Positions 1 through 62,258 of a stretch of 62,258 nucleotides of DNA are shown here, piece by piece. Location of the stretch: IMG/VR virus record IMGVR_UViG_3300009049_000003, positions 1 to 62,258 of that record; one strand, given 5' to 3'. A program made the position numbers and the translations under genes. The notes beneath the pieces are model-generated. The model did no database searches. It was not told the DNA's origin and worked only from the letters and a program-made list of their open reading frames with translations. Within the stretch, counting starts at the first letter, position 1. Every line of letters begins with the position of its first letter. The DNA is from a virus.

Positions 1-339
1 ACGAGTACCAAATGATCCACGGCCTTCAACTAAACAAACGTTGTTATTCCATGTTGCGGCCATAAGTTGGCCAGCACCAGCAGCTGATGTTTCACCGTGA
101 TTGTAACCGTAATCTGAAATGATACCAGCTACAGCAGATACTTTCTTAAAGTCTTTCTTTGAATTGAGGAGAGAAGAGTATAGATAAAATCTCTGCACTG
201 GCTTCAAACCATCGATCATGTTTGGAATGGCACGTGACTCGACTGTATACATGGCAAAGCTTAACCATTCGTTTTTAGCCACAGCAGAGATTGGATAATC
301 TCTAGTTCCGTCTTCTTTTGTAAATTCAAGTACGCTCAT
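1..339 (-). CDS. 52: DNA topoisomerase II medium subunit gp52 (partial, cut by window edge)
   Basis: N-terminal 113 residues of the DNA-cleaving subunit of the T4-type type II topoisomerase. Translating the minus strand from the ATG at 339 gives a start MSVLEFTKEDG, then ESRAIPNMIDGLKPVQRF, the typical GyrA/gp52 N-terminus, and EGRGSFGTR just before the edge. The active-site tyrosine lies beyond the window. In the family this subunit cleaves and rejoins DNA together with the ATPase gp39, which is encoded just upstream on the same strand. Its own promoter-like site lies at 372-400. Confidence 0.9.
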   Translation of the reverse strand, partial: MSVLEFTKEDGTRDYPISAVAKNEWLSFAMYTVESRAIPNMIDGLKPVQRFYLYSSLLNSKKDFKKVSAVAGIISDYGYNHGETSAAGAGQLMAATWNNNVCLVEGRGSFGTR

Positions 340-371
340 TTATAATAATTCCCATCTTTATGATTCTATAC

Positions 372-400
372 ATAATACCACGATTTTCATAAAATGTAAA
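372..400 (-). promoter_or_regulatory. Sigma-70-type promoter for gene 52
   Basis: On the minus strand TTTACA (400-395) and TATTAT (377-372) are separated by 17 nt, about 33 nt before the gp52 start and immediately after the gene 39 stop codon. The hexamers and spacing fit sigma-70 and match other promoters in this window. Confidence 0.6.
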
Positions 401-403
401 CCA

Positions 404-2224
404 TCATGCAAACATATAATCTTTACGAAGTTGACTTTCTTTACCAAACATCATCTGAAACATAGATGCATCATCAACAGTTACAGTATCATACTGAGGT
501 TGATTAATAATCACATCGTATTCCTCTTCAGTCAACGATCCTAAACCTTTAATGTAGCGATGCTTCCAACCAGATTGATTTGATTTAAAAGCAGATGCTT
601 CTTCATATGTGTAGAACCACTTAACTTTATCACCACTACGAGAAATCATAATCGGTGTACGTGTAATCTTAACGCGTTTTTCACTTAAAAGACGTGGCCA
701 GAATTTATAGAAGAATGCAATTAGCAATGGACTAATATGACCAATGCCATCGTGATCTGCATCTGTAAGTGTAGCTATGTTATCATACGTAGCGTTGTCT
801 ACAGAATTAGGATTATTAATATCTAAACCAAGAACAGCTACGAGTTCTGATAATTCTTTATTCTTAAGAACATCAGCTGGTTTCATATCCCAAGTATTCA
901 TAATAACACCTCGCAATGGATATGCTCCAACCTTTTGAGCATCTCTTACTTTAAGTAAGAAACCCATAGCTGAGTCACCTTCAACAATCTTGAGAGTTGC
1001 ATCTTGACGAGAAGCAGCGATGTGCTTTGCGACCTTTACTTTACGAAGATTTTTCTGAGCAAGAGTAGCTGCACGTTTATCAGCGGCAATCTTCTTTGCT
1101 AATTGTGCTTCAATAATTGGATCAATAAGATCTGGTGTATTGATAATCTTACGAGCGTAAGTTGCAAAGTCTTTACATTCCGCTGTTTCAAAATGCTCAC
1201 GCACATTACTCATAGGATTAGTTAAACGCTCTTTGGTTTGTGAGTCGAATTTAGGATTAACAAAATTACGTGCAAACAATACGAAAGTGAGTCCACCTTT
1301 AATTGTGTTCTTAGCTACCTCTACTTTAAATTTGCGCTTAATCATAACCATCAATTCGTCTACAATATTATTTACGATGTAGTCTACATAAGTACCACCC
1401 ATACGTGTATTAACACCGTTAACAAAAGAGTTAGTTCTGAAACCATCTTCAGATGATGTAAAGAAAAACGACACATTTTCTGATTTTTCTATTACTACTG
1501 TATCATTAAATAAAGCAGAATATTTTTTAAGATCAGAAACTTGTATCTTTCTTTTATTAAAAGAGAAACGTATTTCAGGGAAAGCCATTTGCAAACTCAT
1601 TAAACGATCTTCTAATAACTCAATCGTATCTAGGTTTGATAATGAATTTGTTTCAAAGCAATCGAAGTCTGCTACAAATGAAACCTCTGTGCCTGATCCT
1701 TCTTTATCCCTGGTGCTAACTTTAATTTCTTCGCCACCGTTTTTACAAGTAACAGAAATCATATTCCCATTTGACCAAGTTTTACCAACGAATTTAGATG
1801 ATAAGAAATTAGTAGCAGATGAACCGACACCGTTTGTACCAATTGTTACTCTCTCGTCGTCAAAGCTAGTACCAGCATTTACGCGAGTCCATGCAGCAAC
1901 AGGGCGTAGTATTTTTTCTTTACTAGTTTCATCGTAAATTTCATCTTGAGGAATACCTCTACCATTATCAGTTACTGTAACTTGGTCTAGATTAATAGAG
2001 ACATCAATCTTATTGGCATGTTTAAAGTTAGTTCTTATAGCTTCATCAATAGAGTTGTCGAGTATTTCGTCAATCATTTTAGAAAGCGCAGGAACATACT
2101 GTGCTGTTTTCCATTCTCCCTTAACAAAGCGTTCAACAACTTCTTGCGAGCTTGAACCAAGGTACATTCCTATACGTTCTCTCACGTGTTGTCTTGCTGT
2201 TAAAATTCGAAAGTCGTTTGCCAT
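404..2224 (-). CDS. 39: DNA topoisomerase II large (ATPase) subunit gp39, fused gp39/gp60 form
   Basis: ATP-hydrolysing subunit of the phage type II topoisomerase, needed for origin-dependent replication in T4. It has a GHKL ATPase domain with DEILDNSIDEA (about residues 52-62), DNGRGIP (86-92) and GTNGVGSSA (129-137). A TOPRIM domain follows with EGDSAMG near residue 412 and DADHDG near 488. At 606 residues it carries in one chain what T4 splits between gp39 (516 aa) and gp60 (160 aa). It is transcribed leftward, opposite to most of the replication genes, followed after about 60 nt by gene 52. Its own promoter is not clear. Confidence 0.95.
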   Translation of the reverse strand: MANDFRILTARQHVRERIGMYLGSSSQEVVERFVKGEWKTAQYVPALSKMIDEILDNSIDEAIRTNFKHANKIDVSINLDQVTVTDNGRGIPQDEIYDETSKEKILRPVAAWTRVNAGTSFDDERVTIGTNGVGSSATNFLSSKFVGKTWSNGNMISVTCKNGGEEIKVSTRDKEGSGTEVSFVADFDCFETNSLSNLDTIELLEDRLMSLQMAFPEIRFSFNKRKIQVSDLKKYSALFNDTVVIEKSENVSFFFTSSEDGFRTNSFVNGVNTRMGGTYVDYIVNNIVDELMVMIKRKFKVEVAKNTIKGGLTFVLFARNFVNPKFDSQTKERLTNPMSNVREHFETAECKDFATYARKIINTPDLIDPIIEAQLAKKIAADKRAATLAQKNLRKVKVAKHIAASRQDATLKIVEGDSAMGFLLKVRDAQKVGAYPLRGVIMNTWDMKPADVLKNKELSELVAVLGLDINNPNSVDNATYDNIATLTDADHDGIGHISPLLIAFFYKFWPRLLSEKRVKITRTPIMISRSGDKVKWFYTYEEASAFKSNQSGWKHRYIKGLGSLTEEEYDVIINQPQYDTVTVDDASMFQMMFGKESQLRKDYMFA

Positions 2225-2316
2225 TTCAAAACTCCATTATATTTTACCAAGCCAGTGTGAGCAATCGTCACATGGGTCGTCGATCATTAGGATCGTCCTT
2301 ATTGTTGTAGGTGGCA

Positions 2317-2324
2317 TATTTATA
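2317..2324 (-). promoter_or_regulatory. T4-type late promoter box TATAAATA (minus strand)
   Basis: Exact TATAAATA on the minus strand in the divergent region, about 93 nt upstream of gene 39. In T4 this box is read by gp55-RNA polymerase with the gp45 clamp. A topoisomerase gene would not need a late promoter, so the match may be fortuitous. Confidence 0.35.
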
Positions 2325-2344
2325 GAATCAAAATACCACATTCT

Positions 2345-2352
2345 GATAAATA
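2345..2352 (+). promoter_or_regulatory. Late-promoter-like box GATAAATA
   Basis: GATAAATA differs from the T4 late box TATAAATA in the first base and lies 40 nt before the start of the tail-tube-like gene. The same variant recurs ahead of other genes in this window. Confidence 0.4.
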
Positions 2353-2391
2353 CTATCATACTAAATCATTACTGTACACAGGAAAATAATC

Positions 2392-2880
2392 ATGATTACA
2401 AATTACTTGTCGCCCGTTGGGTTTAAAATCAATGTGAAGCGTTTGCCTAACGTAGAGTTCTTTACTCAAAGGGTATTGATACCTGGAGTTTCATCTGGTA
2501 CAATTGAAACACCGACACCGCTTTCTAATTATTATAATACAAGCGATAGACTTTTATACCAAGAATTAGATCTTTCTTTTATAGTTGATGAATCGATGGC
2601 TAATTATTATGAGTGTCTATCATGGATGGAAAGTCTTACTTCAACAGAAGACCTAGCACAATTTTCTAGACTAGCTAAATCTGATGATGGTATTGTATCA
2701 GATATTACGATTACAATACTTAACTCGCATAAGAACCCTAATATAAAGTTTACGTTCTTAAATTGCTTCCCTACAAACTTAACTGGAGTTAATTTGGATG
2801 CTGCTGCAGATGACGTCATATATCCAGAAGCATCGATGACTTTTAGATACGATAGATTTAAGTTCGAAAAATTAGGTTGA
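2392..2880 (+). CDS. Tail-tube-like virion protein (T4 gp19/gp54-type family)
   Basis: 162-residue protein with the layout of the myoviral tail tube/tube-initiator family: an N-terminal SPVGFKINVKRLPNVEFF segment, then a VLIPGVSSG turn, PTPLSNYY, a central beta region with SFIVDESMANYYECLSWM, and a C-terminal PEASMTFRYDRF strand. Small tube-like proteins of this type occur in marine T4-like phages. The chief tube protein is normally encoded next to the sheath, so this is probably a paralogue used elsewhere in the tail or baseplate. An AGGAAAA ribosome site precedes the ATG. Its TGA stop lies inside the -35 hexamer of the next promoter. Confidence 0.6.
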   Translation: MITNYLSPVGFKINVKRLPNVEFFTQRVLIPGVSSGTIETPTPLSNYYNTSDRLLYQELDLSFIVDESMANYYECLSWMESLTSTEDLAQFSRLAKSDDGIVSDITITILNSHKNPNIKFTFLNCFPTNLTGVNLDAAADDVIYPEASMTFRYDRFKFEKLG

Positions 2881-2905
2881 CATTTTCTTCATAACAGTGT
2901 AGAAT
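2877..2905 (+). promoter_or_regulatory. Sigma-70-type promoter for uvsY
   Basis: TTGACA (2877-2882), 17-nt spacer, TAGAAT (2900-2905), 37 nt before the uvsY start. The TGA inside TTGACA is the stop codon of the preceding gene. Confidence 0.75.
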
Positions 2906-2941
2906 AACTCTTATATGATTCTGATTTGAGAAGGTTTATCT

Positions 2942-3379
2942 ATGAGCACTGATGATATTAGCGAAGTTTGGGCTGCAGACGCAGTCATTGACGAAACTAA
3001 CTTGGGTAATGAAGCTAAGAAAATTCCACAACTACATTCTAAGTATTATAATATGTATTACAGAGAAGCTCTTACTGTAAAGAAATTAAAATACGATTAC
3101 AAAGAAATGGAATACGATAAGCGTGAATGGTTTAACGGCGATATGGCCGAAGAGGATTTGCGCGAACGTGGTTGGAAACCTTATCAAAAGAAAGTAATGC
3201 GCCAAGATATGGACAAGTATATCCAGGCAGATAAAGATATTATACGAATTAGTCTCAAGATAGACTATCATACTGAAAGAGCAAAGTTTTTAGAAGACAT
3301 CGTTAAGACTATTCATGGTCGTAACTTTATAATCAAATCTATGATTGATATTATGAAGTTTCAAGCAGGAGAATACTAA
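2942..3379 (+). CDS. uvsY: UvsY-like recombination mediator
   Basis: 145 residues. The highly charged helical sequence, the length (T4 UvsY has 137) and the end, IKSMIDIMKFQAGEY against T4 IKHIQDMRAFEAGK, identify UvsY. In T4 it forms a ring that loads UvsX recombinase onto gp32-covered single-stranded DNA. The SKYYNMYYREALTVKKL segment near residues 33-49 corresponds to the T4 SKWLNKHSSIKKEML region. It overlaps the next gene by one base (TAATG), and uvsW lies downstream, so this is a recombination operon. No uvsX is in the window. Confidence 0.85.
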   Translation: MSTDDISEVWAADAVIDETNLGNEAKKIPQLHSKYYNMYYREALTVKKLKYDYKEMEYDKREWFNGDMAEEDLRERGWKPYQKKVMRQDMDKYIQADKDIIRISLKIDYHTERAKFLEDIVKTIHGRNFIIKSMIDIMKFQAGEY

Positions 3380-3642
3380 TGACAGAAGTAAATAACATAT
3401 ATGGACATCCTATGGTATATCCTAACTCTGAATTTATTAAACCTCCTATGGAGAAAGCACGAATTCGTGTGGTTGAACAAGCTACTCGTGCAGAAATAAG
3501 ACTTAATCAAGTCAAGGAAATTGAAGAACGTATCGAAGAAATAAACACATTAAGACAACAAGCAGTTTTACGCTATGATCCTAACGGCAATGCTGTTGAT
3601 GTTGCTTATTCAGAAGGTGAGTTTGTAGATATCGAGGTTTAA
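3379..3642 (+). CDS. Small charged protein between uvsY and uvsW, function unknown
   Basis: 87 residues, translationally coupled to uvsY (TAATG overlap). The central part (about residues 28-60) is a strongly charged predicted helix or coiled coil rich in Glu, Arg and Lys, flanked by a proline-containing N-terminus and an acidic C-terminus. I do not recognise a family. Placement between two recombination genes suggests a role in the same process, but that is inference. Confidence 0.7.
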   Translation: MTEVNNIYGHPMVYPNSEFIKPPMEKARIRVVEQATRAEIRLNQVKEIEERIEEINTLRQQAVLRYDPNGNAVDVAYSEGEFVDIEV

Positions 3643-3703
3643 TTTCCAGCCTGGCGTATACACATAAATAGGACTATAGTATACGAATTGGAGATTTTTT
3701 ATT

Positions 3704-5194
3704 ATGGAAATTGTGAATGTAGAACAGATTAATGCTGTTCATCTTCGGATTACTGCCGACTCAGGTATTAAGATGGAGCTTGAGCAGTATTTCAGATTTC
3801 AACCTAATAATTATCAGTTCTCACCTGCATTTAAGAATAGAGTTTGGGATGGTTGGATAAGAATATTCAATGCCATGAAACCTATTCTATATGTAGGATT
3901 ATTTCATAAATTAAAAAAATTCTGTGAAGATAGAGGTTACGAATTGCGGGCTTCTGATCATTTACTTTTTGGCGAAGATATACCAGAAAATTATGGATAT
4001 GAAATTGCAAAAGAAATAAATTGCAAATTTGAACCAAGAGATTATCAAAACAAATATATTGTAGATGCGTTAAGAGATAGTAGATCGCTTTCTTTATCTC
4101 CTACTTCTTCTGGTAAATCGCTTATAATCTACTTAATACAACAACATTACTTTAGAAATTACGACCATAGAACTCTTATTATTGTTCCAACGATTGGATT
4201 GGTACATCAGATGTATGGCGATTTCGTTGATTATGGATGTGATCCATCAATGATGTATAAAATCCAAGGTGGAATTGATAAGAATACTGATGCTCCTATC
4301 GTTATTAGCACTTGGCAATCATTGATAAAACTAAATAAAGATTGGTTCTCTCAGTTTAAAGTTGTATTAGGAGATGAGGCGCATCTATTCCAAGCAAAAT
4401 CATTACAAAAAATTATGGAATCGTTAGACGAATGTTATTATAGACATGGATTTACTGGTACTCTTAAATCAGAAGAGAGTAAAACTCATAGATTAGTTCT
4501 TGAAGGTTGTTTTGGTTCTGTAAGAAAACATGTTACAACTAAAGATTTAATGGATGCTGGTACTGTTGCCGACTTTAATATTAAAGCAATTGTATTATCT
4601 CATAGTGCAGAAAATCGTAAAGCATTTAAGAAAGCTATATCTAAGATAGATAGTGCTAGTAAGAAATATCCGGCAGAGCGCGAATATTTGGTAAACCACG
4701 AGAAGAGAAACTTATTCATTCGTAATCTTCTTTGGTCTTTAAAAGATCAGAATAATTTAGTATTATTTGATTTAGTAGAAAAGCATGGTAAAATACTTGA
4801 ACCTATGCTTCGCAAAGATGATCGTCAATTACACTTCATATATGGTGCAACTAAGGGCGACGAAAGAGAACGTATACGTCATTTAATAGAAAATGATCCT
4901 ATTAAACAACACGATATTCTTGCATCTTATGGTGTGTTTTCGACTGGTGTAAACTTAAAAAAGCTTGATAATGTTATCTTTGCTTCAGGATCTAAATCTG
5001 AAGTTAAGGTTTTGCAATCGATAGGAAGAACCTTGAGAAAGGGTAATGATGCTGATAAAGCAACTCTATACGATATTGCCGACGATCTTAGCGTTGGAGC
5101 ATATTCTAACTATACCTTAACACACTTTAGAAAAAGAGTTGAGATTTACGGCCAAGAGCAATTCGCAATGAAGATCTATACCATAGATATATAA
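3704..5194 (+). CDS. uvsW: UvsW-like SF2 ATP-dependent helicase
   Basis: 496 residues (T4 UvsW 503). An N-terminal substrate-recognition part is followed by SF2 motifs: a Q-like PRDYQNKYI (111-119), Walker A PTSSGKS (133-139), GDEAH (223-227), TGTL near 248, and QSIGRTLRKG near residues 440-450 (motif VI arginines). T4 UvsW unwinds R-loops and branched DNA and drives the switch from origin-dependent to recombination-dependent replication. A CATAAATA box (3663-3670) lies 34 nt upstream and resembles a late promoter, consistent with late expression of uvsW in T4, but with one mismatch. Confidence 0.95.
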   Translation: MEIVNVEQINAVHLRITADSGIKMELEQYFRFQPNNYQFSPAFKNRVWDGWIRIFNAMKPILYVGLFHKLKKFCEDRGYELRASDHLLFGEDIPENYGYEIAKEINCKFEPRDYQNKYIVDALRDSRSLSLSPTSSGKSLIIYLIQQHYFRNYDHRTLIIVPTIGLVHQMYGDFVDYGCDPSMMYKIQGGIDKNTDAPIVISTWQSLIKLNKDWFSQFKVVLGDEAHLFQAKSLQKIMESLDECYYRHGFTGTLKSEESKTHRLVLEGCFGSVRKHVTTKDLMDAGTVADFNIKAIVLSHSAENRKAFKKAISKIDSASKKYPAEREYLVNHEKRNLFIRNLLWSLKDQNNLVLFDLVEKHGKILEPMLRKDDRQLHFIYGATKGDERERIRHLIENDPIKQHDILASYGVFSTGVNLKKLDNVIFASGSKSEVKVLQSIGRTLRKGNDADKATLYDIADDLSVGAYSNYTLTHFRKRVEIYGQEQFAMKIYTIDI

Positions 5195-5218
5195 TATTAT
5201 TTTAAAGGCGATAAGCCT

Positions 5219-5246
5219 ATTATACTCGGCATTCCAAAAATGTCAA
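5219..5246 (-). promoter_or_regulatory. Perfect-consensus sigma-70 promoter on the antisense strand downstream of uvsW
   Basis: On the minus strand TTGACA (5246-5241), a 16-nt spacer and TATAAT (5224-5219) form a perfect-hexamer promoter pointing left, into the 3' end of uvsW. No minus-strand gene lies between here and gene 39, 3 kb away. See findings. Confidence 0.55.
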
Positions 5247-5269
5247 CAAAAAAATAAAAAGTGTACAAA

Positions 5270-5299
5270 TTAACAATTTCGCTGTACATTTTATATAAC
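5270..5299 (+). promoter_or_regulatory. Possible sigma-70 promoter for gene 55
   Basis: TTAACA (5270-5275), 18-nt spacer, TATAAC (5294-5299), 35 nt before gene 55. Each hexamer has one mismatch to consensus. The gene 55 start is preceded by a strong GGAGGAGG ribosome site. Confidence 0.4.
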
Positions 5300-5333
5300 A
5301 ACCCAAATATACGGAGGAGGCTAGTGTTCTAAA

Positions 5334-5894
5334 ATGGCTAAAAGAGCGAAGAAGAACTATGTTAATAATGCAGACTTTCTTGAAGCATTAATACAATACA
5401 AAAAATTATGCGTTGAAGCAGAAGATGCTGGTGACGAGAAACCAAGATGTCCTGACTACATTGGTAAGTGCATCTATCAGATTGCAACAAGACTTGCAAC
5501 AAAACCAAATTTCAGTGGTTACTCATATAAAGATGATATGATATCAGACGGAATTGAAAATTGCCTATTATATATGGGTAACTTTAATCCTGAAAAATCT
5601 CAAAATCCTTTTGCGTATTTTACACAAATTATTTGGTTTGCTTTCTTACGTCGCATTCAAAAAGAAAAGAAACAAATGTATATTCGTTTTAAATCTTCGC
5701 AACAGATGATTGCAACTGGTGGAACTTATGCTGGTGGAGAAGACGTTACTCTTAACTTAACAACTTCTGCAGATTATATGAATTCCTTTGTTCAAGATTA
5801 TGAAGATAAGATTGCAAGAGATAAAGCAAAGAAAAAGAATGCAGATGAAGAAGTTGATATTCAAGAAGTAATTGACGAGATCGATGAAAAATGA
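5334..5894 (+). CDS. 55: RNA polymerase sigma factor for late transcription gp55
   Basis: 186 residues (T4 gp55 185). The N-terminal YVNNADFLEALIQYK matches T4 YNYVNNKELLQAIIDWK. The sigma region-2-like core contains NFSGYSYKDDMISDGIENC and NPFAYFTQIIWFAFLRRIQKEKK, equivalent to T4 [23 protein letters not shown]. gp55 directs host RNA polymerase to TATAAATA late boxes with the gp45 clamp as activator; such boxes are present in this window. The last four bases overlap gene 47 (ATGA), starting the 55-47-46 operon. Confidence 0.95.
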   Translation: MAKRAKKNYVNNADFLEALIQYKKLCVEAEDAGDEKPRCPDYIGKCIYQIATRLATKPNFSGYSYKDDMISDGIENCLLYMGNFNPEKSQNPFAYFTQIIWFAFLRRIQKEKKQMYIRFKSSQQMIATGGTYAGGEDVTLNLTTSADYMNSFVQDYEDKIARDKAKKKNADEEVDIQEVIDEIDEK

Positions 5895-6952
5895 AGATAG
5901 CTATCATCACAGATATGCACCTCGGAGTAAGAGGTGATTCAAAGATATTCTTAGATCATCAAGAACGTTTCTTTAATGAGATATTCTTTCCGTATTTAGA
6001 TAAACACGAAATCGATACGGTGTTAGATCTAGGAGATACATTTGATAGAAGAAAGTATATTAACTACGTAACACTCGGAAGAGCAAAGAAGTTTTTCTTT
6101 GATCAGCTTCAATCACGGGGTATAGAATATCATGCTGTAGTAGGTAATCACTCAGTTTATTATACGAACACAAATGAAGTAAACTCAATGGATTTACTAC
6201 TTCAAGAGTATGAAAACTTTAATATATACAGAGATGAACCAGTAGAATTGACATTTGGATCAACTAATGTTATTATGGTACCGTGGATCACGAAAACAAA
6301 CTCAGAAACATCTTTGGAAGCTATACGAAATTCTAACGCTCATATATGTATGGGCCACTTTGATATCGTTGGATTTGAAATGTTGAAAGGTGCTATATGT
6401 GATCACGGCTTATCTAAAGAGTTGTTTACTTCTTATGAACAAGTTTATTCTGGACACTTCCATCACCCATCTGAATATGGTAATATTAATTATTTAGGTG
6501 CACCTTATGAAATGACATGGTCAGATTATCAAGGTAAACGTGGGTTTAGAGTTCTTGATACTGAAACTCGCAATCTTAATTGGGTTCTAAATCCATTTGC
6601 GATATATCATAAGATTGATTATGACGATAAGGACATGACTATCGAAGATATAGCTAATCTTGATATGACTAACATCAAAGATGCTTATATCAAAGTCATA
6701 GTTAAAAATAGAACTAATCCTTACATATATGATTTGTTCATTAATAAGTTAACAGACGGAGGTGCTGCAGACGTAAAATCTGTTGACGATTCGTTAGATT
6801 TAGAAGATAGTGGTGTAGATGATATCTTGGATGAAACTAAAGATACCAAAGATATTCTACATGATTATGTTAGATCGATAGACACTAAAGCAGACAAAGT
6901 AAGGATCAAAGAATTGATTGATGAACTATATTCGGAAGCACAAAATATCTAA
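5891..6952 (+). CDS. 47: Recombination nuclease subunit gp47 (SbcD/Mre11-like)
   Basis: 353 residues (T4 339). It carries the metallophosphoesterase signature in order: ITDMHLGVRGD (7-17), DLGDTFDRR (46-54), VGNHSVYY near 83 (the usual GNHD/GNHE has Ser after His), and GHFHHPSEYG near residues 192-201. With gp46 it forms the Mre11/Rad50-type complex that resects DNA ends for recombination-dependent replication. Start and stop overlap both neighbours by a few bases, implying coupled translation. An acidic stretch near residues 295-320 precedes the C-terminal helices. Confidence 0.95.
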   Translation: MKIAIITDMHLGVRGDSKIFLDHQERFFNEIFFPYLDKHEIDTVLDLGDTFDRRKYINYVTLGRAKKFFFDQLQSRGIEYHAVVGNHSVYYTNTNEVNSMDLLLQEYENFNIYRDEPVELTFGSTNVIMVPWITKTNSETSLEAIRNSNAHICMGHFDIVGFEMLKGAICDHGLSKELFTSYEQVYSGHFHHPSEYGNINYLGAPYEMTWSDYQGKRGFRVLDTETRNLNWVLNPFAIYHKIDYDDKDMTIEDIANLDMTNIKDAYIKVIVKNRTNPYIYDLFINKLTDGGAADVKSVDDSLDLEDSGVDDILDETKDTKDILHDYVRSIDTKADKVRIKELIDELYSEAQNI

Positions 6953-8664
6953 TGAAAATATTATTTCAAAATATTAAGTATAAAAACCTGTTATCTTCTG
7001 GCAATGCTTGGACAAAGGTTGAACTTGATAAGAATAGAACAACTCTTATTTCCGGTACTAATGGCAGTGGTAAATCTACTCTTTTAGATGCCATAGTATT
7101 TGCCCTTTACGGTAAAGCATTTCGTAAGGTTAATAAGAACCAGTTGATTAATACGATAAACGCAAAAGAAACCTTAGTTGAAGTTAACTTTAAGATAGGT
7201 AAAAATACTTTCATGATACGTCGAGGCATTAAACCAAACGTATTTGAGATATGGAAGAATGGAGAACTCTTAAATCAAGATGCAGCTTCAAAGGATTATC
7301 AAGCTTATCTTGAACAAAACATTCTTAACTTAAACTTTAAATCTTTTAACCAGATTGTTATTCTCGGTTCTGCAACTTATGTACCTTTTATGGAATTACC
7401 AACTGGAACAAGACGAGATATCATTGAAGACCTGCTTGATATTCAAGTCTTTAGTACAATGAATACATTACTTAAAGATAGAGTATCTAGTAATAAGGAC
7501 TCAATTAACGAAAATAGTTATCAGATGGATCTTACGGAATCTAAGCTTGAGTCTGCAAAAGAACATAACAAGTCTATTCGTGCTATTAAGACCGAAGAGG
7601 TTGATAAGATTAAAGAAAAAATGTCTGTACATATTGATGCTATTGAAAAAGCAAAAACTATTATGAAAGCTCAAAACGCTACTTTAGATATCATTTTAGA
7701 TGACATTGAAGATAAACCTGAAATGAAAGCAAAATCCGAAAAAGCTAAATCATTACGTAGAGATATTGAAAGCCAAATTCGTTCTCATAAAAAAGAAGTA
7801 TCATTCTACCACGATAATGATGATTGTCCTACATGTAAACAAGGTATTGAACATTCTTTTAAAGCTAGTATCATTGTTGAGAAGGATGAGAAAATTATTG
7901 AATTAGAAGAAGGATTAGAAAAGCTTGCTGCAAAAGCAAAGACTTATGATGATCGTCTCGAGTCTATATCGGTACTTGAAGATCAAATGAGAGATATTAA
8001 TCTTGCTATCGGTGACCAACGTGCGACAATCAAGGTTGCTAAGAATGCTTTAGTTTCATATAAGAATGAACTAGATAAAGCTGAAGAAGAAGTTCAAGCA
8101 GTAGATGCTTCTACAATTGAAACTCATGCTACTAATCTTAAGAAATTTGAAGTAGACCAACAAGAATTGTTTAATCATAAAGAGATCTTAACTGTTGTAT
8201 CTGCTATGTTGAAAGATGGTGGTATTAAAACACGTATTATTCGTCAATATATACCCGTAATGAATAAGTTAATCAATAAGTACCTCGGTGCTTTTGACTT
8301 GTTTGTTGATTTCCAATTAGATGAAAACTTCAATGAAACGATTAAGTCTAGATTTCGTGACACTTTTTCTTATGCATCATTCTCAGAAGGAGAGAAACTT
8401 AGAATTTCATTATCAATCATGTTAGCATGGAGAGCAGTTGCAAAGCTTCGTAATTCTGTAGCGACAAATTTATTATTGTTAGATGAAACTTTAGATGGTG
8501 CATTGGATGGTGTGGGTATTGAAAATCTTATAGATACATTACATAACCTAAATTCAGATGATAATATTTTTGTAATATCACATAGAGGTGATCAGTTCGG
8601 TGACAAATTTGATCATCACCTTAACTTCAAAAAGGTTAAGAACTTTAGTGAGATATCAAGCTAG
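6952..8664 (+). CDS. 46: Recombination nuclease subunit gp46 (SbcC/Rad50-like)
   Basis: 570 residues (T4 560). Walker A GTNGSGKSTLLDAI begins near residue 35, a long coiled coil interrupted by a zinc-hook CPTCKQG near residue 291 follows, then the ABC signature SFSEGEKLRISLSI near 478 and Walker B LLLLDETLDG near 508. It is the ATPase and scaffold partner of gp47. The start codon overlaps the last base of gene 47 (TAATG). Confidence 0.95.
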   Translation: MKILFQNIKYKNLLSSGNAWTKVELDKNRTTLISGTNGSGKSTLLDAIVFALYGKAFRKVNKNQLINTINAKETLVEVNFKIGKNTFMIRRGIKPNVFEIWKNGELLNQDAASKDYQAYLEQNILNLNFKSFNQIVILGSATYVPFMELPTGTRRDIIEDLLDIQVFSTMNTLLKDRVSSNKDSINENSYQMDLTESKLESAKEHNKSIRAIKTEEVDKIKEKMSVHIDAIEKAKTIMKAQNATLDIILDDIEDKPEMKAKSEKAKSLRRDIESQIRSHKKEVSFYHDNDDCPTCKQGIEHSFKASIIVEKDEKIIELEEGLEKLAAKAKTYDDRLESISVLEDQMRDINLAIGDQRATIKVAKNALVSYKNELDKAEEEVQAVDASTIETHATNLKKFEVDQQELFNHKEILTVVSAMLKDGGIKTRIIRQYIPVMNKLINKYLGAFDLFVDFQLDENFNETIKSRFRDTFSYASFSEGEKLRISLSIMLAWRAVAKLRNSVATNLLLLDETLDGALDGVGIENLIDTLHNLNSDDNIFVISHRGDQFGDKFDHHLNFKKVKNFSEISS

Positions 8665-8672
8665 GAGAAAAA

Positions 8673-8894
8673 ATGCGTCATTCTATCGAAGATCTAATTA
8701 AAAGAATAGGTGTAATGAAAGACAAAGCAATACTGTTACACCGTGTTAGAAACGAATTTGCTGAGATTTCTTATAAAGAATACGACCACGCAGCTTGTAA
8801 TGCATTGATAGAAGACATACAAGCTATGGCCCTAAGTATCGCAAATGATAAAGAGGGCGACGAAATCATTACAGAGATGGAATACAAGAAGTAA
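8673..8894 (+). CDS. Small helical protein downstream of gene 46, function unknown
   Basis: 73 residues, eight bases after gene 46 with an AGGAG ribosome site, so probably in the same operon. The sequence is charged and predicted mostly helical, with a single Cys and an acidic C-terminal half. No family is recognised. Confidence 0.65.
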   Translation: MRHSIEDLIKRIGVMKDKAILLHRVRNEFAEISYKEYDHAACNALIEDIQAMALSIANDKEGDEIITEMEYKK

Positions 8895-8897
8895 TTG

Positions 8898-8926
8898 TTT
8901 ACAAACTCGTACTTTAATGGTACTAT
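8898..8926 (+). promoter_or_regulatory. Sigma-70-type promoter for DNA polymerase gene 43
   Basis: TTTACA (8898-8903), 17-nt spacer, TACTAT (8921-8926), 28 nt before the gene 43 start. Confidence 0.6.
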
Positions 8927-8953
8927 CATTCTATATTATGAATAAGGAATCCC

Positions 8954-11494
8954 ATGTCTAAATTTTACACATCAGTCGAACGTTTCGGCAACAATATCCT
9001 TTGGCGAGGTTATGAGAATGGCAAAAGCTTTTCTCGCAGAGTTAAGTATCAACCAACACTATTTACAGGAGTAAGGCACGATACTAAATACAAGTCTCTT
9101 AGTTCTGGAAAATATCTAGAGCCCACTAAGATGGACTCGATGCGTGATGCAAAGGATTACATTGAACAATATAAAGATGTGCATGGTTTTGAAATAGCAG
9201 GGTCTAGTAACTATGTAGCTCAATTTATTCAAGAAAATTACCCAGGTGAAATCAAATATGATCCTTCATTGATCAATATCGTATCATTTGATATTGAGGT
9301 TGATATCGCTACAGGATACCCAGATGTTAATACTGCTGACAAAGAAATTACATCTATAGCTTACAAATCTTCGAAGTCTTCTGATTACCACTTGCTTGGC
9401 CGCAAGGGTTATGACAAAAGTAAGACTTTACTAGATCTTGATCCAGATAACATTCATTTCATGGAATTTGATACTGAGCATGCTTTACTTAAGCGCTTCA
9501 AAGAGTTGTGGATCAATAATTATCCTGATATCGTTACTGGTTGGAACGTAGAATACTTTGATATACAATATCTTATAACTCGCATGAAGAACTTATTCGG
9601 TGAAGAATGGGTAAAAGATCTATCACCTTGGCGTAGCATTAGACCAACAGGCCGAGAGTTCTATGGTAAAATGCAAAACACATATGAGATTTCTGGTGTC
9701 TCTATCATTGACTATATGGATTGCTTTAAGAAGTTTGGCTATAAGTATGGTCCGCAAGAGTCTTGGAAGCTTGATCATATTGCTAACGTTGTATTAGGTG
9801 AAAAGAAATTAGATTACTCTGAGTATGGTAACCTTAACGCGTTATACGAACAAAATCCACAACTATATCTTGACTATAACCTTAAAGACACGTGGTTAAT
9901 CCAAAGATTTGAAGATGAAACCTCACTACTCCAACTCGTTATGACTGTCGCATATGGCGGTGGTGTAAACTATAACGATGCGTTTGGTACAGTTGGTATT
10001 TGGGAAACAACTTTATATCGCAAACTTATGAGCGAAGGCCGTGTTCCACCAGTCAAAGGTGGCCCAGGTCAAAGAGCTGGCGATCTTGTAGGTGGTTATG
10101 TTAAAGATCCACGTGTAGGTATGCATCCTTGGATCGTATCATTTGATCTTAACTCTCTGTATCCGCACTTAATGTTACAATATAATATGTCTCCCGAAAC
10201 TTATTTGTCAGAAGAACGAGATCATGTTACACAAGATATGGTATTGAATGGTCAGTACCAAAGTAATAGAGAAGATATGTCTGTATGTGCTAATGGTGCT
10301 TGTTTTACTAATCAATTCCAAGGTGTAATTCCTAGCATCATTGATGAATACTACGGTAATCGTAAGATCATCAAGAAGAAAATGCTTAAAGTAGAGCAAG
10401 ATCTTGAAGATGCTACTGATCCTGCACAGAAAGAATTGTTAAAGCGTGAAGCAAACCAATTACATAACTCTCAAATGGCTATCAAAATTGCTATGAACAG
10501 TTTGTATGGTGCTACAGCAAATATCTACTTTCTATACTATATTAACGACATGGCCGAAGCTATTACTACATCTGGTCAATTGTCTATTCGTTATGGACAG
10601 AAAGCAGTTAATGACTATCTAAATAAAATATTAAAGACTGATAAAGACTATATCGTTTATATCGATACAGACTCTATCTATGTTGATATGGCACCAATCG
10701 TAGAGAATGCCTTTGGTACTGTTGATGTTGACCGCAAGAAAGGTGAAGAGTTTCTTGACAAAGTTTGCCAGATGAAGATTGAACCAGTGTTAGAAGCTGG
10801 TTATATCGAACTCGCAAAGAAGATGGGTGCGTATCGTCAAGCTATGCAAATGGCACGAGAAAAGATTACTGATAAATCTGTCTTCATCGCTAAGAAGCGT
10901 TACATTATGAATACTCTTAACTCAGAAGGTGTACACTATGAAGAGCCAAAGATATCAGTTACTGGTTTAGAGTCAGTAAGGTCTTCGACGCCTGAAGTAT
11001 GTCGTGATAAACTTAAAGAATCTTTCAAGGTTATTATGAACGAAGGTGAAACAAAAACTCAAGAATTTATCGCAGACTTTAAAGCAAAGTTCTTTAATCT
11101 TCCTGCTGAAGACATTGCAAAGAATTCAGGCACAGACAACATAGATAAATATCGTGATAGAGGATCAGGATCTCTATACAAAAAAGGCTGTCCTATGCAT
11201 GTTCGTGGTTCGATACTTTATAACCACTATCTTAGACAAAACGGCTTAGATAAAAAGTATGATAGTATTAAAGGTGGAGACAAAATAAAGTTCGTATATC
11301 TAAAAACGCCTAATCCAATACGAGAGAACATCATATCTTTCCCTGGTGTCTTACCTCCAGAACTTGGGTTAAACAAATATATCGATTACGAAAAACAATT
11401 CGACAAAGTATTCTTAAGCCCTTTGCAAGCTATTCTAGAAGCAGTTGGTTGGAATGCTGAACACGTCAATACGTTAGAAGATTTTTTTGCTTAG
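8954..11494 (+). CDS. 43: Family B DNA polymerase gp43
   Basis: 846 residues (T4 898), the replicative polymerase with 3'-5' proofreading. Exonuclease motifs: SFDIEVD with D113/E115 (Exo I, T4 D112/E114), [10 protein letters not shown] (Exo II), YNLKDTW (Exo III). Polymerase motifs: [11 protein letters not shown] (motif A, DxxSLYP), [13 protein letters not shown] (motif B), [10 protein letters not shown] (motif C), and KKRYIM. The C-terminus ends LEDFFA, similar to clamp-binding tails. It would act with gp45, gp44/62 and single-strand binding protein. All catalytic residues look intact. Confidence 0.97.
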
Positions 11495-11502
11495 GAGTAA
11501 TC

Positions 11503-11673
11503 ATGAATACCAAAACCAGAATAGAAGAAGTTACTAAGGCTCACAAACATCAGCACTCTATTGTTGAAACATTAGAAGCCGAAAAAGCACCAGAAGAAAC
11601 AATAACAAAAGCTAAGATTGTTAAACTAAAACTTAAGGATGAGTTAGAGTATCTGTATAAGCTAAATGATTGA
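11503..11673 (+). CDS. DUF465/YdcH-like small helical-hairpin protein
   Basis: 56 residues, starting eight bases after gene 43 with an AGGAG ribosome site. The pattern KAHKHQHSIVETLEAEK followed by AKIVKLKLKDELEYL fits the DUF465/YdcH family (H..LD..I..LE, then LKK.KL.LKDEI), which forms two short helices; the function is unknown. The TGA stop lies inside the TTGACA of the next promoter. The family assignment is from pattern recognition only. Confidence 0.65.
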   Translation: MNTKTRIEEVTKAHKHQHSIVETLEAEKAPEETITKAKIVKLKLKDELEYLYKLND

Positions 11674-11698
11674 CATTTGATCTTACGCATGTTAGAAT
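11670..11698 (+). promoter_or_regulatory. Sigma-70-type promoter for mazG
   Basis: TTGACA (11670-11675), 17-nt spacer, TAGAAT (11693-11698), 28 nt before the MazG gene. The spacer is closely similar to that of the promoter at 13568, suggesting a duplicated promoter cassette. Confidence 0.8.
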
Positions 11699-11725
11699 AC
11701 TAATAAGTTATGAAAGGAATATACT

Positions 11726-12136
11726 ATGAGCGATTGGGTAAACGACATCTATATGATGCATAACCGGTTTGGTGTACGCAAATGGTTTGATGAAAACAAA
11801 GATAATAAAGACTTGATGGATAAGTACCTTAAGTTTCGTTTGTCTATGTGTAAAGAAGAACTTGATGAAACACTCGATGCAGTTGAAGCAAAAGATCCAG
11901 AAGAAATCGTAGACGGCTTAATTGATATGTGTGTATTTGCTATTGGTACATTAGATGTATTCGGCGTAGATGCAAACGAAGCATGGGATCGCGTATACAA
12001 AGCTAATGTATCGAAAGATGTCGGTGTTAAAGAAGGTAGGCCGAACCCTTTCGGATTACCAGATCTTATTAAGCCTGAAGGTTGGGAAGCACCTAATCAC
12101 GATGGTAATCACGGAGATTTAAATAAGGCAGTATAG
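11726..12136 (+). CDS. mazG: MazG-like nucleotide pyrophosphohydrolase
   Basis: 136 residues. The all-alpha NTP pyrophosphohydrolase signature is visible: KEELDETLDAVEAKD (about residues 48-62, EExxE metal ligands) followed by EEIVDGLIDMCVFAIG (about 59-74, ExxD). The C-terminal NPFGLPDLIKPEGWEAP resembles the HisE/MazG-like tail found in phage homologues. Such enzymes hydrolyse (d)NTPs to NMPs; phage MazG has been linked to (p)ppGpp or dNTP pool control, and which applies here cannot be told. It has its own strong promoter. Confidence 0.85.
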   Translation: MSDWVNDIYMMHNRFGVRKWFDENKDNKDLMDKYLKFRLSMCKEELDETLDAVEAKDPEEIVDGLIDMCVFAIGTLDVFGVDANEAWDRVYKANVSKDVGVKEGRPNPFGLPDLIKPEGWEAPNHDGNHGDLNKAV

Positions 12137-12157
12137 CATGTTAGCGCCATACAGGGT

Positions 12158-12186
12158 GTGACAAATTGGCTTTATCAAGATAAATA
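12158..12186 (+). promoter_or_regulatory. Possible promoter for the 81-residue gene (sigma-70 or late type)
   Basis: GTGACA (12158-12163), 17-nt spacer, TAAATA (12181-12186). The last part also forms GATAAATA (12179-12186), a late-box variant, so the class is ambiguous. The following gene has a very strong AGGAGGT ribosome site. Confidence 0.35.
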
Positions 12187-12215
12187 CTCTTGTATAGTTT
12201 ACAGGAGGTCCCACA

Positions 12216-12461
12216 ATGTGCACACCGTTTGTACGTAAAGAAGCCAATCGTCTTAACTGGTTAATTAAAGGTCAGCTAATTAATAAATCCGAAAGTGATA
12301 AGACTGTAGAACAACTTTATGATAGTTACTTCAAAAGACTTTGGAATAATACAGAAAGAAGTGAGTATGGTATGATTGGATTTGAACAAGCATATAAAGC
12401 TCGCGAAGCAGAAGTACTAAACGAAGAACTATATTACGTTGCACATAGAGGTTACGATTAA
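12216..12461 (+). CDS. Small protein, function unknown
   Basis: 81 residues, basic N-terminal half and acidic C-terminal half, with aromatic residues scattered through it. The ATG follows an AGGAGGT Shine-Dalgarno, one of the strongest here, which supports it as a highly translated gene. No family is recognised. It sits in a run of small unknown genes (12.2-14.5 kb), most with private promoters, the usual arrangement of phage early host-directed genes. Confidence 0.7.
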   Translation: MCTPFVRKEANRLNWLIKGQLINKSESDKTVEQLYDSYFKRLWNNTERSEYGMIGFEQAYKAREAEVLNEELYYVAHRGYD

Positions 12462-12465
12462 AGGG

Positions 12466-12494
12466 TTTACATCACCTTAAATATATATTATACT
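12466..12494 (+). promoter_or_regulatory. Sigma-70-type promoter
   Basis: TTTACA (12466-12471), 17-nt spacer, TATACT (12489-12494), 32 nt before the next gene start at 12526. Confidence 0.65.
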
Positions 12495-12525
12495 GATTCT
12501 ATAATATAAAAAAGGAATGAAAATC

Positions 12526-12873
12526 ATGTGGAACCCAAATAAATCATCATGGGGATGTACTTCAGAAACTAAGCCTCTCGTAGATATGCTTGGTGAACTT
12601 GTCCCATTCGAAGGTCAAGTTGAATCGCCTCGTAAAAATCGTGCTCTTGAGAAATTTCGTAAAGCTCAGAACGTTGTCTATGATGTATTCAATAACGCTC
12701 TATGTAATCGCGGTTCAGAAATCGGCAGAGTTCTTGGCGTTAAAAAGCGTGACTTAGCTTTACCTTATGGATATTATAACAAAGGTAATTGGGATCAAGT
12801 AGAGCATTTGATCGAAGAAGCTTTCACACCAATCGTTATGGCTGCAGCTAAAGAACAGGGAATAATCTCATAA
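12526..12873 (+). CDS. Small basic protein, function unknown
   Basis: 115 residues beginning MWNPNKSSWG. An in-frame ATG at 12517 lies one base from the AGG ribosome site, too close, whereas 12526 has a 10-nt spacing, so the shorter form is preferred. A Lys/Arg-rich stretch SPRKNRALEKFRKAQ lies near residues 34-48. No family is recognised. Its stop overlaps the next start (TAATG), so the two are probably co-translated. Confidence 0.7.
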   Translation: MWNPNKSSWGCTSETKPLVDMLGELVPFEGQVESPRKNRALEKFRKAQNVVYDVFNNALCNRGSEIGRVLGVKKRDLALPYGYYNKGNWDQVEHLIEEAFTPIVMAAAKEQGIIS

Positions 12874-13235
12874 TGTTTACAATTATTAGATCGATTGGCA
12901 GAGAGTCAGTAGCTATTGCATCTCGTATAGAAGATGCTTTAGCACTGATAACAGCAAATGATAAGGAACCGACAGGCACTTATCAGATAAAAGACGTTTA
13001 TCACAAATCATATTTTGACGAGTTTATAATGGAATATAAAGGTTATTCTTTAGTAAACGATATATACGAAGATGATGATTGTGTAAAGCAACATTATCAA
13101 ATCGGAAAATACGATAGCGAATATGTTCAATATCCAAAAAGCCTAGAAGGCTTATCAAGTAACTCTTATGCTTCATTTGAAGAAGCTTTAAAAGTGTTTC
13201 AAAACACTGTTGACACTTTAACAGAATCAGTGTAG
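12873..13235 (+). CDS. Small acidic protein, function unknown
   Basis: 120 residues, coupled to the previous gene by a TAATG overlap. It is rich in Tyr and acidic residues (EDDD near residue 67) and has an N-terminal MFTIIRSIGRESVAIASRIEDAL that looks like a strand-helix unit. No family is recognised. The next promoter is embedded in its last codons. Confidence 0.65.
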   Translation: MFTIIRSIGRESVAIASRIEDALALITANDKEPTGTYQIKDVYHKSYFDEFIMEYKGYSLVNDIYEDDDCVKQHYQIGKYDSEYVQYPKSLEGLSSNSYASFEEALKVFQNTVDTLTESV

Positions 13236-13238
13236 AAC
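13210..13238 (+). promoter_or_regulatory. Sigma-70-type promoter inside the end of the preceding gene
   Basis: TTGACA (13210-13215), 17-nt spacer, TAGAAC (13233-13238). It sits on the last codons and stop of the upstream gene, 33 nt before the start at 13272. Confidence 0.65.
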
Positions 13239-13271
13239 AACTACATCAACTTTAACAAAGGAAATAATATT

Positions 13272-13562
13272 ATGAAAACGCAATTCAATTCAGAAAGACA
13301 ATCAACTGCTTATCAGTTTACTGTTAACATGATTAACGGTAAAGTTGCACCTGAACACCAGGCAGCTATTGATGGGTTGAAGCTCGTAGTCAAGATGGGT
13401 AATCTTGCATATGACACTGATGCTCCTCAACGAGTTAAACTTCAAGGTCGTGGACCTCGTGCAAATATCTCTGAAAAAGTAAAAGGTTATCGTCGCGGTT
13501 ATGATTGTTCTCTTCCATTAGCTTATGCTACGCATGCAGATGTGTACGTGTACGCGCGATAA
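13272..13562 (+). CDS. Small basic protein, function unknown
   Basis: 96 residues, strongly basic in the C-terminal half, with RVKLQGRGPRANISEKVKGY (about 59-78) followed by RRGYDCSLP. The Gly/Arg-rich segment would suit nucleic-acid binding, but that is inference. AAAGGA ribosome site. No family is recognised. Confidence 0.65.
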   Translation: MKTQFNSERQSTAYQFTVNMINGKVAPEHQAAIDGLKLVVKMGNLAYDTDAPQRVKLQGRGPRANISEKVKGYRRGYDCSLPLAYATHADVYVYAR

Positions 13563-13567
13563 AAAGG

Positions 13568-13596
13568 TTGACATTTGAGCTTATACGTGTTAGAAT
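13568..13596 (+). promoter_or_regulatory. Sigma-70-type promoter
   Basis: TTGACA (13568-13573), 17-nt spacer, TAGAAT (13591-13596), 27 nt before the next gene. It would drive 13624 through about 15640, as no further promoter is seen before 15643. Confidence 0.8.
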
Positions 13597-13623
13597 AGAA
13601 TCATCAAACAAAGGAATTGTATA

Positions 13624-13860
13624 ATGAATCTAGAAAAACTCCAAACACTTGATAAGCTCGAAATCAACCAAGCACGCGAAGTAGCAATTTCCATGCTGGG
13701 TAAAAAGACTAAACCTTTAGTATTACAACAACTGAAGTTGGACATTCAAAATGCACCGACTTCAGTTGAAGTATCTCGCATTATGTGGCAGGTTTATCTT
13801 TCTGGTACAGGACTCGGCACGATTGGTTCCGCTTGGAAAAAGCATTATAACACAGCATGA
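13624..13860 (+). CDS. Small helical protein, function unknown
   Basis: 78 residues, predicted largely helical, with a basic centre. A Gly-rich LSGTGLGTIGSAWKKHY end stands out. It overlaps the next gene by four bases (ATGA), suggesting coupled expression with the possible nuclease that follows. No family is recognised. Confidence 0.65.
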   Translation: MNLEKLQTLDKLEINQAREVAISMLGKKTKPLVLQQLKLDIQNAPTSVEVSRIMWQVYLSGTGLGTIGSAWKKHYNTA

Positions 13861-14468
13861 TATCTAATTTAAAATTACCTGAAGCGCTCGTTATCGAACT
13901 AAACGATGACGAGCTTTCTTACATTAAAACAATGGCACAGGACATTTATGATGTCCCTGCAAAAAGACGAGGCCGCACTCTTGAAACAGTGATGGCACAC
14001 ACGACTGCAGGTGTTATACTTGAGTTCGCATTAGAACGTCAAGGTGCAGTAAAAAATACAGCAGAATTTGATCATACTATACCAGACTCACATAATTGGG
14101 ATGTTGAGTGGAATGGTATGCGGTGTGAAGTAAAGAATGCACAAGATCCAGGTAAAATGCCTGAAGGTTTTGAAATGAAATGGTTAACTATGTCTAATTA
14201 TATGGGTAATAAGTTGGCACGTAATCGTAAGCTATATCCAGAATGTGTTGATGTAGTGATATTTGGTTGTTATTCAAAGGTAGCAGAAAATACTTATGAT
14301 GTACGTTGGAGATGTGTAGCACCTTTTGATACTATACGTGAAACGCTTGCTCCTTGTAATCCAGATTACGATAACAATTGGACAGAAGAAGTTGATGGAT
14401 CTAAGAAACTTAAATTCTTCTATAACCACAGAAAAGAAACCCGTTGTATATATAATCATAACTTATAA
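13857..14468 (+). CDS. Possible PD-(D/E)XK-type nuclease, otherwise unknown
   Basis: 203 residues. The segment with DHTIPDSHNWDVEWNGMR followed by CEVKNA (about residues 72-96) has the D...(D/E)-V-K pattern of the restriction-endonuclease fold: an acidic residue in one strand, then ExK in the next. An upstream helix with a Glu (ILEFALERQG, near 54-63) is also typical. This rests on a short motif only, and the protein could be something else. It is the first larger gene after the small-gene run and is followed within 11 bases by the 358-residue gene. Confidence 0.5.
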   Translation: MISNLKLPEALVIELNDDELSYIKTMAQDIYDVPAKRRGRTLETVMAHTTAGVILEFALERQGAVKNTAEFDHTIPDSHNWDVEWNGMRCEVKNAQDPGKMPEGFEMKWLTMSNYMGNKLARNRKLYPECVDVVIFGCYSKVAENTYDVRWRCVAPFDTIRETLAPCNPDYDNNWTEEVDGSKKLKFFYNHRKETRCIYNHNL

Positions 14469-14479
14469 AGGAGTCAGAC

Positions 14480-15556
14480 GTGCAACTTGAAACAAGACCA
14501 AATTATGATTGTTACGTAGATTACTTCTGGCCTAAATCTAAATGGTTAGAAGAAAATTGTTTAATCGGTGATCTCGATTATCTTGGGCCCGAGGCCGATA
14601 AAAATATCAATGATCCATTAATGCAAAATATTCCAGCTTATAATTGTGTGTCTCGTACATACGAAGGTTTTAATAATGTTAATCAAGATATAAATTATGG
14701 AACAAACCAAATAGTATTTAAGAAAAGACCAGTAGATGTACAAGAACGTGTTAAAAATTATGTAACAGACAAATGGTCTTTACTCGAATATGTTTACGCC
14801 TATTATGTTCATCGTAGTACTGGCTCTGGTTTTTATGCCGGCAAGGATTGGCATGGATATCATCATTCTATTGTATCTCATTTTGGTTTATTAGAAACTG
14901 CAGATGAAATGGCAGATCTAATGAAGGTTTGGAAAGCTGCTGATAGAAAAATGTTTTCTACTATTGGTAACCAAAACCCAACTCCGATAAAAGGAATGAA
15001 TTTACCAGAACACATTACGAGCTTCGGTTTAGATCTTATGAAACAATTAACTGAATGGCTAAAAGAAAATTTAGCTATGAATAATGGTGCTCCTTTAGAT
15101 CAGAAAGAATTAACTGATAGACTTAATCAGAAGAATATAGATAGAGGTATTCGTCGTTGGAACTTTCCTTATGCTCAAATGATTGCTGATATTGCTACAT
15201 ACCACCCAGAATACGTTGATCCAAATTCTAGTTTATATTGTGGTAATAACGCAAGACAAGCAATTGAACAAATGTTTCATAAACCTAAAGGAATGAGTCA
15301 AGTAGAATATCACGATTTAGCACTTGCAGATCTTACAGAAAAGCTTGGTACAAGTGCTGTTGCGCATGAAGATACTTTATGTATTTACGTAAGGTTTTTA
15401 AATAATCTTGATCGCTCAGGCAGAGGCTTAAGAAATGCTTCTGGATATTATATGATGGATAAAGACGACAAGCCAATGTATCCAGATATATGGAGGCCTG
15501 CTGCATTAGAAAAGAAAGTAAGTAGTTCACACTCAGTAATGGAGTTTCTAGCATGA
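14480..15556 (+). CDS. Unrecognised 358-residue protein ahead of the nucleotide-modification operon
   Basis: It starts with GTG at 14480, six bases after AAAGGAGTC. Visible features: YVYAYYVHRSTGSGF near residue 104, DWHGYHHSIVSHFG near 122 (several His), GNQNPTPIKGM near 162, a conserved-looking RRWNFPYAQMIADIATYHPEYV near 229, and YCGNNARQAIEQMF near 255. The sequence looks enzymatic and globular, predicted mainly helical. Its place beside genes for modified cytosine suggests a DNA-base or nucleotide enzyme, possibly related to the helical thymine-hypermodification proteins, but I cannot show that. Confidence 0.75.
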   Translation: MQLETRPNYDCYVDYFWPKSKWLEENCLIGDLDYLGPEADKNINDPLMQNIPAYNCVSRTYEGFNNVNQDINYGTNQIVFKKRPVDVQERVKNYVTDKWSLLEYVYAYYVHRSTGSGFYAGKDWHGYHHSIVSHFGLLETADEMADLMKVWKAADRKMFSTIGNQNPTPIKGMNLPEHITSFGLDLMKQLTEWLKENLAMNNGAPLDQKELTDRLNQKNIDRGIRRWNFPYAQMIADIATYHPEYVDPNSSLYCGNNARQAIEQMFHKPKGMSQVEYHDLALADLTEKLGTSAVAHEDTLCIYVRFLNNLDRSGRGLRNASGYYMMDKDDKPMYPDIWRPAALEKKVSSSHSVMEFLA

Positions 15557-15642
15557 AAACATTTGCACAAATAGTATTAGAATATAGACAGCATAGACGT
15601 TATATTCTTGCAGCATTAAAAGCACAAAAAGAAAAAACTTAG
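15553..15642 (+). CDS. Possible 29-residue peptide
   Basis: An ATG overlapping the stop of the preceding gene (ATGA) opens a short basic helical peptide MKTFAQIVLEYRQHRRYILA... ending KEKT. The coupling and composition look real, but so short a frame could be chance. Confidence 0.3.
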   Translation: MKTFAQIVLEYRQHRRYILAALKAQKEKT

Positions 15643-15671
15643 TATACATTTGAAGAATTACATGATAGAAT
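15643..15671 (+). promoter_or_regulatory. Possible sigma-70 promoter for the modification operon
   Basis: TATACA (15643-15648), 17-nt spacer, TAGAAT (15666-15671). The -10 is the form favoured elsewhere in this genome; the -35 has two mismatches. It lies 34 nt before the MazZ-like gene and is the only candidate promoter until 20922. Confidence 0.45.
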
Positions 15672-15704
15672 ATATCAATGTAATACACACGGAGACTTTA
15701 TATA

Positions 15705-16013
15705 ATGAAATACGACAATAACAAACCACCAATTCATCTTGTACCTACAGTAGCTATTGAAGCTGCAGCTAAGGTATTTGCTTTTGGTGCAGCCAAATAT
15801 TCTGAAAACAATTGGCGTGATGATATTAATACTACTGAATGGGGCAGATCTTATTCTTCTCTTCAGCGTCACCTCATGGCCTATTGGGATAAAGAAGATA
15901 TTGATCCAGAATCTGGTCTTCTTCATTTAGACCATGCATTAACTCAGCTAATGATCCTTCGCGTAGCTTATGATGAAGGCAAAGATATGGATGATAGATA
16001 TGAAACAAAATAA
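15705..16013 (+). CDS. dATP/dGTP diphosphohydrolase family protein (MazZ/DUF5664-like)
   Basis: 102 residues with the DUF5664 signature: start KYDNNKPPIHLVP, VFAFGAAKYSENNW (about 24-37), LQRHLMAYWDKEDIDPESGLLHLDHA (in two parts, about 53-78; acidic and His residues for metal). In phages with 2-aminoadenine DNA, MazZ hydrolyses dATP and dGTP; many DUF5664 proteins occur without that pathway, and no PurZ or matching polymerase is seen here. First gene of the operon; it overlaps the dCMP hydroxymethylase start by 14 bases. Confidence 0.8.
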   Translation: MKYDNNKPPIHLVPTVAIEAAAKVFAFGAAKYSENNWRDDINTTEWGRSYSSLQRHLMAYWDKEDIDPESGLLHLDHALTQLMILRVAYDEGKDMDDRYETK

Positions 16014-16677
16014 TGTAAGTAATATTCGTGAATACTTCTTTAACGAACTAAGCGATAAGAATTTTACCATCGACAAAACCGGTGCTAAAACAATTGAAAT
16101 GTTAGGTGCATCATTTATTGCTGATGAACCAGCTATCTTTGGCACACCTGTTAAATCTTATATTGATGCAGAGCTAGCTTGGTATGAAAGCGGTTCTACT
16201 AATATTATGGATATTCATGGTTTAGATAAAGATCCGCCTGCTGCTTGGCAATATGCTGCTAATGAAAACGGTGAAATCAATTCAAACTACGGACATCTTG
16301 TAGACTCTCCAAAGTTTTATAATCAATATTATAGTGCAATTGAAGAGTTGATTGCTAATCCAGATAGCCGTCGTGCTCAGATGGTTTATAATCGTCCATC
16401 TATTTGGGTTGAATACAACGAGAATGGTAAATCAGATTTCATTTGTACTAATGCGCAAACGTTCTATATTCGCGATAATAAGTTGCATATGGTATCACAA
16501 ATGCGTTCAAACGATGTAGTCTTTGGTTACAAGAATGATTATGCGTGGGCTCAACACCTTATGGATAGAGCTATTGATAATCTAAATGAAGAAGGACATA
16601 ACCTTACAAAAGGTGATCTTACTTGGCAAGTAATGAACTTGCACGTGTACGAGCGTCACTTTAATTTAGTGGAGTAA
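16000..16677 (+). CDS. 42: dCMP hydroxymethylase (T4 gp42-like)
   Basis: 225 residues from the ATG at 16000. In-frame ATGs exist upstream at 15970 and 15991, but only 16000 matches the start of T4 gp42. The family is shown by FTIDKTGAKTIEMLGASF and ADEPAIFG, nearly identical to T4, catalytic C149 in FICTNAQ, and R169-S-N-D with FGYKND. D180 corresponds to T4 D179, the residue that turns a thymidylate-synthase fold into a hydroxymethylase acting on dCMP. It makes 5-hydroxymethyl-dCMP from dCMP and methylene-tetrahydrofolate, so the phage DNA should contain hydroxymethylcytosine. It is about 20 residues shorter at the C-terminus than T4 gp42. Confidence 0.9.
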   Translation: MKQNNVSNIREYFFNELSDKNFTIDKTGAKTIEMLGASFIADEPAIFGTPVKSYIDAELAWYESGSTNIMDIHGLDKDPPAAWQYAANENGEINSNYGHLVDSPKFYNQYYSAIEELIANPDSRRAQMVYNRPSIWVEYNENGKSDFICTNAQTFYIRDNKLHMVSQMRSNDVVFGYKNDYAWAQHLMDRAIDNLNEEGHNLTKGDLTWQVMNLHVYERHFNLVE

Positions 16678-16679
16678 AC

Positions 16680-16898
16680 GTGAGCAAACTAATAAAAATT
16701 ACAGACATACTAGAAACCAAACTTCGTAAAGAAAAAGAAATAGAATTTTACGAAGGTGAAATTAAAAAAATTCGACAGAAAATGATGTTCTTACAAAAGG
16801 ACCTAGACTTAACAAAGCTCATAATATCTATTATTGAGAAAGAAAAAGTTTACGATATAAAAGAAAAAATGGAAACAAGGATGATATCCGATGATTGA
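16680..16898 (+). CDS. Small coiled-coil protein, function unknown
   Basis: 72 residues from a GTG at 16680, two bases after gene 42 with a GGAG ribosome site. Almost the whole chain is a Lys/Glu-rich predicted coiled coil (about residues 10-62). It overlaps the dCMP deaminase start by eight bases. Placement between two dCMP enzymes suggests a structural or regulatory partner, but there is no direct evidence. Confidence 0.6.
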   Translation: MSKLIKITDILETKLRKEKEIEFYEGEIKKIRQKMMFLQKDLDLTKLIISIIEKEKVYDIKEKMETRMISDD

Positions 16899-17436
16899 TG
16901 ATTACGAACCATACGATCAATATATGAAAAGAATGTACAAACAATACCCCGTAGATAGTTTCTTAGATCCTAGTACAACTAAATGGCCAATTCGTTTCAT
17001 GAATATGGCCAAAATGGTTTCTACGTGGAGTAAGGACCCTTCTAGTAAAATCGGTGCTGTAGCAGTAAACGATGAAAGAAATATTCTAGCGACAGGATAT
17101 AACGGGTTTCCAAAGGGTATTGCTGATACTGATGATAGATTAAATAACAGAGCTGAGAAATATCCTCGTATTGTTCATGCAGAAATGAATGCTTTGATGA
17201 ATGCTTTATATAATGGCGTATCATTAAAAGGAGCAACTCTTTATGTTTATGGATTACCGGTCTGTTCAGACTGTACTAAATGTGTTATTCAAGCTGGTGT
17301 AAAATCTCTCTGGATAATGTTACCTTCAGACTCTACCCCCGAAACATGGACTGATATGTGGAATAAGCAATCTAGGCCGATGCTAATGGAAGCTGGTGTA
17401 GATATCTATGGCTTGAAAGAAGAAGAATTGGTTTAA
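16891..17436 (+). CDS. cd: dCMP deaminase
   Basis: 181 residues of the zinc-dependent cytidine/deoxycytidylate deaminase family: H96-A-E98 in IVHAEMNAL supplies the zinc His and the proton-shuttling Glu, and C125/C128 in PVCSDC complete the zinc site. NGFPKG near residue 71 and SSKIGAVAV near 51 are typical of dCMP deaminases. It converts dCMP to dUMP for dTMP synthesis and competes with gp42 for dCMP. A TAATG overlap couples it to the next gene. Confidence 0.92.
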   Translation: MIDDYEPYDQYMKRMYKQYPVDSFLDPSTTKWPIRFMNMAKMVSTWSKDPSSKIGAVAVNDERNILATGYNGFPKGIADTDDRLNNRAEKYPRIVHAEMNALMNALYNGVSLKGATLYVYGLPVCSDCTKCVIQAGVKSLWIMLPSDSTPETWTDMWNKQSRPMLMEAGVDIYGLKEEELV

Positions 17437-17957
17437 TGCACCGAAATAGCGATGCTCAATGGGTAAAGATGAATTTCGATATTCCTTGTTACGATATAGA
17501 ACAAGAATACCTATCAGTCAAAGAAGAATTAGTTATCAATAGACCGCAAGATGGTCATAAGGACTGGTTTGCAGCATCTTTATTCATTAAAGACAATATT
17601 ACAGAGGTAGGATTAAAATGTACTAAGACCGTAGAGTTCATCAAATCATTACCATATGATAGACTAGATGACGTTAGATTTTTAGTTATAAAACCTGAGG
17701 GATATATTGCTGAACACAGCGATGTTCCAGAACACAATTGGCTAGATACTCTTAATATGTCAATTTCATATCCTAATGGAAGTAAGTTCATTCTGAATGG
17801 AGAAGAAGTACCATACCATAAAGGTGCAGCATTTGTTTTGAATGTACACTATTCTCATTGGGTCGAAAATAAATCTGACGAAGAAAGATTGCATTTGATA
17901 ATACACGGAAAAAAGAAGAAAGAGTTTTGGAATGACATTATTGAAATTAGAATGTAG
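17436..17957 (+). CDS. 2-oxoglutarate/Fe(II) oxygenase of the aspartyl/asparaginyl beta-hydroxylase type
   Basis: 173 residues with a cupin-like core. H94-S-D96 and H141 form the 2-His-1-carboxylate iron site, and R151 in the HWVENKSDEERLHL segment is the usual 2-oxoglutarate anchor; HxVxNxSxxxRxHL is the family hallmark. Known members hydroxylate protein side chains or small molecules. In this operon a nucleotide, DNA or modification intermediate is a possible substrate, which is inference. Translation is coupled to the dCMP deaminase, and the methyltransferase gene starts five bases later. Confidence 0.75.
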   Translation: MHRNSDAQWVKMNFDIPCYDIEQEYLSVKEELVINRPQDGHKDWFAASLFIKDNITEVGLKCTKTVEFIKSLPYDRLDDVRFLVIKPEGYIAEHSDVPEHNWLDTLNMSISYPNGSKFILNGEEVPYHKGAAFVLNVHYSHWVENKSDEERLHLIIHGKKKKEFWNDIIEIRM

Positions 17958-17962
17958 TATCG

Positions 17963-18598
17963 ATGGCAACTAATTTAACTGATATTTACACCGGAGTAAA
18001 AAAGGACGATGCTAATAGAAGACAGAATGATTTTTATCCAACACCTCCTTTGGCAACATTCGTTCTAGGAAAGTATTGTAAACCGCCAAAAAATATTGTT
18101 GAGCCTTGTGCTGGCCGTGGTAATATATCTAAGCAACTTCAAAGAATGGGTCACAGCGTAACTAGTTATGATTTAAACTCTTATGATAATTGCTTGACTG
18201 AAGTCCACACACCTTATGATGCAATGGAACTGCAACCGCAATTTGCAGATGGTGTTGTGACAAATCCTCCTTATCACAAAGATTTACCAAGAAAACTAGC
18301 AGAGAAATTCATATCTGAATATGACTATACTGCAATGTTTTTACGTATTACATTTTTAGAGGGTAAGAAGAGAAAGAAATTGTTTACAAATAATCCTCCT
18401 AGTGATATAATCTTTTTATCTGATAGAGTTAAATTCAGTTCAGATCATATAGAACCTATCGAAAAAGAAGATCAGATAGGTGGTATGATTGCTTATATGT
18501 GGATAGTATGGGATAGAAGACATTCTTGGTCGGGCCTTACTAAAATGCAATGGGTTACTCTAGAAAATGAATACGAAGAATTTAGAAAAACTGTTTAG
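17963..18598 (+). CDS. Amino-group (probably N6-adenine) DNA methyltransferase
   Basis: 211 residues. DFYPTPP (23-29) is typical of phage adenine methylases, EPCAGRGNIS (47-56) is the SAM-binding motif I, and TNPPY (100-104) is the NPPY catalytic motif IV. It is short and lacks an evident separate target-recognition domain. It probably methylates phage DNA for protection from host nucleases. The target base is inferred from NPPY; N4-cytosine is not excluded. Confidence 0.75.
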   Translation: MATNLTDIYTGVKKDDANRRQNDFYPTPPLATFVLGKYCKPPKNIVEPCAGRGNISKQLQRMGHSVTSYDLNSYDNCLTEVHTPYDAMELQPQFADGVVTNPPYHKDLPRKLAEKFISEYDYTAMFLRITFLEGKKRKKLFTNNPPSDIIFLSDRVKFSSDHIEPIEKEDQIGGMIAYMWIVWDRRHSWSGLTKMQWVTLENEYEEFRKTV

Positions 18599-18607
18599 GA
18601 GAATATT

Positions 18608-19714
18608 ATGAAATCAGCAATGGCATCGCCTTTTGTTCCCATATCTTTTCAATTGCCAAACCATAGAGCTGCGCAAGGTGTAATTTATGCGGATATGATT
18701 AGTCATTACCTTGATGTTGGTGAAATGAAAATTATTATGTCTAAATCTTCTGTTCAGGGTGCGGCCGCAAAAGAAGCAGCTAAACAAGAAGATTTTAATC
18801 AATACGACAATCTTTATATCTATCATGGTAATGATCGTAAAGAAGGTGCAACAGATATTAATTTCTTTGGAGGAACAAAAGGTTTTCCTCATGCATATAA
18901 CATTCGTAATATTTCCAGATTTAAAGGTCAAGTCTATTCATTAGAATATGATATGCCAGATTATGCATCAATGTTAGAATATAAGCTTAACGCTATGAAA
19001 GCAAAAGAAGGTAATCTTGATTCTGTAGTTCCAGAGTTTAGAGAAGTAGATTTAGATAATCTAAGAGAAATGCAGAAGAACGCTATCACTATCAAACCAC
19101 AACATCCTACTTGGGATCGAATGGTTATTGGAGATAGTCATGCTATTTCAATGTATAGACCTGGTTACAATGTCAATTCAGTTCAATTTAAAACTTTATA
19201 TGGTGCGTTAGAAATGGGCCTTGAAAGTTTCATAAATAGAGATAATGTTAAACATATTGAGTGTTACTTTGGTAACATCGATATTAGACACCATCTTTGC
19301 AGACAAGACGATACTAAACAAGCGATAAGAACTCTTGTTGACCGTTATGTTGAAGCTGTAGACTCTTTGGATATGGAAAGTAAAGTGATTTGTGAGTTAT
19401 TACCAATCGAAAATGAACGCCGCAACTTGCCAAAATCTGGCATGTATAAAGGCACAAAGTTCTTCGGCTCTTGGGCTGAGCGTAATGATGCACGCTTATA
19501 TTTTAAAGAATATGCTATGAGTAAGGTTCAAGGAACAGATGTACAATTTAAGGAATGGATTACACCACATTTCTATAATGGCATAGGAGAACTTGATTTT
19601 AAAGCAATGGAAAGTCCAAAGTCTGTCCATCTTTCTAGAGAGTTTTATCCACATTGGCAAGGCAAAGAATATAATGATATCGAAGAAAATACTATAGAAG
19701 ATTTCTTTTCGTGA
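18608..19714 (+). CDS. GDSH-motif (SGNH-hydrolase-like) protein, function unknown
   Basis: 368 residues. The centre contains RMVIGDSHAISMY (near residue 172; GDS is SGNH block I) and YFGNIDIRHHL (near 221; resembles the G-N-D of blocks II/III). A SVHLS near residue 345 sits where SGNH enzymes have DxxH, but the Asp is absent. It ends EDFFS like other proteins here. The first 160 residues are unlike anything I recognise. It is in the modification operon and overlaps the C5-methyltransferase-like gene, so an acyl- or sugar-processing step in base modification is conceivable but unproven. Confidence 0.65.
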   Translation: MKSAMASPFVPISFQLPNHRAAQGVIYADMISHYLDVGEMKIIMSKSSVQGAAAKEAAKQEDFNQYDNLYIYHGNDRKEGATDINFFGGTKGFPHAYNIRNISRFKGQVYSLEYDMPDYASMLEYKLNAMKAKEGNLDSVVPEFREVDLDNLREMQKNAITIKPQHPTWDRMVIGDSHAISMYRPGYNVNSVQFKTLYGALEMGLESFINRDNVKHIECYFGNIDIRHHLCRQDDTKQAIRTLVDRYVEAVDSLDMESKVICELLPIENERRNLPKSGMYKGTKFFGSWAERNDARLYFKEYAMSKVQGTDVQFKEWITPHFYNGIGELDFKAMESPKSVHLSREFYPHWQGKEYNDIEENTIEDFFS

Positions 19715-20925
19715 AGCACGCCACTATTATACCCTTAATAGGTGGTGAAGCTCTTGCATCTACAGAAGTATTTGGTTCAAAGCCAGAGTATATTTTATCG
19801 TATGAAGCATTTAAAGATAATGAACAACATCTTTTGAATTATTGGGAAAATAAAGTTCCTTATTATATTCTCGATAAGGGCCAATCTCCTGACTTAAACC
19901 AGAAAATAGATGTTGTATCAAGTGTTTGTCCGTGTGCAGGTTTAAGTACTATGCATCATGCTCACGGCGAAACAAACGAGAATAACCAATGGATGGAGCT
20001 AAGCGCAGAGTATATTCTTTCTAATGTAAAGCCAAATGTATTTTGGGGAGAGAACGCTGCATCACTATCTGGAAAGATAGGCGAGTTTATGCTTAATAAG
20101 CTTAGACAAATCGGATTAGATAATGGTTATTCGATGTCTTTATATCTTACTAAAAATATTAAACATGGTGTTCCTCAGTTCAGAAAGCGTACATTTTATT
20201 TCTTTTGGAAGAAAGACATGTTCGGTGAAAAAACTCCTGTTCTGCACTTTTATAATAAACCTCACAAGAAAATAGAAGATATTATTAACGGTGTAACATC
20301 AAATACTCAAATGGATGTGATCAATAAGAAAATTCCTTCTAAGGATGATCCTTACTATCGTTACCTTTTAGAAGAAGTTCATGGTGGGATTACTCATAGA
20401 GAATATCATGATATAATGGTAACAAAAAACGTAAGGGCAAATGACGCTGAATGCGCGATTGAACGTGCAGGTCATGACTATAAAAGAATAGCTAAATGGA
20501 TGGGTGATAACGGATATCATAGAGAAGTTCCAAAATGTGAACGTAAATATGAAAAGCTTCAGGCTGGAGGCAATCTTATGAGAAGAGGAACAATGGTTCC
20601 TAAAGATTATATTGGAGCTTTCGTTGGTCATTACCCAAAAATGTTAACTCATCCATACGAAGATAGATATATAACTATTCGAGAAGCAATGACTATTATG
20701 GGTTTGCCTCAAGACTTTGAGTTGTTAGATCCAAAGAATTCTATCAATCACATCTGCCAAAACGTTCCTTACGAAACAGCAAAGGATATGGCTACTGAGA
20801 TTAAACACGTATTCGAAGGAAATAGACCTTGGTCAGATACAGACTTTTTGTTTCAAACGAATATAGATGAAACAACAGAACAATGGAATGTAACTGAAAA
20901 TAACCTCGAAAGCTTTTTCGGTTGA
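19711..20925 (+). CDS. DNA cytosine-C5 methyltransferase-like protein
   Basis: 404 residues from a GTG (19711) overlapping the previous stop (GTGA). C5-methyltransferase motifs in order: a divergent motif I IPLIGGEALASTEVFG (7-22) where FxGxGG is usual, P74-C75 in CPCAGLS (motif IV, nucleophile Cys, PCQ changed to PCA), GENAAS (113-118, motif VI ENV), HGVPQFRKRTF (152-162, motif VIII), YITIREAMTIMGLP (motif IX) and a C-terminal CQNVPYETAKDMA (motif X). The catalytic Cys and Arg are present. Since gp42 would already place hydroxymethyl at C5, the role is puzzling. It ends LESFFG, a clamp-type tail. Confidence 0.75.
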   Translation: MKHATIIPLIGGEALASTEVFGSKPEYILSYEAFKDNEQHLLNYWENKVPYYILDKGQSPDLNQKIDVVSSVCPCAGLSTMHHAHGETNENNQWMELSAEYILSNVKPNVFWGENAASLSGKIGEFMLNKLRQIGLDNGYSMSLYLTKNIKHGVPQFRKRTFYFFWKKDMFGEKTPVLHFYNKPHKKIEDIINGVTSNTQMDVINKKIPSKDDPYYRYLLEEVHGGITHREYHDIMVTKNVRANDAECAIERAGHDYKRIAKWMGDNGYHREVPKCERKYEKLQAGGNLMRRGTMVPKDYIGAFVGHYPKMLTHPYEDRYITIREAMTIMGLPQDFELLDPKNSINHICQNVPYETAKDMATEIKHVFEGNRPWSDTDFLFQTNIDETTEQWNVTENNLESFFG

Positions 20926-20949
20926 CATTTTATCAATACAATATACAAT
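20922..20949 (+). promoter_or_regulatory. Sigma-70-type promoter for dexA
   Basis: TTGACA (20922-20927), 16-nt spacer, TACAAT (20944-20949), 26 nt before dexA. The TGA in TTGACA is the stop codon of the preceding gene. Confidence 0.7.
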
Positions 20950-20974
20950 ACGACTATGTAACGAAAGTGAGAAT

Positions 20975-21613
20975 ATGAGAAAAGATTTTATTTTAGATTT
21001 CGAAACCATCGGTAGTGATGCAAAAGTAATACCAGTTATTAATTGTGCTTACACTACATTTGAATGGGATAGGTTTGAATCCGATAACCCTTACTCTTTC
21101 CAAGAGTTAGTAGCTACAATGCAGAAATCTAAACTTGACATTAAAGACCAGATGCAGAATCACGGTTGTAAGTATACTAGCGCAGATTTGCAATGGTGGC
21201 TTGATAAACCTGCTGCACTAAGAGTTGACTTAAAACCAAGCGAAGACGATTTAAACCCAAATCAATTCATGGCAAAACTACTTGACTACTTATTAAGCTC
21301 TAATAAGATTTCTTATTGGTGGAGTAGGTCAAACACATTCGATCCCATTATTCTCGATAGAATGGCAGAGATCTCAAACAAAAAGAACCAATTAAGTGCT
21401 TACTTGCCTTATTGGAAAGTAAGAGATACGAGAACTTATATCGATGCAAAGTTCAACTTTCCAGGAAACAACGGATTTTGTCCGTTTCCTGACGAAGAAA
21501 AATGGGAAATTACATTTAACGCTCACGATGCAAAACATGATGTAGCGGCTGATATCATGAGATTACAGGCAATCACTCGAGCAGAATTAGATATGGAGTT
21601 ACCTAATGGCTAA
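20975..21613 (+). CDS. dexA: Exonuclease A (DexA), 3'-5' DnaQ-like exonuclease
   Basis: 212 residues (T4 DexA 227). DnaQ-fold acidic motifs: LDFETIG (about 8-14, DxE), WSRSNTFDPIILDRM (about 115-129) and HDAKHDVAADIMRLQ (about 183-197, HxAxxD). T4 DexA degrades DNA from 3' ends and can substitute in DNA turnover. It overlaps the glycosyltransferase start by eight bases, so the two are probably one transcript. Confidence 0.88.
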   Translation: MRKDFILDFETIGSDAKVIPVINCAYTTFEWDRFESDNPYSFQELVATMQKSKLDIKDQMQNHGCKYTSADLQWWLDKPAALRVDLKPSEDDLNPNQFMAKLLDYLLSSNKISYWWSRSNTFDPIILDRMAEISNKKNQLSAYLPYWKVRDTRTYIDAKFNFPGNNGFCPFPDEEKWEITFNAHDAKHDVAADIMRLQAITRAELDMELPNG

Positions 21614-22475
21614 TTTACAAATTTCAGTGGAAGAACTTAGAAAATACAAGATATTTGTAGGTACCCCAATGTACGGTGGTAATTGCACTGGTTCTTATAC
21701 TAAATCATGCACAGACTTAGCGATGATATGCGCTGCTAATGGCATTACGATTAAGTTTTATTATTTGTTTAATGAAAGCTTAATTCAAAGAGCAAGAAAT
21801 TACGTGGTAGATGAATTTATGAGATCTGATTGTACGCATCTAATATTCATAGATAGCGATATTGCTTTTGATCCAAGAGATGTTCTTGGCATGCTTGCCA
21901 TACAAGTAGCAGATCCTAAAAAATATAATATTGTTACTGGACCATATCCAAAGAAAACTATAGCTTGGGAAAAAGTAAAAGCCGCGGCAGATCAAGGTAA
22001 AGCAGATGAATCGCCCTTTGAACTTGACCAATACACTGCTGATTATGTGTTTAATCCAGTCAATAAACTTAAAAGTTTTAATATGGCAGAACCTTTAGAA
22101 ATCGGTGAAGGCGGTACAGGATTTATGTGTATTCCAAGAGAAACTTTTGAAACATACAAAAAAGCTTACCCAGAATATTCATACAAACCAGATCATGCCC
22201 GCACTGAAAACTTTGACGGCACGAATGAGATTATGGCTTACTTCGATTGTGTTATTGATGCAGGATCAAAAAGATATCTAAGTGAAGATTACTTCTTTTG
22301 CAGACAATCTCGTAAAGCTGGAATGAAAGTTTGGATGTGTCCTTGGATGAAGATAAACCATATAGGTACTTACATCTTCAAGGGAAATATGGGAGCTATA
22401 GGATCACTTGGCGTATCAGCGACAGCAGATAAGTCATCTTCTAAACGAAGCTACAAGAAAAACAAAAAAAGTTGA
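21606..22475 (+). CDS. GT-A (family 2-like) glycosyltransferase, candidate DNA-base glycosyltransferase
   Basis: 289 residues. IFVGTPMYGG at the start, SLIQRARNYVVDEFM (58-72), and HLIFIDSDIAFDP with the metal-binding D83-S-D85 (DxD) are typical of GT-A glycosyltransferases using a nucleotide sugar. LSEDYFFCRQSRKAGMKVW near residue 224 is the ED-containing acceptor or catalytic region. A Lys/Ser-rich tail (about 275-289) could bind DNA. No T4 alpha- or beta-glucosyltransferase homologue is in the window, so this is the best candidate to glycosylate hydroxymethylcytosine; modification of a cell or virion surface is the alternative. Confidence 0.8.
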   Translation: MANLQISVEELRKYKIFVGTPMYGGNCTGSYTKSCTDLAMICAANGITIKFYYLFNESLIQRARNYVVDEFMRSDCTHLIFIDSDIAFDPRDVLGMLAIQVADPKKYNIVTGPYPKKTIAWEKVKAAADQGKADESPFELDQYTADYVFNPVNKLKSFNMAEPLEIGEGGTGFMCIPRETFETYKKAYPEYSYKPDHARTENFDGTNEIMAYFDCVIDAGSKRYLSEDYFFCRQSRKAGMKVWMCPWMKINHIGTYIFKGNMGAIGSLGVSATADKSSSKRSYKKNKKS

Positions 22476-22500
22476 CATTTTCGCAATATTAAAGTAAGAT
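22472..22500 (+). promoter_or_regulatory. Sigma-70-type promoter for gene 45
   Basis: TTGACA (22472-22477), 17-nt spacer, TAAGAT (22495-22500), 33 nt before gene 45. The TGA in TTGACA is the glycosyltransferase stop. Confidence 0.7.
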
Positions 22501-22532
22501 ACAATCTATATAATACAATAGGAGACTATATA

Positions 22533-23195
22533 ATGAAATTTTCTGAAAATACTCTTACAATACTTAAGAGTTTCTCTACTATCAACAAGTCTATCTTGTT
22601 GAAACCTGGCAATACACTTAAAACAATCACACCAGAGAAAACATTAGTTGCTAAAGCAACCATCTCTGAAAGCTTACCTTCTGAAGCATGTGTATATGAT
22701 TTATCAAGATTTCTTTCAATTTTAGGCCTTTATAAGGACCCTGACGTTGAGTTTCATGATAAATACTTCACTATTGCTGAAGGTAAACAACGTACAAAAT
22801 ACGCGTTTGCCGATATTTCAATGATACATGCAGCCCCAGAAAAAGATATCGAATTGCCATCATCAGATGTTATTGTTGATGTTCTTTGGGACGACATGCA
22901 ATCTGTAATCAAAGCTGCTGGTGTTCTTCAGTTTAATGAAGTTGCATTTGTTGGTAGTGAAGGTAAAGTATACCTGAAAGCTATTAATAGCGCAGATACA
23001 AGCGCCGATGATTATGGTGTTGAAATTGGCACAACACAAGACGAATTTAAGGTTATTATCAAAACTGATAATCTTAAGCTCCTACCTCAGAACTATCATG
23101 TTACCCTTTGCGCAAAGGGTATCTCTGAGTTTAAAGGGGAAACCGCTACTTATTATGTAGCAATTGATACTAAGTCGACTTATCAGAAAGGATAA
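22533..23195 (+). CDS. 45: Sliding clamp gp45
   Basis: 220 residues (T4 228). The start MKFSENTLTILKSFSTINKSILLKPGN parallels T4 MKLSKDTTALLKNFATINSGIMLKSGQ in shorter runs, VYDLSRFLSILGL matches T4 IYDLNGFLGILSL, and the C-terminal LCAKGISEFKGE matches T4 LWAKGKQGAAKFEGE. It forms the trimeric ring that holds gp43 on DNA and, in T4, activates late transcription with gp55. Followed after three bases by a small gene and then the clamp loader. Confidence 0.95.
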   Translation: MKFSENTLTILKSFSTINKSILLKPGNTLKTITPEKTLVAKATISESLPSEACVYDLSRFLSILGLYKDPDVEFHDKYFTIAEGKQRTKYAFADISMIHAAPEKDIELPSSDVIVDVLWDDMQSVIKAAGVLQFNEVAFVGSEGKVYLKAINSADTSADDYGVEIGTTQDEFKVIIKTDNLKLLPQNYHVTLCAKGISEFKGETATYYVAIDTKSTYQKG

Positions 23196-23198
23196 AAT

Positions 23199-23462
23199 AT
23201 GAGCGATCAAGAACAACCACAACAAGAGCCAGTAAATCTGTCTCTTCAAGATATCGCAACCGTCGTACAATTGATTGACGTAGTCAGTCGCCGCGGTGGT
23301 ATTGAAGGCCGAGAACTTGCAGGCATTGGAATGCTTCGTAATAAATTCGAAGTTTTCTTGCAGCAAAATGCACCGCAAGGTGAAGCACCAGAAGGTAGTA
23401 TGCCGGTAGACGCACCAGCAGCTGTACCTGAAGATGCACCGCTTGCTGACAAGGTTCAGTAA
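23199..23462 (+). CDS. Small protein between clamp and clamp loader, function unknown
   Basis: 87 residues, three bases after gene 45. A helical core DIATVVQLIDVVSRRGGIEGRE (in two parts, about 18-40) followed by MLRNKFEVFLQ, and a Pro/Ala/Asp-rich disordered C-terminus (about 58-87). Similar small proteins in this position are familiar from marine T4-like phages, without an assigned function. The position suggests a replisome accessory role, which is inference. Confidence 0.75.
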   Translation: MSDQEQPQQEPVNLSLQDIATVVQLIDVVSRRGGIEGRELAGIGMLRNKFEVFLQQNAPQGEAPEGSMPVDAPAAVPEDAPLADKVQ

Positions 23463-23524
23463 TACTAAACGACGCAGGCTCTCGTTATAAACCTGCAATT
23501 TATATATTATGAAATGGTGATTAT

Positions 23525-24478
23525 ATGTCTATTGATGCTAAAGCAAATGAAGTACTGTGGGTTGAAAAGTATCGACCACAAAAAATAAACGATACAATTC
23601 TACCAGAAAACACCAAGGCAATGTTTAAAAAGTTTGTAGCTGATGATAGCATTCCAAACTTATTGTTGTCTGGTGGTCCAGGTGTAGGTAAAACAACTAT
23701 CGCAAAAGCCATGCTTGAAGAAATGGGTTGTGATTATATTGTAAAGAATGGTTCATTGAATGTTAACATTGATACTCTTCGTTATGATATTTCAACATAT
23801 GCCTCGGCTGTATCCCTTAGTGGTGGTCGTAAATATGTTATCTTTGATGAAGCTGACTACCTAAACGCTGCAAATGTTCAACCAGCTTTACGTAACTTTA
23901 TCGAAGAATATTCATCTAATTGCGGATTTATATTTACGTGTAACTTTAAAAACCGTATCATTGCACCTCTCCGCTCTCGTTTGAGTGAAGTTGATTTCAC
24001 TATAGAAACAACTGATAGACCATCTATGGCAGCACAATTCTATAAACGCGTGCTACAAATACTTGAGTTAGAACAGGTAGATTTTGATAAAAAAGTAGTT
24101 GCTAAAGTTATTGAGCGCCACTTCCCTGATTTCCGTCGTGTACTTACTGAGCTACAATCATATGCAGCTTCAGGTCGTATTGATGAAGGCATATTTGTTA
24201 ATCTAAAACAAGATTCAATGGATGAAATATTCAGGCTACTTAAAGCTAAAGACTTTACTAACATGAGAAAATGGGTTGCAAACAATTCAGATCAAGATAT
24301 GAATGAAATGTTTAGGCGTATATATGATATGGCTTCTGAAAAGATTGAATTGCGTTCATTACCAGGTTTCGTAGTTACTCTTGCTGATTACATGTACAAA
24401 GCTAACTTCGTAGCTGACTTAGAAGTTAACATGGTTGCTTTCTTAACAGAAGTAATGATGGAAGCAGAGTATAAATGA
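23525..24478 (+). CDS. 44: Clamp loader large subunit gp44 (AAA+ ATPase)
   Basis: 317 residues (T4 319). Walker A GGPGVGKTT (50-58), Walker B YVIFDEAD (104-111), sensor 1 FTCNFKNRI near 138, and the arginine-finger box LRSRLSEVDF near 149. Four gp44 with one gp62 load gp45 onto primer-template DNA. A GCAGG/CCTGC hairpin (23473-23496) precedes the gene and could affect its translation; in T4 this region is a RegA target. It overlaps the next gene by four bases. Confidence 0.95.
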   Translation: MSIDAKANEVLWVEKYRPQKINDTILPENTKAMFKKFVADDSIPNLLLSGGPGVGKTTIAKAMLEEMGCDYIVKNGSLNVNIDTLRYDISTYASAVSLSGGRKYVIFDEADYLNAANVQPALRNFIEEYSSNCGFIFTCNFKNRIIAPLRSRLSEVDFTIETTDRPSMAAQFYKRVLQILELEQVDFDKKVVAKVIERHFPDFRRVLTELQSYAASGRIDEGIFVNLKQDSMDEIFRLLKAKDFTNMRKWVANNSDQDMNEMFRRIYDMASEKIELRSLPGFVVTLADYMYKANFVADLEVNMVAFLTEVMMEAEYK

Positions 24479-24684
24479 GTGATTGGATTAAAAAGTTAGT
24501 TGGTATGCAAGAGTGTTTTAACTGTAACAAGTATATCACAAAGAAGCAAGTTTATAGTGTAGACGTTGACACTATGGAAGGACCGTTACATCTTAAGCTA
24601 TGTCAAGATTGTTCTGGTGATTTTGATGATATGATGAAAGATTTAGAGGAGAATTTAGATGCCCAAAGAAATAACACCCTTTGA
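24475..24684 (+). CDS. Small zinc-ribbon protein inserted between 44 and 62
   Basis: 69 residues. Two CxxC pairs, C14xxC17 (ECFNCNKYI) and CQDC near residues 43-46, form an apparent zinc ribbon, followed by an acidic tail. It overlaps gene 44 (ATGA) and gene 62 (26 bases). In T4, 44 and 62 are directly adjacent, so a co-translated zinc protein here may be an accessory of the clamp loader, though no function is established. Confidence 0.75.
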   Translation: MSDWIKKLVGMQECFNCNKYITKKQVYSVDVDTMEGPLHLKLCQDCSGDFDDMMKDLEENLDAQRNNTL

Positions 24685-25063
24685 TTTTATGAATGCTGCG
24701 TCTTTCTCTAAGGACGATATCATATCTAATAATGATAATCCTGAAATAGCAGAGAATTTGTACTCAGCTTATATCGTAAATAGAGGTTTTACAAACTTTG
24801 AAGATACTATCCTACATGCTAATGAAATGAATATGAGATCTCATCTACCAGCTAAAGCGCAATTTGATTACTATAGAACAGCGCTACGTAAACGTAAACG
24901 CTTTAGTAAATGGCCTAAGGCCGATAAGAGTAAAGATCTCGATGCAATACAAGAAGTTTACCAATGCAATAGAACAGTTGCTAAACAATATTTAAAAGCC
25001 TTGAGCGCAGATGATCTTAAATCAGTTCATTCACGCCTTGAGATTGGCGGGTCTACCAGGTGA
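24659..25063 (+). CDS. 62: Clamp loader small subunit gp62
   Basis: 134 residues (T4 gp62 187, so C-terminally short). PFDFMNAASFSKDDI (about 7-21), YIVNRGFTNFEDTILHANEMN (in two parts, about 38-58) and QFDYYRTALRKRKRFSKW (69-86) match the gp62 pattern. It bridges the gp44 ATPases in the loader. The short length, lacking the T4 C-terminal part, is common in marine relatives. An AGAGGAG site precedes the ATG. Confidence 0.85.
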   Translation: MPKEITPFDFMNAASFSKDDIISNNDNPEIAENLYSAYIVNRGFTNFEDTILHANEMNMRSHLPAKAQFDYYRTALRKRKRFSKWPKADKSKDLDAIQEVYQCNRTVAKQYLKALSADDLKSVHSRLEIGGSTR

Positions 25064-25075
25064 ATACTTACTTCT

Positions 25076-25083
25076 GATAAATA
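25076..25083 (+). promoter_or_regulatory. Late-promoter-like box GATAAATA upstream of regA
   Basis: GATAAATA, one mismatch from TATAAATA, about 70 nt before regA in the 80-nt gap after gene 62. The same variant precedes genes at 2392, 30628 and 47517. Confidence 0.3.
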
Positions 25084-25150
25084 ATTACAACGGTTGAGCT
25101 ATTTGAAGCCGTACCATACATAATAATAATAAAAAGAAGGCGATGTGGTT

Positions 25151-25558
25151 ATGAACTCAGAAGAAGATATTTTTAAAGGTGTAGGAGTAGAGATTTCTTT
25201 ACCAACACCAGACAGTTTCCTTAAAGTAAAAGAAACACTTACTCGTATTGGTATTTCGTCTCGTAAAGAGAAAAAGCTTTACCAAACTTGCCATATACTA
25301 CATAAACAAGGTAAATATGCGATTTTGCATTTTAAAGAATTGTTTATTTTAGACGGTAAAAAAGATACATTTGTAGAAGAAGATGAAGCAAGAAGAAATA
25401 CTATAGTTAATTTACTAGAAGAATGGGATTTATTATCTGTCGTAAATACTGAAAAAGCTCAATCACCGATTGCTCAGCTTAATCAAATTAAGATTATATC
25501 TCATAAAGAAAAACAAAATTGGATTCTGGAAGCAAAGTATAACATTGGAAAGAAGTGA
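25151..25558 (+). CDS. regA: RegA translational repressor
   Basis: 135 residues from the ATG at 25151, which has a 10-nt spacing from AAGAAGG. A GTG at 25145 in the same frame is an alternative start with a 4-nt spacing. SFLKVKETLTRIGISSRKEKKLYQ (two parts), CHILHKQGKYAILHFKEL and EEDEARRNTIVNLLEEWDLL match T4 RegA almost segment for segment. RegA binds the start regions of early phage mRNAs, including 44/45 and itself in T4, and blocks ribosomes. It adds about ten residues at the N-terminus relative to T4. Confidence 0.93.
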   Translation: MNSEEDIFKGVGVEISLPTPDSFLKVKETLTRIGISSRKEKKLYQTCHILHKQGKYAILHFKELFILDGKKDTFVEEDEARRNTIVNLLEEWDLLSVVNTEKAQSPIAQLNQIKIISHKEKQNWILEAKYNIGKK

Positions 25559-25560
25559 AA

Positions 25561-26070
25561 ATGAAAATTTATAGAATGAATGAAAACGCTGAATTACCAA
25601 CTTACGCAACTGAAGGTTCAGCAGCCTTTGATATTAAATCATGTTTTAAAAGAGGTGATAAACTTCGAGCGTATAATAACTGGAATAAAGAAGTATTCAT
25701 CACTGTAAAGGGTGTAGGTCAAAATCCAAACTCTTTTCAGCTACCACCAGATACAAGAATACTTATTCCTACTGGATTAATTTTTGATGTACCGGATAAG
25801 CACGTACTTAAAATGTTTATTAGGTCAAGCGTCGCGTTAAAAAGAGGTTTAGTATTAGCAAATGGTACAGGAATTATAGATTCTGATTATGTAGAACAAA
25901 CTTATATTATGATAAACAACGAAACAGATTCGTTAGCAGTTATTTCAGACGGAGAACGTCTTGCACAATGTGTATTAGAAAAAACTCAACAGGTAAAAAT
26001 ATCTGAAACCAAAACTCAACCTAACCAGAAAACAGATCGAGATGGAGGATTTGGTAGTACTGGAGAATAG
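25561..26070 (+). CDS. dut: dUTP diphosphatase (trimeric dUTPase)
   Basis: 169 residues from ATG 25561 (an in-frame GTG at 25555 overlaps the regA stop). Five dUTPase motifs: ATEGSAAFDIKS (1), RSSVALKRGLVL (2), NGTGIIDSDY (3), DGERLAQCVLE (4) and the P-loop-like DRDGGFGSTG (5). Hydrolyses dUTP to dUMP, keeping uracil out of DNA and feeding thymidylate synthesis. It carries an insert of about 20 residues after motif 1 relative to short dUTPases. Confidence 0.93.
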   Translation: MKIYRMNENAELPTYATEGSAAFDIKSCFKRGDKLRAYNNWNKEVFITVKGVGQNPNSFQLPPDTRILIPTGLIFDVPDKHVLKMFIRSSVALKRGLVLANGTGIIDSDYVEQTYIMINNETDSLAVISDGERLAQCVLEKTQQVKISETKTQPNQKTDRDGGFGSTGE

Positions 26071-26079
26071 GACAATAAA

Positions 26080-26388
26080 ATGTTTAAATATTTACTAGCA
26101 CTATCATTAACAGCTACACCTTTAGCTGCTCAACAAGTACCGCCGTTTCAAGCATCACAATCTTGCGGTACTTTTGCCCTTATGGCAGAACAAACTAAAA
26201 AGTATGACGAACAGATTTTGTTTAAAGGTGAAATCTTACAACAGCACATAAGCGGCCAAATGATTAAAACTGAAATGGTTTTTATGACAAATCAAGATAC
26301 AGGCTCATGGACTTTAGTTTCGCTGTTCCCAAATGGATGGGCTTGTATGGTAGCTAACGGCAGTGATTTTGAGCCTTATGTAGAATAA
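26080..26388 (+). CDS. Secreted/periplasmic small protein, function unknown
   Basis: 102 residues with an N-terminal signal peptide: MFKYLLALSLTATPLAA with a likely signal peptidase I site after LAA (about residue 17). The mature part has two Cys (about C28 and C92) that could form a disulfide. It is likely exported to the host periplasm by Sec. No family is recognised. Begins nine bases after dut. Confidence 0.7.
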   Translation: MFKYLLALSLTATPLAAQQVPPFQASQSCGTFALMAEQTKKYDEQILFKGEILQQHISGQMIKTEMVFMTNQDTGSWTLVSLFPNGWACMVANGSDFEPYVE

Positions 26389-26414
26389 AGTTGTACTTTT
26401 GATCATAAACGGTG

Positions 26415-26422
26415 TATAAATA
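26415..26422 (+). promoter_or_regulatory. T4-type late promoter TATAAATA for hsp20
   Basis: Exact TATAAATA, about 60 nt before the Hsp20 start, in a 94-nt gap. TTGTAC at 26391-26396 with an 18-nt spacer to TATAAA would also make a weak sigma-70 promoter on the same bases. Confidence 0.6.
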
Positions 26423-26482
26423 ATAGTAGGAATGCCATAATGGGTTCCTTACATTAATCTTGCTTATTTAAGGAGAAACAAA

Positions 26483-26926
26483 ATGAATACTCGCAGATTA
26501 GATACGACTATGCTTAACGATCCATTCTTCATCGGTTTTGACCGCATGGTAGATAGAATGAGAACAGCAACGCCTAACCAGGCAAATTACCCACCTTATA
26601 ATATTATCAAAACGGGCGAAGACCAGTACGAATTACAATTGGCTATCGCAGGTTTTAATTACGACGATTTAGACATTACTTTGAAAGATGGAACTTTGAC
26701 TATTGAGGGTAACCAAAATACAGATGACGAGAAGAACTACATTCATAAAGGTATTTCAGCTCGATCTTTCAATCGTACGTTTACTTTAATGGACACTATC
26801 GTAGTGAACGGCGCTGATCTTGATGCAGGCATTCTTAGCGTGCATCTAGAGAATGTAATTCCAGACGAGAAGAAACCACGTACAATTGAAATTAACCGAA
26901 GAGAACCAGAACTTCTAAAAGGTTAA
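26483..26926 (+). CDS. hsp20: Small heat shock protein Hsp20/IbpA-like
   Basis: 147 residues with the alpha-crystallin domain at about 38-135: YPPYNIIKTGEDQYELQLAIAG (two parts), the LTIEGNQ strand, GISARSFNRTFTL, and ADLDAGILSVHLENVIPDEKKPR, close to bacterial IbpA. It is an ATP-independent holdase. Hsp20 genes are common in T4-like phages of marine bacteria and are thought to help capsid or scaffold folding. The late promoter upstream and the terminator downstream make this a single-gene unit. AAGGAG ribosome site. Confidence 0.92.
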   Translation: MNTRRLDTTMLNDPFFIGFDRMVDRMRTATPNQANYPPYNIIKTGEDQYELQLAIAGFNYDDLDITLKDGTLTIEGNQNTDDEKNYIHKGISARSFNRTFTLMDTIVVNGADLDAGILSVHLENVIPDEKKPRTIEINRREPELLKG

Positions 26927-26943
26927 CTTATTTTACTGTGATT

Positions 26944-26970
26944 GGGAGGCTTTCTTGGCCTCCCTTTTTT
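26944..26970 (+). terminator. Rho-independent terminator after hsp20
   Basis: GGGAGGC (26944-26950), 7-nt loop, GCCTCCC (26958-26964), then six T. Perfect 7-bp stem. Confidence 0.9.
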
Positions 26971-26984
26971 ATAATGGAGATAAA

Positions 26985-27323
26985 ATGAAATATATAATTG
27001 ATATTGACGGAACTATATGCCAAGAAGTCTATTTTATGGATGGAAGTGGTAAAAAGGATTATGCTAATCATATTCCGATGTATGATCGAATTGCTAAAGT
27101 AAATGCTTTATACGACGCAGGTCATACTATTAAATACATGACTGCACGCGGATGCGTAAGCGGTATAGATTATTGGAGACTAACTAATAATCAACTCGTT
27201 GAATGGGGTGCGAAATATCACGAACTCAGCGTAGGCGAAAAAGAAAACTACGATATTTGGATCGATGATAAAGCTTTTTGGTCAGAAAACTTCTTTCGTG
27301 AAACTGGCGAAAGCTATGAATAA
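26985..27323 (+). CDS. HAD-superfamily phosphatase-like protein
   Basis: 112 residues from ATG 26985, with a TGGAGAT ribosome site; an upstream in-frame start would fall in the terminator. IDIDGTIC (about 4-11) is the HAD motif I DxDGT with nucleophile and acid/base Asp. TARG near residue 60 is the motif II Thr region, and DIWIDDKAF near 91 resembles motif IV DD. The very short chain lacks a cap domain, like the phage polynucleotide-phosphatase/LNS2-like group. The substrate is unknown. It overlaps the next gene by eight bases. Confidence 0.7.
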   Translation: MKYIIDIDGTICQEVYFMDGSGKKDYANHIPMYDRIAKVNALYDAGHTIKYMTARGCVSGIDYWRLTNNQLVEWGAKYHELSVGEKENYDIWIDDKAFWSENFFRETGESYE

Positions 27324-27510
27324 ATGGCATTACCAATTAATGAAGCATGATGGTTATTATGCAGTGCATGAATTTTATCCATCAGATGATGGAGGATCTT
27401 GGACTGAAAAACCTGTTGACATTTCTGGTGATTCGGTTCAGGATATAAAAGAATCTATACAAATGATTCTTAACGATATTGATAAACACGGAGTAAAAGA
27501 CTATGAATAG
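27316..27510 (+). CDS. Small protein of an unknown conserved type
   Basis: 64 residues starting at ATG 27316, inside the end of the HAD gene. The pattern YYAVHEFYPSDDGGSWTEKPVDI (two parts, about 13-35) followed by SVQDIKESIQMILNDI looks like a small beta-beta-alpha protein also found in bacteria and phages without known function. It overlaps the membrane-protein gene that follows. Confidence 0.6.
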   Translation: MNKWHYQLMKHDGYYAVHEFYPSDDGGSWTEKPVDISGDSVQDIKESIQMILNDIDKHGVKDYE

Positions 27511-27799
27511 ATGGATTGTAGACTGTTGGAATGTAGTAATGGATCACGAAAAAAATCCATTAAGCAATATTCCAGATTTTAGTACACGACATATGATTAT
27601 GCAAGTTCTTGCTTGGATGTGGTGTATTGTATTCGCAATTATTGTAGGAAGTATGTGGGCCGGCGTATTTAGTATGATATTGCATACGTTGTTATTAGGC
27701 GCTATTGCTATTACAGTAGCAACATTTGAAACTGCTCAACGTAAACCAAACATATTTGGTAATTATAGTGGTCGCGCAAATGGTGGCGAGCATGAGTGA
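27503..27799 (+). CDS. Small membrane protein with two transmembrane segments
   Basis: 98 residues. Two hydrophobic segments, about 33-52 (VLAWMWCIVFAIIVGSMW) and 55-74 (FSMILHTLLLGAIAITVA), separated by a very short turn, form a helical hairpin. Both ends are polar and predicted on the same side. Function unknown; it overlaps both neighbours, so it is part of an accessory operon leading to the aldolase. Confidence 0.65.
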   Translation: MNRWIVDCWNVVMDHEKNPLSNIPDFSTRHMIMQVLAWMWCIVFAIIVGSMWAGVFSMILHTLLLGAIAITVATFETAQRKPNIFGNYSGRANGGEHE

Positions 27800-27965
27800 A
27801 CAAACACAATATTGCACAACTAAAGGACTTGGTTGGGCTTTCTTAGTCATATTCTTTATTATTGGTGTTTTACCGGTATTAATGTTAATGGCAATGGTTG
27901 GTCTCGAAGATTACGGCCGTTATTGTAATTTAAATATTTTACCATGTTTTGGATTAGGTAAATGA
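27792..27965 (+). CDS. Small single-pass membrane protein
   Basis: 57 residues from ATG 27792; an in-frame ATG at 27780 is an alternative. One long hydrophobic segment, about residues 13-36, is followed by a Cys-containing tail (C45, C52). Start overlaps the preceding stop and the stop overlaps the aldolase start (ATGA). Function unknown. Confidence 0.55.
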   Translation: MSEQTQYCTTKGLGWAFLVIFFIIGVLPVLMLMAMVGLEDYGRYCNLNILPCFGLGK

Positions 27966-28825
27966 GCGATTTAAAATTCACAACAGCAGGTGATTTTTTA
28001 GAAAGCCAAACCCGCTATGATGCAAGATTCATAGCGGCAATGGACCACAGCGGTGGTTCGACTGGCGGTGTATTAGAACGTTATGGTCGTGAATACACCG
28101 AAGAAAACAAGATGGATCGTGTACACGAAATGAGAATGAGAATGGTTAATTCTCCTGATTTCAACGATACAAATGTTTGGGCCGCAATTCTTTATAAAGA
28201 TACAGTTACTCGAGGAATGGTTAATGAACTCGCAAATAAAGGTATCGACTCCTTTTTAAAGATAGATGACGGCTGTGAAGAAAGCGGGATGCTTAAACAG
28301 TTTCCTGTAAAACAAATATTAGAATTTGCTACTGACGGATTAGGTGAACCTATATACGGAACTAAGATGCGAAGCATTATTAAAAGTATAGATATGGTTG
28401 AGCCTATTCTAAAGCAGCAATTTACTTTGGCACATACAATCCAAGAATACGGACTTATGCCAATAGTAGAACCCGAAGTTCCTATTGATCACGAAGAAAA
28501 AGAATTAATAGAACACGAGTTATACGACGCGTTACAAAAATACTTAATTGGAAAAGATTACCAAGTTATTTTAAAGCTGACGCCTCCAGAAGTACCCAAC
28601 CTATATCACAATCTTACAGCAAACCATAGTGTAAACCGTATTGTGTTTCTTAGTGGAGGATACGCAACAGCTGAAGCGTGTCGTAGATTATCGATGAATC
28701 ATGATGTCACTGCAAGTTTTAGTAGAGCTTTAAGTGAAGGTTTGAATCATAATCAAACTGATGCTGAGTTTAATGCTAAAATATCTCAGAACATTAGAAT
28801 GATTGTTGACGCAACGTCAGGATAA
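27962..28825 (+). CDS. fda: Class I fructose-bisphosphate aldolase
   Basis: 287 residues, matching the short bacterial class I aldolases of the Staphylococcus type: FIAAMDHSGGSTGG (23-36), HEMRMRMVNSPDF (55-67), IYGTKMRS, LMPIVEPEVPID (165-176), ILKLTPPEVPNLY with the probable Schiff-base Lys K205, VFLSGGYA (228-235) and ASFSRALS (251-258) for phosphate binding. It cleaves or forms fructose-1,6-bisphosphate. All active-site segments look intact, so this is an apparently functional auxiliary metabolic gene, perhaps steering host sugar phosphates during infection. Confidence 0.92.
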   Translation: MSDLKFTTAGDFLESQTRYDARFIAAMDHSGGSTGGVLERYGREYTEENKMDRVHEMRMRMVNSPDFNDTNVWAAILYKDTVTRGMVNELANKGIDSFLKIDDGCEESGMLKQFPVKQILEFATDGLGEPIYGTKMRSIIKSIDMVEPILKQQFTLAHTIQEYGLMPIVEPEVPIDHEEKELIEHELYDALQKYLIGKDYQVILKLTPPEVPNLYHNLTANHSVNRIVFLSGGYATAEACRRLSMNHDVTASFSRALSEGLNHNQTDAEFNAKISQNIRMIVDATSG

Positions 28826-28835
28826 TCAAAAAAGG

Positions 28836-28863
28836 TTGACATTTTGCCCAATTATGTTAGAAT
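28836..28863 (+). promoter_or_regulatory. Sigma-70-type promoter for the NCS1 permease
   Basis: TTGACA (28836-28841), 16-nt spacer, TAGAAT (28858-28863), 37 nt before the permease start. It has the GGTTGACATTT form shared with other early promoters here. Confidence 0.8.
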
Positions 28864-28875
28864 AGTAATTGGGCA
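28845..28875. promoter_or_regulatory. Perfect inverted repeat (operator-like) around the permease -10 box
   Basis: TGCCCAATTA (28845-28854) and TAATTGGGCA (28866-28875) are perfect 10-bp inverted repeats with an 11-nt centre that contains the -10 hexamer. The right arm spans the expected transcription start, so the palindrome would act as a DNA site rather than an RNA hairpin. No other promoter in the window shows this. Confidence 0.6.
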
Positions 28876-28899
28876 TTAACATATTAAAAGGAGTATATA

Positions 28900-30309
28900 A
28901 TGTTAAAAAACAAAGACCCAAGTTTATATAATGAAGACTTGGCTCCCATTCCAGAAAAGAAACGTACATGGGGTGCGTTCGAGATTTTTAACGTATGGTC
29001 TAACGACATTCAAAGTTTGTTTGGTTATACGCTAGCAGCATCTCTATTCATCTCATTTGGTTTAAACGGTTGGACAGTATTTGCTGCCATCATGTTGGCC
29101 GGTCTTTTTGTAATGTGGTTAGTCAATTTGATGGGTGAGCCAAGCGTTAAGTACGGTATCCCATTCCCTGTTATGGCTCGTTCGAGTATGGGGGTAAGAG
29201 GTGCTAACTTCCCGGCTGTGGCCCGCGGAATTGTAGCAATCTTTTGGTATGGTGCACAAACTTATTTCGCATCAACCGCAGTATCGCTATTAATTTCGGC
29301 ATTAGCAGGTGGAAATGGGGAAGCAGTAATGCTAGGTATGAGTACAATCGATTGGGTATCGTTCCTATTCGTTTGGGCATTTCAAGTATATCTGTTCTGG
29401 AAAGGTATCCCTTGGATTACTAAATTCCTAAATTTCGCAGGTCCTTTTGTTTACGCAGTAATGATTGCTTTGGCTCTCACTATTTGGGTAAAAGCAGGTT
29501 CAGGACTTACTACAGAAATGGGTACAATCTTTGAAGGTACAGGCGAATACGTAGGTACATCTTTCTCAGCATTCGTAGCTATTGTAGGAACAATGATCGC
29601 TTATTTCGCAGCAGTTGTAATTAACTATGGTGACTTCTCACGTAACGTTAAAACACAAGCTGCAATGAAAAAAGGTAACTTGATTGGTTTGCCATTGAAT
29701 ATTGCATTCTTTTCATTGATTACACTTATCGTTACTTCAGGTACTATTGCAATCTGGGGTGAAGCGGTTACAAGTCCAACTGATATTATTGCGATGGTAG
29801 ATTCTTTACCATTGACTGTCGTTGCAGCGATTATGTTTTTCGTAGCAACTATCGGTATTAATATCGTTGCAAACTTTATCCCTCCAGCGTATGATATCGC
29901 TAATCTAATGCCTTCAAAAATCGATTTTAAACTCGGTGGTTTGATTACATCAGGTTTTGCTCTTATCATTGGTGGATTATGGGTATCAACTATTTCACAG
30001 CTCGGTATCTTCGGGTTTGTTAATACTTTAGGAGCTGTACTTGCACCTATCTACGGTATTATGATGGTTGATTACTACATGCTTAAGAAAGGCAAATTAA
30101 ACGTAGAACAATTATTCTCGGCATCTGAAGATGGTGAGTATTACTACGATAATGGTTGGAACAAAAAAGCTATGATCGCTTTTGTTGTACCTGCTATTTT
30201 CTCAGTAGCGACTGTCTGGGTAGGTTCATTGGCATTCTTGTCAGGTTTCTCTTGGGTAATTGGCGCTGCACTTGGTGGTTTAGTTTATTACGCAATTACT
30301 AAAAAATAA
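28900..30309 (+). CDS. NCS1-family nucleobase:cation symporter
   Basis: 469 residues, full length for the NCS1 (Mhp1/PucI/Fur-type) family with about 12 hydrophobic segments. Signature: NEDLAPIPEKKRTWG (11-25), KYGIPFPVMARSSMGVRGANFPA (two parts, 84-106), FWYGAQT with W116 and Q120, equivalent to Mhp1 W117 and Q121 in the substrate site, and NIVANFIPPAYDIANLMP in the helix 8 region. It would import a nucleobase, hydantoin or allantoin with Na+ or H+ across the inner membrane. The substrate cannot be predicted. It has its own promoter, operator-like repeat, AAGGAG site and terminator, forming a self-contained unit unusual in a phage. Confidence 0.92.
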   Translation: MLKNKDPSLYNEDLAPIPEKKRTWGAFEIFNVWSNDIQSLFGYTLAASLFISFGLNGWTVFAAIMLAGLFVMWLVNLMGEPSVKYGIPFPVMARSSMGVRGANFPAVARGIVAIFWYGAQTYFASTAVSLLISALAGGNGEAVMLGMSTIDWVSFLFVWAFQVYLFWKGIPWITKFLNFAGPFVYAVMIALALTIWVKAGSGLTTEMGTIFEGTGEYVGTSFSAFVAIVGTMIAYFAAVVINYGDFSRNVKTQAAMKKGNLIGLPLNIAFFSLITLIVTSGTIAIWGEAVTSPTDIIAMVDSLPLTVVAAIMFFVATIGINIVANFIPPAYDIANLMPSKIDFKLGGLITSGFALIIGGLWVSTISQLGIFGFVNTLGAVLAPIYGIMMVDYYMLKKGKLNVEQLFSASEDGEYYYDNGWNKKAMIAFVVPAIFSVATVWVGSLAFLSGFSWVIGAALGGLVYYAITKK

Positions 30310-30316
30310 AGAATAT

Positions 30317-30348
30317 GCGATAGCGAGTTAATTCTTGCTATCGCTTTT
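30317..30348 (+). terminator. Rho-independent terminator after the permease
   Basis: GCGATAGC (30317-30324) pairs with GCTATCGC (30337-30344); three further pairs extend the stem inward, leaving a 6-nt loop, and four T follow. Confidence 0.8.
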
Positions 30349-30361
30349 AAGGATTTATAAC

Positions 30362-30580
30362 ATGATAAAACCAAATACAAAGTTTAATCTCGATATAAGA
30401 GATATTGAAATTATTGAAGAAGCATTAAGAGCGAAAGCAGGTCGTAGAGGCATGGCTATTGCAAACGGTGAAACTTCATTAAAATTAAAAGACGAAATGC
30501 ACGAGATACAATCTCTTCTCGGCAGAATACATGCTCAAAAGAATTTTTATAAGCCAAAGGGCTTTGTACCAGGCGGATAA
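30362..30580 (+). CDS. Small basic protein, function unknown
   Basis: 72 residues from ATG 30362 with AAGGAT upstream; an in-frame TTG at 30335 lies in the terminator and is rejected. A helical core DIRDIEIIEEALRAKAGRR (about 11-29) and a Lys/Gly-rich C-terminus ending GFVPGG. No family is recognised. Confidence 0.6.
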   Translation: MIKPNTKFNLDIRDIEIIEEALRAKAGRRGMAIANGETSLKLKDEMHEIQSLLGRIHAQKNFYKPKGFVPGG

Positions 30581-30583
30581 ATA
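30576..30583 (+). promoter_or_regulatory. Late-promoter-like box GATAAATA
   Basis: GATAAATA overlapping the stop of the preceding gene, 45 nt before the 72-residue gene at 30628. GTTAC/GTAAC repeats follow immediately. Confidence 0.35.
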
Positions 30584-30627
30584 TAACGTTACATTAAGTA
30601 ACATCACACACAACACAGGAGAATAAA

Positions 30628-30846
30628 ATGAGTAAAAACCCATTCGAAATTAGAGCTGAAATGTTACAGCTTGCTAAAGAATACATGGATCAACAATACC
30701 ATATGAATGTTCAATTTGCTGAAAGCATGATGGAACAGGGTAAGAAAACTATTGAAGACGTCCAATCTTCTTACCAAATGTATTCAATGGATGATCTAAT
30801 GGAAAAAGCTAAAGAAATGTATAGCTTCGTTTCTAACAAAGATTAA
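30628..30846 (+). CDS. Small helical protein typical of marine T4-like phages, function unknown
   Basis: 72 residues beginning MSKNPFEIRAEML, then a Met/Gln-rich amphipathic helix to about residue 40, and a second helix with MEKAKEMYSFV near the end. Proteins with this NPFEIR start and YSFV end are familiar in T4-like phages of marine bacteria but unassigned. The possible late box upstream would suit a virion or assembly protein. GGAG ribosome site. Confidence 0.7.
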   Translation: MSKNPFEIRAEMLQLAKEYMDQQYHMNVQFAESMMEQGKKTIEDVQSSYQMYSMDDLMEKAKEMYSFVSNKD

Positions 30847-30870
30847 TTCTAAATTAAATCAAACTAATTT

Positions 30871-30899
30871 AAAAAGGGGGTTTACAGCCCTCTTTTTTT
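30871..30899 (+). terminator. Rho-independent terminator overlapping a promoter
   Basis: AAAAAGGGGG (30871-30880) pairs with CCCTC and the following T run (30888-30897; one G:U); seven T run from 30893 to 30899. The 7-nt loop contains the -35 hexamer of the next promoter. Confidence 0.75.
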
Positions 30900-30909
30900 A
30901 TGCTATATT
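30881..30909 (+). promoter_or_regulatory. Sigma-70-type promoter whose -35 lies in the terminator loop
   Basis: TTTACA (30881-30886), 17-nt spacer made of the terminator's right arm and T run, TATATT (30904-30909), 29 nt before the gene at 30939. Confidence 0.7.
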
Positions 30910-30938
30910 GATTCTAGTTAAAAACAGAGGAACACGAA

Positions 30939-31154
30939 ATGTACAACGTTTTAAAAATCGAAAAGTTCTCAAAAGCAGCGATAGCAGAAGGTCGTATTAA
31001 CGGCGTTGATATTACAGTACCTAAAATTATTGCTACTTACGACGGTTATTTTTCGGCTAAGAAATTAGCTATGAAATTCAATAACATTCATAAAACAGTT
31101 TGTGATGAGTACGGTTCAGATTATACTATTAGATATGAGGTAGAAGAATTTTAA
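30939..31154 (+). CDS. Small protein, function unknown
   Basis: 71 residues, basic with an acidic end (YEVEEF). A beta-rich N-terminus through VDITVPKIIATYDGYFSA, then a helix KKLAMKFNNIHKTV. AGAGGA ribosome site and a private promoter. No family is recognised. Confidence 0.65.
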   Translation: MYNVLKIEKFSKAAIAEGRINGVDITVPKIIATYDGYFSAKKLAMKFNNIHKTVCDEYGSDYTIRYEVEEF

Positions 31155-31163
31155 ATATAACGG

Positions 31164-31191
31164 TTGACATTTAGAATCAATACGGTATAAT
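31164..31191 (+). promoter_or_regulatory. Near-perfect sigma-70 promoter
   Basis: TTGACA (31164-31169), 16-nt spacer, TATAAT (31186-31191), 31 nt before the next gene. Both hexamers are exact consensus. Confidence 0.85.
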
Positions 31192-31222
31192 AGCTTTATA
31201 GTTAATTAGAAAGGACTATAAT

Positions 31223-31561
31223 ATGAGTAATCAAATCCCATTCGGCATCAGCCTGTCAGGCAAAGCAGAGTATACTTATTCTGAGTTGTGTAACTTCGTT
31301 GAATGTGCAGAGGGCATTGAGCCAAAATCTCTTGAAAAAGATTACGTTTCTTTTTTAGAGAATATACTAGCAGGTAAGGTTAAGCGCTCTACATTGGTAG
31401 ACGTTGAAGTGCTAGAAACCTTTAGAGCCGATCTAGATAATCGAGCCGATATCGATTATAGAGAAGGACATTGGGACGATGAACCCGATATCGTAGCTGG
31501 TGGAAAATACTTTGCTAAAGTCGCAGAAAGACTTAAAGCTCATATAAAAAAATCAACATAA
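31223..31561 (+). CDS. Small acidic protein, function unknown
   Basis: 112 residues, acidic, with YREGHWDDEPDIVAGGKYF near residues 79-97. It stands alone between a perfect-consensus promoter and a strong terminator, as a strongly expressed early gene would. AAAGGA ribosome site. No family is recognised. Confidence 0.7.
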   Translation: MSNQIPFGISLSGKAEYTYSELCNFVECAEGIEPKSLEKDYVSFLENILAGKVKRSTLVDVEVLETFRADLDNRADIDYREGHWDDEPDIVAGGKYFAKVAERLKAHIKKST

Positions 31562-31566
31562 AATTA

Positions 31567-31588
31567 GGGAGCTTCGGCTCCCTTTTTT
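31567..31588 (+). terminator. Rho-independent terminator between convergent operons
   Basis: GGGAGC, TTCG tetraloop, GCTCCC (31567-31582), then six T. A stable UUCG hairpin closes the plus-strand unit; the minus-strand tape measure gene ends at 31587 inside the T run. Confidence 0.9.
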
Positions 31589-33599
31589 AGCTTAGCATAT
31601 GTGGCATACCAGTTATCGCAGGATCACCACTAAAACCGCCACCTACATTCACAACATTAAGATCTGTCTTTGTTTTAGCACCTTGAACTGTTGTCATGTT
31701 AGGCGACACGTTTGTTGGAGCATTAATACTTAAATGTAAAGGATGTGTACTACCAGCATCTTGTATAATTTTAAATGTATTCGGATCAATAGAACCTGGA
31801 CCACCTGGTTTAAACGGTAATATGTTAAAGTTTTTCATAGCGCGTTTAGCATTATAGTCATAACTACCCATATCTCCACCTCTAAACAAGTGCTGAGTAT
31901 CTGATATTGCATCTAACGCATTCATTTCGTGTCCAGTAGGAACATTACCCATCATGCCACGCAATCTACCAGAGCCATACGCTACAGGGTTAACACTTCC
32001 TGTTAAAATTGTATCTACTGTTGCTTGTCCGACTTTCTTTTCCGCTGGAGATATTTCTTCTTGTAGTAACCATTTACATACAATATAACCTAAATAGTCT
32101 CCGCTGAAACCACCTAAAATAGAACCTACTAAACCACCTGCTGGAACAGTCAACCAAGCAAATGGTCCACCTAATAAACCGGCAGCGGCACCAGCTACAG
32201 CTCCACCTCCTGCACCAATAATTCCACCAATGTGACCGCCTATTAATGCTAATCTTTCATCTTCACTAACATCAGCCTGCATCATCGTCATTAAAATAAT
32301 TAAATCTGCAACTTTAAAAGCTACATTTAATTTAGCTAAGAAATCAAAAAGTCTAGTTAATAACTTTCTCATCCTTGGGCTATTAAGTTTTTTAAGAGCT
32401 TCTTGGATATCAGAAGCTTTGACTTTTGCGTTAGGATCAGGAGCTGAGTTAGAGTTAGCAGCCATATAAGCTCCTCTATTTAACTCTCCAAATTTACGTG
32501 GATCTCCTCGACCAATTACAGATGTTGTTGGTGTTCTATTAAAAGAATTTCCCATTCCGTTTTGTACTTTTTGATTTGCGTTAGGTCTATATGGCGGCTC
32601 TGGTGATGTTGTATTAAAGTTAAATCTGAAAGGCCCCTGTGGTTGGTTTATTTTAGGAGGTAAGTCCGTATTAACAGGTGTATCAAAACCATTTGTCCTT
32701 GCATTAAATCCAGAATCCATGTTGAATTTGGCGCCTGGACCTAAATCATCAATACTTGTAACAATCTTTGGTTTATTTAAATTGTCGAGTAATTTTTGGT
32801 TTGCTTTTACAATATCAGCCTGTTGTTTTATGATTTTCTTTTGATTTTCAGACATTTTACTAGAGTCGATCTCAGTATCAGTAAGAAGTTTATTATTTCT
32901 TTTCATGATTGCATTAGAGATTCTAATACCAGCCATTGTTATAGCTAAGCTAAAGGGAATTGACGCTACTGCAATAAGTATTTTAGTAATAACACTATTA
33001 CGAACATTATCAATATCTTCTTTTAACGATTTAAAAGTTTTATTCATCTCTGCGATGTTTGCGTTCATTGTCTCGAGACTTGTTTTAAGTGTGTTTGGAT
33101 CAAAGCCTCTTAGAGATTTACCCATTTCACCTATCTTTGACTCAAGTTCTGAGAATGATCCCTGATATCTTTCATCAACAAAACCTTTGAGAACGTTATA
33201 ACCAGCTCCAGCTGCAAGCAAACCGCCACCCAATTTTGCAGCTCCGCCCAACATTCCGCCTAATGTAATCTTTTCAAGTCTATCGCCCATCTTTTCAATG
33301 GCTTTATCTGTTCTTTCACCAGTTTCTTTTACTGCTACAACTTTCTCTTTTCGTTCTAAGTCAGCAAAGTCAGCGTCTTGTTTAGCTCTTTCTGCATTCT
33401 GTTCGATCATATTAGTTTGGATTGCTAACATTTCTCTTTGTGCTGTAGAGTTTCTAGCTATAGTATCGAATACTTTATCAAACTTTCTTAATTCTACTTT
33501 AACAGAACGAAGCGAATTCGTACCTGAGTTACGAATTAATTGACCTTCAGCTTTTAACCTGTCAATAATTGCTAATGTTTCTTCTGACATCTGAGCCAT
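31587..33599 (-). CDS. Tail tape measure protein (gp29-like)
   Basis: 670 residues. The N-terminal third is charged coiled coil (to about 110), followed by hydrophobic Gly/Ala-rich segments near 114-138, 205-228 and 455-510 (GGIIGAGGGAVAGAAAG type), with low-complexity Pro/Asn-rich linkers (about 290-390) between. This alternation of coils and membrane-active segments is typical of tape measure proteins. The position, directly downstream of the gp26/small-ORF pair, is the usual one. T4 gp29 has 590 residues, and I see no direct motif match to it. Confidence 0.7.
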   Translation of the reverse strand: MAQMSEETLAIIDRLKAEGQLIRNSGTNSLRSVKVELRKFDKVFDTIARNSTAQREMLAIQTNMIEQNAERAKQDADFADLERKEKVVAVKETGERTDKAIEKMGDRLEKITLGGMLGGAAKLGGGLLAAGAGYNVLKGFVDERYQGSFSELESKIGEMGKSLRGFDPNTLKTSLETMNANIAEMNKTFKSLKEDIDNVRNSVITKILIAVASIPFSLAITMAGIRISNAIMKRNNKLLTDTEIDSSKMSENQKKIIKQQADIVKANQKLLDNLNKPKIVTSIDDLGPGAKFNMDSGFNARTNGFDTPVNTDLPPKINQPQGPFRFNFNTTSPEPPYRPNANQKVQNGMGNSFNRTPTTSVIGRGDPRKFGELNRGAYMAANSNSAPDPNAKVKASDIQEALKKLNSPRMRKLLTRLFDFLAKLNVAFKVADLIILMTMMQADVSEDERLALIGGHIGGIIGAGGGAVAGAAAGLLGGPFAWLTVPAGGLVGSILGGFSGDYLGYIVCKWLLQEEISPAEKKVGQATVDTILTGSVNPVAYGSGRLRGMMGNVPTGHEMNALDAISDTQHLFRGGDMGSYDYNAKRAMKNFNILPFKPGGPGSIDPNTFKIIQDAGSTHPLHLSINAPTNVSPNMTTVQGAKTKTDLNVVNVGGGFSGDPAITGMPHMLS

Positions 33600-33610
33600 G
33601 TTTTAAGCCT

Positions 33611-33772
33611 TTACTTTTCGTTTTGTTGTTCTATATAATCAACTAACATTCCAAAATATAAATCACGTTCATAAGGTATCATACTTTCTATTTCAGCTAT
33701 TGAATATTTATGGTGCTGCGCCAACATGAATATAACTTTGTAATACTCTTGAAGAGTATTGTGGAGCAGCAT
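33611..33772 (-). CDS. Small tail-assembly protein downstream of gp26, probable frameshift partner
   Basis: 53 residues: an ATG at 33772 overlapping the gp26 stop (TAATG), then LQEYYKVIFMLAQHHKYS and IAEIESMIPYERDLY, ending EQQNEK. It lies between gp26 and the tape measure, where phages encode tail assembly chaperones. A run of seven T at the end of gp26 would place ribosomes into this frame by a -1 shift, so it may exist mainly as the C-terminal part of a gp26 fusion; the ATG also allows separate translation. Confidence 0.75.
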   Translation of the reverse strand: MLLHNTLQEYYKVIFMLAQHHKYSIAEIESMIPYERDLYFGMLVDYIEQQNEK

Positions 33773-34473
33773 TACATAAAAAAAGTCTTCATACCCTCCA
33801 TTACGAAGGTTTGTTCTTTACCTTCTTTATTAGTATATTTCATTTCGTGTCTCATTATTGGCATTGTCTCAAAGAATTTTTGAATTCCTGCAACAACGTC
33901 GCTCGATACGCCGTCCATAAAGTTATCAATATCTTGCTCGGTATAATCTTTAAACCAATGTACTTCGTCTTCTGATGCGATACGTTCTAAACAAGCTGTC
34001 ATAACAAAGTAACTTGCTAACGGATCATTTGGAGCCAATTGTTGGATTTTAATGTACTCATCAATAGACGGGTATTTTAAAAACAAAGTATATTGATCGT
34101 TGATCTGTATTTTATTAGTATGTCCATCATCTTTCATAACTTGTACATCGTTTAAATCAAGTTTTAGTTCTACTTCTTCATCTGTATCAGGATCGTTTAT
34201 ATTAAAATCAATTTGGTTATCAACAGAAACAGATCTAATCATCAGAATAATAAATTCTAAATCAAACATTGCTATCTGATCAACATCAACGTCAAGTAAA
34301 CAATTGTTAACAACTTGTCTTGCAGCAATTATTTCTTGCATACCATCATCAGATTCTTGTGCAACTAATAATATTTTTTCTTCTTTAACAGTAAATGGTC
34401 TATACTTGATAGGCTTTCCTGTAGAAGGAAGAATCATCTCGCGTATCGGTAATTCAATTTTTGGTAAACCCAT
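33772..34473 (-). CDS. 26: Baseplate/tail-assembly protein gp26-like
   Basis: 233 residues, T4 gp26 family (T4 208). Start MGLPKIELPIREMILPSTGK and then YRPFTVKEEKILLVAQES are typical, as is DLEFIILMIRSVSV near 75. In T4 it is assigned to baseplate hub assembly, and its place before the tape measure is that of a tail chaperone. It ends KTFFM-stop; the codons ACT TTT TTT make a slippery T TTT TTT heptamer in the correct frame for a -1 shift into the next ORF (see findings). Confidence 0.85.
   Translation of the reverse strand: MGLPKIELPIREMILPSTGKPIKYRPFTVKEEKILLVAQESDDGMQEIIAARQVVNNCLLDVDVDQIAMFDLEFIILMIRSVSVDNQIDFNINDPDTDEEVELKLDLNDVQVMKDDGHTNKIQINDQYTLFLKYPSIDEYIKIQQLAPNDPLASYFVMTACLERIASEDEVHWFKDYTEQDIDNFMDGVSSDVVAGIQKFFETMPIMRHEMKYTNKEGKEQTFVMEGMKTFFM
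33778..33784 (-). other. Slippery heptamer T TTT TTT, candidate programmed -1 frameshift site
   Basis: Seven consecutive T on the minus strand, phased as (AC)T TTT TTT in the gp26 frame, four codons counting the stop from the end. A -1 slip reads TAT GTA ATG and continues in the 53-residue ORF, giving a fusion of about 287 residues. Confidence 0.6.
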
Positions 34474-34486
34474 AATCTATCATCCT

Positions 34487-35266
34487 TTAAAATATATTTT
34501 TTAATTCATTAATTCTATTACTAATGTTGTCAAAGTTATTAGTAACTTTCGTGTATTTGTTTACTGCGTCAGAAATACTTCTAGGAACTAAATCCTGCCC
34601 TATCAACTGACCAAAATCTCCAATTGCGTCAATAAGTCCAAGTATTCCGTTTCCTCTACCGTACCGTGAAGTTGGATTACCAACTCTTTCACCACCGAAT
34701 TGTATTCTGTCGTATTGGAAACTAACAGGCAATGTAGAATAACTATCATTCGCTTCCCAAGCTAGGTCAACGTCTCCCATCATACCTGGAAATCCACCAT
34801 CTAAAATAGTTTCGTAGTATTTTCCTGTAGTAAGGTAATCAGTAGAATAAGCTTTTATTATAATTCTGCATGAGTATTCGTTTTTATATCCAATTTCAAA
34901 CGGTAACATGCCATCTACTTCAGAAAAATTACCGCCTGCAGTAGAATAGTTTACAACTCTTTGAGCCCAAGAATGAAAGAAACTTAAAATTTGATGATCT
35001 GAGTCTAACATAAAAATAGCTTGAACAGGCTCTGGATTAAGAGATGTAGGATACATTCTTCGTTGTTGACCTACTGCTTCATAAGAATTTAAACCCATGG
35101 TAATTCCTGGTATCGCTACGTTTTTACAAAAGAACGAAAGGTCTCTTGTTGTAACCGAAGAAGTATTAACCGGAAAGTTAACGATTTGAACTTCAAATAG
35201 CGATTGCCGCATCGGACCACCAAGGCGATCTATTTGTGATTTAAAATCTGATATTTTAAATGTCAT
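34487..35266 (-). CDS. 54: Tail tube/baseplate tube-initiator protein (gp54-like)
   Basis: 259 residues. The tube-protein fold pattern is visible: SLFEVQIVNFPV (about 22-33), FFCKNVAIPGITMGLNSYE (46-64), FMLDSDHQILSFFHSWAQRVVN (two parts), and PVSFQYDRIQFGG (about 180-192). This resembles the small tube-like protein at 2392 and T4 gp54, which caps gp48 and starts tube polymerisation (T4 gp54 320 aa). The C-terminal 60 residues are extra helices. Identification as gp54 rather than another tube paralogue rests on context. Confidence 0.6.
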   Translation of the reverse strand: MTFKISDFKSQIDRLGGPMRQSLFEVQIVNFPVNTSSVTTRDLSFFCKNVAIPGITMGLNSYEAVGQQRRMYPTSLNPEPVQAIFMLDSDHQILSFFHSWAQRVVNYSTAGGNFSEVDGMLPFEIGYKNEYSCRIIIKAYSTDYLTTGKYYETILDGGFPGMMGDVDLAWEANDSYSTLPVSFQYDRIQFGGERVGNPTSRYGRGNGILGLIDAIGDFGQLIGQDLVPRSISDAVNKYTKVTNNFDNISNRINELKNIF

Positions 35267-35267
35267 A

Positions 35268-35873
35268 TTATCCTCTTATGATCTTTCTTGAGTCTTTGAA
35301 GACTTGAGCTTGAGTAGCACCAACAAAGCGTGCAGTTGGTAAGAATAATGCAACATCCCATTCTGTTGGATTGATGTACACTAAACGTGTTTTTAATTGT
35401 CCTGTCAAATAATGTTTAACGCATGGTTTAAACATTCTAAATTTAGATGCGCTATTCAGAATATCATAATTTAATTTTAGTTTCGTTGTTTCATTATAGT
35501 ATTTGTTATTAGTAGTTTCATATAGTGCATCCATTAACTTCGCTCTCAGAGGAGGAGGTAAATAATGCATGTTTATACCAAGAAAACCACCCTTAGCTCT
35601 ATTTATCGGAAAAATCAGAGGAAAACTGTCATAATATGGAAGAGTAGCTTTATGTTTTGGATCATACTGGAACATATACATATTCCCAAGTCTAAATCTA
35701 TTTTCGTATCGATCTCTACCCATCTCTTTTATAATCTTTGTAGGATCTGCTTTAGACTTAGTTATGCCTTTAGCTTGTTCTCTGTACCATTCACGAGCTT
35801 CAGTAGTTCTAGCTGGCATTTGCCCAGAACGTACACCCTTTAAAAGAATATCATCAAATACTTTAGCTACCAT
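35268..35873 (-). CDS. T4-like virion or assembly protein, exact role unknown
   Basis: 201 residues. Conserved-looking segments: VFDDILLKGVRSGQMPART (4-22), LGNMYMFQYDPKHKATLPYYDSFPL (two parts), GGFLGINMHYLPPPLRAKLMDAL and TEWDVALFLPTARFVGA. The same protein type occurs in T4-like phages of marine bacteria next to gp4. It could be the gp2-like DNA-end protector or a tail/baseplate component; the sequence alone does not decide. It overlaps gp4 by one base. Confidence 0.65.
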   Translation of the reverse strand: MVAKVFDDILLKGVRSGQMPARTTEAREWYREQAKGITKSKADPTKIIKEMGRDRYENRFRLGNMYMFQYDPKHKATLPYYDSFPLIFPINRAKGGFLGINMHYLPPPLRAKLMDALYETTNNKYYNETTKLKLNYDILNSASKFRMFKPCVKHYLTGQLKTRLVYINPTEWDVALFLPTARFVGATQAQVFKDSRKIIRG

Positions 35874-36340
35874 TACTTCAAGCCCAATTCTGCTTCTGTG
35901 TAAATGTCAAACTGCCAATTTCTTTGAGCACAAAACGCTCTTGCAGCCTTCCATTTAGCTTCGTTAATTCCATACGTTTTTACCTCGTTGAGGTACCTTC
36001 TCGATAATCTGCCAGTAGCAGTGTTTTTCTTACTTCTATCAGGCGGTTTAGTTTGTGCCTTTGGTTTAATTTCAATCATCAATGTCTTTTGTTCACCATT
36101 CGCAAGTTTTCTATGTAAAACTACATCAGGAAAATACCTATGCTTTCTTCCATCTATTGGAGAAACATAAGGAACCACGTATTCTTCACTTGCCCACCAT
36201 ATAACGTCTGAATGTTCATCAACCCATCTAAAGAACTTAAATTCCCACATAGATCTATAAATTATCCGTGTGGGATCTCCCTTATACTTAGAAGGGTTCT
36301 TAGGTTTAAACCTACCACTATATGCCAAAACGTACTCCAT
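35873..36340 (-). CDS. 4: Head completion protein gp4
   Basis: 155 residues (T4 gp4 150). LAYSGRFKPKNPSKYKGDPTRI (two parts), IIYRSMWEFKFFRWVDEHSDVI, RYFPDVVL, and MIEIKPKAQTKPP match T4 gp4 segment for segment. The D...EIK pattern is that of a restriction-endonuclease fold, as proposed for the family. In T4 gp4 acts with gp2 on filled heads before tail joining. First gene of the minus-strand late operon, behind a late promoter at 36375-36368. Confidence 0.92.
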   Translation of the reverse strand: MEYVLAYSGRFKPKNPSKYKGDPTRIIYRSMWEFKFFRWVDEHSDVIWWASEEYVVPYVSPIDGRKHRYFPDVVLHRKLANGEQKTLMIEIKPKAQTKPPDRSKKNTATGRLSRRYLNEVKTYGINEAKWKAARAFCAQRNWQFDIYTEAELGLK

Positions 36341-36347
36341 AATTTAG

Positions 36348-36355
36348 TATAAATA
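36348..36355 (+). promoter_or_regulatory. T4-type late promoter TATAAATA for the baseplate operon
   Basis: Exact TATAAATA, 40 nt before gene 48, in the 54-nt gap between divergent late operons. Confidence 0.8.
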
Positions 36356-36367
36356 GAATTATACACC

Positions 36368-36375
36368 TATTTATA
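36368..36375 (-). promoter_or_regulatory. T4-type late promoter TATAAATA for the gp4-tape measure operon
   Basis: Exact TATAAATA on the minus strand, 28 nt before gene 4. With the box at 36348-36355 it forms a divergent late promoter pair, the boxes 12 nt apart; the two transcripts would overlap at their 5' regions. Confidence 0.8.
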
Positions 36376-36394
36376 AAGAAAGAGATGGATTACC

Positions 36395-37435
36395 ATGGCA
36401 AGTAGTAGAGTAGAGCTTTACAGACGTAGAAAAGAATCTAAGTTTGCAAACTCTTATCAGTGTTTTCCTGAACAACCACACCCACATAGCTGTCTTTTAG
36501 TTTTTAAAGAATTCGATTATTCTCCCATCAAAGAAGGCTCTAGTCCAACTGGCCTACGCACTATATTTCAGAGCGCTTTTGGAGAAAGATCATCTGGTGT
36601 TGGTTTAAGATCAGCTCAAGCAATTGAATTACCGTTTCCTAAAGCTCTTGTTGATAATACAAACTTAAGAATTAACTCGTTTGAAAGAGATCCTTTTACT
36701 GAAAGTATTGCAGGAAAAGTTAAAGCGTTTATGGATGGAGAAAACGCAGGTGCTACTACAGCCGATTTACCAAAATTATTGCAAGGCATGGGTGCTTCTA
36801 TGGGTGCAGCAATGGGCGGTGATAGTTTAGGTCAAAACATTAACGATCTTGCAAGTAAATTCTTAGGGTCGGATATAAAAGATGTTGCAACTGCGGCACA
36901 ATACCTTTTAAGGAAAACCATTCCTGGTGATATTAGTAGATCTATTGATCTCGTGACAGGACAAACAATAAACCCTAGAGAAACTCTATCATTTGAAGGT
37001 GTTAATTTAAGAACACATCAGTTTAATTGGGATTTGTTTCCAAATTCAAAAGCAGACTCTCTTAGAATTAAAAACATTGTTGATATGATTAAAAGAAAGT
37101 CTTTGCCAGAAGTTACTGATATTGATGGCGTTCCAAAAGCATTCTTGCAGTATCCATCAGTTGTAGATATTTATTTAATAGGTGTCAATAGCGAACACTT
37201 TATTAAGTATAAAACATCAATGATAACAGAATTTTCTGTTGATTATGGTGCAGGAGGCGGAGTTGCTATTATGAAAGGTGGTAAACCTAACGGAGTAAAC
37301 TTGGCGTTAAATCTAACAGAACTAGAAATTGAAACAGCGCATGATTACGGCGAAGCAGGTAATGAACCTTACGTTTCACAAGTTGACTTAGCAGACTTTG
37401 ATCCTGTTGTAAGTAAAGGTGGAGGAGGTAAATAA
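36395..37435 (+). CDS. 48: Baseplate tail tube cap gp48-like
   Basis: 346 residues (T4 gp48 364). The start RRRKESKFANSYQCFPEQPH and then HSCLLVFKEFDY look like the form of gp48 in T4-like phages of marine bacteria. The second half has the tube-like strand pattern with LRTHQFNWDLFPNSKADSLRI near 203 and a C-terminal LALNLTELEIETAHDY. gp48 plugs the hub and seats gp54 and the tail tube. A TAATG overlap couples it to gene 53. Confidence 0.7.
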   Translation: MASSRVELYRRRKESKFANSYQCFPEQPHPHSCLLVFKEFDYSPIKEGSSPTGLRTIFQSAFGERSSGVGLRSAQAIELPFPKALVDNTNLRINSFERDPFTESIAGKVKAFMDGENAGATTADLPKLLQGMGASMGAAMGGDSLGQNINDLASKFLGSDIKDVATAAQYLLRKTIPGDISRSIDLVTGQTINPRETLSFEGVNLRTHQFNWDLFPNSKADSLRIKNIVDMIKRKSLPEVTDIDGVPKAFLQYPSVVDIYLIGVNSEHFIKYKTSMITEFSVDYGAGGGVAIMKGGKPNGVNLALNLTELEIETAHDYGEAGNEPYVSQVDLADFDPVVSKGGGGK

Positions 37436-37809
37436 TGACAAAGTATTTTGAACAATTTCCTTTAATAAATTATGAAGGTAAATTAGTAAGAGACATTACA
37501 AGACGTACTAATTTTACTAAAGAAGTATCGAATAATCCTATGCTTTACATGCCTTATACAGTTAAAGAAGGTGAAAGACCAGAGGATATTGCAGAATTCT
37601 ATTACGGTAGTACTGATTTTACTTGGGTGGTGTATTTTTCAAACCATATAATTGATCCATATCACGATTGGCCTAAATCAGAAGCCGATTTTAACAACTA
37701 CTTAAAAGAAAAATACGGCGAGCAATCAGGACTTGTTGGTGACGATATCGTTGATTGGGCAAGAGATGATAACGATGAAAATATCCTGTACTATTATAAA
37801 GAGGTATAA
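37435..37809 (+). CDS. 53: Baseplate wedge protein gp53
   Basis: 124 residues (T4 196). YMPYTVKEGERPEDIAEFYYGSTDFTWVVYF (two parts, about 39-69) is the gp53 core, equivalent to T4 RPEELANAIYGNPQLYWVLL, a LysM-like unit. HIIDPYHDWPKSEADFNNYL follows as in T4 DPYYGW. It would join wedges around the hub. It lacks the T4 C-terminal part. Confidence 0.85.
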   Translation: MTKYFEQFPLINYEGKLVRDITRRTNFTKEVSNNPMLYMPYTVKEGERPEDIAEFYYGSTDFTWVVYFSNHIIDPYHDWPKSEADFNNYLKEKYGEQSGLVGDDIVDWARDDNDENILYYYKEV

Positions 37810-37811
37810 GA

Positions 37812-38069
37812 ATGGCAGTTGATATTGTTAAATTAGCACCAGAATCGTTTAGAACGATTTATCTTCGTAAAGAAGATCGTGTTATCTTGCGTACAGAGCA
37901 AGGCCGTAAAATTATTATTAAACGTATTATTCCTGATGAATGGAAACCTTGGAGAATTTACGATCAAGAACTCGTAGAGAATAATAATAAAAAAGAAATA
38001 TTCCTTGTTGACCGCGCTTATTTACCGCAAGTAACAGAGTCTTTTAAGAAAAGTTCAAGAAGCAAATAA
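37812..38069 (+). CDS. Small basic protein in the baseplate operon, function unknown
   Basis: 85 residues, beta-rich and basic, with RTEQGRKIIIKRIIPDEWKP near residue 27. It sits between gp53 and the hub protein with two-base spacing, so a small baseplate or assembly factor is likely. No family is recognised. Confidence 0.65.
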   Translation: MAVDIVKLAPESFRTIYLRKEDRVILRTEQGRKIIIKRIIPDEWKPWRIYDQELVENNNKKEIFLVDRAYLPQVTESFKKSSRSK

Positions 38070-39446
38070 ATGGCAGAGTTTAATCCAGGTTCGGCAGATA
38101 TTAGTAAGGCACTTGTTACAAACGCAAGTGGCAAGTCTAAAGATATAGCTTCTATAATTGTTAGCTTTGAATTAGAACAATCGTTAGATCTTATGAGTTA
38201 TTCTGGTAAATTAAAGATTTTAGACGGCATAGGTTTTATGGAAACATTTCCTTTGCGAGGTGAAGAGCAGATAGATTTAAAAATAAGTAGTATGGATCTT
38301 GGCACTGAAAAAAATCTAAAGGCTCAAGTATTTAGAATTGATAGCATTGTTCCTTCAGAATCTGGAGGTCAAGTATTGTATACAATGCATTTTATTTCAA
38401 AAATTAGTTATAACGCTTTTAAGAGAAAAATTACCAAATCTTATAGCAAAAAGAGTATGGATCAAATTGCTAAAATTATATTCGATACTTATTTCTCTAA
38501 ACTTGGCGAAAAAGATTATTTAGATAAAAACGATAGAACTAAAACTTTGAGTTATGCAGCTTATAGAATGCCTATTATAGACGAACCTGATAGAAGCTTT
38601 TACATACAACCAACAGCTAATTTGACTGATATAATTATTCCTGACTATATGCCGACTGAAGCAATGCAGTTTATACAAAATCTTAGCTTTCAGCCTGAAA
38701 CACCTTCTGCTTCTTTTAAATTTTTCGAAACCTTAGATAACTTTTATTATGTAACTGACGAATATCTAATCAAGTCTGCAAGAAGAAAAGATTTGGTAGA
38801 TTTATTTTATAGTCCTGCATCTTCTATTGATCCGAGAAAACCTAACGATCAGGTTAATAGAATTGAAAAATTAGAAGTTGCTTCTAAAGGTTTAAATACC
38901 GCTTCTGATATTATTAGTGGTGGTTATACCAGCAAAGTAACTGAAATAGATTTGATAAGAAAAAAGATTGTGCCTAATAATTTTAATTATGATAAGAACG
39001 CAGGCTTTATAGATATGTCTGGTAATAGTGTAGATTTACAAGATGATCCTCATTCAGAAGTGTTTAGAAAAGAAACATTTACTGAAGAAAATGCAAGAAA
39101 CTTTTTTGTGTTTAAAAATTATAATCAAAACGGTGATATTCCAGGTTCATTGCACGTTGATAGATTTATTCCAACTATTGTATCTAATAAGTTATCTTAT
39201 CAGCACCATTTAAATCAAACAACTGTGGCTGCTTCGATGAAGGGTAGACTAGATATTGCTCCAGGAATGGTAGTTAATTTATCTATTAAAGGTTTAGATG
39301 GGTTGGATGCTCCTGAATCTAATAAAACATTATCTGGTAAATATTTAGTACATACGGTAAGGCATTCAAGAGATGACAGCGGTACTCTAGGTTGTGCTTT
39401 AAAACTAATTAAATACGGATGGAGTAAGGGTATAGCCAATGAGTAA
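38070..39446 (+). CDS. Baseplate central hub protein (gp27-like)
   Basis: 458 residues, directly upstream of and overlapping gene 5, the usual place for the hub. An N-terminal beta domain (SIIVSFELEQSLDLMSYSGK, about 28-47; LKAQVFRIDSI) and a C-terminal beta-barrel with MKGRLDIAPGMVVNLSIKGLD (two parts) and SGKYLVHTVRHS resemble gp27/gpD-type hub proteins (T4 gp27 391). The assignment rests on domain pattern and position, not on close identity. Confidence 0.65.
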   Translation: MAEFNPGSADISKALVTNASGKSKDIASIIVSFELEQSLDLMSYSGKLKILDGIGFMETFPLRGEEQIDLKISSMDLGTEKNLKAQVFRIDSIVPSESGGQVLYTMHFISKISYNAFKRKITKSYSKKSMDQIAKIIFDTYFSKLGEKDYLDKNDRTKTLSYAAYRMPIIDEPDRSFYIQPTANLTDIIIPDYMPTEAMQFIQNLSFQPETPSASFKFFETLDNFYYVTDEYLIKSARRKDLVDLFYSPASSIDPRKPNDQVNRIEKLEVASKGLNTASDIISGGYTSKVTEIDLIRKKIVPNNFNYDKNAGFIDMSGNSVDLQDDPHSEVFRKETFTEENARNFFVFKNYNQNGDIPGSLHVDRFIPTIVSNKLSYQHHLNQTTVAASMKGRLDIAPGMVVNLSIKGLDGLDAPESNKTLSGKYLVHTVRHSRDDSGTLGCALKLIKYGWSKGIANE

Positions 39447-41457
39447 TTATGGTGCAGGAATTAGAGACCCGCTATTTTTTATGGGTATTATTGAGGATAT
39501 AGTAGATCCTAGAGCCGAAGGTAGAGCGAGAGTTCGTGCGTTTGGTATACATGGAACAAATAAAGATATACCTACAGATGAATTGCCTTGGGCGTTAATA
39601 GTAAAAGGTGACTATGATCCAAACGGTACGCCGGGTTTAGGTTTACCTGCAGTAAATTCGTGGGTATTTGGTGTGTTCTTAGACGGTAGAGGCGCACAAC
39701 AACCAATGATTTTAGGTTTAATACCTACACAGCCTACACAAATTATAGATCCAGAAGCAGATGGATATGGCAAAATTCCTAGAAGAAACGGAGAATTACT
39801 TGCACGCGGAGCTGCGCCTGAAGACTTTGGTCAACCGCAAAATGATAGACTATCTCGTGGTGAAAACATAGATGAAACGTATATAGTAGATCAAGAGTCA
39901 AATAAAATTGAAGATGTGCAATTTGCAGGAGATGAAGAACGAACTTGGTCAGAACCAACAGCCGCATATGATGCTCAATATCCATTTAATAGAGTATTTA
40001 AATCAGGCAGACATAGTATAGAATTGGATGATACGCCTGGTCACGAAAGAATTATGATATATCATAACGAAGGCTCTTATATTCAAATTGATTCAAGAGG
40101 TACTGTAACTAATAAAAGCACTTCAGATCAATTCGACGTCATAGATAAAAACTCTCATGTTGTTATTGGCGGAGCAGGATCTGGTTTTAGTACAGTAACT
40201 ATTAACGGTAATGCTTATGTAAAAGTAAACGGTGATAAAACAGAAGAGATTACTGGTGACTTACAGACATTAGTTCATGGAAACCATTTGCATTCAGTTG
40301 GTAATCAATACACGATGGTTGCTGGTGTACAAGCTCAAATGAGATCAGCTGATCTTAAATTGGAAGCGAATGTAGGTACTATGTCTATTAAAGCTGGAAA
40401 AGAAATGCAAGTTTCTTCTGGTGAAGGGCTATATGTTAAATCTGATAAAGTTTGGTTAGAAGCGTTAAGTACTTTAAATATATTGGGTGATCAAACATTG
40501 ATTAAAGGTACTTCTGAAATTGATATATTCGGTGCTGATATCGCGATTAAAGGAACAGATGCATTTAATATTAAAGGAGATGCTGAGTTAATTTTAGGTT
40601 CTGATGGCAATGTACACGTAAGAGGCCAAACAGTTTATATTGACGATTATGTTAGTATGGCTAATGGAGGAGCGTCTTCTCCAGATGATGCCGCCGAAGC
40701 TGAAGCATCAAAAGATGCATCTGCAATCGAAGCTCCAGAGCCAGTAGTACAAAATACAAGCATTATGCCAGTAACAGAAACTGGTTCTATGGGTTCTAGT
40801 GGTCTTGCTTCTCAAGACGATGATGCCGAAAATCAAAGTTCAGCACAAATTTATGACTCAAAAACACCGCAAACTACTGTTACTAAAACCGCGTTGTCTC
40901 CATTATTAGATTTAATTAATGAAGTAGAATCTAAAGCTTACGGCTATGATTCTATATACGGAGAAATACCAACAAGCATGCATCCTGTTCAAGCTATTAC
41001 TAAGATGACTATTCAAGAAATATTAGATTGGCAAGAGTCAATAGATGCAGATGTTGGCTCTGAGGCAGTAGGAAGATATCAAATTATAGAAGATACGTTA
41101 AGAAATACAAATAATAACGATCCTAATTCTCCTAAAGGAACACCGCTTTATACGAGGGCTGGTCTATCAGCTTCAGATTTGTTTACTCCAGAAAATCAAG
41201 ACAAGCTTGCTATTGCTTTAATTGAAGGTCGCGGATTAAATAGATTTATGGAAGGTAAGTTGTCTTTAGAAAACTTTGCAAATAATCTTGCTCATGAATG
41301 GGCAGGTTTACCGTTAGTTACAGGACCTAATACTGGTAAAAGTGCTTATGATGGTGATGGTTTAAACGCTGCAAAACCAAACATGGTTCAAAGATTTGTT
41401 AGTGTACTAGACGATATAAAAATAAGACAAGCAATATTTAGCGGAGGACCGCAATGA
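39439..41457 (+). CDS. 5: Baseplate hub spike gp5 with a C-terminal lysozyme-like domain
   Basis: 672 residues (T4 gp5 575). Residues about 9-95 form the OB-fold domain (FFMGIIEDIVDP, GRARVRAFGIHG). About 170-405 is the repetitive beta-helix spike (short strands with GD, NG and KG turns). A Ser/Asp/Ala-rich linker runs from about 410 to 480. About 484-660 looks like a muramidase or transglycosylase: LINEVESKAYGYDSIYGE with candidate acid E495/E497, and SEAVGRYQII (541-550). In T4 the lysozyme sits between OB fold and helix and is of another type, so the domain order differs. It would pierce the outer membrane and cut peptidoglycan. Confidence 0.85.
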   Translation: MSNYGAGIRDPLFFMGIIEDIVDPRAEGRARVRAFGIHGTNKDIPTDELPWALIVKGDYDPNGTPGLGLPAVNSWVFGVFLDGRGAQQPMILGLIPTQPTQIIDPEADGYGKIPRRNGELLARGAAPEDFGQPQNDRLSRGENIDETYIVDQESNKIEDVQFAGDEERTWSEPTAAYDAQYPFNRVFKSGRHSIELDDTPGHERIMIYHNEGSYIQIDSRGTVTNKSTSDQFDVIDKNSHVVIGGAGSGFSTVTINGNAYVKVNGDKTEEITGDLQTLVHGNHLHSVGNQYTMVAGVQAQMRSADLKLEANVGTMSIKAGKEMQVSSGEGLYVKSDKVWLEALSTLNILGDQTLIKGTSEIDIFGADIAIKGTDAFNIKGDAELILGSDGNVHVRGQTVYIDDYVSMANGGASSPDDAAEAEASKDASAIEAPEPVVQNTSIMPVTETGSMGSSGLASQDDDAENQSSAQIYDSKTPQTTVTKTALSPLLDLINEVESKAYGYDSIYGEIPTSMHPVQAITKMTIQEILDWQESIDADVGSEAVGRYQIIEDTLRNTNNNDPNSPKGTPLYTRAGLSASDLFTPENQDKLAIALIEGRGLNRFMEGKLSLENFANNLAHEWAGLPLVTGPNTGKSAYDGDGLNAAKPNMVQRFVSVLDDIKIRQAIFSGGPQ

Positions 41458-43016
41458 GTATCGACAATTGTTTAACACCTGATGAAGGACGCGTTGAAAT
41501 ATCATCTTCAACCGCTTCTTCTAATCAAAACGGAGAATTTACTCTTTCTCAGATTGCTATATTCGAAGCTGGGTTTAAGGAAAACATGACAGTTACTGCG
41601 CAAGATGATCCTATCTCTGCAGCTGTTAAAAAACATGGTTCATCTACTTTTTATGATAATCTTAATATCCTAAACAGTACGCTAACTAATACAGGAATTG
41701 TTTTACAAGTACCAAATTATACAACTTTAAATGAAAGACTTAAGGTTGGACCTATAACACCGTTTGAGTTTGCGCAATATCTTTCAGATTATAGTACATC
41801 TCCTACTGGTGCGAATTATCGTGCGAGTACTGAAACACCTAAGTTTTTAAAATCCTTAGATGATTTTTATACAGAATCGTTTGCAGACTCAGTCATGGGA
41901 GGTTTTTGTTCTTTAATGCCAAATGTATTTGGTGCAATAGGAGGTTTCTTCTTTTTAATTGGAGAAGTAGGAGGATTAATCGGTGATGCTTTATCATTTA
42001 TATCAAAGATTAGAAATATTAAAGATCCGCTTAAAGCTCTATTTGATGCGATTAAAGTTAAAGCTCTTATTGAGGCGATCAAAGAAAAAGTAACTAAAGC
42101 AGTTATGGGTGCAGTTAATAAAATAAAAGATGCAATAAAAAACTTTGATGTGGCTGAAGCATTATCAGATGTAGTTACTTCAATACAAAATAAAGCCGGT
42201 AAAAAAATAAGTGAATTACAAGAGTCTATCACAAAATTTTTCTCAAAAGAAAACATGGAAAAAATTGAAAATAAAATTAAAGGTATGATTGATTACTCTG
42301 TTTCATTATTTGATAATCCATCTATTTCTGAAATACAATTTCTTATTGCAAGAATTTGTGGATTTGCAGCTGGTATCGAGTCAATTGTTAGCGGACTAAA
42401 AAAGCCAGTAGATAACGCTGTAGATAGATTTATTAATACCGTTAATACTCTTAAAAATGCATCTGGCATAGCTCAAGCAGAAACTTTAAGAGCCGGAGCT
42501 ATACGTTTTGACGAGACGGCTCGCATGATTCTAATAAATAGATCTAAGGAACTTTTTGTAGAAGCTGGTAATGTTCAAACTGGTACTATACAAGAATATA
42601 AAAATGTACCAAAATGGGATGAAATAAAAGATAATACTCATGATAAGATAAGAATCGAAGGTGGTTGGGTTAATATACTCAAAGAAGATGGCTGGAATAA
42701 AATGGATATGGATTTTAGAGTTTTACTTATGAGATTACATGCAAAAATGATAGAAAGAGAGATTATTAACGGACCAATGACTTTAAATAGCGGATGGAGA
42801 AGCCAACAGTATAACGCTGGTTTAAACGGTTCCGCAAAGAAAAGTATGCACTTACTAGGTAAGGCTGCTGATTTAAAATGGCCTGGTTTTGTTAAAGTTA
42901 GTGATAATACAAATAACTTTGTTAAGCTAGCAAGAGAGATGGGTTTCGGTGGTATTGGTTATTATAACAGATTTATACACGTAGACGTCGGTCGACCCAG
43001 AAGCTGGGGTTTATAG
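41454..43016 (+). CDS. Tail-associated protein with C-terminal M15 peptidoglycan peptidase
   Basis: 520 residues, overlapping gene 5 by four bases. The N-terminal 380 residues are helical, with a hydrophobic segment near 155-183 and Lys-rich amphipathic helices after it. The C-terminus (about 400-520) is an M15 DD-peptidase: LNSGWRSQQYN (444-454), SMHLLGKAADL with H466 and D473, and FIHVDVG with H509, giving the HxxxxxxD...HxD zinc set. It would cleave peptide cross-links at infection. It is probably attached to the baseplate hub, given its place between 5 and 25. Confidence 0.85.
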   Translation: MSIDNCLTPDEGRVEISSSTASSNQNGEFTLSQIAIFEAGFKENMTVTAQDDPISAAVKKHGSSTFYDNLNILNSTLTNTGIVLQVPNYTTLNERLKVGPITPFEFAQYLSDYSTSPTGANYRASTETPKFLKSLDDFYTESFADSVMGGFCSLMPNVFGAIGGFFFLIGEVGGLIGDALSFISKIRNIKDPLKALFDAIKVKALIEAIKEKVTKAVMGAVNKIKDAIKNFDVAEALSDVVTSIQNKAGKKISELQESITKFFSKENMEKIENKIKGMIDYSVSLFDNPSISEIQFLIARICGFAAGIESIVSGLKKPVDNAVDRFINTVNTLKNASGIAQAETLRAGAIRFDETARMILINRSKELFVEAGNVQTGTIQEYKNVPKWDEIKDNTHDKIRIEGGWVNILKEDGWNKMDMDFRVLLMRLHAKMIEREIINGPMTLNSGWRSQQYNAGLNGSAKKSMHLLGKAADLKWPGFVKVSDNTNNFVKLAREMGFGGIGYYNRFIHVDVGRPRSWGL

Positions 43017-43025
43017 GAAAAACAA

Positions 43026-43442
43026 ATGGTAGTAGCATTAGTTACAGCAAAAACAAAAAAGATTGCGATTTATTCTGACTTTAAGAAAAGTCTTGAGATA
43101 AGTCCTGTGTCAGACGATTTAACATTACATAAAGATGAAGACGCAGTAAAAGAATCTATTAAGAATTTATTACTCACCGACAGAGGTGAAAGACTTATGC
43201 AACCTAACTTAGGTGGTAATATAAGAGCTATGCTCTTTGAAAATATTTCGCCTGGCGTTTTAACAATGATCGAAGATCAAGTAAGAACTTGCGTAAACTT
43301 ATACGAGCCAAGAGCAGAAATAATCGATGTAATAGTAACTTCTAATATTGATGATAACGTAGTTAAAATCGCGGTTCATTTTTATATAAGGAACAACCAA
43401 CAACCAATTTCTGTTGACGTATTTCTAGAGAGGACCAGATAA
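43026..43442 (+). CDS. 25: Baseplate wedge protein gp25
   Basis: 138 residues (T4 132). The gp25/GPW lysozyme-like fold signature is clear: DAVKESIKNLLLTDRGERLMQPNLGGNIRAMLFE (in parts, residues 39-72; the LLT..GERL..P..G..... LFE pattern), then IEDQVRTCVNLYEPRAEI. It forms the sheath-nucleating wedge base with gp53 and gp6. Confidence 0.93.
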   Translation: MVVALVTAKTKKIAIYSDFKKSLEISPVSDDLTLHKDEDAVKESIKNLLLTDRGERLMQPNLGGNIRAMLFENISPGVLTMIEDQVRTCVNLYEPRAEIIDVIVTSNIDDNVVKIAVHFYIRNNQQPISVDVFLERTR

Positions 43443-43443
43443 G

Positions 43444-45234
43444 ATGGTTAAACTAAATATTTCAGAGCTTGACTTTGAAGCAGTAAAATCACAATTTAAA
43501 ACATATCTGCAATCTCAGACGCAGTTTAAAGATTATAACTTCGAAGGTTCTAACATGTCTGTATTGTTAGATGTTTTAGCTTATAACACTTATCAGAATA
43601 ACTTTTATTCAAATATGGCAATTAACGAAATGTTTCTTGACTCTGCGGTATTAAGAAACTCGATTGTTTCTCATGCTAAAGAATTAAACTATTTACCTGG
43701 TTCAAGAAAATCCGCTAAAGCTATCGTTAAAGTAACTTTTACAGATAGCACAGTCACAGGCCAAACGATTACTATACCTCAATATTCACCGTTTACTTCA
43801 AATTATAACGGAGAGAACTTTGAGTTTGTTACTAATGAAACTTACGTAGCTAAGAAAACTGCACCTAATACTTTTGTTGCTGAAAATGTAGAAATTTTTG
43901 AAGGTCAAATGTTAGCAAGCTTTGAACGAGAAGGTTTCTTTGTTGATGAAGATGGCATATTAAGAGTTACTCTTTCAAACGAAAACGCAGATACTGATTC
44001 AATAGCAGTTTTCGTTGACGCTGAAGCTACTGAAGATGAAAACGTATTTGCAAGAAAAAATGATATTTTTGGAGTTGGAGCCACAGATAAAGTTTTCTAT
44101 ATAGAGCCTTATGTAGATGGTCGTTATACAGTTTATTTTGGTAATAACGTATTTGGTTTCCAACCACAAGAATTCGAAGATGTAAGAGTACGTTATAGAA
44201 TTACTTCTGGAACTGAAGGTAACGGAGCTTTTGCTTTCTCATTAGCTACAAACTATGGCGCTGCTGTAGTAGAAACTATACAAAACGCTGCAGGTGGATC
44301 TGAAAGAGAAACGATGGAAAGCATTCGTTACTTTGCACCTAAGTCATTACAAATACAAGAAAGAGCAGTAACTACTTCAGATTACGAAATCTTATTAAAA
44401 CAAAACTATCCAGAAATTCAATCTGTAGCTGCTTATGGTGGAGAAGATTTAGAACCTCCTCAATTTGGTAAGGTAGCCATTTCTGTTTATTTAGGTCAGG
44501 GTCAAGAATCTTTATCAACTACTTTATCAAATACTTATATACAGTTTTTAAAAGAAAGATCTCCTCTAGCTATTGAGCCTGTTTTTGTAACTTCTGAATT
44601 TTTATATGGTTGTACTACTGTCGATGTGTATTACAATCCTAAACTTACTCGTAAATCTTCTGGCGATATCGATACATTAGTAAGAGACGCTGTTAAACTT
44701 TATTCCGATACTTATTTAGATGACTTTAATAAAACATTAAGAATATCTAAACTTGCTGCTGCGGTAGACGCAACAGATATTTCTGTCGTAAGTTCAAGTA
44801 TAACAGTAATGCCTTATATTGAATTTTCACCAAACTTAAATATATCTTTAAATCCTTCATTTAAATTTGTAGCTGAGCTGGTTAAACCTTATCCTTTCGA
44901 TGAAGAAGACGGATTTACTAATTATAAGCCTGCTATTAAAAGCGGTGTATACTCTATGAACGGTTCTAATGTTTATTTACAGGACGATGGTAGAGGGAAC
45001 ATGCAAGTTATCGCAGACGATATCGCAAATCCAAAAGTTGTTAAACCTAAAGTTGGTAGTGTAAATTATATAACAGGAGAAGTTAATCTTGTTGGATTTA
45101 TTACAGATGGTTATGTTGGTTCTGGAATTAAATTTATGGCTACAACTTTAAAGAAAGATATTACTACACCTAACGGTAGAATATTCGCAATCAAAAATTC
45201 AGATGTAACAATTAATTTAATAGAGTCTAAATAA
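43444..45234 (+). CDS. 6: Baseplate wedge protein gp6
   Basis: 596 residues (T4 660). The gp6/J-like start is unmistakable: SELDFEAVKSQFKTYLQSQ, DYNFEGSNMSVLLDVLAYNT, NFYSNMAINEMFLDSA, SIVSHAKELNYLP. The middle has RYFAPKSLQIQERAVTTSDYEILLKQNYPEI (two parts, about 300-330), the GPJ motif. gp6 dimers link wedges into the baseplate ring. A TAATGG overlap couples it to the following gene. Confidence 0.93.
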   Translation: MVKLNISELDFEAVKSQFKTYLQSQTQFKDYNFEGSNMSVLLDVLAYNTYQNNFYSNMAINEMFLDSAVLRNSIVSHAKELNYLPGSRKSAKAIVKVTFTDSTVTGQTITIPQYSPFTSNYNGENFEFVTNETYVAKKTAPNTFVAENVEIFEGQMLASFEREGFFVDEDGILRVTLSNENADTDSIAVFVDAEATEDENVFARKNDIFGVGATDKVFYIEPYVDGRYTVYFGNNVFGFQPQEFEDVRVRYRITSGTEGNGAFAFSLATNYGAAVVETIQNAAGGSERETMESIRYFAPKSLQIQERAVTTSDYEILLKQNYPEIQSVAAYGGEDLEPPQFGKVAISVYLGQGQESLSTTLSNTYIQFLKERSPLAIEPVFVTSEFLYGCTTVDVYYNPKLTRKSSGDIDTLVRDAVKLYSDTYLDDFNKTLRISKLAAAVDATDISVVSSSITVMPYIEFSPNLNISLNPSFKFVAELVKPYPFDEEDGFTNYKPAIKSGVYSMNGSNVYLQDDGRGNMQVIADDIANPKVVKPKVGSVNYITGEVNLVGFITDGYVGSGIKFMATTLKKDITTPNGRIFAIKNSDVTINLIESK

Positions 45235-47489
45235 TGGCCTACGATGTAGAAAAGAATATTGCGTTTAAAATAGAGCAACAGTTTCCTGCGATATACAGAG
45301 AAGAACAAAATGAATTAGTATCTTTAGTTACTGACTATTATAAGTTTATGGAGACTCAATCAAACCAAGCTGTTTATAATAGCAGAAGAATGTTTGAATA
45401 CCGCGATATTACTACTACACTTCAATCTATGATTATATTCTTTCAGAAGAAATACTTAGTAGATTTACCTTTATTAGATGATTCAAGTGTTAGATTATTG
45501 GTAAAGAATATTCTTGCTCTTTATAGAAGAAAGGGTTCAGAAAACGGTATTACACTCTTTTTTAGAATGTTCTATCAAGAAGATATTCAAATCTATAATC
45601 CTTCTAATAATATATTTAAACCATCAGATTCTAATTGGCGTACTGGTGAATTCTTACAATTAATTCCAAACTCTGGTACGTTTTACGCAAGAGACGGCGT
45701 AACATATTATAATTACGGAGACTTGTTAAATAAAAATATTGTTGGTTCAACTTCTCACGCAAAAGCTGCTGTAGATAAAATTAACCTTATTCTTTTAAAT
45801 AATACATTAACTCCGATTATCTACATAAACCAAGTTAAAGGTAAGTTCCAAAGATATGACGATGTCGTCGCTAGAATAAATGGCCAAGATGTTTCGTTCG
45901 GTATTGTAAACGGTTCTGCTTCTGGTGTAGAAATAGATTTAAACTATGGCGGAACTACAGGTAATTCTATAGGTGATATTCTTAACATTACTTCTACTTA
46001 CGGAAAAGGCGCCACGTGTATTGTAACTGATACTGAAGATGAATTTACTGGGATAGTTAACTATACATTAGAAGATGGCGGGTTTGGTTATACGATAGAA
46101 AATACAAGACTTCTTGTTTCTAACCAGTCTTTAATATTACAAAATCCTAATTCTATTTTTGTTGAATTAGAATATTTAGAAGATAATTTCGGAAATAGAG
46201 GTAAAGTTATAGGCCAAAATGCTTCGTCAGTTGGTTTACTAATGGATGTTGGTGATGAATTCGTTCAGAATAGTATAATTAATACAGTAGATAGAACGAG
46301 TAATATAACTATTAATAACATTTTAAAAATAGCAGCAAAAAATGACAGTTCACCTGGTCTTTTATATCCAGATACTGGCGATGTTAACGACGTTAAAGTA
46401 GAAGTACTTTCAAACTCACAAACAATTAGTCTTATTACTGACGTTATTTCTGGGTTCTTATCAGTACCTTTAAACTCTGCTAATTTCAATACTGTTCCTC
46501 CTGCTACTGCTCCTATGAGTGGTACAGCAAATCCAGTAACTTTAGCTACGCCTCTTAACTCAGCTTTTGATTTAACACCGTTTACAATTGGTTCTATAGG
46601 ATCGTTCGAGAACATCAACCCTGGATCAGATTATATTAACGACGTATTTACATTAGTTCGAGATGAGACTATGATATCTTTTGAAAGATATGAACAAGTT
46701 ATTATTGTCGATAATTTTAGTGCTTTATTCTCGGTTGGAGATCCAATTTCTCAAGCTAGTTCTGGTGTGAACGGTATTATTACAAGTATTAATCCCGACA
46801 ATAGTTTTATTACTGTGAGACCATATGCGTATTACGGATTTGACGAAACAGATATCGTACATAAGGGAACAACATACGATATTATTTCTACTGAAAGAGA
46901 CTACGGTTCAAATCAGTATGGTAAAAATGCTAAGATGATATCAAAAACATTGTTTGCTACTGGTAGAGTCTCAGAAGTTAAAATTCTTAATTCTGGTTTC
47001 GGCTATATTAACGGAGAAACAGTTTTCTTAACAGACGACGATGGTAATATAGTTGCTAAAGGTACTATGACAGCTGACGCGCAGGGTATTTCAGCTGGTT
47101 TCTGGGGTGGAGAAACATCACACTTAAACGGTTATAAAACAGATGGAACTTATTATGATTCGCGAAATAAATTACACGATTCAGATTTCTATCAAGAATA
47201 TTCTTATGAAATTAGATCTACTGTAGATATAGAAACATATAGAGATACACTTAAACAAAACGTTCATTTGGCCGGTACAAGATTATTTGGTAAATTTACT
47301 TACAATAAAAAATCTGTAGTTGGTGTATCAGCGAGAATGTTTGTAGCTAAGAAGGAAGATCCGTTAATTGGCGGTGATCCTATAGTCGGACCAAACCAAC
47401 CAGGAATAGAAGGCGTAATAGTTTATAGCGCAGATAGAAATACAATTTCAGTAGACAGTATAAATTTGCGAGTAGATACCGCAGGATAA
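45234..47489 (+). CDS. Baseplate wedge protein, gp7-like position
   Basis: 751 residues following gp6 directly. An N-terminal helical domain, FPAIYREEQNELVSLVTDYYKFME (two parts, about 18-41) and RRKGSENGITLFFRMFYQEDI (two parts), is characteristic of large wedge proteins of T4-like marine phages. The rest (about 150-750) is beta-rich with repeated GxG-type turns. T4 gp7 (1032 aa) occupies this genome position, but direct similarity is not visible to me. Confidence 0.65.
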   Translation: MAYDVEKNIAFKIEQQFPAIYREEQNELVSLVTDYYKFMETQSNQAVYNSRRMFEYRDITTTLQSMIIFFQKKYLVDLPLLDDSSVRLLVKNILALYRRKGSENGITLFFRMFYQEDIQIYNPSNNIFKPSDSNWRTGEFLQLIPNSGTFYARDGVTYYNYGDLLNKNIVGSTSHAKAAVDKINLILLNNTLTPIIYINQVKGKFQRYDDVVARINGQDVSFGIVNGSASGVEIDLNYGGTTGNSIGDILNITSTYGKGATCIVTDTEDEFTGIVNYTLEDGGFGYTIENTRLLVSNQSLILQNPNSIFVELEYLEDNFGNRGKVIGQNASSVGLLMDVGDEFVQNSIINTVDRTSNITINNILKIAAKNDSSPGLLYPDTGDVNDVKVEVLSNSQTISLITDVISGFLSVPLNSANFNTVPPATAPMSGTANPVTLATPLNSAFDLTPFTIGSIGSFENINPGSDYINDVFTLVRDETMISFERYEQVIIVDNFSALFSVGDPISQASSGVNGIITSINPDNSFITVRPYAYYGFDETDIVHKGTTYDIISTERDYGSNQYGKNAKMISKTLFATGRVSEVKILNSGFGYINGETVFLTDDDGNIVAKGTMTADAQGISAGFWGGETSHLNGYKTDGTYYDSRNKLHDSDFYQEYSYEIRSTVDIETYRDTLKQNVHLAGTRLFGKFTYNKKSVVGVSARMFVAKKEDPLIGGDPIVGPNQPGIEGVIVYSADRNTISVDSINLRVDTAG

Positions 47490-47492
47490 ATA
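47485..47492 (+). promoter_or_regulatory. Late-promoter-like box GATAAATA
   Basis: GATAAATA overlapping the stop codon of the wedge gene, 25 nt before the start of the fibre-like gene at 47517. Confidence 0.4.
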
Positions 47493-47516
47493 GGTAAAAT
47501 ACCTTAGGAGCAGAAA

Positions 47517-48500
47517 ATGGCAAAACAAATTATCGGAGTAGGCGCAAGCGCCAATGACGGAACAGGAGATCCGTTACGTAATGCTATGGTTAAAGTCAAT
47601 GCTAACTTTACCGAGTTATACGACGCATCATTCGATGGAGCATATGCTTCGTTAACTGGCGGACCTACGAGTTTATTATATTGGGTTAATGACGGTACTA
47701 ACGGGCAAGTGCTTACAACAAACGGTGCTGGAGTTATCACATTCCAGGATCAAGTAGCAGGTTATGCTAACTCTGATGTTGATACTCATTTAAATACAAG
47801 TACAGCTAATACAAACCAAATATTATCTTGGGATGGCTCAGACTATGATTGGATTGACGCTGCATCAGGTGGCGGTGGTGGTGGTTTATCTAACACAGAA
47901 GTTATAAATGTTGTAACTAGTTCAGACTTAGATATGGGTAGCAACAAAATACTATTTAGTAATGTATATTCCGCAGAAGGCGATTTACCTTCGGCTAGCA
48001 GTTATCATGGTATGTTTGCTCACGTACATGGAACTGGTAAAGCATATTACGCACACGCAGGTTCTTGGGTTAGATTAGCAGATTATTCCGAAATCGGTGG
48101 CGGTGGCGGAGGTGGTACTTTAGAAACGCGAGCCGAAGTTTCTGCGAACACAGCATCCATTGCAAACGGAGTTTCAACTGACATTGATATTGTTGGACAT
48201 AAAGCATATGCATTAATGACTATTGAAACAAGCCATGCAGCATGGGTAACTCTTTATACAAGTAACTCAGCTCGAACAGCAGATAATTCCAGACTTGAGA
48301 CTGAAGATCCTGCACCAGATGCCGGCATCATTGCCGAGGTAATTACTGCAGGCGCTGAAACTGTTGTTATTGGTCCTGCTACTATAGGTTATAATTTAGA
48401 AACAACACCGACAACAAACATACCAGTTAAGGTAAGAAGTAAACATGGTTCGTCAGCCGTGCATACAATAACCCTTAATGTTTTAAAACTAGAGGCATAA
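47517..48500 (+). CDS. Tail fibre/collar-like structural protein
   Basis: 327 residues. The start IGVGASANDGTGDPLRNAMVKVNANFTELY (two parts, 5-34) is a common N-terminal module of T4-like fibres and gp10-type baseplate proteins. Two poly-Gly hinges (near 119-125 and 196-202) separate a middle domain with a GMFAHVHGTGKAYYAHAGSWVRLADY segment (about 163-190) from a C-terminal beta domain (about 205-327). Probably a virion fibre or spike component; receptor unknown. Confidence 0.7.
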   Translation: MAKQIIGVGASANDGTGDPLRNAMVKVNANFTELYDASFDGAYASLTGGPTSLLYWVNDGTNGQVLTTNGAGVITFQDQVAGYANSDVDTHLNTSTANTNQILSWDGSDYDWIDAASGGGGGGLSNTEVINVVTSSDLDMGSNKILFSNVYSAEGDLPSASSYHGMFAHVHGTGKAYYAHAGSWVRLADYSEIGGGGGGGTLETRAEVSANTASIANGVSTDIDIVGHKAYALMTIETSHAAWVTLYTSNSARTADNSRLETEDPAPDAGIIAEVITAGAETVVIGPATIGYNLETTPTTNIPVKVRSKHGSSAVHTITLNVLKLEA

Positions 48501-48501
48501 C

Positions 48502-50160
48502 ATGCAAAAGTTCGAATGGATTGTTACTCTACGCAGTAAAGAAGATCTAAATGATTTTTACGATGATATGGAAACACCAGGTGGTTCTATAACTATACCT
48601 GATCGTAAAGTAGAACTAGTAAACCGAAGAATGATTAGTCGTAATACACATTATATGCTGACGTGGGAAGAAGCTGAAGAAGTAAGAGCAGACAAAAGAG
48701 TTGTTGGCGTTGATCTTGCGATAGAATTAGAAGAAACAACAAGGCCAATGGGTTGGACTACTACTGGAACTTTTTCAAAAGATTGGTTTACAGACGAATC
48801 AGATAAAAACTGGGGATTATTAAGACATACCGAAGTAACAAACAGAAGTAATTGGGGTGCAAACGGTAGTAGCAACGTAACAGATACAGTTACCGTGACT
48901 GCGGCAGGTAAAAATGTTGATGTTGTTATTATTGATGGCCACATTGACCCCGCACATCCAGAGTTTGCTGTTAATTCAAATGGCACAGGTGGAAGCAGAG
49001 TTGTTCAATATAATTGGTTTCAAAATAATATAGGACTCGGAACTGGAACTTACGTTTATACACCTTACGTAGATGTATCTGATGCAAATTATAATCTTGA
49101 CCAAAACCATGGTTGCCATTGCGCAGGAACAGTAGCAGGTAATACTCAAGGTTGGGCACGTCAAGCAAATATATATAACATTAGTCCTTACGGTTCTAAT
49201 CCAAATTGGGGTAATTTGGGACTTAGTAGTAGTACATTTTGGGATTATATTAGAGCATGGCACAATTCAAAGCCAATTAATCCCGAGACAGGTAGACGTA
49301 ATCCTACTATAACTAATAATAGTTATGGAAGTTCTAAAAGAGTAAACTACGGAAATTACGGACCAGTGACAGAAGTAAATTATAGAGGTGTTACGTTTGC
49401 ACCTGGTAGAGACTTAACTTCAGCAGAGTTAAATGCACGAGGTTTTTGGGCTGGTGATTCAATTGTTGATATATCAATCCCAAATTATTTTAATTCGCGT
49501 GAAGCGGATATACAAGATGCCATTGATGATGGTATTATTGTTGTATGCTCAGCAGGTAATGATAGTTGGAAAACTGTAAACTCTACTGATCAAGATTTTA
49601 ATAATACATATAAATGCACATATTATGGTTTTACACAAACAAGTTACTTACATAGAGGTACCGGTGCAGCTGCAGGATATGCTGCTCTTATCAATGTAGG
49701 TGCACAATCAAACGATGTCAACGAAGATAAAGCTAACTTTAGTAATTGCGGTAATCAAGTAGATATATTTGCTGGTGGAGAAGGTATTCAAAGTAGCGTA
49801 CATACAGGCGGTATTGCTGACACTAGGAATGGTTCGTATGATTTAACCAAGTATCAAGGAACAAGTATGTCAGGTCCACAAGTGACAGGAGTTGTTGCAT
49901 TGCTTGCAGAGTCTTGGCCCAATATAACTCAAGCTCAAGCTCATGCTTGGATAGTTGATAACGCTAATACAGGTGAAATGGCGGACACAGGAACAGACGA
50001 TGCAACTGATAGAAATAGTTTGCAAGGTGCTCCAAATAGAATGTTAAGATGGATAAACCAAAGACCACTATCAGGAGCAACGCTTCCTAAGAAAAATTTC
50101 GCAAATAGACCTACGTCAGGTAAAACTTATCCTAGAACTCGTGTAAGAGCAAGAGGATAA
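48502..50160 (+). CDS. Subtilisin-like (S8) serine protease in the tail gene cluster
   Basis: 552 residues. About 1-78 resembles an I9-type inhibitor prodomain (FEWIVTLRSKEDLNDFYDDM at 4-23, DKRVVGVDLAIELEE at the end). The catalytic domain has D145 in VVIIDGHID, H203 in NHGCHCAGT, oxyanion N353 in CSAGND, and S455 in GTSMSGP, a complete triad. No Sec signal is visible. It lies between two tail genes and is probably a virion protein, degrading host surface proteins or processing tail proteins; both are inference. Confidence 0.88.
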   Translation: MQKFEWIVTLRSKEDLNDFYDDMETPGGSITIPDRKVELVNRRMISRNTHYMLTWEEAEEVRADKRVVGVDLAIELEETTRPMGWTTTGTFSKDWFTDESDKNWGLLRHTEVTNRSNWGANGSSNVTDTVTVTAAGKNVDVVIIDGHIDPAHPEFAVNSNGTGGSRVVQYNWFQNNIGLGTGTYVYTPYVDVSDANYNLDQNHGCHCAGTVAGNTQGWARQANIYNISPYGSNPNWGNLGLSSSTFWDYIRAWHNSKPINPETGRRNPTITNNSYGSSKRVNYGNYGPVTEVNYRGVTFAPGRDLTSAELNARGFWAGDSIVDISIPNYFNSREADIQDAIDDGIIVVCSAGNDSWKTVNSTDQDFNNTYKCTYYGFTQTSYLHRGTGAAAGYAALINVGAQSNDVNEDKANFSNCGNQVDIFAGGEGIQSSVHTGGIADTRNGSYDLTKYQGTSMSGPQVTGVVALLAESWPNITQAQAHAWIVDNANTGEMADTGTDDATDRNSLQGAPNRMLRWINQRPLSGATLPKKNFANRPTSGKTYPRTRVRARG

Positions 50161-50170
50161 TAGAAATGTT

Positions 50171-50178
50171 TATAAATA
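50171..50178 (+). promoter_or_regulatory. T4-type late promoter TATAAATA for gene 8
   Basis: Exact TATAAATA in the short gap, 25 nt before the gp8 start. Confidence 0.75.
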
Positions 50179-50202
50179 TTACAAAAGAGCAGGTTAGGTG
50201 AA

Positions 50203-51831
50203 ATGACTGAGATATTAACTTCAAAAATGAAGAACGATACAACTAGAATGTTTTTTGATGACGTTCAACTTAATAACTATTATGTACTCGTATCTTCAAT
50301 TACTAGTGGAACAACACGGCAAAGTGCAGTGAACGCTCAGTATTATACAAACGAATTATTAGAAAATACTTTGTTTGGTAAAAAAGTCTTAGGCTCAGAT
50401 ACAAAATTTATGATTAAGTTTTATGATTGGCAAAAAGATGCTGTTTATGTTCAATACGATGATCAGGAAGATATGGATGGTAAAAGATTTTATGCCATAG
50501 TAAGTCCAAATAACAATGATACCGGCGATTATAGAGTATTCAAATGCTTATCAAATAATAACGGTTCTGCATCTACAGCTCCTCCGAACTGGAACCCAGA
50601 AAACATTAGCCAAGTTTATAGAACTGCTGACGGTTATGTTTGGAAGTTCTTATATGTTATAAGTTCTGCAGAGTTCGAAGCGTACAACGCAATAGGTTAT
50701 GTTCCATTAATTGGTTCTTATTTTGTACAAAACCCAGATCCTAATGCTGATGCTAACAATATAGTTTACGGTTCTGAGATTTCTGATATTTTCGTATCGA
50801 ACCCTATTGATAATAACGGTTATAAAACTCAATCAGGCACATTGACAGCTGCACCAGGTAATGACGGAACTCTTACTTTAAGATCAGACGGTATTAATCA
50901 AATAACAAATTATTACAATGGTATGTCTATATACTTGACCAACTCTGACGGTAGATCATTCTTATACAAGATTAATTCTTATGTATTCGAAGCTGGAACA
51001 GGATATGGTAAAGCAAAAGTACAAGGCAATCCGTTAGGTGACGAAGTATCAAATATCGCGACTTTCACCATTTCACCAACATGCCTTATTGAAGGCGATG
51101 GAACTGGTGCTGTTGCTGTAGCTAATGTTATAGAAGGAAATATATCTACGCTACTTATTTTGAATGCTGGCACTGGTTATACAAACGTCACTGCTAAAAT
51201 TATAGATCCGATATTTGATTTTGATCCAGAAGATCCTAACTCTATTGATATTAGAGCAAGTTTAAGACCAGTCTTATCTCCTGTCGGTGGACACGGTTAT
51301 AATCTTATAGATGAATTACATTGTAAACATATATTATTCTATGGTTATATTACAGAAACAGATAACAATCAAATCGGAAAAACTGGTACATATTCTCATA
51401 TTGCAGTCGTAAAAAACCCATCATTTGCAAGCGGAACATATCCAGATGTATTTGATAATAGAATTGAGATAGAAACTGATGATATAGCATATGCTGCTAC
51501 AGGCGATACACTTCAACAATTTAACGAAGATAACGAAGATATTTTTAAAGCTAAAATTCAAGAAGTCGATGCCAACTCAAATACAGTTTTCTTATCTAAT
51601 TATATGGGACCTTATCAAAATGCTGCTAATAACGACGTTTCGATAGATCAAACTAAAGCATTGGTGAATTCTACAGGGCAGAGAATGTTCATAAATACAC
51701 CTACAGCAAATAATATTATAGAGTCTGACTACATTCAGCGCACAGGGCAAGTATACTTCATGGAAGACTTTGTTCCTCTTGCTAGAACGTTTATGTCTAG
51801 AGAAGAATACAAGTTAGTATTAGAATTTTAA
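50203..51831 (+). CDS. 8: Baseplate wedge protein gp8-like
   Basis: 542 residues (T4 gp8 334; marine relatives are larger). The N-terminus RMFFDDVQLNNYYVLVSS, then WNPENISQVYRTADGYVWKFLYVIS (two parts, about 130-154), and the C-terminal MSREEYKLVLEF fit the gp8 form of T4-like marine phages. The middle third (about 185-340) is a beta-rich insertion absent from T4. It forms a dimer on the wedge in T4. Confidence 0.75.
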   Translation: MTEILTSKMKNDTTRMFFDDVQLNNYYVLVSSITSGTTRQSAVNAQYYTNELLENTLFGKKVLGSDTKFMIKFYDWQKDAVYVQYDDQEDMDGKRFYAIVSPNNNDTGDYRVFKCLSNNNGSASTAPPNWNPENISQVYRTADGYVWKFLYVISSAEFEAYNAIGYVPLIGSYFVQNPDPNADANNIVYGSEISDIFVSNPIDNNGYKTQSGTLTAAPGNDGTLTLRSDGINQITNYYNGMSIYLTNSDGRSFLYKINSYVFEAGTGYGKAKVQGNPLGDEVSNIATFTISPTCLIEGDGTGAVAVANVIEGNISTLLILNAGTGYTNVTAKIIDPIFDFDPEDPNSIDIRASLRPVLSPVGGHGYNLIDELHCKHILFYGYITETDNNQIGKTGTYSHIAVVKNPSFASGTYPDVFDNRIEIETDDIAYAATGDTLQQFNEDNEDIFKAKIQEVDANSNTVFLSNYMGPYQNAANNDVSIDQTKALVNSTGQRMFINTPTANNIIESDYIQRTGQVYFMEDFVPLARTFMSREEYKLVLEF

Positions 51832-51843
51832 GGAAAACAATAG

Positions 51844-54800
51844 ATGCCTATTAACACCAATCTAAATATTGCTCCCTACTTCGATGATTTTAATCTTGAA
51901 AAGCAATTTTATAAAATCTTGTTTAAGCCTGCGTACGCGGTTCAAGCTAGAGAGCTTACCCAACTTCAGACGATACTTCAAAATCAAGTTGAACAATTTG
52001 GAGATAACATCTATAAAGAAGGTAGTATTGTTAAAGGTTGTAACTTTACTACTCTTGATGATTTAGAATTCGTAAAGTTAACTGATAAAACTGGATTTGA
52101 TCCTGAAAGTTATATCGGAGGAATAGCAGATGAGTTGGTTAGTGGTGTAACTGTTTCTGTTGATACAAAATACGAAATCGTTGGTGAAAATTCTGGTCTA
52201 AAGGCATCGATCATTACGGCATCCCGCGGTTTTGAAACACGTCCTCCAGATCTTAATACATTCTATATTAACTATCTTAATACAACTGCTGGAAACTCAC
52301 AGTTTATTGACGGTGAAAATCTAACAATTAACAAATATCGTTATAACGGTTCATTATTAATCGAAACATCGCTTAATGTAGCATCTATTAACGTTACTAA
52401 CTTGACACCTGCTACAGGGAGTTCTTACGGTATACAAGCTGCTGATGGTGTTGTATTTCAAAAGGGTCATTTCTTATTTGCTAATGCTCAAACTTTAATT
52501 GTTTCTAAGTATACAAATCAGCCTAATGATCTTTCTGCTGGTTACGAAGTCGTTGAAAGTTTAGTTTCATCGTTGCAAGATCCATCATTGTTCGATAACG
52601 CAAACGGATCTAACAATGAAAACGCGCCAGGTGCAGACAGACTTAAAATGGTTCCGACTCTTACTGTTAAAACTACTTCAGTTGCAGACGTCGACTCAGG
52701 CTTCTTTACATTAATTCGTTATCAAAACGGATTTCCGGTTACAATTCGCGATGTTACTCAGTTTAACTCTATTAGCGAAGAAATGGCTAAGAGAACATAT
52801 GAAGAATCTGGTGATTATGTTGTCAGTGATTTTAAATCTACTACAGAAAGACGAGGCACAGATCTAAAAGTTTTAGTAGGTAAAGGTACTGCATACGTTA
52901 AAGGATATAGAGTAGAAAACAGAGGTAACCAGGACGTTACTATTGATCCAATTACTACTACAGAAATTCAAGAAAATCAATCTACTTCGTTAGAATACGG
53001 TTCTTATGTTAACATTACTGCAATTCAGGGTACAGTAGACGTTGACTACTCGTCTGTAACTTTACAAAGATCTACTGGTCAAACAATTGGTCAAGCCTTT
53101 GTTGCTAACATTACTCCTACTAGATTATACTTATTTGGTGTTTCGATCTCTGTATCAAGTTATACATTTGCAGACGTCACACGTATTGTAGGTACTTCTG
53201 GTGTTATTACGATTGCAGCTGGATCAAAACTTAAACAGACAAACAAATCTCCTCTAGTATTTAATACTGGAACAAAAAGCTTAAAAGAGTTAACTGATAT
53301 TTCTTTACCTGTAAGAGCACAAGATAGTTCAGTAAGTGTAACGAATGATGTGATTACAATAGGACCTATCGTTGGAGCAGACTTCGGTGTCGACAACTCA
53401 GATATGGTATTTGTAGATGCTTCTAATACAGTTATTCCTATTTTAAGTTATACAATGTCTGTTAACAACTCGATTTTAACGGTTAATTTAGATCCCGCAG
53501 CTAACTCAGATCCTGCTGGAACTCTTTATTTTAATAAAAGAGAATTAAATGTAACGCCTTATAACAAACAATCCGTCGATACATGGACTAAATTTATTTG
53601 GAATAACGGCACAACTCAGTATAATCTTGGGTTGCCAGACGTATATGAAATCTTAACTATTGAAGATAGTTCAAACGTTGACTACAAAGATAGCTTCAGA
53701 TTGGTTACAAACCAAAAAGATAACTTTTATGATCATTCATATTTAGAAGTTATTCCTGGCAGACCTTTGCCTACAGCTGGTACGATATCTGTTAATTTAA
53801 AAGTATTTAAACCAAGTAATGCGACTGGAAAATATTTCTTCGCAATTAACTCTTATCCAGTAGATGATGTATCAGTTAATCTTCCTTCTGGCTATGTTCG
53901 TTCAACACAAATACCTGTTTATACATCAGATACCGGAAGAGTTTATAGATTAAGGGAATGCGTTGATTTTAGACCTTATAGAGATAAAGATGGTGGAGCA
54001 AGTTATACAGCTTCAGTTGAAGCTTCGGCTGGAGTAGTTACAAACGGCGTAGGAGATCAACAACCTACGTTCTCAGATTATACTTTTCAAATTCCAGCAA
54101 TAAACGGAAGTTTAACTTCTGATATAGAGCATTATCTATCAAGAATTGACATGGTTACAATCGATTCGTTTGGTAAAGTAGCTACGATTAAAGGTACGGA
54201 AACAGCATCTCCCGTTCCGCCAAAAGTCGGTGCTGATCAATTAGTTATAACACAAGTAACAGTACCTGGTTTTCCTGCGCTTTCACCCAAAGAGGCGATA
54301 GATCAAAATAAAGATTATTACGCAGTAAAGACTAAAGCTTCTGGTGTCAGAAATTATACTATGAAAGATATTTCTGGCTTTGATAAGCGTATTAAAAATC
54401 TAGAATATTATGTAAGTTTAAACCAATTAGAGCAAAGTACACAAAATATGGTTGTGACTGATGAAAACGGTTTAACAAGATTTAAAAACGGTTTCTTAGT
54501 AGATCCTTTTAATGATACAAATATTTCTAACTTGCAGGATGCAACATTCTCTGCTGCTATTCAAAAAGATGACAGCATTTTATCTCCAAGTTTAACTACA
54601 TTCCCTCTGGATTTAAAATATAAATCAGCAACAGGATCTAGTATCTTCCCATCAACTTCTGATGCCGAGATAGCTACATTAGGCAGAAATGATCATGCAA
54701 AAATCGTTGGGCAACCATACGGTACCAACTTTAGAAACTTAGTAAGTAACTATTGGTCTTATAACGGAACTGGTCAATTATCACCTAGCCACGATATGGC

Positions 54801-57195
54801 ACACGATACTACATCGAATCCAGTTACTCTTGATATAGATTTAGTAACACCATTCACAGACTTTATAGAAAATTTACAAACATTTATTCCTTTGACTCAA
54901 ACTACAGCCGTAAATACCGGTTCAGTTACGAGCCATCTTGGAGGTCGTACTTGGCAGACAGTAACTGATTTTACAGATACAACTAATACTTTAGGTATTG
55001 ATCCTAATTCTGTTCCAGTTAACAATACAGTAGGTGACTTTGTATCAGATTTCCAATTCTCACCATTCATGAGAGCAAGAGATATTAAAATATTTATTGC
55101 TGGTTTAAGACCAGACACACCGCATTATTTCTATTTTGACGGTGTTGCAGTTACTGATAAAGTAAGAGCAGGCGATCCTGACTCTACAACAGCACGTGAT
55201 GTTCAACCGTTCGGTGCCTTGTCCAGTACTGAAATTAGTACAGATTCAAATGGTATCTTAAGAGCGGTATTCGAATTACCAGGCAATACATTCTTCGTAG
55301 GAGAAAGAACACTGACTGTTGCAGATAGTAGTACATTCGGTGATATTAAATCTGCATCTACTTCTCGCGCATCTATGGATTATCACGCTTATAATATCTC
55401 TATAGAAAAAAGCAGTTTAACAACTTCTACTAGAGTACCAGAATTCGATATTACATCGACTGTAACTACGAGAAGCGTTGCTGGTCGACCATTTAATATC
55501 GATCCTTTAGCTCAAACGTTCTTTGTTAAAAGCGGTATGGGTAGAGGAGCAAACTCAATCTTTGCTTCAAAGCTTGATTTATACTTTAAGCGTAAATCTG
55601 AAGTTAACGGCATTACTGTAATGTTAAGAGAAGTAGTAAACGGTTATCCATCATCTGCAATCTTACCTTTCTCTAAAATACATTTACAAGCAAGTGCAGT
55701 TAATGTTTCAGATGATGCTAGCGCAGTAACAACCATAGATTTCGATGCGCCTGTAAGATTAGATATAGAAAAAGAATACGCTATTGTTATCATGCCAGAT
55801 GCTAACGATCCAAACTATCTAACATTTACATCAAAAGTTGGTGGTACGGACTTAACGCCTGGTGCAACGCAAGGACAAGCTGTTGTTCAAGACTGGGGTG
55901 ATGGAGTTCTATTCTCATCAACAAATAACATGGCTTGGAAATCTTACCAAGACGAAGATCTTAAGTTCACGATTTATAGACATAAATTTAACTCTGCAAC
56001 CGGTGCAGTTACTATGACTAATGACGATCATGAATTCTTTACGTTATCTGATTGGACTGGAAGATTTAGTGATGGAGAAGAAGTATATACTGCTCTTGCT
56101 CTTTCAGGTTCGACAAGCGCATCTGTAACAATGATTTCAGGAACTAATGTTATAAGTGGTACAGCTTTAGGAGATACTTACGCAGCTGGTGATAGAATTC
56201 TTATCACTTCTGGAGTAAATAAAGAAATATTTGAAATCGCAAGTGTTGATAGTTCAACAGAAATGACTGCGACTAAGAAAATATCTTATCAAGCTGGAGC
56301 TGGTACTGTAGGTACACCTATCATAGCTGGTACTATATCGCATTATAATCCTTTAGAAAGAAGTATAATGCATCTTGTAAAAAGTTCTGCTACTAATTCT
56401 AAAAAGTTCTTAGCTGGTCAAACTATTACAGGTTTAAGAAGTACGATAGAAGGAACGATCGGTTCAGTAGATAATATTAATCTAAGTTATGTGCAGCCTT
56501 TAATTATGAAAACAAATGATTCTACCACTAGCACAGGATTACGCAGTGTTGTAACTGACCCTGCTAATACTTCAACTAGTTATGCGTTGCCAATGCAATT
56601 TGGTGCTAAGAACACTTTTAATAAGAAGGGTGTTACAGTATTTTCAAGATCAAACGATATCGCTTTATCGAAACCATTTGAAATTGTGGTAGATATGGCA
56701 AACGGATCTTCTGAAACTACTTCGCCCGTTATTGATTTAGAAACATCTTCTTTACTTGCATATCAATATAGAGTTACAAATACTGCTGATACTACTTCTA
56801 AATATATTAGTAAAACAATTGAATTGGCAGAAGACTTAGACGCTGAAGATATGGAAGTTGTTATAACTGCGTATAAACCATCTGGTTCTGATATTAAAGT
56901 TTATATTAAACCGCAGAATGTATATGACTCAGCATCATTTGCAAGTATACCTTGGATGGAGTTAGAAGCATTTGAAGGTGGAAGTTCATTTAGCTCAGAT
57001 CTTAATTTACAAGATTATAGAGAAATCAAATATAGAGTTAAAGCTGCAAATCAAAATGGCGGAGTTATAGAATATACAAGTACAGGTGGAACTTTCTTAG
57101 GATATAGAAAGTTTGCTATACGTATAGATATGCTTTCACCAGATATTGCAAAAGTACCAACTCTTAGGGATATGAGAGCGTTAGCTTTGACATGA
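51844..57195 (+). CDS. Giant baseplate/tail protein with DUF4815-type N-terminus
   Basis: 1783 residues, the longest gene here. The start YFDDFNLEKQFYKILFKPAYAVQARELTQLQTILQNQVEQFG (in parts, 12-53) is the DUF4815 signature found in large tail proteins of T4-like marine phages. About 60-900 is beta-rich, with a central FDKRIKNLEYYVSLNQLEQ helix (about 848-866). The C-terminal half has jelly-roll-like segments (QTFFVKSGMGRGANSIFASKLDLYF, about 1222-1246). It probably lies at the baseplate rim and carries fibres, replacing T4 gp9/gp10/gp12 functions, which is inference. It overlaps the next gene (ATGA). Confidence 0.75.
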   Translation: MPINTNLNIAPYFDDFNLEKQFYKILFKPAYAVQARELTQLQTILQNQVEQFGDNIYKEGSIVKGCNFTTLDDLEFVKLTDKTGFDPESYIGGIADELVSGVTVSVDTKYEIVGENSGLKASIITASRGFETRPPDLNTFYINYLNTTAGNSQFIDGENLTINKYRYNGSLLIETSLNVASINVTNLTPATGSSYGIQAADGVVFQKGHFLFANAQTLIVSKYTNQPNDLSAGYEVVESLVSSLQDPSLFDNANGSNNENAPGADRLKMVPTLTVKTTSVADVDSGFFTLIRYQNGFPVTIRDVTQFNSISEEMAKRTYEESGDYVVSDFKSTTERRGTDLKVLVGKGTAYVKGYRVENRGNQDVTIDPITTTEIQENQSTSLEYGSYVNITAIQGTVDVDYSSVTLQRSTGQTIGQAFVANITPTRLYLFGVSISVSSYTFADVTRIVGTSGVITIAAGSKLKQTNKSPLVFNTGTKSLKELTDISLPVRAQDSSVSVTNDVITIGPIVGADFGVDNSDMVFVDASNTVIPILSYTMSVNNSILTVNLDPAANSDPAGTLYFNKRELNVTPYNKQSVDTWTKFIWNNGTTQYNLGLPDVYEILTIEDSSNVDYKDSFRLVTNQKDNFYDHSYLEVIPGRPLPTAGTISVNLKVFKPSNATGKYFFAINSYPVDDVSVNLPSGYVRSTQIPVYTSDTGRVYRLRECVDFRPYRDKDGGASYTASVEASAGVVTNGVGDQQPTFSDYTFQIPAINGSLTSDIEHYLSRIDMVTIDSFGKVATIKGTETASPVPPKVGADQLVITQVTVPGFPALSPKEAIDQNKDYYAVKTKASGVRNYTMKDISGFDKRIKNLEYYVSLNQLEQSTQNMVVTDENGLTRFKNGFLVDPFNDTNISNLQDATFSAAIQKDDSILSPSLTTFPLDLKYKSATGSSIFPSTSDAEIATLGRNDHAKIVGQPYGTNFRNLVSNYWSYNGTGQLSPSHDMAHDTTSNPVTLDIDLVTPFTDFIENLQTFIPLTQTTAVNTGSVTSHLGGRTWQTVTDFTDTTNTLGIDPNSVPVNNTVGDFVSDFQFSPFMRARDIKIFIAGLRPDTPHYFYFDGVAVTDKVRAGDPDSTTARDVQPFGALSSTEISTDSNGILRAVFELPGNTFFVGERTLTVADSSTFGDIKSASTSRASMDYHAYNISIEKSSLTTSTRVPEFDITSTVTTRSVAGRPFNIDPLAQTFFVKSGMGRGANSIFASKLDLYFKRKSEVNGITVMLREVVNGYPSSAILPFSKIHLQASAVNVSDDASAVTTIDFDAPVRLDIEKEYAIVIMPDANDPNYLTFTSKVGGTDLTPGATQGQAVVQDWGDGVLFSSTNNMAWKSYQDEDLKFTIYRHKFNSATGAVTMTNDDHEFFTLSDWTGRFSDGEEVYTALALSGSTSASVTMISGTNVISGTALGDTYAAGDRILITSGVNKEIFEIASVDSSTEMTATKKISYQAGAGTVGTPIIAGTISHYNPLERSIMHLVKSSATNSKKFLAGQTITGLRSTIEGTIGSVDNINLSYVQPLIMKTNDSTTSTGLRSVVTDPANTSTSYALPMQFGAKNTFNKKGVTVFSRSNDIALSKPFEIVVDMANGSSETTSPVIDLETSSLLAYQYRVTNTADTTSKYISKTIELAEDLDAEDMEVVITAYKPSGSDIKVYIKPQNVYDSASFASIPWMELEAFEGGSSFSSDLNLQDYREIKYRVKAANQNGGVIEYTSTGGTFLGYRKFAIRIDMLSPDIAKVPTLRDMRALALT

Positions 57196-57377
57196 TAAAT
57201 CAGGGGTTAATTAGGGACAAAACGCGAGCAATTTTAAATACCGATGCCGCGGCTTTAAATAAATATAAGCAAGAACGAGCATTGCATAGAAAAGTAAATA
57301 ACCTAAGCAAAGAAATTGATGATATTAAAAGTCTATTATTACAAGTTACAGATAGACTAGATAAGATAGAGAAGTAG
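57192..57377 (+). CDS. Small coiled-coil protein between two tail genes
   Basis: 61 residues, overlapping the giant tail gene (ATGA) and two bases before the fibre gene. Residues about 30-61 form a heptad-patterned coiled coil (VNNLSKEIDDIKSLLLQVT). It could be a fibre connector or assembly helper. No family is recognised. Confidence 0.65.
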   Translation: MINQGLIRDKTRAILNTDAAALNKYKQERALHRKVNNLSKEIDDIKSLLLQVTDRLDKIEK

Positions 57378-57379
57378 AG

Positions 57380-58579
57380 ATGGCAAAACCTAATATTCAA
57401 AACATTACCACTACACAAACATTTCAAAATTGGTTTGATAAAACCAACGAGATGGTAGATCTTATGCGATCATCCGTTATAACGGCAACAGCTTTAGGAG
57501 ATTCTACAACTGGAGATGCTTCATTAGCCGGTGACTTTACAGCAAATAATATATTTGCCGATACATTGTTAAAATCAGATACTATTGAATCTTTTTCTAG
57601 CAATAACAGAATTGATCTAAACTCACCAATAAAAATAAACGGTAGTTCTAAACAAGTTGCTATATTTAATTTTAATACTGGAGCACAAACTAGATATACA
57701 GATGGAACATTATCTTGGGATATGGGCATTAATAACTCTAGTGACGGTGATTTCGTTATCGATACTGGTTCTGGTGATGTTAAATTTAAATTATCGACTG
57801 CAGGTACCTTAGATATTATTAATTTAAACGTATCAGGAAGTACAAATATAACAGGAGATATTGATCTTGACGGTACTTTTACAGGAAATGTAAGTGCAAA
57901 TACTATATCATTTGTTACTGCAACTGGCGGAACATTTACTGGTGATCATGTTGGTGATATTTACGCTTCAAACGGTTCGACTAAAGTATTCGAAAACGGA
58001 AATGGTACTGCTGCTGGTGTAGCTCAATTTACAGGTAACGTTCAAGGTACTGTATCAAGTTTAACAAACCATTATACAGACGCGCTAGCTGAAAAGCCTG
58101 ACAATTTAGGTGGACCAACAAATTTATGGTATACTGATACTAGAGCTAGATCCTCGCTTTCAGCAGGAACTGGTATGTCTTACGACTCATCTACAGGAGA
58201 ATTTTCTATTGGTCAAACAGTAGCTACAACTTCAGATGTTACATTCGGTGGCGTTAGTGTTAATGGTTCTGTTGTTGCAACTGGTAATATTACTGCTTAT
58301 GGCACTGTATCAGATATCACAATGAAAGAAAACATTACACCAATTGATAATGCTTTAGAAAAAGTACAACAATTAGGCGGCTACTTGTTTAATTATAAAG
58401 GTGATGATACACAAATGAGCGGTGTTATGGCTCAAGAAATTAAAGATGTTGTTCCAGGTATTGTCTACGAAATAGAAGACCCAAATACAAAAGAAACAGT
58501 TTATGCTGTAAGGCACGGAAATCTGGTTGGTCTACTAATCGAAGCCATTAAGGAATTAACTGAAAAAGTAGGCAAATAA
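57380..58579 (+). CDS. Tail fibre with C-terminal S74 intramolecular chaperone
   Basis: 399 residues. The N-terminal IQNITTTQTFQNWFDKTNEM (5-24) is a virion attachment module. A repetitive beta shaft (about 60-300, NISGSTNITGD-type strands) follows. The C-terminal ~90 residues carry the peptidase S74/endosialidase chaperone motif, SDITMKENITPIDNALEKV and MSGVMAQEIKDVVPG, whose Ser and Lys self-cleave after trimer folding. Most likely a trimeric receptor-binding or long-tail-fibre component. Confidence 0.85.
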   Translation: MAKPNIQNITTTQTFQNWFDKTNEMVDLMRSSVITATALGDSTTGDASLAGDFTANNIFADTLLKSDTIESFSSNNRIDLNSPIKINGSSKQVAIFNFNTGAQTRYTDGTLSWDMGINNSSDGDFVIDTGSGDVKFKLSTAGTLDIINLNVSGSTNITGDIDLDGTFTGNVSANTISFVTATGGTFTGDHVGDIYASNGSTKVFENGNGTAAGVAQFTGNVQGTVSSLTNHYTDALAEKPDNLGGPTNLWYTDTRARSSLSAGTGMSYDSSTGEFSIGQTVATTSDVTFGGVSVNGSVVATGNITAYGTVSDITMKENITPIDNALEKVQQLGGYLFNYKGDDTQMSGVMAQEIKDVVPGIVYEIEDPNTKETVYAVRHGNLVGLLIEAIKELTEKVGK

Positions 58580-58580
58580 T

Positions 58581-59501
58581 ATGGCTATCAAGGCTTCTGG
58601 CACTTTATCGATACAAGATATTGTTGATGAATTTGGAGGTACCGAACCTCATAGTTTAAACGAATATTATCGTGGTGGTGATAATGTATCTAACAACTCG
58701 TATAATCAAAACATTCCTACAAACGGTGAAATATCGGTAGGAGATTTTTATAGTGCAAGAGCCTCAGTTCAGTTTGCAATATTAGCATACGGTGGTGGAG
58801 GCGGTGGAGGTAACGGCTTTGCAGATGGTTCTGGATCTGGAAGAACCAATCAAGGTCGAAGCTCTGGTATTATGTCAGAAGCAACATATAATCTATACGT
58901 GACAAATGGTAATATAGGAACTGTAAATGTTCCTTCTGGAAATTATCTTGCTGCGGCAATTGCGACAGGCGGAGCTGGAGGATTTATAGCAAACAGTAAC
59001 GGAACTTCTGCTGGTTTTGCAGGTGGAGGTACAGAATTCGGAGAAGGTGGTGCAGGCGGTGTTGTTAATAATATAGGTGGAGATGCACCTTGGGGACATT
59101 GGGGCTCAGGAGGTGGCGGAGCTGGTGGAGATAACGGTTCTGGATCGTATCTTGGTTATAACAACGATAGTCCTGGTGAAGCCGGTACTGGAGGAAATCA
59201 GGGTAGTAACATTACTATAAGTTTAGATTTAGTTGCTGGCGTAAAGTATTATGTAATGATCGGAGGCGGTGGTCAAAACGGTACAGGTGGAAACTATGCG
59301 GGTGGAGACGGAAATCCTGGAGCAGTTTTATATAGAATTAATAGTGATGAGTTGCCTCAATTTGTAGGAACAGGTAACAACGCTGACGGTGTAATCGCTC
59401 CAGAAGAAGCGACTGGAACTGAAGCGCTTAGAATAAAAAATCACGTTTTTGAAATTGTATTAACAAATAGTGGTGATATCACTACTACAAAAGTATTTTG
59501 A
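58581..59501 (+). CDS. Glycine-rich tail fibre adhesin
   Basis: 306 residues. LSIQDIVDEFGGTEPHSLNEYYRGG (two parts, 8-32) is an attachment module common to T4-like marine phage fibres. From about residue 70 to 260 the chain has many Gly blocks (YGGGGGGG, ATGGAGG, GGGGAGGDNG, MIGGGGQNGTGG), the composition of the polyglycine-II sandwich of gp38-type tip adhesins. It ends with a short beta domain. Host recognition at the fibre tip is likely. The gene follows the S74 fibre by one base. Confidence 0.75.
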   Translation: MAIKASGTLSIQDIVDEFGGTEPHSLNEYYRGGDNVSNNSYNQNIPTNGEISVGDFYSARASVQFAILAYGGGGGGGNGFADGSGSGRTNQGRSSGIMSEATYNLYVTNGNIGTVNVPSGNYLAAAIATGGAGGFIANSNGTSAGFAGGGTEFGEGGAGGVVNNIGGDAPWGHWGSGGGGAGGDNGSGSYLGYNNDSPGEAGTGGNQGSNITISLDLVAGVKYYVMIGGGGQNGTGGNYAGGDGNPGAVLYRINSDELPQFVGTGNNADGVIAPEEATGTEALRIKNHVFEIVLTNSGDITTTKVF

Positions 59502-59511
59502 GGAATAAGAT

Positions 59512-60126
59512 ATGGATATGAAAAAATTCAAAGGCTTTTATCCATCTTTAGATAGAGCTTTAGATATTGTTCCGAATAATATGATACATTCTCTTGTTTT
59601 TACAAGAAGAGAAAATTCATTTACTGCTGCTCTTATAATGCATTACAGAGGTGATGAATATAGAGAAAAGTTTGAAGAACTAATTAATTATGATCTCGGA
59701 GCAGATTGGTATAAAGCAGCTTATAGAATTAACGTTGCATTTATGTGTGTAGACTTAGAAAGTATTGATACAGAATCATTAAGAGTTTATAAAAACCAAC
59801 CACAAAATATCCCTACTGGAATAGAAGCTACAGATGATGTAGAAGATTGGCATGAAAATTTAGGTTATTATATTAACACTAAAACTAATGAAGTTTTAGG
59901 AACTAAACACTACATAAGAAGTTCGCGAGATCGCTGTTACAAAATTGATTATTATGACAAATCTGGCAATAAAATAAAAGAAGATCAAAGAGAAGTTATA
60001 GGCGAATATGAAGACTGGAACGGTCCTAAAGAAATCTATAATATTGCGGTAGAAGCTGGTGTCTCAACTGGGTTTGCTAAGAAAGTAAACAAAGATCAAG
60101 GCTATTTTATTGTTCACCAGGACTAA
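59512..60126 (+). CDS. Protein downstream of the adhesin, function unknown
   Basis: 204 residues, mixed alpha/beta and charged, with DLGADWYKAAYRINVAFMCVDLES (two parts, about 62-85) and a C-terminal basic helix. Position after two fibre genes suggests a fibre assembly factor or minor virion protein. No family is recognised. GAGGAA ribosome site. Confidence 0.65.
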   Translation: MDMKKFKGFYPSLDRALDIVPNNMIHSLVFTRRENSFTAALIMHYRGDEYREKFEELINYDLGADWYKAAYRINVAFMCVDLESIDTESLRVYKNQPQNIPTGIEATDDVEDWHENLGYYINTKTNEVLGTKHYIRSSRDRCYKIDYYDKSGNKIKEDQREVIGEYEDWNGPKEIYNIAVEAGVSTGFAKKVNKDQGYFIVHQD

Positions 60127-60144
60127 CATCCTCAGCCAGATTTA

Positions 60145-60152
60145 TATAAATA
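60145..60152 (+). promoter_or_regulatory. T4-type late promoter TATAAATA for the last fibre gene
   Basis: Exact TATAAATA, 32 nt before the start at 60184. Confidence 0.75.
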
Positions 60153-60183
60153 AAAGAAATTAGATTTAAAAAGGTACTCGAGA

Positions 60184-62258
60184 ATGTCGTTGATTTCAGA
60201 ACTAGGTCCGATAAAAGGCGCTAATACAAGATCCGAGGACTTGTTTGTCATTGTTAACTTGATCCAAGGTGATGACGGAACGAAAAACATCACACGAAAA
60301 GAGATGGTCCAAGCTCTTCAGTATGAAATATTCAATAGAATAACTATTACTGGCGGGACGATATCAAACGTTACGATGTCTTCTTCTACTCTTAACACAG
60401 TTATTATCAATGACTCAGCATATAATAACGGAACGATTACAGGTTCAGCACTAAGCTCTGTATCTATTATTAATTCTACAGCAAATAATCTTACTATTAC
60501 GAGCTCAGATTTCTCTGATGGTACTGGTAACAATAACATCTTTACCAACACTACTTTAATTGACTCAGACATCCTTGATAGTGATGCCAACAATATGTTA
60601 ATTGATAACTCTGATTTCTCTAATGGAACAGGCAATAATAACGTATTTACAAATTCACGTATCGATAACTCTGATTTTGCGAATGTTGCAATTGAAGGTG
60701 GTACTGCTAATAATCTAACTCTTACGAATGTTATCATCGACGAAATCGTTCTTGAAGACGCGTTGATGTCAAACTCAGTAATCATTACTACTGACTTTAG
60801 TAATGGTACAATTCGTGACACAGCAATTTCTGGTAATACAACTATCGTTGACGCTAATTTCTCTAATGGCGACATTCGTGACACAGACTTAGATAATGTT
60901 GATATTACAAACTCTCGTTTTTCAAATGGTCAAATTTGGGATACAACTGTAAGCAACTCAACTATTATTGACACGACTGCAAATAACATTGTAATGACAT
61001 CTTCAATCATATCAAGTTCTGCACTTAATGATAGTACTGCTAACAATGTTAACGTTACAAACTCAGACTTCTCTGATGGAACCGGTAACAATAACATCTT
61101 TACCAATACTACTATTCAAGATGGTACACTTGCTAATAACGTTATTACCAACTCATCATTCCAAGGTACACTTGATAATGTAACTGCTCAGAATATGACA
61201 ATCACAAGTTCATCAACTGAAGGACTTGGTCAACAAAAATCAGTTATTGAAAATTCAGAATTTAAAGATGGTACTGTATCTAATTCATCAATCGAGGAAA
61301 GCACTCTTGTTGATTTTGATATGGATATTACCAGAACATTCGAGCCTATGCTTGATGAAGATAGTTACTTTGCTCTAAAGAACGTCAAAACTGGCGATAC
61401 AGAGAAAATGACTTATCGTCAACTTTACAACGAATTCTCAAAGAAAACAGAAAAATCTCTTAAAGTACATGTTGCTTCGGACGGTAACGATGATTATCCT
61501 GGTACAATTCTACAACCAGTTCGTACATTAAAACGTGCTGAGAAAATTGCTTTAGAAAAAGCTGGCGGATCTTATGATCGTAACGCAATTAATGATGCAG
61601 TTCACATTTCAGTAGGTCCAGGTACTTATTATGTAGATGAGCCTGTCATGTTGCCAGATGATTGTTCTATGACATCAACTGCTGGTCAGTACGCTACTGT
61701 AATTCAGAAAAAGCCAGGTTGGGAAAGAACAAACGGTATCTTAGTTGGATCTGGTTGTTACGTCCAAGGTTTCTCTTATATGAACTTTGAGGTAGATAAC
61801 TTTGACCAACCTGAAGGTGGTTTTGCTATCGCTTACAGACCGGGTGCTCTACTAAGACGTTCTCCATATCTTCGTGACTCTACACAGCTTTCAAACTTTA
61901 ATAGACTTGATGTTGAACCTCCGTTAAATCCGTTTAACTCAAAAGGTACCATCCTTGATTTAGGTCAGGAATTCTATTTAGTTGCAGGTCACTCTGCTCA
62001 AACTCAATTTGAAGTTGATGATGAAGTAACATTCTCATCTGGTGCAACAGGTTATGTTTCATATATTGCTGATATTGATACTAACAGACAAATTTATGTT
62101 CGTAACCTTAAAGGTAATGTTGAAGTTGGAGATATTTTATACGCGCAACGTGGTGGTACAGGTACTATCGAGTCAATCGGAATTGATGATTTCCCTAACA
62201 GACTAGTTGGTCGTGGCGGTGGTTGTCTACTCGCAGACAGAGCACAACTTGATACAGA
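60184..62258 (+). CDS. Large tail fibre/virion protein with beta-solenoid repeats (partial, runs off right edge)
   Basis: Open from ATG 60184 to the window end, 691 residues visible. An N-terminal module (SLISELGPIKGANTRSEDLF) resembles other fibre N-termini. Residues about 50-380 are degenerate repeats rich in Asn, Ser and Thr of the type T-x-N-N-x-x-I-x-x-S-x-F-S-N-G-T, expected to stack as a beta-solenoid. From about 425 a second domain begins, VHVASDGNDDYPGTILQPVRTLKRA (two parts), typical of pectate-lyase-like right-handed helices, followed by FVPGTYY-like turns. A virion adhesion or depolymerase protein is likely. The minus-strand frame across it is an artefact of the repeats. Confidence 0.8.
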   Translation, partial: MSLISELGPIKGANTRSEDLFVIVNLIQGDDGTKNITRKEMVQALQYEIFNRITITGGTISNVTMSSSTLNTVIINDSAYNNGTITGSALSSVSIINSTANNLTITSSDFSDGTGNNNIFTNTTLIDSDILDSDANNMLIDNSDFSNGTGNNNVFTNSRIDNSDFANVAIEGGTANNLTLTNVIIDEIVLEDALMSNSVIITTDFSNGTIRDTAISGNTTIVDANFSNGDIRDTDLDNVDITNSRFSNGQIWDTTVSNSTIIDTTANNIVMTSSIISSSALNDSTANNVNVTNSDFSDGTGNNNIFTNTTIQDGTLANNVITNSSFQGTLDNVTAQNMTITSSSTEGLGQQKSVIENSEFKDGTVSNSSIEESTLVDFDMDITRTFEPMLDEDSYFALKNVKTGDTEKMTYRQLYNEFSKKTEKSLKVHVASDGNDDYPGTILQPVRTLKRAEKIALEKAGGSYDRNAINDAVHISVGPGTYYVDEPVMLPDDCSMTSTAGQYATVIQKKPGWERTNGILVGSGCYVQGFSYMNFEVDNFDQPEGGFAIAYRPGALLRRSPYLRDSTQLSNFNRLDVEPPLNPFNSKGTILDLGQEFYLVAGHSAQTQFEVDDEVTFSSGATGYVSYIADIDTNRQIYVRNLKGNVEVGDILYAQRGGTGTIESIGIDDFPNRLVGRGGGCLLADRAQLDT
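60508..61113 (+). repeat. Near-identical 46-48 bp internal DNA repeats in the fibre gene
   Basis: Three copies at 60508-60555, 60613-60658 and 61066-61113, encoding variants of DFSDGTGNNNIFTN. The first and third differ at only a few positions over 48 bp, so they were probably duplicated recently or kept alike by recombination. Confidence 0.75.

Follow-up and report, generated by a model that had tools for sequence, protein, structure and literature searches.

Comparison of sequences and predicted structures across a 62-kb stretch of DNA from a T4-like virus (hereafter the window, meaning the whole stretch analyzed) suggests, on balance and with modest confidence, that cytosine is replaced by 5-hydroxymethylcytosine (5hmC) in this virus and then decorated by a route involving P7, without T4-type glucosyltransferases and without participation of the GT-A-like protein encoded downstream. 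The group that P7 would add is probably not a sugar. Since the record is itself a fragment of the virus, gene absences apply to the window only. The original prediction for this operon had combined T4-type 5hmC synthesis with a decoration other than that of T4, a reading that our results uphold, and had cast the GT-A protein as the decorating enzyme, which they do not.

Locus organization and predicted hydroxymethylcytosine synthesis

All the genes named in the original prediction were found on the plus strand where it had placed them, with overlapping or abutting ends. A near-identity DNA search of phage records returned no match to this stretch. The relevant features are the following:

11726..12136, plus strand: MazG/PRA-PH-type pyrophosphohydrolase (PF01503, 1.4e-10), a candidate dCTP-lowering enzyme
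14480..15556, plus strand: gene X, all-helical, with a predicted HhH DNA-glycosylase-superfamily-like fold and no Pfam or PHROG match
15705..16013, plus strand: MazZ-like protein with the N-domain of dATP/dGTP diphosphohydrolase, assigned to the nucleotide pool (PF18909, 2e-28)
15970..16677, plus strand: dCMP hydroxymethylase (HMase) of the T4 gp42 type, a 5-hmdCMP synthase (PF00303, 7e-16; PHROG thymidylate synthase, 2.5e-46)
16891..17436, plus strand: dCMP deaminase (PF00383, 4.9e-19; phrog_174)
17436..17957, plus strand: 2-oxoglutarate oxygenase of the Asp/Asn hydroxylase type (PF05118, 1e-15)
17963..18598, plus strand: N6-type DNA methyltransferase (phrog_799, 1.1e-38)
18608..19714, plus strand: P7 (the "GDSH" protein), candidate hmC-decorating enzyme (phrog_13881, 3e-44, function unknown)
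19711..20925, plus strand: C5MT, a divergent C5-cytosine DNA methylase (PF00145, 4.5e-20)
20975..21613, plus strand: DexA-like exonuclease (phrog_255, 8.9e-23)
21606..22475, plus strand: GT-A-like protein of the sliding-clamp locus (phrog_1574, 3e-60)

The HMase, whose true start probably lies near 16000, has a thymidylate synthase fold with the catalytic Cys159 and with Asp190 at the position of Asn177 in E. coli thymidylate synthase. This Asp, at the dCMP-specificity position, and the Cys are both kept in 48/48 relatives. An RB69-like 5-hydroxy-dCMP synthase was ruled out as an alternative assignment by identity (47.8% to T4 gp42 versus 22.1% to the RB69 enzyme), by the tree and by a site table, both of which place the HMase with gp42, and the T4 residues E60, W82 and N178 are retained. 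The gp42-type affiliation, the universal Asp and the low identity to the RB69 enzyme make it very likely that the virus makes 5hmC for its DNA, as originally predicted.

The 2-oxoglutarate oxygenase was found in five loci, all of them near-identical copies of the present virus, and profile searches gave only PF05118 and a weak cupin match, with no TET/JBP assignment. The N6-type methyltransferase is probably no part of the decoration system, since it is also found beside glycosyltransferase cassettes.

P7 and the decoration slot

The original prediction had stated that the T4 glucosyltransferase types are absent from the window. This stands for the whole enzymes: the T4 alpha-glucosyltransferase profile (PF11440), which is positive on sister loci, found no match in the window. 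It had overlooked a trace of the beta-glucosyltransferase (BGT; PF09198), whose single, sub-threshold match (18716-18952, E 0.0011) falls exactly on the N-terminal part of P7 (residues 1-120; Pfam E 0.0011 to 0.09, below the cut-off). P7 and C5MT, both touched on only briefly in that prediction, are the key parts of the system. P7 belongs to a large, unannotated phage family present in at least 550 IMG/VR stretches.

The predicted P7 model (pLDDT 88, pTM 0.84) comprises two halves. The N-terminal half (approximately residues 1-165) shows a moderate resemblance to the acceptor domain of BGT in profile comparison. The hhalign match to BGT reached 3.8e-5 with a score of 42 (40 with a larger profile), against maxima of 33 among 60 shuffles and 23 among 92 unrelated ORFs, and NFFGG and the D100-equivalent of BGT are mostly retained. 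Similarity of this half to the GT369 family of sister cassettes was weak (score 25). The P7 profile had no match among PDB sequences, and the structures listed from the PDB for the full-length model are taken up by SGNH proteins, with BGT not among them. The C-terminal half (163-351) presents the SGNH hydrolase/acyltransferase fold (Foldseek E 8.7e-6 and VIA Z 12-13 for PDB matches of the predicted model) in place of the UDP-glucose-binding Rossmann domain of BGT, which is lacking. The SGNH residues of block I (S177, 91/91), block III (N223, 91/91) and block V (H341, 90/91) are conserved, and the catalytic Asp of block V (DxxH) is lost, position 338 being K, Q, H or R in the 91 sequences.

Locus order is conserved among relatives as HMase, dCMP deaminase, a decoration slot and C5MT, with P7 occupying the slot here. 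In sister viruses the same slot holds a true T4 alpha-glucosyltransferase (E 3.6e-73) or other glycosyltransferases accompanied by UDP-galactopyranose mutase or a nucleotidyltransferase. In query-based, non-random locus samples, loci with both HMase and C5MT carried a glycosyltransferase cassette in 44 cases and P7 in 12, with none showing both or neither; the dereplicated clusters, which are not independent, divided into 39 with P7 only, 30 with glycosyltransferases only and one mixed cluster that joined two different viruses. HMase accompanied P7 in 41/42, 12/12 and 9/9 loci from the P7, gene X and C5MT queries, respectively, counting loci with at least 6 kb of upstream DNA. P7 thus stands where glycosyltransferases sit in sister viruses, which supports the predicted non-T4 decoration; its chemistry we infer. 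No sampled IMG/VR locus combines P7 with a glycosyltransferase, but Aeromonas phage 25 does: it encodes P7, UDP-galactopyranose mutase and a GT369-family protein. IME13 likewise pairs P7 with the mutase, so P7 and sugar are not strict alternatives.

Gene X, overlooked in the original prediction, belongs with P7: it accompanies P7 and HMase in other viruses, and directly adjoins P7 in 24 of the 25 X-query loci that show P7. Its predicted model (pTM 0.70, pLDDT 65.7) gave a weak Foldseek result (E 0.18); the top 26 VIA rows are all of the 8-oxoG/AlkA/MutY/DUF2419 type (Z 8.7 to 4.6), with other rows at or below 4.2. No aGPT-PPlase or HMUDK_hel Pfam match was obtained for X in the window or for 33 X members, and hhalign showed no relation between HMUDK_hel-type proteins and the X families. 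Relatives add INO1/HAD/HMUDK_hel or PLP/X modules that look biosynthetic.

In the route that we favor, HMase would make hm-dCMP, with the deaminase and the pyrophosphohydrolases shaping the nucleotide pool; PRA-PH has been seen to co-occur with thymidylate-synthase domains in contigs having modified cytosine (PMC8670742). The slot's decorating enzyme would be P7: the BGT-like half would hold the hydroxymethylated base within duplex DNA, and the SGNH half would move a group, most likely of acyl type, onto the hydroxymethyl oxygen. Gene X might present or activate the base, and C5MT may act on hmC or leftover cytosine whatever the decoration.

C5MT and alternative explanations

C5MT is the constant partner of HMase across decoration types, with HMase present in 41/41 C5MT-query loci having enough upstream DNA. 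We found no report, in the literature searched, of HMase partnered in this way by a C5-methylase homologue that lacks the canonical AdoMet motif. S-TIM5 was considered as a possible exception, a phage with C5MT but lacking an enzyme of hmC type. It shows nothing matching the window HMase, yet the exception is not clear-cut, since position 177 of its annotated thymidylate synthase is Asp. Residues of motifs IV (C75), VI (E114, N115) and VIII (R158, R160), the Cys/Glu/Arg set for C6 attack, are invariant in 67 sequences. In all 67 the AdoMet motif I FxGxG is replaced by PL(I/V)GG, motif X is altered, and the PF00145 alignment begins at profile position 45. The Pfam match and the intact catalytic Cys, EN and RxR would fit a conventional 5-methylcytosine methylase that depends on AdoMet and has no connection with hmC; we regard this as a possible but rather doubtful reading of C5MT, given the lost motif and the strict tie to a hydroxymethylase that removes its substrate. 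C5 methyltransferases have been reported to act on hmC with thiols (PMC7176277). That C5MT might process the remaining cytosine, through hydroxymethylation or otherwise, was also considered, as one possible role among several. A broader proposal can be advanced only tentatively: that P7, joining BGT-like base-holding and SGNH domains, is a DNA acyl-type transferase in a widespread, previously unrecognized non-glycosidic hypermodification of 5hmC, helped by glycosylase-fold, PLP or inositol-synthase-like modules, with an AdoMet-independent C5-methylase homologue activating hmC. Such a system would be the equivalent for cytosine of the M6/ViI thymidine pathways.

Several explanations dispense with P7 as the decorating enzyme. 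Glycosylation of hmC by the GT-A protein would agree with its GT-A-type DxD (FIDSDI), its weak Pfam glycosyltransferase matches and its position close downstream of the cassette, but its distribution makes this role very improbable. The gene adjoins the sliding clamp in 67/69 loci, and HMase, P7 and C5MT are all missing from 16 of the 22 GT-A loci with enough upstream DNA. It is present in DLP6, Cr30, phiM12, OC and RHph_I1_18, which have no gp42-like HMase, it is not found near HMase in viruses carrying P7 and X, and it coexists with true alpha-glucosyltransferase cassettes. We therefore judge that it belongs to the clamp locus and not to the hmC system. Decoration by a glycosyltransferase encoded outside the window, with P7 as an accessory sugar esterase, repair or editing enzyme, is unlikely. 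The fragmentary record leaves room for such a gene, SGNH enzymes are often sugar esterases, and phage 25 offers a precedent for P7 together with sugar genes; against this, every sampled locus with HMase and C5MT has P7 or a glycosyltransferase in the slot and never the two together, and the N-terminal half of P7 resembles an hmC-binding domain, not a sugar-binding module. It is also quite unlikely that the DNA carries undecorated 5hmC, with P7, X and C5MT serving, for instance, to discriminate host from phage DNA. The operon does encode a homolog of DexA, which in T4 tells 5hmC DNA from plain DNA (PMC12153337), and the window shows no donor-making enzyme, INO1, PLP and HMUDK_hel genes being absent from it; yet the decorating slot is filled, and the additional modules of relatives have a biosynthetic appearance.

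Comparison with known systems

The locus shares with the T4 pathway to glucosyl-5hmC a gp42-type HMase, dCMP deaminase and DexA, and is further linked to it by the BGT-like half of P7 and by the true alpha-glucosyltransferase of sister slots. It differs in having no whole alpha- or beta-glucosyltransferase in the window, in the SGNH fold that replaces the donor domain, and in the constant C5MT and gene X. The RB69/Mosigvirus arabinosyl-cytosine system (PMC13390438, PMC6024577) likewise combines a dCMP enzyme of the thymidylate synthase superfamily with a variable sugar cassette, but its enzyme, a 5-hydroxy-dCMP synthase, shares only 22% identity with the HMase of the window. The 5-carbamoyloxymethylcytosine system found by metaGPA (PMC8670742) also presents a phage HMase, a non-glycosyl hmC transferase, for which P7 is the candidate here, and PRA-PH and dCMP deaminase neighbors; its DNA carbamoyltransferase domain has no counterpart in this locus, P7 being an unrelated SGNH/BGT-like chimera. 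Thymidine hypermodification in M6 and ViI involves a pyrimidine hydroxymethylase, aGPT-PPlase1/2, a PLP enzyme and a kinase (PMC9476957), and in relatives of the present locus the neighbors of a pyrimidine hydroxymethylase are either a pair of related X-type proteins plus a PLP enzyme, or an HMUDK_hel-domain protein. Here, in contrast, the base concerned is cytosine, Pfam gave no aGPT-PPlase match for X and no kinase or rSAM gene was recognized in the locus.

The Aeromonas phages 44RR, 31 and 25 have gene 42 and no known glucosyltransferase (PMC2993671), and how hmC is protected in them was left unanswered by Petrov et al. (2010). All three carry a P7 family member, fused in 44RR to an HMUDK_hel-like domain as ORF233c of 44RR2.8t; they differ from the present virus in giving no C5MT match by tblastn and, in phage 25, in the added UDP-galactopyranose mutase and glycosyltransferase-family protein. 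P7 is hence a specific candidate answer to that question, and its presence in cultured phages makes the question testable at once. Overall, the comparison suggests that phages swap hmC-decorating cassettes (alpha-glucosyltransferase, galactofuranose-type glycosyltransferase and P7 types) behind one constant HMase and one equally constant C5-methylase homologue that lacks the usual motif for AdoMet.

Predicted hydroxymethylcytosine synthesis in the window

The virus is a T4-superfamily phage with a record of 62,258 bases, and a megablast search with positions 14000-24000 against 50,697 phage records returned no match. ORF calling and domain searches upheld the gene list and coordinates of the original prediction, which had overlooked gene X. 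The genes considered here are:

11726-12136: PRA-PH/MazG-like pyrophosphohydrolase
14480-15556, + strand: gene X
15970-16677, + strand: dCMP hydroxymethylase (HMase)
17436-17957: oxygenase of the Asp/Asn-hydroxylase type
18608-19714, + strand: P7, the "GDSH" protein
19711-20925, + strand: divergent C5-cytosine methylase (C5MT)
21606-22475, + strand: GT-A protein
L003 (comparison locus) 6001-8388: Aeromonas phage 44RR ORF233c, P7 fused to an HMUDK_hel-like domain, annotated as hypothetical

The HMase belongs to the thymidylate synthase (TS) superfamily. Its relatives (48/48) carry Asp at the position equivalent to E. coli TS Asn177, an Asn-to-Asp replacement known to shift specificity to dCMP (PMC8670742), and retain the catalytic Cys. 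Given that the RB69 homologue was reported in a 2026 study to make 5-hydroxy-dCMP instead (PMC13390438), the window HMase was compared with T4 gp42 (47.8% identity) and the RB69 enzyme (22.1%). Identity, a tree in which it groups with T4, and the T4-type residues retained in its family, E60, W82 and N178 among them, ruled out an RB69-like 5-hydroxy-dCMP synthase; the product expected from the sequence is 5-hydroxymethyl-dCMP. The pyrophosphohydrolase and dCMP deaminase are consistent with remodelling of the nucleotide pool. Among the fetched loci, the oxygenase was confined to near-identical copies of the window virus, so it may have joined the cassette recently.

Elsewhere in the window, a nucleobase permease gene (28900-30309; PF02133, E 1.7e-83) adjoins one for a class-I fructose-bisphosphate aldolase (27962-28825; PF00274, 3e-6), host-type metabolic genes that form an unusual pairing in a phage, and a subtilisin-type peptidase (48502-50160; PF00082, 2.7e-25) lies within the structural gene region.

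The proposed decoration slot and its occupants

In loci retrieved with P7, HMase and dCMP deaminase are followed by a module, then by P7 and C5MT; the module comprises either INO1-like, HAD-like and HMUDK_hel-like proteins or two X-type proteins and a PLP enzyme. A myo-inositol-1-phosphate synthase domain protein (PF01658, 2e-9; locus L010, 7061-8356, and relatives) is a regular member of HMase-P7 loci in many viruses. HMase was present in all 41 C5MT-query loci with sufficient upstream DNA, and in 31 of them P7 was absent and other cassettes took its place. In some sister viruses this slot holds the T4 DNA alpha-glucosyltransferase (PF11440, 3.6e-73); further fillers are another glycosyltransferase (GT), a GT-like family with UDP-galactopyranose mutase and an epimerase, and a nucleotidyltransferase-kinase with a GT.

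Every one of the 56 sampled loci with both HMase and C5MT contained either a GT (44) or P7 (12), and none contained both. Clustering of the HMases at 85% identity for dereplication yielded 39 P7-only clusters, 30 GT-only clusters and a mixed one, in which two different viruses combine near-identical HMases with different cassettes, in what looks like a recent cassette swap. Because queries determined which loci were sampled, the Fisher value for this exclusion (6e-19) serves only as a description. The HMase type and the location of P7 in the GT slot of sister viruses make it likely that, as originally predicted, the virus carries 5-hydroxymethylcytosine (hmC) with a non-T4 decoration.

The GT-A protein, initially proposed as the decorating enzyme, is probably not involved. 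Its best relatives, in phages DLP6, Cr30, phiM12, Ochrobactrum phage OC and Rhizobium phage RHph_I1_18, are encoded 5' of the sliding clamp gene, adjoining it or a few genes off, and searches with the window HMase matched none of these five phages. Among 79 further IMG/VR loci, the clamp was present in 67 of the 69 with sufficient downstream DNA, and 16 of the 22 with 6 kb or more of upstream DNA lacked HMase, P7, C5MT, X and HMUDK_hel genes alike. On this distribution, the GT-A protein was rejected as hmC decorator.

P7 as a candidate decorating enzyme

P7 was identified in 43 GenBank phage records, chiefly of Aeromonas phages (44RR, 31, 25 and AS4 among them), and also in Stenotrophomonas phage IME13 and Tenacibaculum phages; HMase was located by search in 44RR, 25 and IME13. 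Phages 44RR, 31 and 25 have been described as possessing gene 42 and no known glucosyltransferase, their decoration being left open (PMC2993671). The P7 family is directly testable in cultured phages. It is large in IMG/VR (at least 554 stretches among the 600 matches listed), and in the bacterial and archaeal species-genome collection it appears in only 8 contigs, all from metagenome bins. Contigs FZLS01000008.1 (L294; P7 99% identical) and FZLS01000007.1 (L295; 74%) fall together in Rhodobacteraceae metagenome bin Water_Bin34. They are probably of phage origin and grouped alongside or close to their host, which would agree with the occurrence of GT-A gene relatives in alphaproteobacterial phages.

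The structure model of P7 is good (pLDDT 88, pTM 0.84). Residues 163-351 have a predicted SGNH hydrolase fold (Foldseek 8.7e-6), and the C-terminal half matches PAF-acetylhydrolase, acetyl esterases and relatives (VIA Z 12-13). The SGNH Ser, Asn and His blocks are retained, and the usual block V Asp is substituted. The N-terminal half matched the acceptor domain of T4 beta-glucosyltransferase (BGT) in hhalign (probability 71%, E 3.8e-5, score 42.4). A 115-sequence profile scored 40.4, and its controls peaked at 33.0 (60 shuffled BGTs) and 23.0 (92 unrelated ORFs). Both proteins share an NFFGG motif (in the P7 family, N in 113/115 and both Gly in 115/115), and Asp occupies the position matching BGT D100, the catalytic base of BGT, in 82/115. 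A BGT-like N-terminal half is thereby moderately supported.

These features suggest that P7 would modify the hydroxymethyl group of hmC, the added group being putatively of acyl type. Members of the family may instead act on a sugar, as suggested by Aeromonas phage 25, an exception that encodes P7 with UDP-galactopyranose mutase and a GT369-family protein. UDP-galactopyranose mutase is also paired with a Pfam-unmatched GT-like family in sister cassettes (L242 5003-7994, L276 5846-7989, L033 2776-4957), which suggests galactofuranosyl-hmC in some phages, phage 25 included.

C5MT, gene X and related pathways

C5MT accompanies HMase under every decoration type. All 67 members retain the base-activating Cys75, Glu114-Asn115 and Arg158-x-Arg160, and all present P-L-(I/V)-G-G in place of the motif I F-x-G-x-G; the Pfam match of the window protein starts past this motif. 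Coupling of thiols to 5hmC is a reaction known for canonical C5-methylases (PMC7176277), so C5MT might act on hmC without AdoMet; alternatively, its role may be handling of residual cytosine or plain methylation. In cyanophage S-TIM5, an annotated thymidylate synthase with Asp at the TS177 position (L004 2766-3602) is encoded close to a C5MT homologue, and so this phage may carry modified cytosine.

Gene X, which like C5MT would act on the base, had no match in Pfam or PHROG. X-query loci outlined viruses with a compact HMase, P7 and X set, many with neither C5MT nor GT-A gene visible; P7 directly adjoins X in 24 of the 25 showing P7. In the window, X is encoded 5' of HMase, at a distance of some 3 kb from P7. 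The X model is of intermediate quality, and its best 26 VIA rows all belong to the HhH DNA-glycosylase superfamily (Z 8.7 to 4.6; all others at most 4.2), lending moderate support to a fold of this type.

Hypermodification of hmC is known from phages, and P7 represents an unrecognised enzyme family. M6-like phages hypermodify thymidine with a pyrimidine hydroxymethylase, a pair of aGPT-PPlases and a PLP enzyme (PMC9476957). The module of two X-type proteins and a PLP enzyme beside a dCMP hydroxymethylase resembles a cytosine version of this pathway and, by analogy, looks like its counterpart.

Follow-up and report, generated by a model that had tools for sequence, protein, structure and literature searches.

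In the window, the whole stretch of 62,258 nucleotides of viral DNA analyzed here (IMG/VR record IMGVR_UViG_3300009049_000003), a gp26-family gene and the small open reading frame (ORF) downstream of it very probably constitute one recoded gene, whose expression through programmed -1 frameshifting would yield two tail assembly chaperones (TACs), the short TAC-N and the long TAC-NC. Most ribosomes are predicted to terminate at the TAA stop codon of gp26 and to release the short form, while a minority would slip back by one base on the heptamer T TTT TTT and continue into the small ORF, generating the long form. The slip would be aided by an RNA stem that begins 6 nt downstream of the heptamer and probably also by a Shine-Dalgarno-like GGAGGG upstream of it, and both forms, by analogy with gpG and gpGT of phage lambda, could then act on the tape measure and the tail tube. 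Comparison of sequences establishes the reading frame, the heptamer, the covariation of the stem, the codon bias at the Shine-Dalgarno-like site and the homology between the long form and T4 gp51; slippage in cells, and its rate, we infer.

The elements of the locus are collected in Table 1. Read on the minus strand, the 3' end of gp26 is AAG ACT TTT TTT ATG TAA, which bears out the in-frame slippery heptamer of the original prediction, and the 53-codon ORF (33611-33772, minus strand), which begins at the ATG of the TAATG overlap, does lie in the -1 frame relative to gp26, so that the proposed fusion of about 287 residues comes to exactly 287. The predicted slip product reads ...MKTFFYVMLLHNTL..., with the junction after residue 232, and in the window the -1 frame is open for just 43 nt ahead of the stop codon of gp26. 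Profile comparison assigns the small ORF to phrog_634, annotated as 'baseplate hub assembly catalyst', which is to say T4 gp51. Both gp26 and the small ORF are present in one copy each in the window.

Table 1. Coordinates of the gp26 locus and its putative recoding signals in the window
Feature	Position	Strand	Evidence
gp26-family gene (PF12322, phrog_150), short product TAC-N, 233 aa	33772..34473	-	PF12322 E 7.4e-50; phrog_150 E 7e-55
Shine-Dalgarno-like GGAGGG, 9 nt upstream of heptamer, candidate stimulator	33794..33799	-	sequence; codon bias
Slippery heptamer T TTT TTT, in gp26 frame	33778..33784	-	sequence; relatives
gp26 stop TAA, one codon past heptamer, overlapping the ATG of the 53-codon ORF (TAATG)	33772..33774	-	sequence
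Extension of 55 codons in the -1 frame past the slip, corresponding to the C-terminal domain of gp51; predicted 287-aa TAC-NC	33611..33778	-	phrog_634 E 8e-20
5' arm of conserved stem, 6 nt past heptamer (TGCTGCTCCA)	33762..33771	-	pairing, covariation
3' arm of conserved stem (TGGCGCAGCA)	33714..33723	-	9/10 pairs form in window
Downstream gene, 670 aa; putative tape measure protein, from its position	31587..33599	-	weak profile hits

Relatives collected from IMG/VR and from named phages provided 264 gp26 loci, which fall into 120 clusters at 80% gp26 identity, and gp51 was searched in each of the three frames; the profile used derives from nine named phages that are themselves among the 264 loci. 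A downstream gp51 match is present in 110 of the 120 clusters, and it lies in the -1 frame in all 110; an ORF in the 0 or +1 frame with no slippery run, the arrangement regarded by the original prediction as incompatible with frameshifting, was thus encountered in none of them. The slippery run, whose persistence at low identity had been proposed as a check, is also retained, since TTTTTTN occurs in frame in 108 of the 110 clusters and GTTTTTT in one more (L015), leaving Vibrio phage YC as the single gp51-matched cluster that lacks a heptamer. The constancy of the frame (110/110) and the presence of a poly-T site in 109/110 argue that the arrangement in the window is not due to chance. The same site can also be seen individually in cultured phages, including KVP40, P-SSM2, phiM12, PhiW-14, Mosig and Melnitz, among others. 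In the 109 clusters with a site, the codon preceding TTT is AGT (47), GAT (23), ACT (13), AAT (12) or TCT (10), and more rarely GCT (2), GGT (1) or ACG (1); T directly precedes TTT in 108 (62.9 expected from codon usage), and all 109 encode the first Phe by TTT (79.3 expected), figures which overstate independence and are not independent trials, since clusters share ancestry.

The 10 other clusters comprise eight of T4 type, phiA8-29 and a locus (L173) in which TTTTTTC is present and the sequence ends just past the heptamer. The heptamer is absent from all eight T4-type clusters (T4, Aeromonas phage 25 and others), each of which carries a separate gp51, and also from phiA8-29, which groups with the Ackermannviridae. 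In this family and its relatives (Vi01, L271; L272, L273, L274, L275, L094 and L096), the same -1 ORF is kept at the 3' end of gp26, being unannotated in the record of Vi01, and the slippery site takes degenerate forms (ATT TTC, GTT TTC, CTT TTC, GTT TTT or GCT TTC). That the Ackermannviridae combine this ORF with nothing better than a degenerate site speaks against the frameshifting model. A viral scan queried with Vibrio D527 gp26 returned no matches.

The identity of the C-terminal extension becomes clear from T4. T4 gp26 matches PF12322 (E 8.8e-64), as do residues 1-201 of T4 gp51 (E 3.9e-52), and on the 282 positions of phrog_150 the former spans 14-235 and the latter 13-280; T4 gp51, which is an essential gene product in that phage, can therefore be described as gp26-like, extended by one further domain at its C terminus. 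Judged by sequence, this extra domain is the small ORF of the window. Furthermore, the predicted 287-aa fusion aligns with a T4-type gp51 end to end and collinearly, over 236 columns (E 2.3e-18), and the junction is ungapped. A resemblance between the short gp51 of KVP40 and the end of the T4 protein is already noted in the KVP40 record. As in T4, one gene encodes the full length of gp51 in Campylobacter phage CP220 (L089) and Vibrio phage phiKT1024 (L097), and a separate 225-aa gp26 of CP220 is listed in the viral structure library.

The RNA that follows the heptamer is more stable than expected by either of two randomizations. For the 60 nt past the heptamer, comparison with dinucleotide shuffles gives a mean z of -2.44 (controls, -0.42 and -0.01), while comparison with synonymous-codon shuffles that preserve the -1 frame protein gives a mean z of -2.68 (control region, -0.18). 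Among 51 sequences from relatives of the window, into which the poorly pairing loci L059 and L074 were put back, a 10-bp stem is paired in 91.8% of cells vs 24-45% in slid controls, a value biased towards the stem because it and some of the sequences were chosen by pairing. In this set 29 cells have changed on both sides, a number matched in 0 of 500 shuffles, and at the pair 19-66 AU, UA, UG, CG and GC all occur, as compensatory changes. In the unselected 108 loci, the register of the conserved stem is the best of all those tried, with 44 loci forming at least 9 of the 10 pairs. In the P-SSM2-like cyanophages this position is occupied by a local hairpin of another design (79.9% paired, with 15 cells in which both sides have changed), so that covariation is found in two separate sets. 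An inner hairpin specific to the window (approximately 33742-33760) is separate from the conserved stem, and no signal function is proposed for it.

Upstream of the heptamer, at a distance of 8-10 nt, relatives carry a Glu-Gly pair that prefers GAG GGN or GAA GGA: GAG is employed in 45 of 83 cases, vs 29% in gene bodies (p 1e-6), and GAA GGT appears 4 times where 26 are expected. This bias suggests that the site serves as a Shine-Dalgarno-like stimulator, resembling the upstream stimulator of E. coli dnaX.

The TAATG overlap in the window evokes the question of translational coupling, in which ribosomes terminating at TAA would reinitiate on the overlapping ATG and produce a free 53-aa protein, and the entry of the ORF as a separate gene in many records would agree with such a scheme. 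Overlaps of the TAATG/ATGA type, however, are present in only 29 of the 110 clusters, and in 52 of them no ATG, GTG or TTG exists in the -1 frame between the upstream -1 stop and five codons past the gp26 stop; in 15 clusters a -1 stop abuts the heptamer. Reinitiation thus cannot be general, as about half of the clusters are devoid of these start codons near the junction; in addition, it leaves the in-phase heptamer and the stem unexplained, and the homologous domain in T4 is fused to a gp26-like domain. Coupling in place of frameshifting is consequently very improbable. The restart raised by the original prediction is nevertheless feasible in the window, whose TAATG start could allow some free 53-aa protein to be made too, and in some phages, that of the window included, coupling may be an additional source of free protein.

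An even less probable scenario would have RNA polymerase add or drop a U on the T run, creating mRNAs in which both ORFs share one frame. The run of 7 T in the window would be compatible with transcriptional slippage of this kind; however, 54 of the 110 clusters possess only 6 T followed by C, and the codon phase of the run is fixed as T TTT TTN in 108 clusters, both of which make it unlikely, and the stem, with its start 6 nt beyond the run, is in keeping with stimulation of ribosomes. Ribosomal -1 frameshifting of the lambda G/GT type, as originally put forward, is strongly supported by sequence comparison, with the frame and the run kept, the stem covarying and 52 of 110 clusters being without a restart codon.

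Structural models provide a complementary view of the two forms. The gp26 model (pLDDT 87.7) finds as its best solved structures 3fgx (Z 8.3), the HK97 TAC 2ob9 (Z 7.8) and yqbN 3klu (Z 6.8), the next one having a Z of 2.7, and the likeness covers 81-84 residues located within about the first 90; as these Z scores are moderate, the match to TACs is to be read as likeness of fold only. A search of the gp26 profile against the sequences of solved structures found no tail protein. The model of a T4-type gp51 exhibits three added C-terminal helices (residues 206-248). Its direct Foldseek comparison with solved structures yielded nothing below E 0.001, and the HK97 TAC, listed by a VIA second look (Z 3.7), was too weak a match to be used.

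The position of the 670-aa gene that follows the small ORF, together with weak profile hits, makes it a candidate for the tape measure gene: the best match to a tape-measure family is weak (E 0.02), and the protein displayed no match to the tested part of T4 gp29, nor to the KVP40 neighbour. Near the tail genes, at 28900-30309 on the plus strand, the phage contig also encodes a 469-aa protein of the cytosine/purine permease family (PF02133, E 1.7e-83), which is a full-length transporter.

In the genome records of these phages, gp26 and the 'baseplate hub assembly catalyst' are entered as separate genes, or the second is omitted. Several reference genomes, such as those of ACG-2014h (L098) and other cyanophages, carry no annotation over the gp51 region, consistent with an ORF that lacks its own start codon. 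If the reading proposed here is correct, the two entries are one recoded gene, abundant marine phages have their ratio of short to long form set by a defined RNA signal, and T4 is a derived case in which the work of one gene is done by two. We lean slightly towards a broader proposal, namely that throughout the T4 superfamily the TAC ratio would be set by a Shine-Dalgarno-like site, T TTT TTN and a stem-loop, that the T4 lineage substituted a duplication (genes 26 and 51) for this device, and that two stem designs are in use, one in the marine relatives of the window and the other in cyanophages.

Frameshifted TACs as such are already known, from lambda G/GT, from T4-like phages and from prior work on poly-T sites. 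The slippery sequence of lambda G/GT differs from that of the window. Vladimirov, Gautam and Davidson (2022; Virology 566:9-15) reportedly established which genes of T4-like phages encode TACs, presumably naming gp26 and gp51, and the initial view that no case was established for the gp26 family is out of date. A review of the lambda G/GT -1 frameshift gives T4 as an exception (PMC5009743), and separate genes for one short and one long, fused TAC are described for some T4-like phages (PMC10885494, citing Vladimirov et al.); for T4-like phages, slippery poly-T runs within TAC-N genes are described as well (PMC12846349, citing Vladimirov et al.). The latter source also describes, in Vandenendeviridae and Andersonviridae, a TAC locus that precedes the tape measure gene and employs a -1 frameshift at a conserved poly-T, GTTTTT (PMC12846349); it resembles that of the window in both the -1 frameshift, predicted for the window, and the poly-T site and differs in belonging to other phage families. 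In the portions of the TAC literature consulted, no mention was found of a covarying stem or of a Shine-Dalgarno-like site, and these may represent new detail. As for T4 itself, gp26 corresponds to the short form, and gp51 combines a gp26-like domain with the same C-terminal domain as the ORF of the window; unlike the locus of the window, genes 26 and 51 are two genes on opposite strands, and gene 26 ends without a slippery heptamer. Here gp26 and gp51 of T4 are not alone, being likewise separate and on opposite strands in Aeromonas phage 25. The distribution of these arrangements among the groups suggests that the two-gene state of T4 arose from a frameshifting ancestor.
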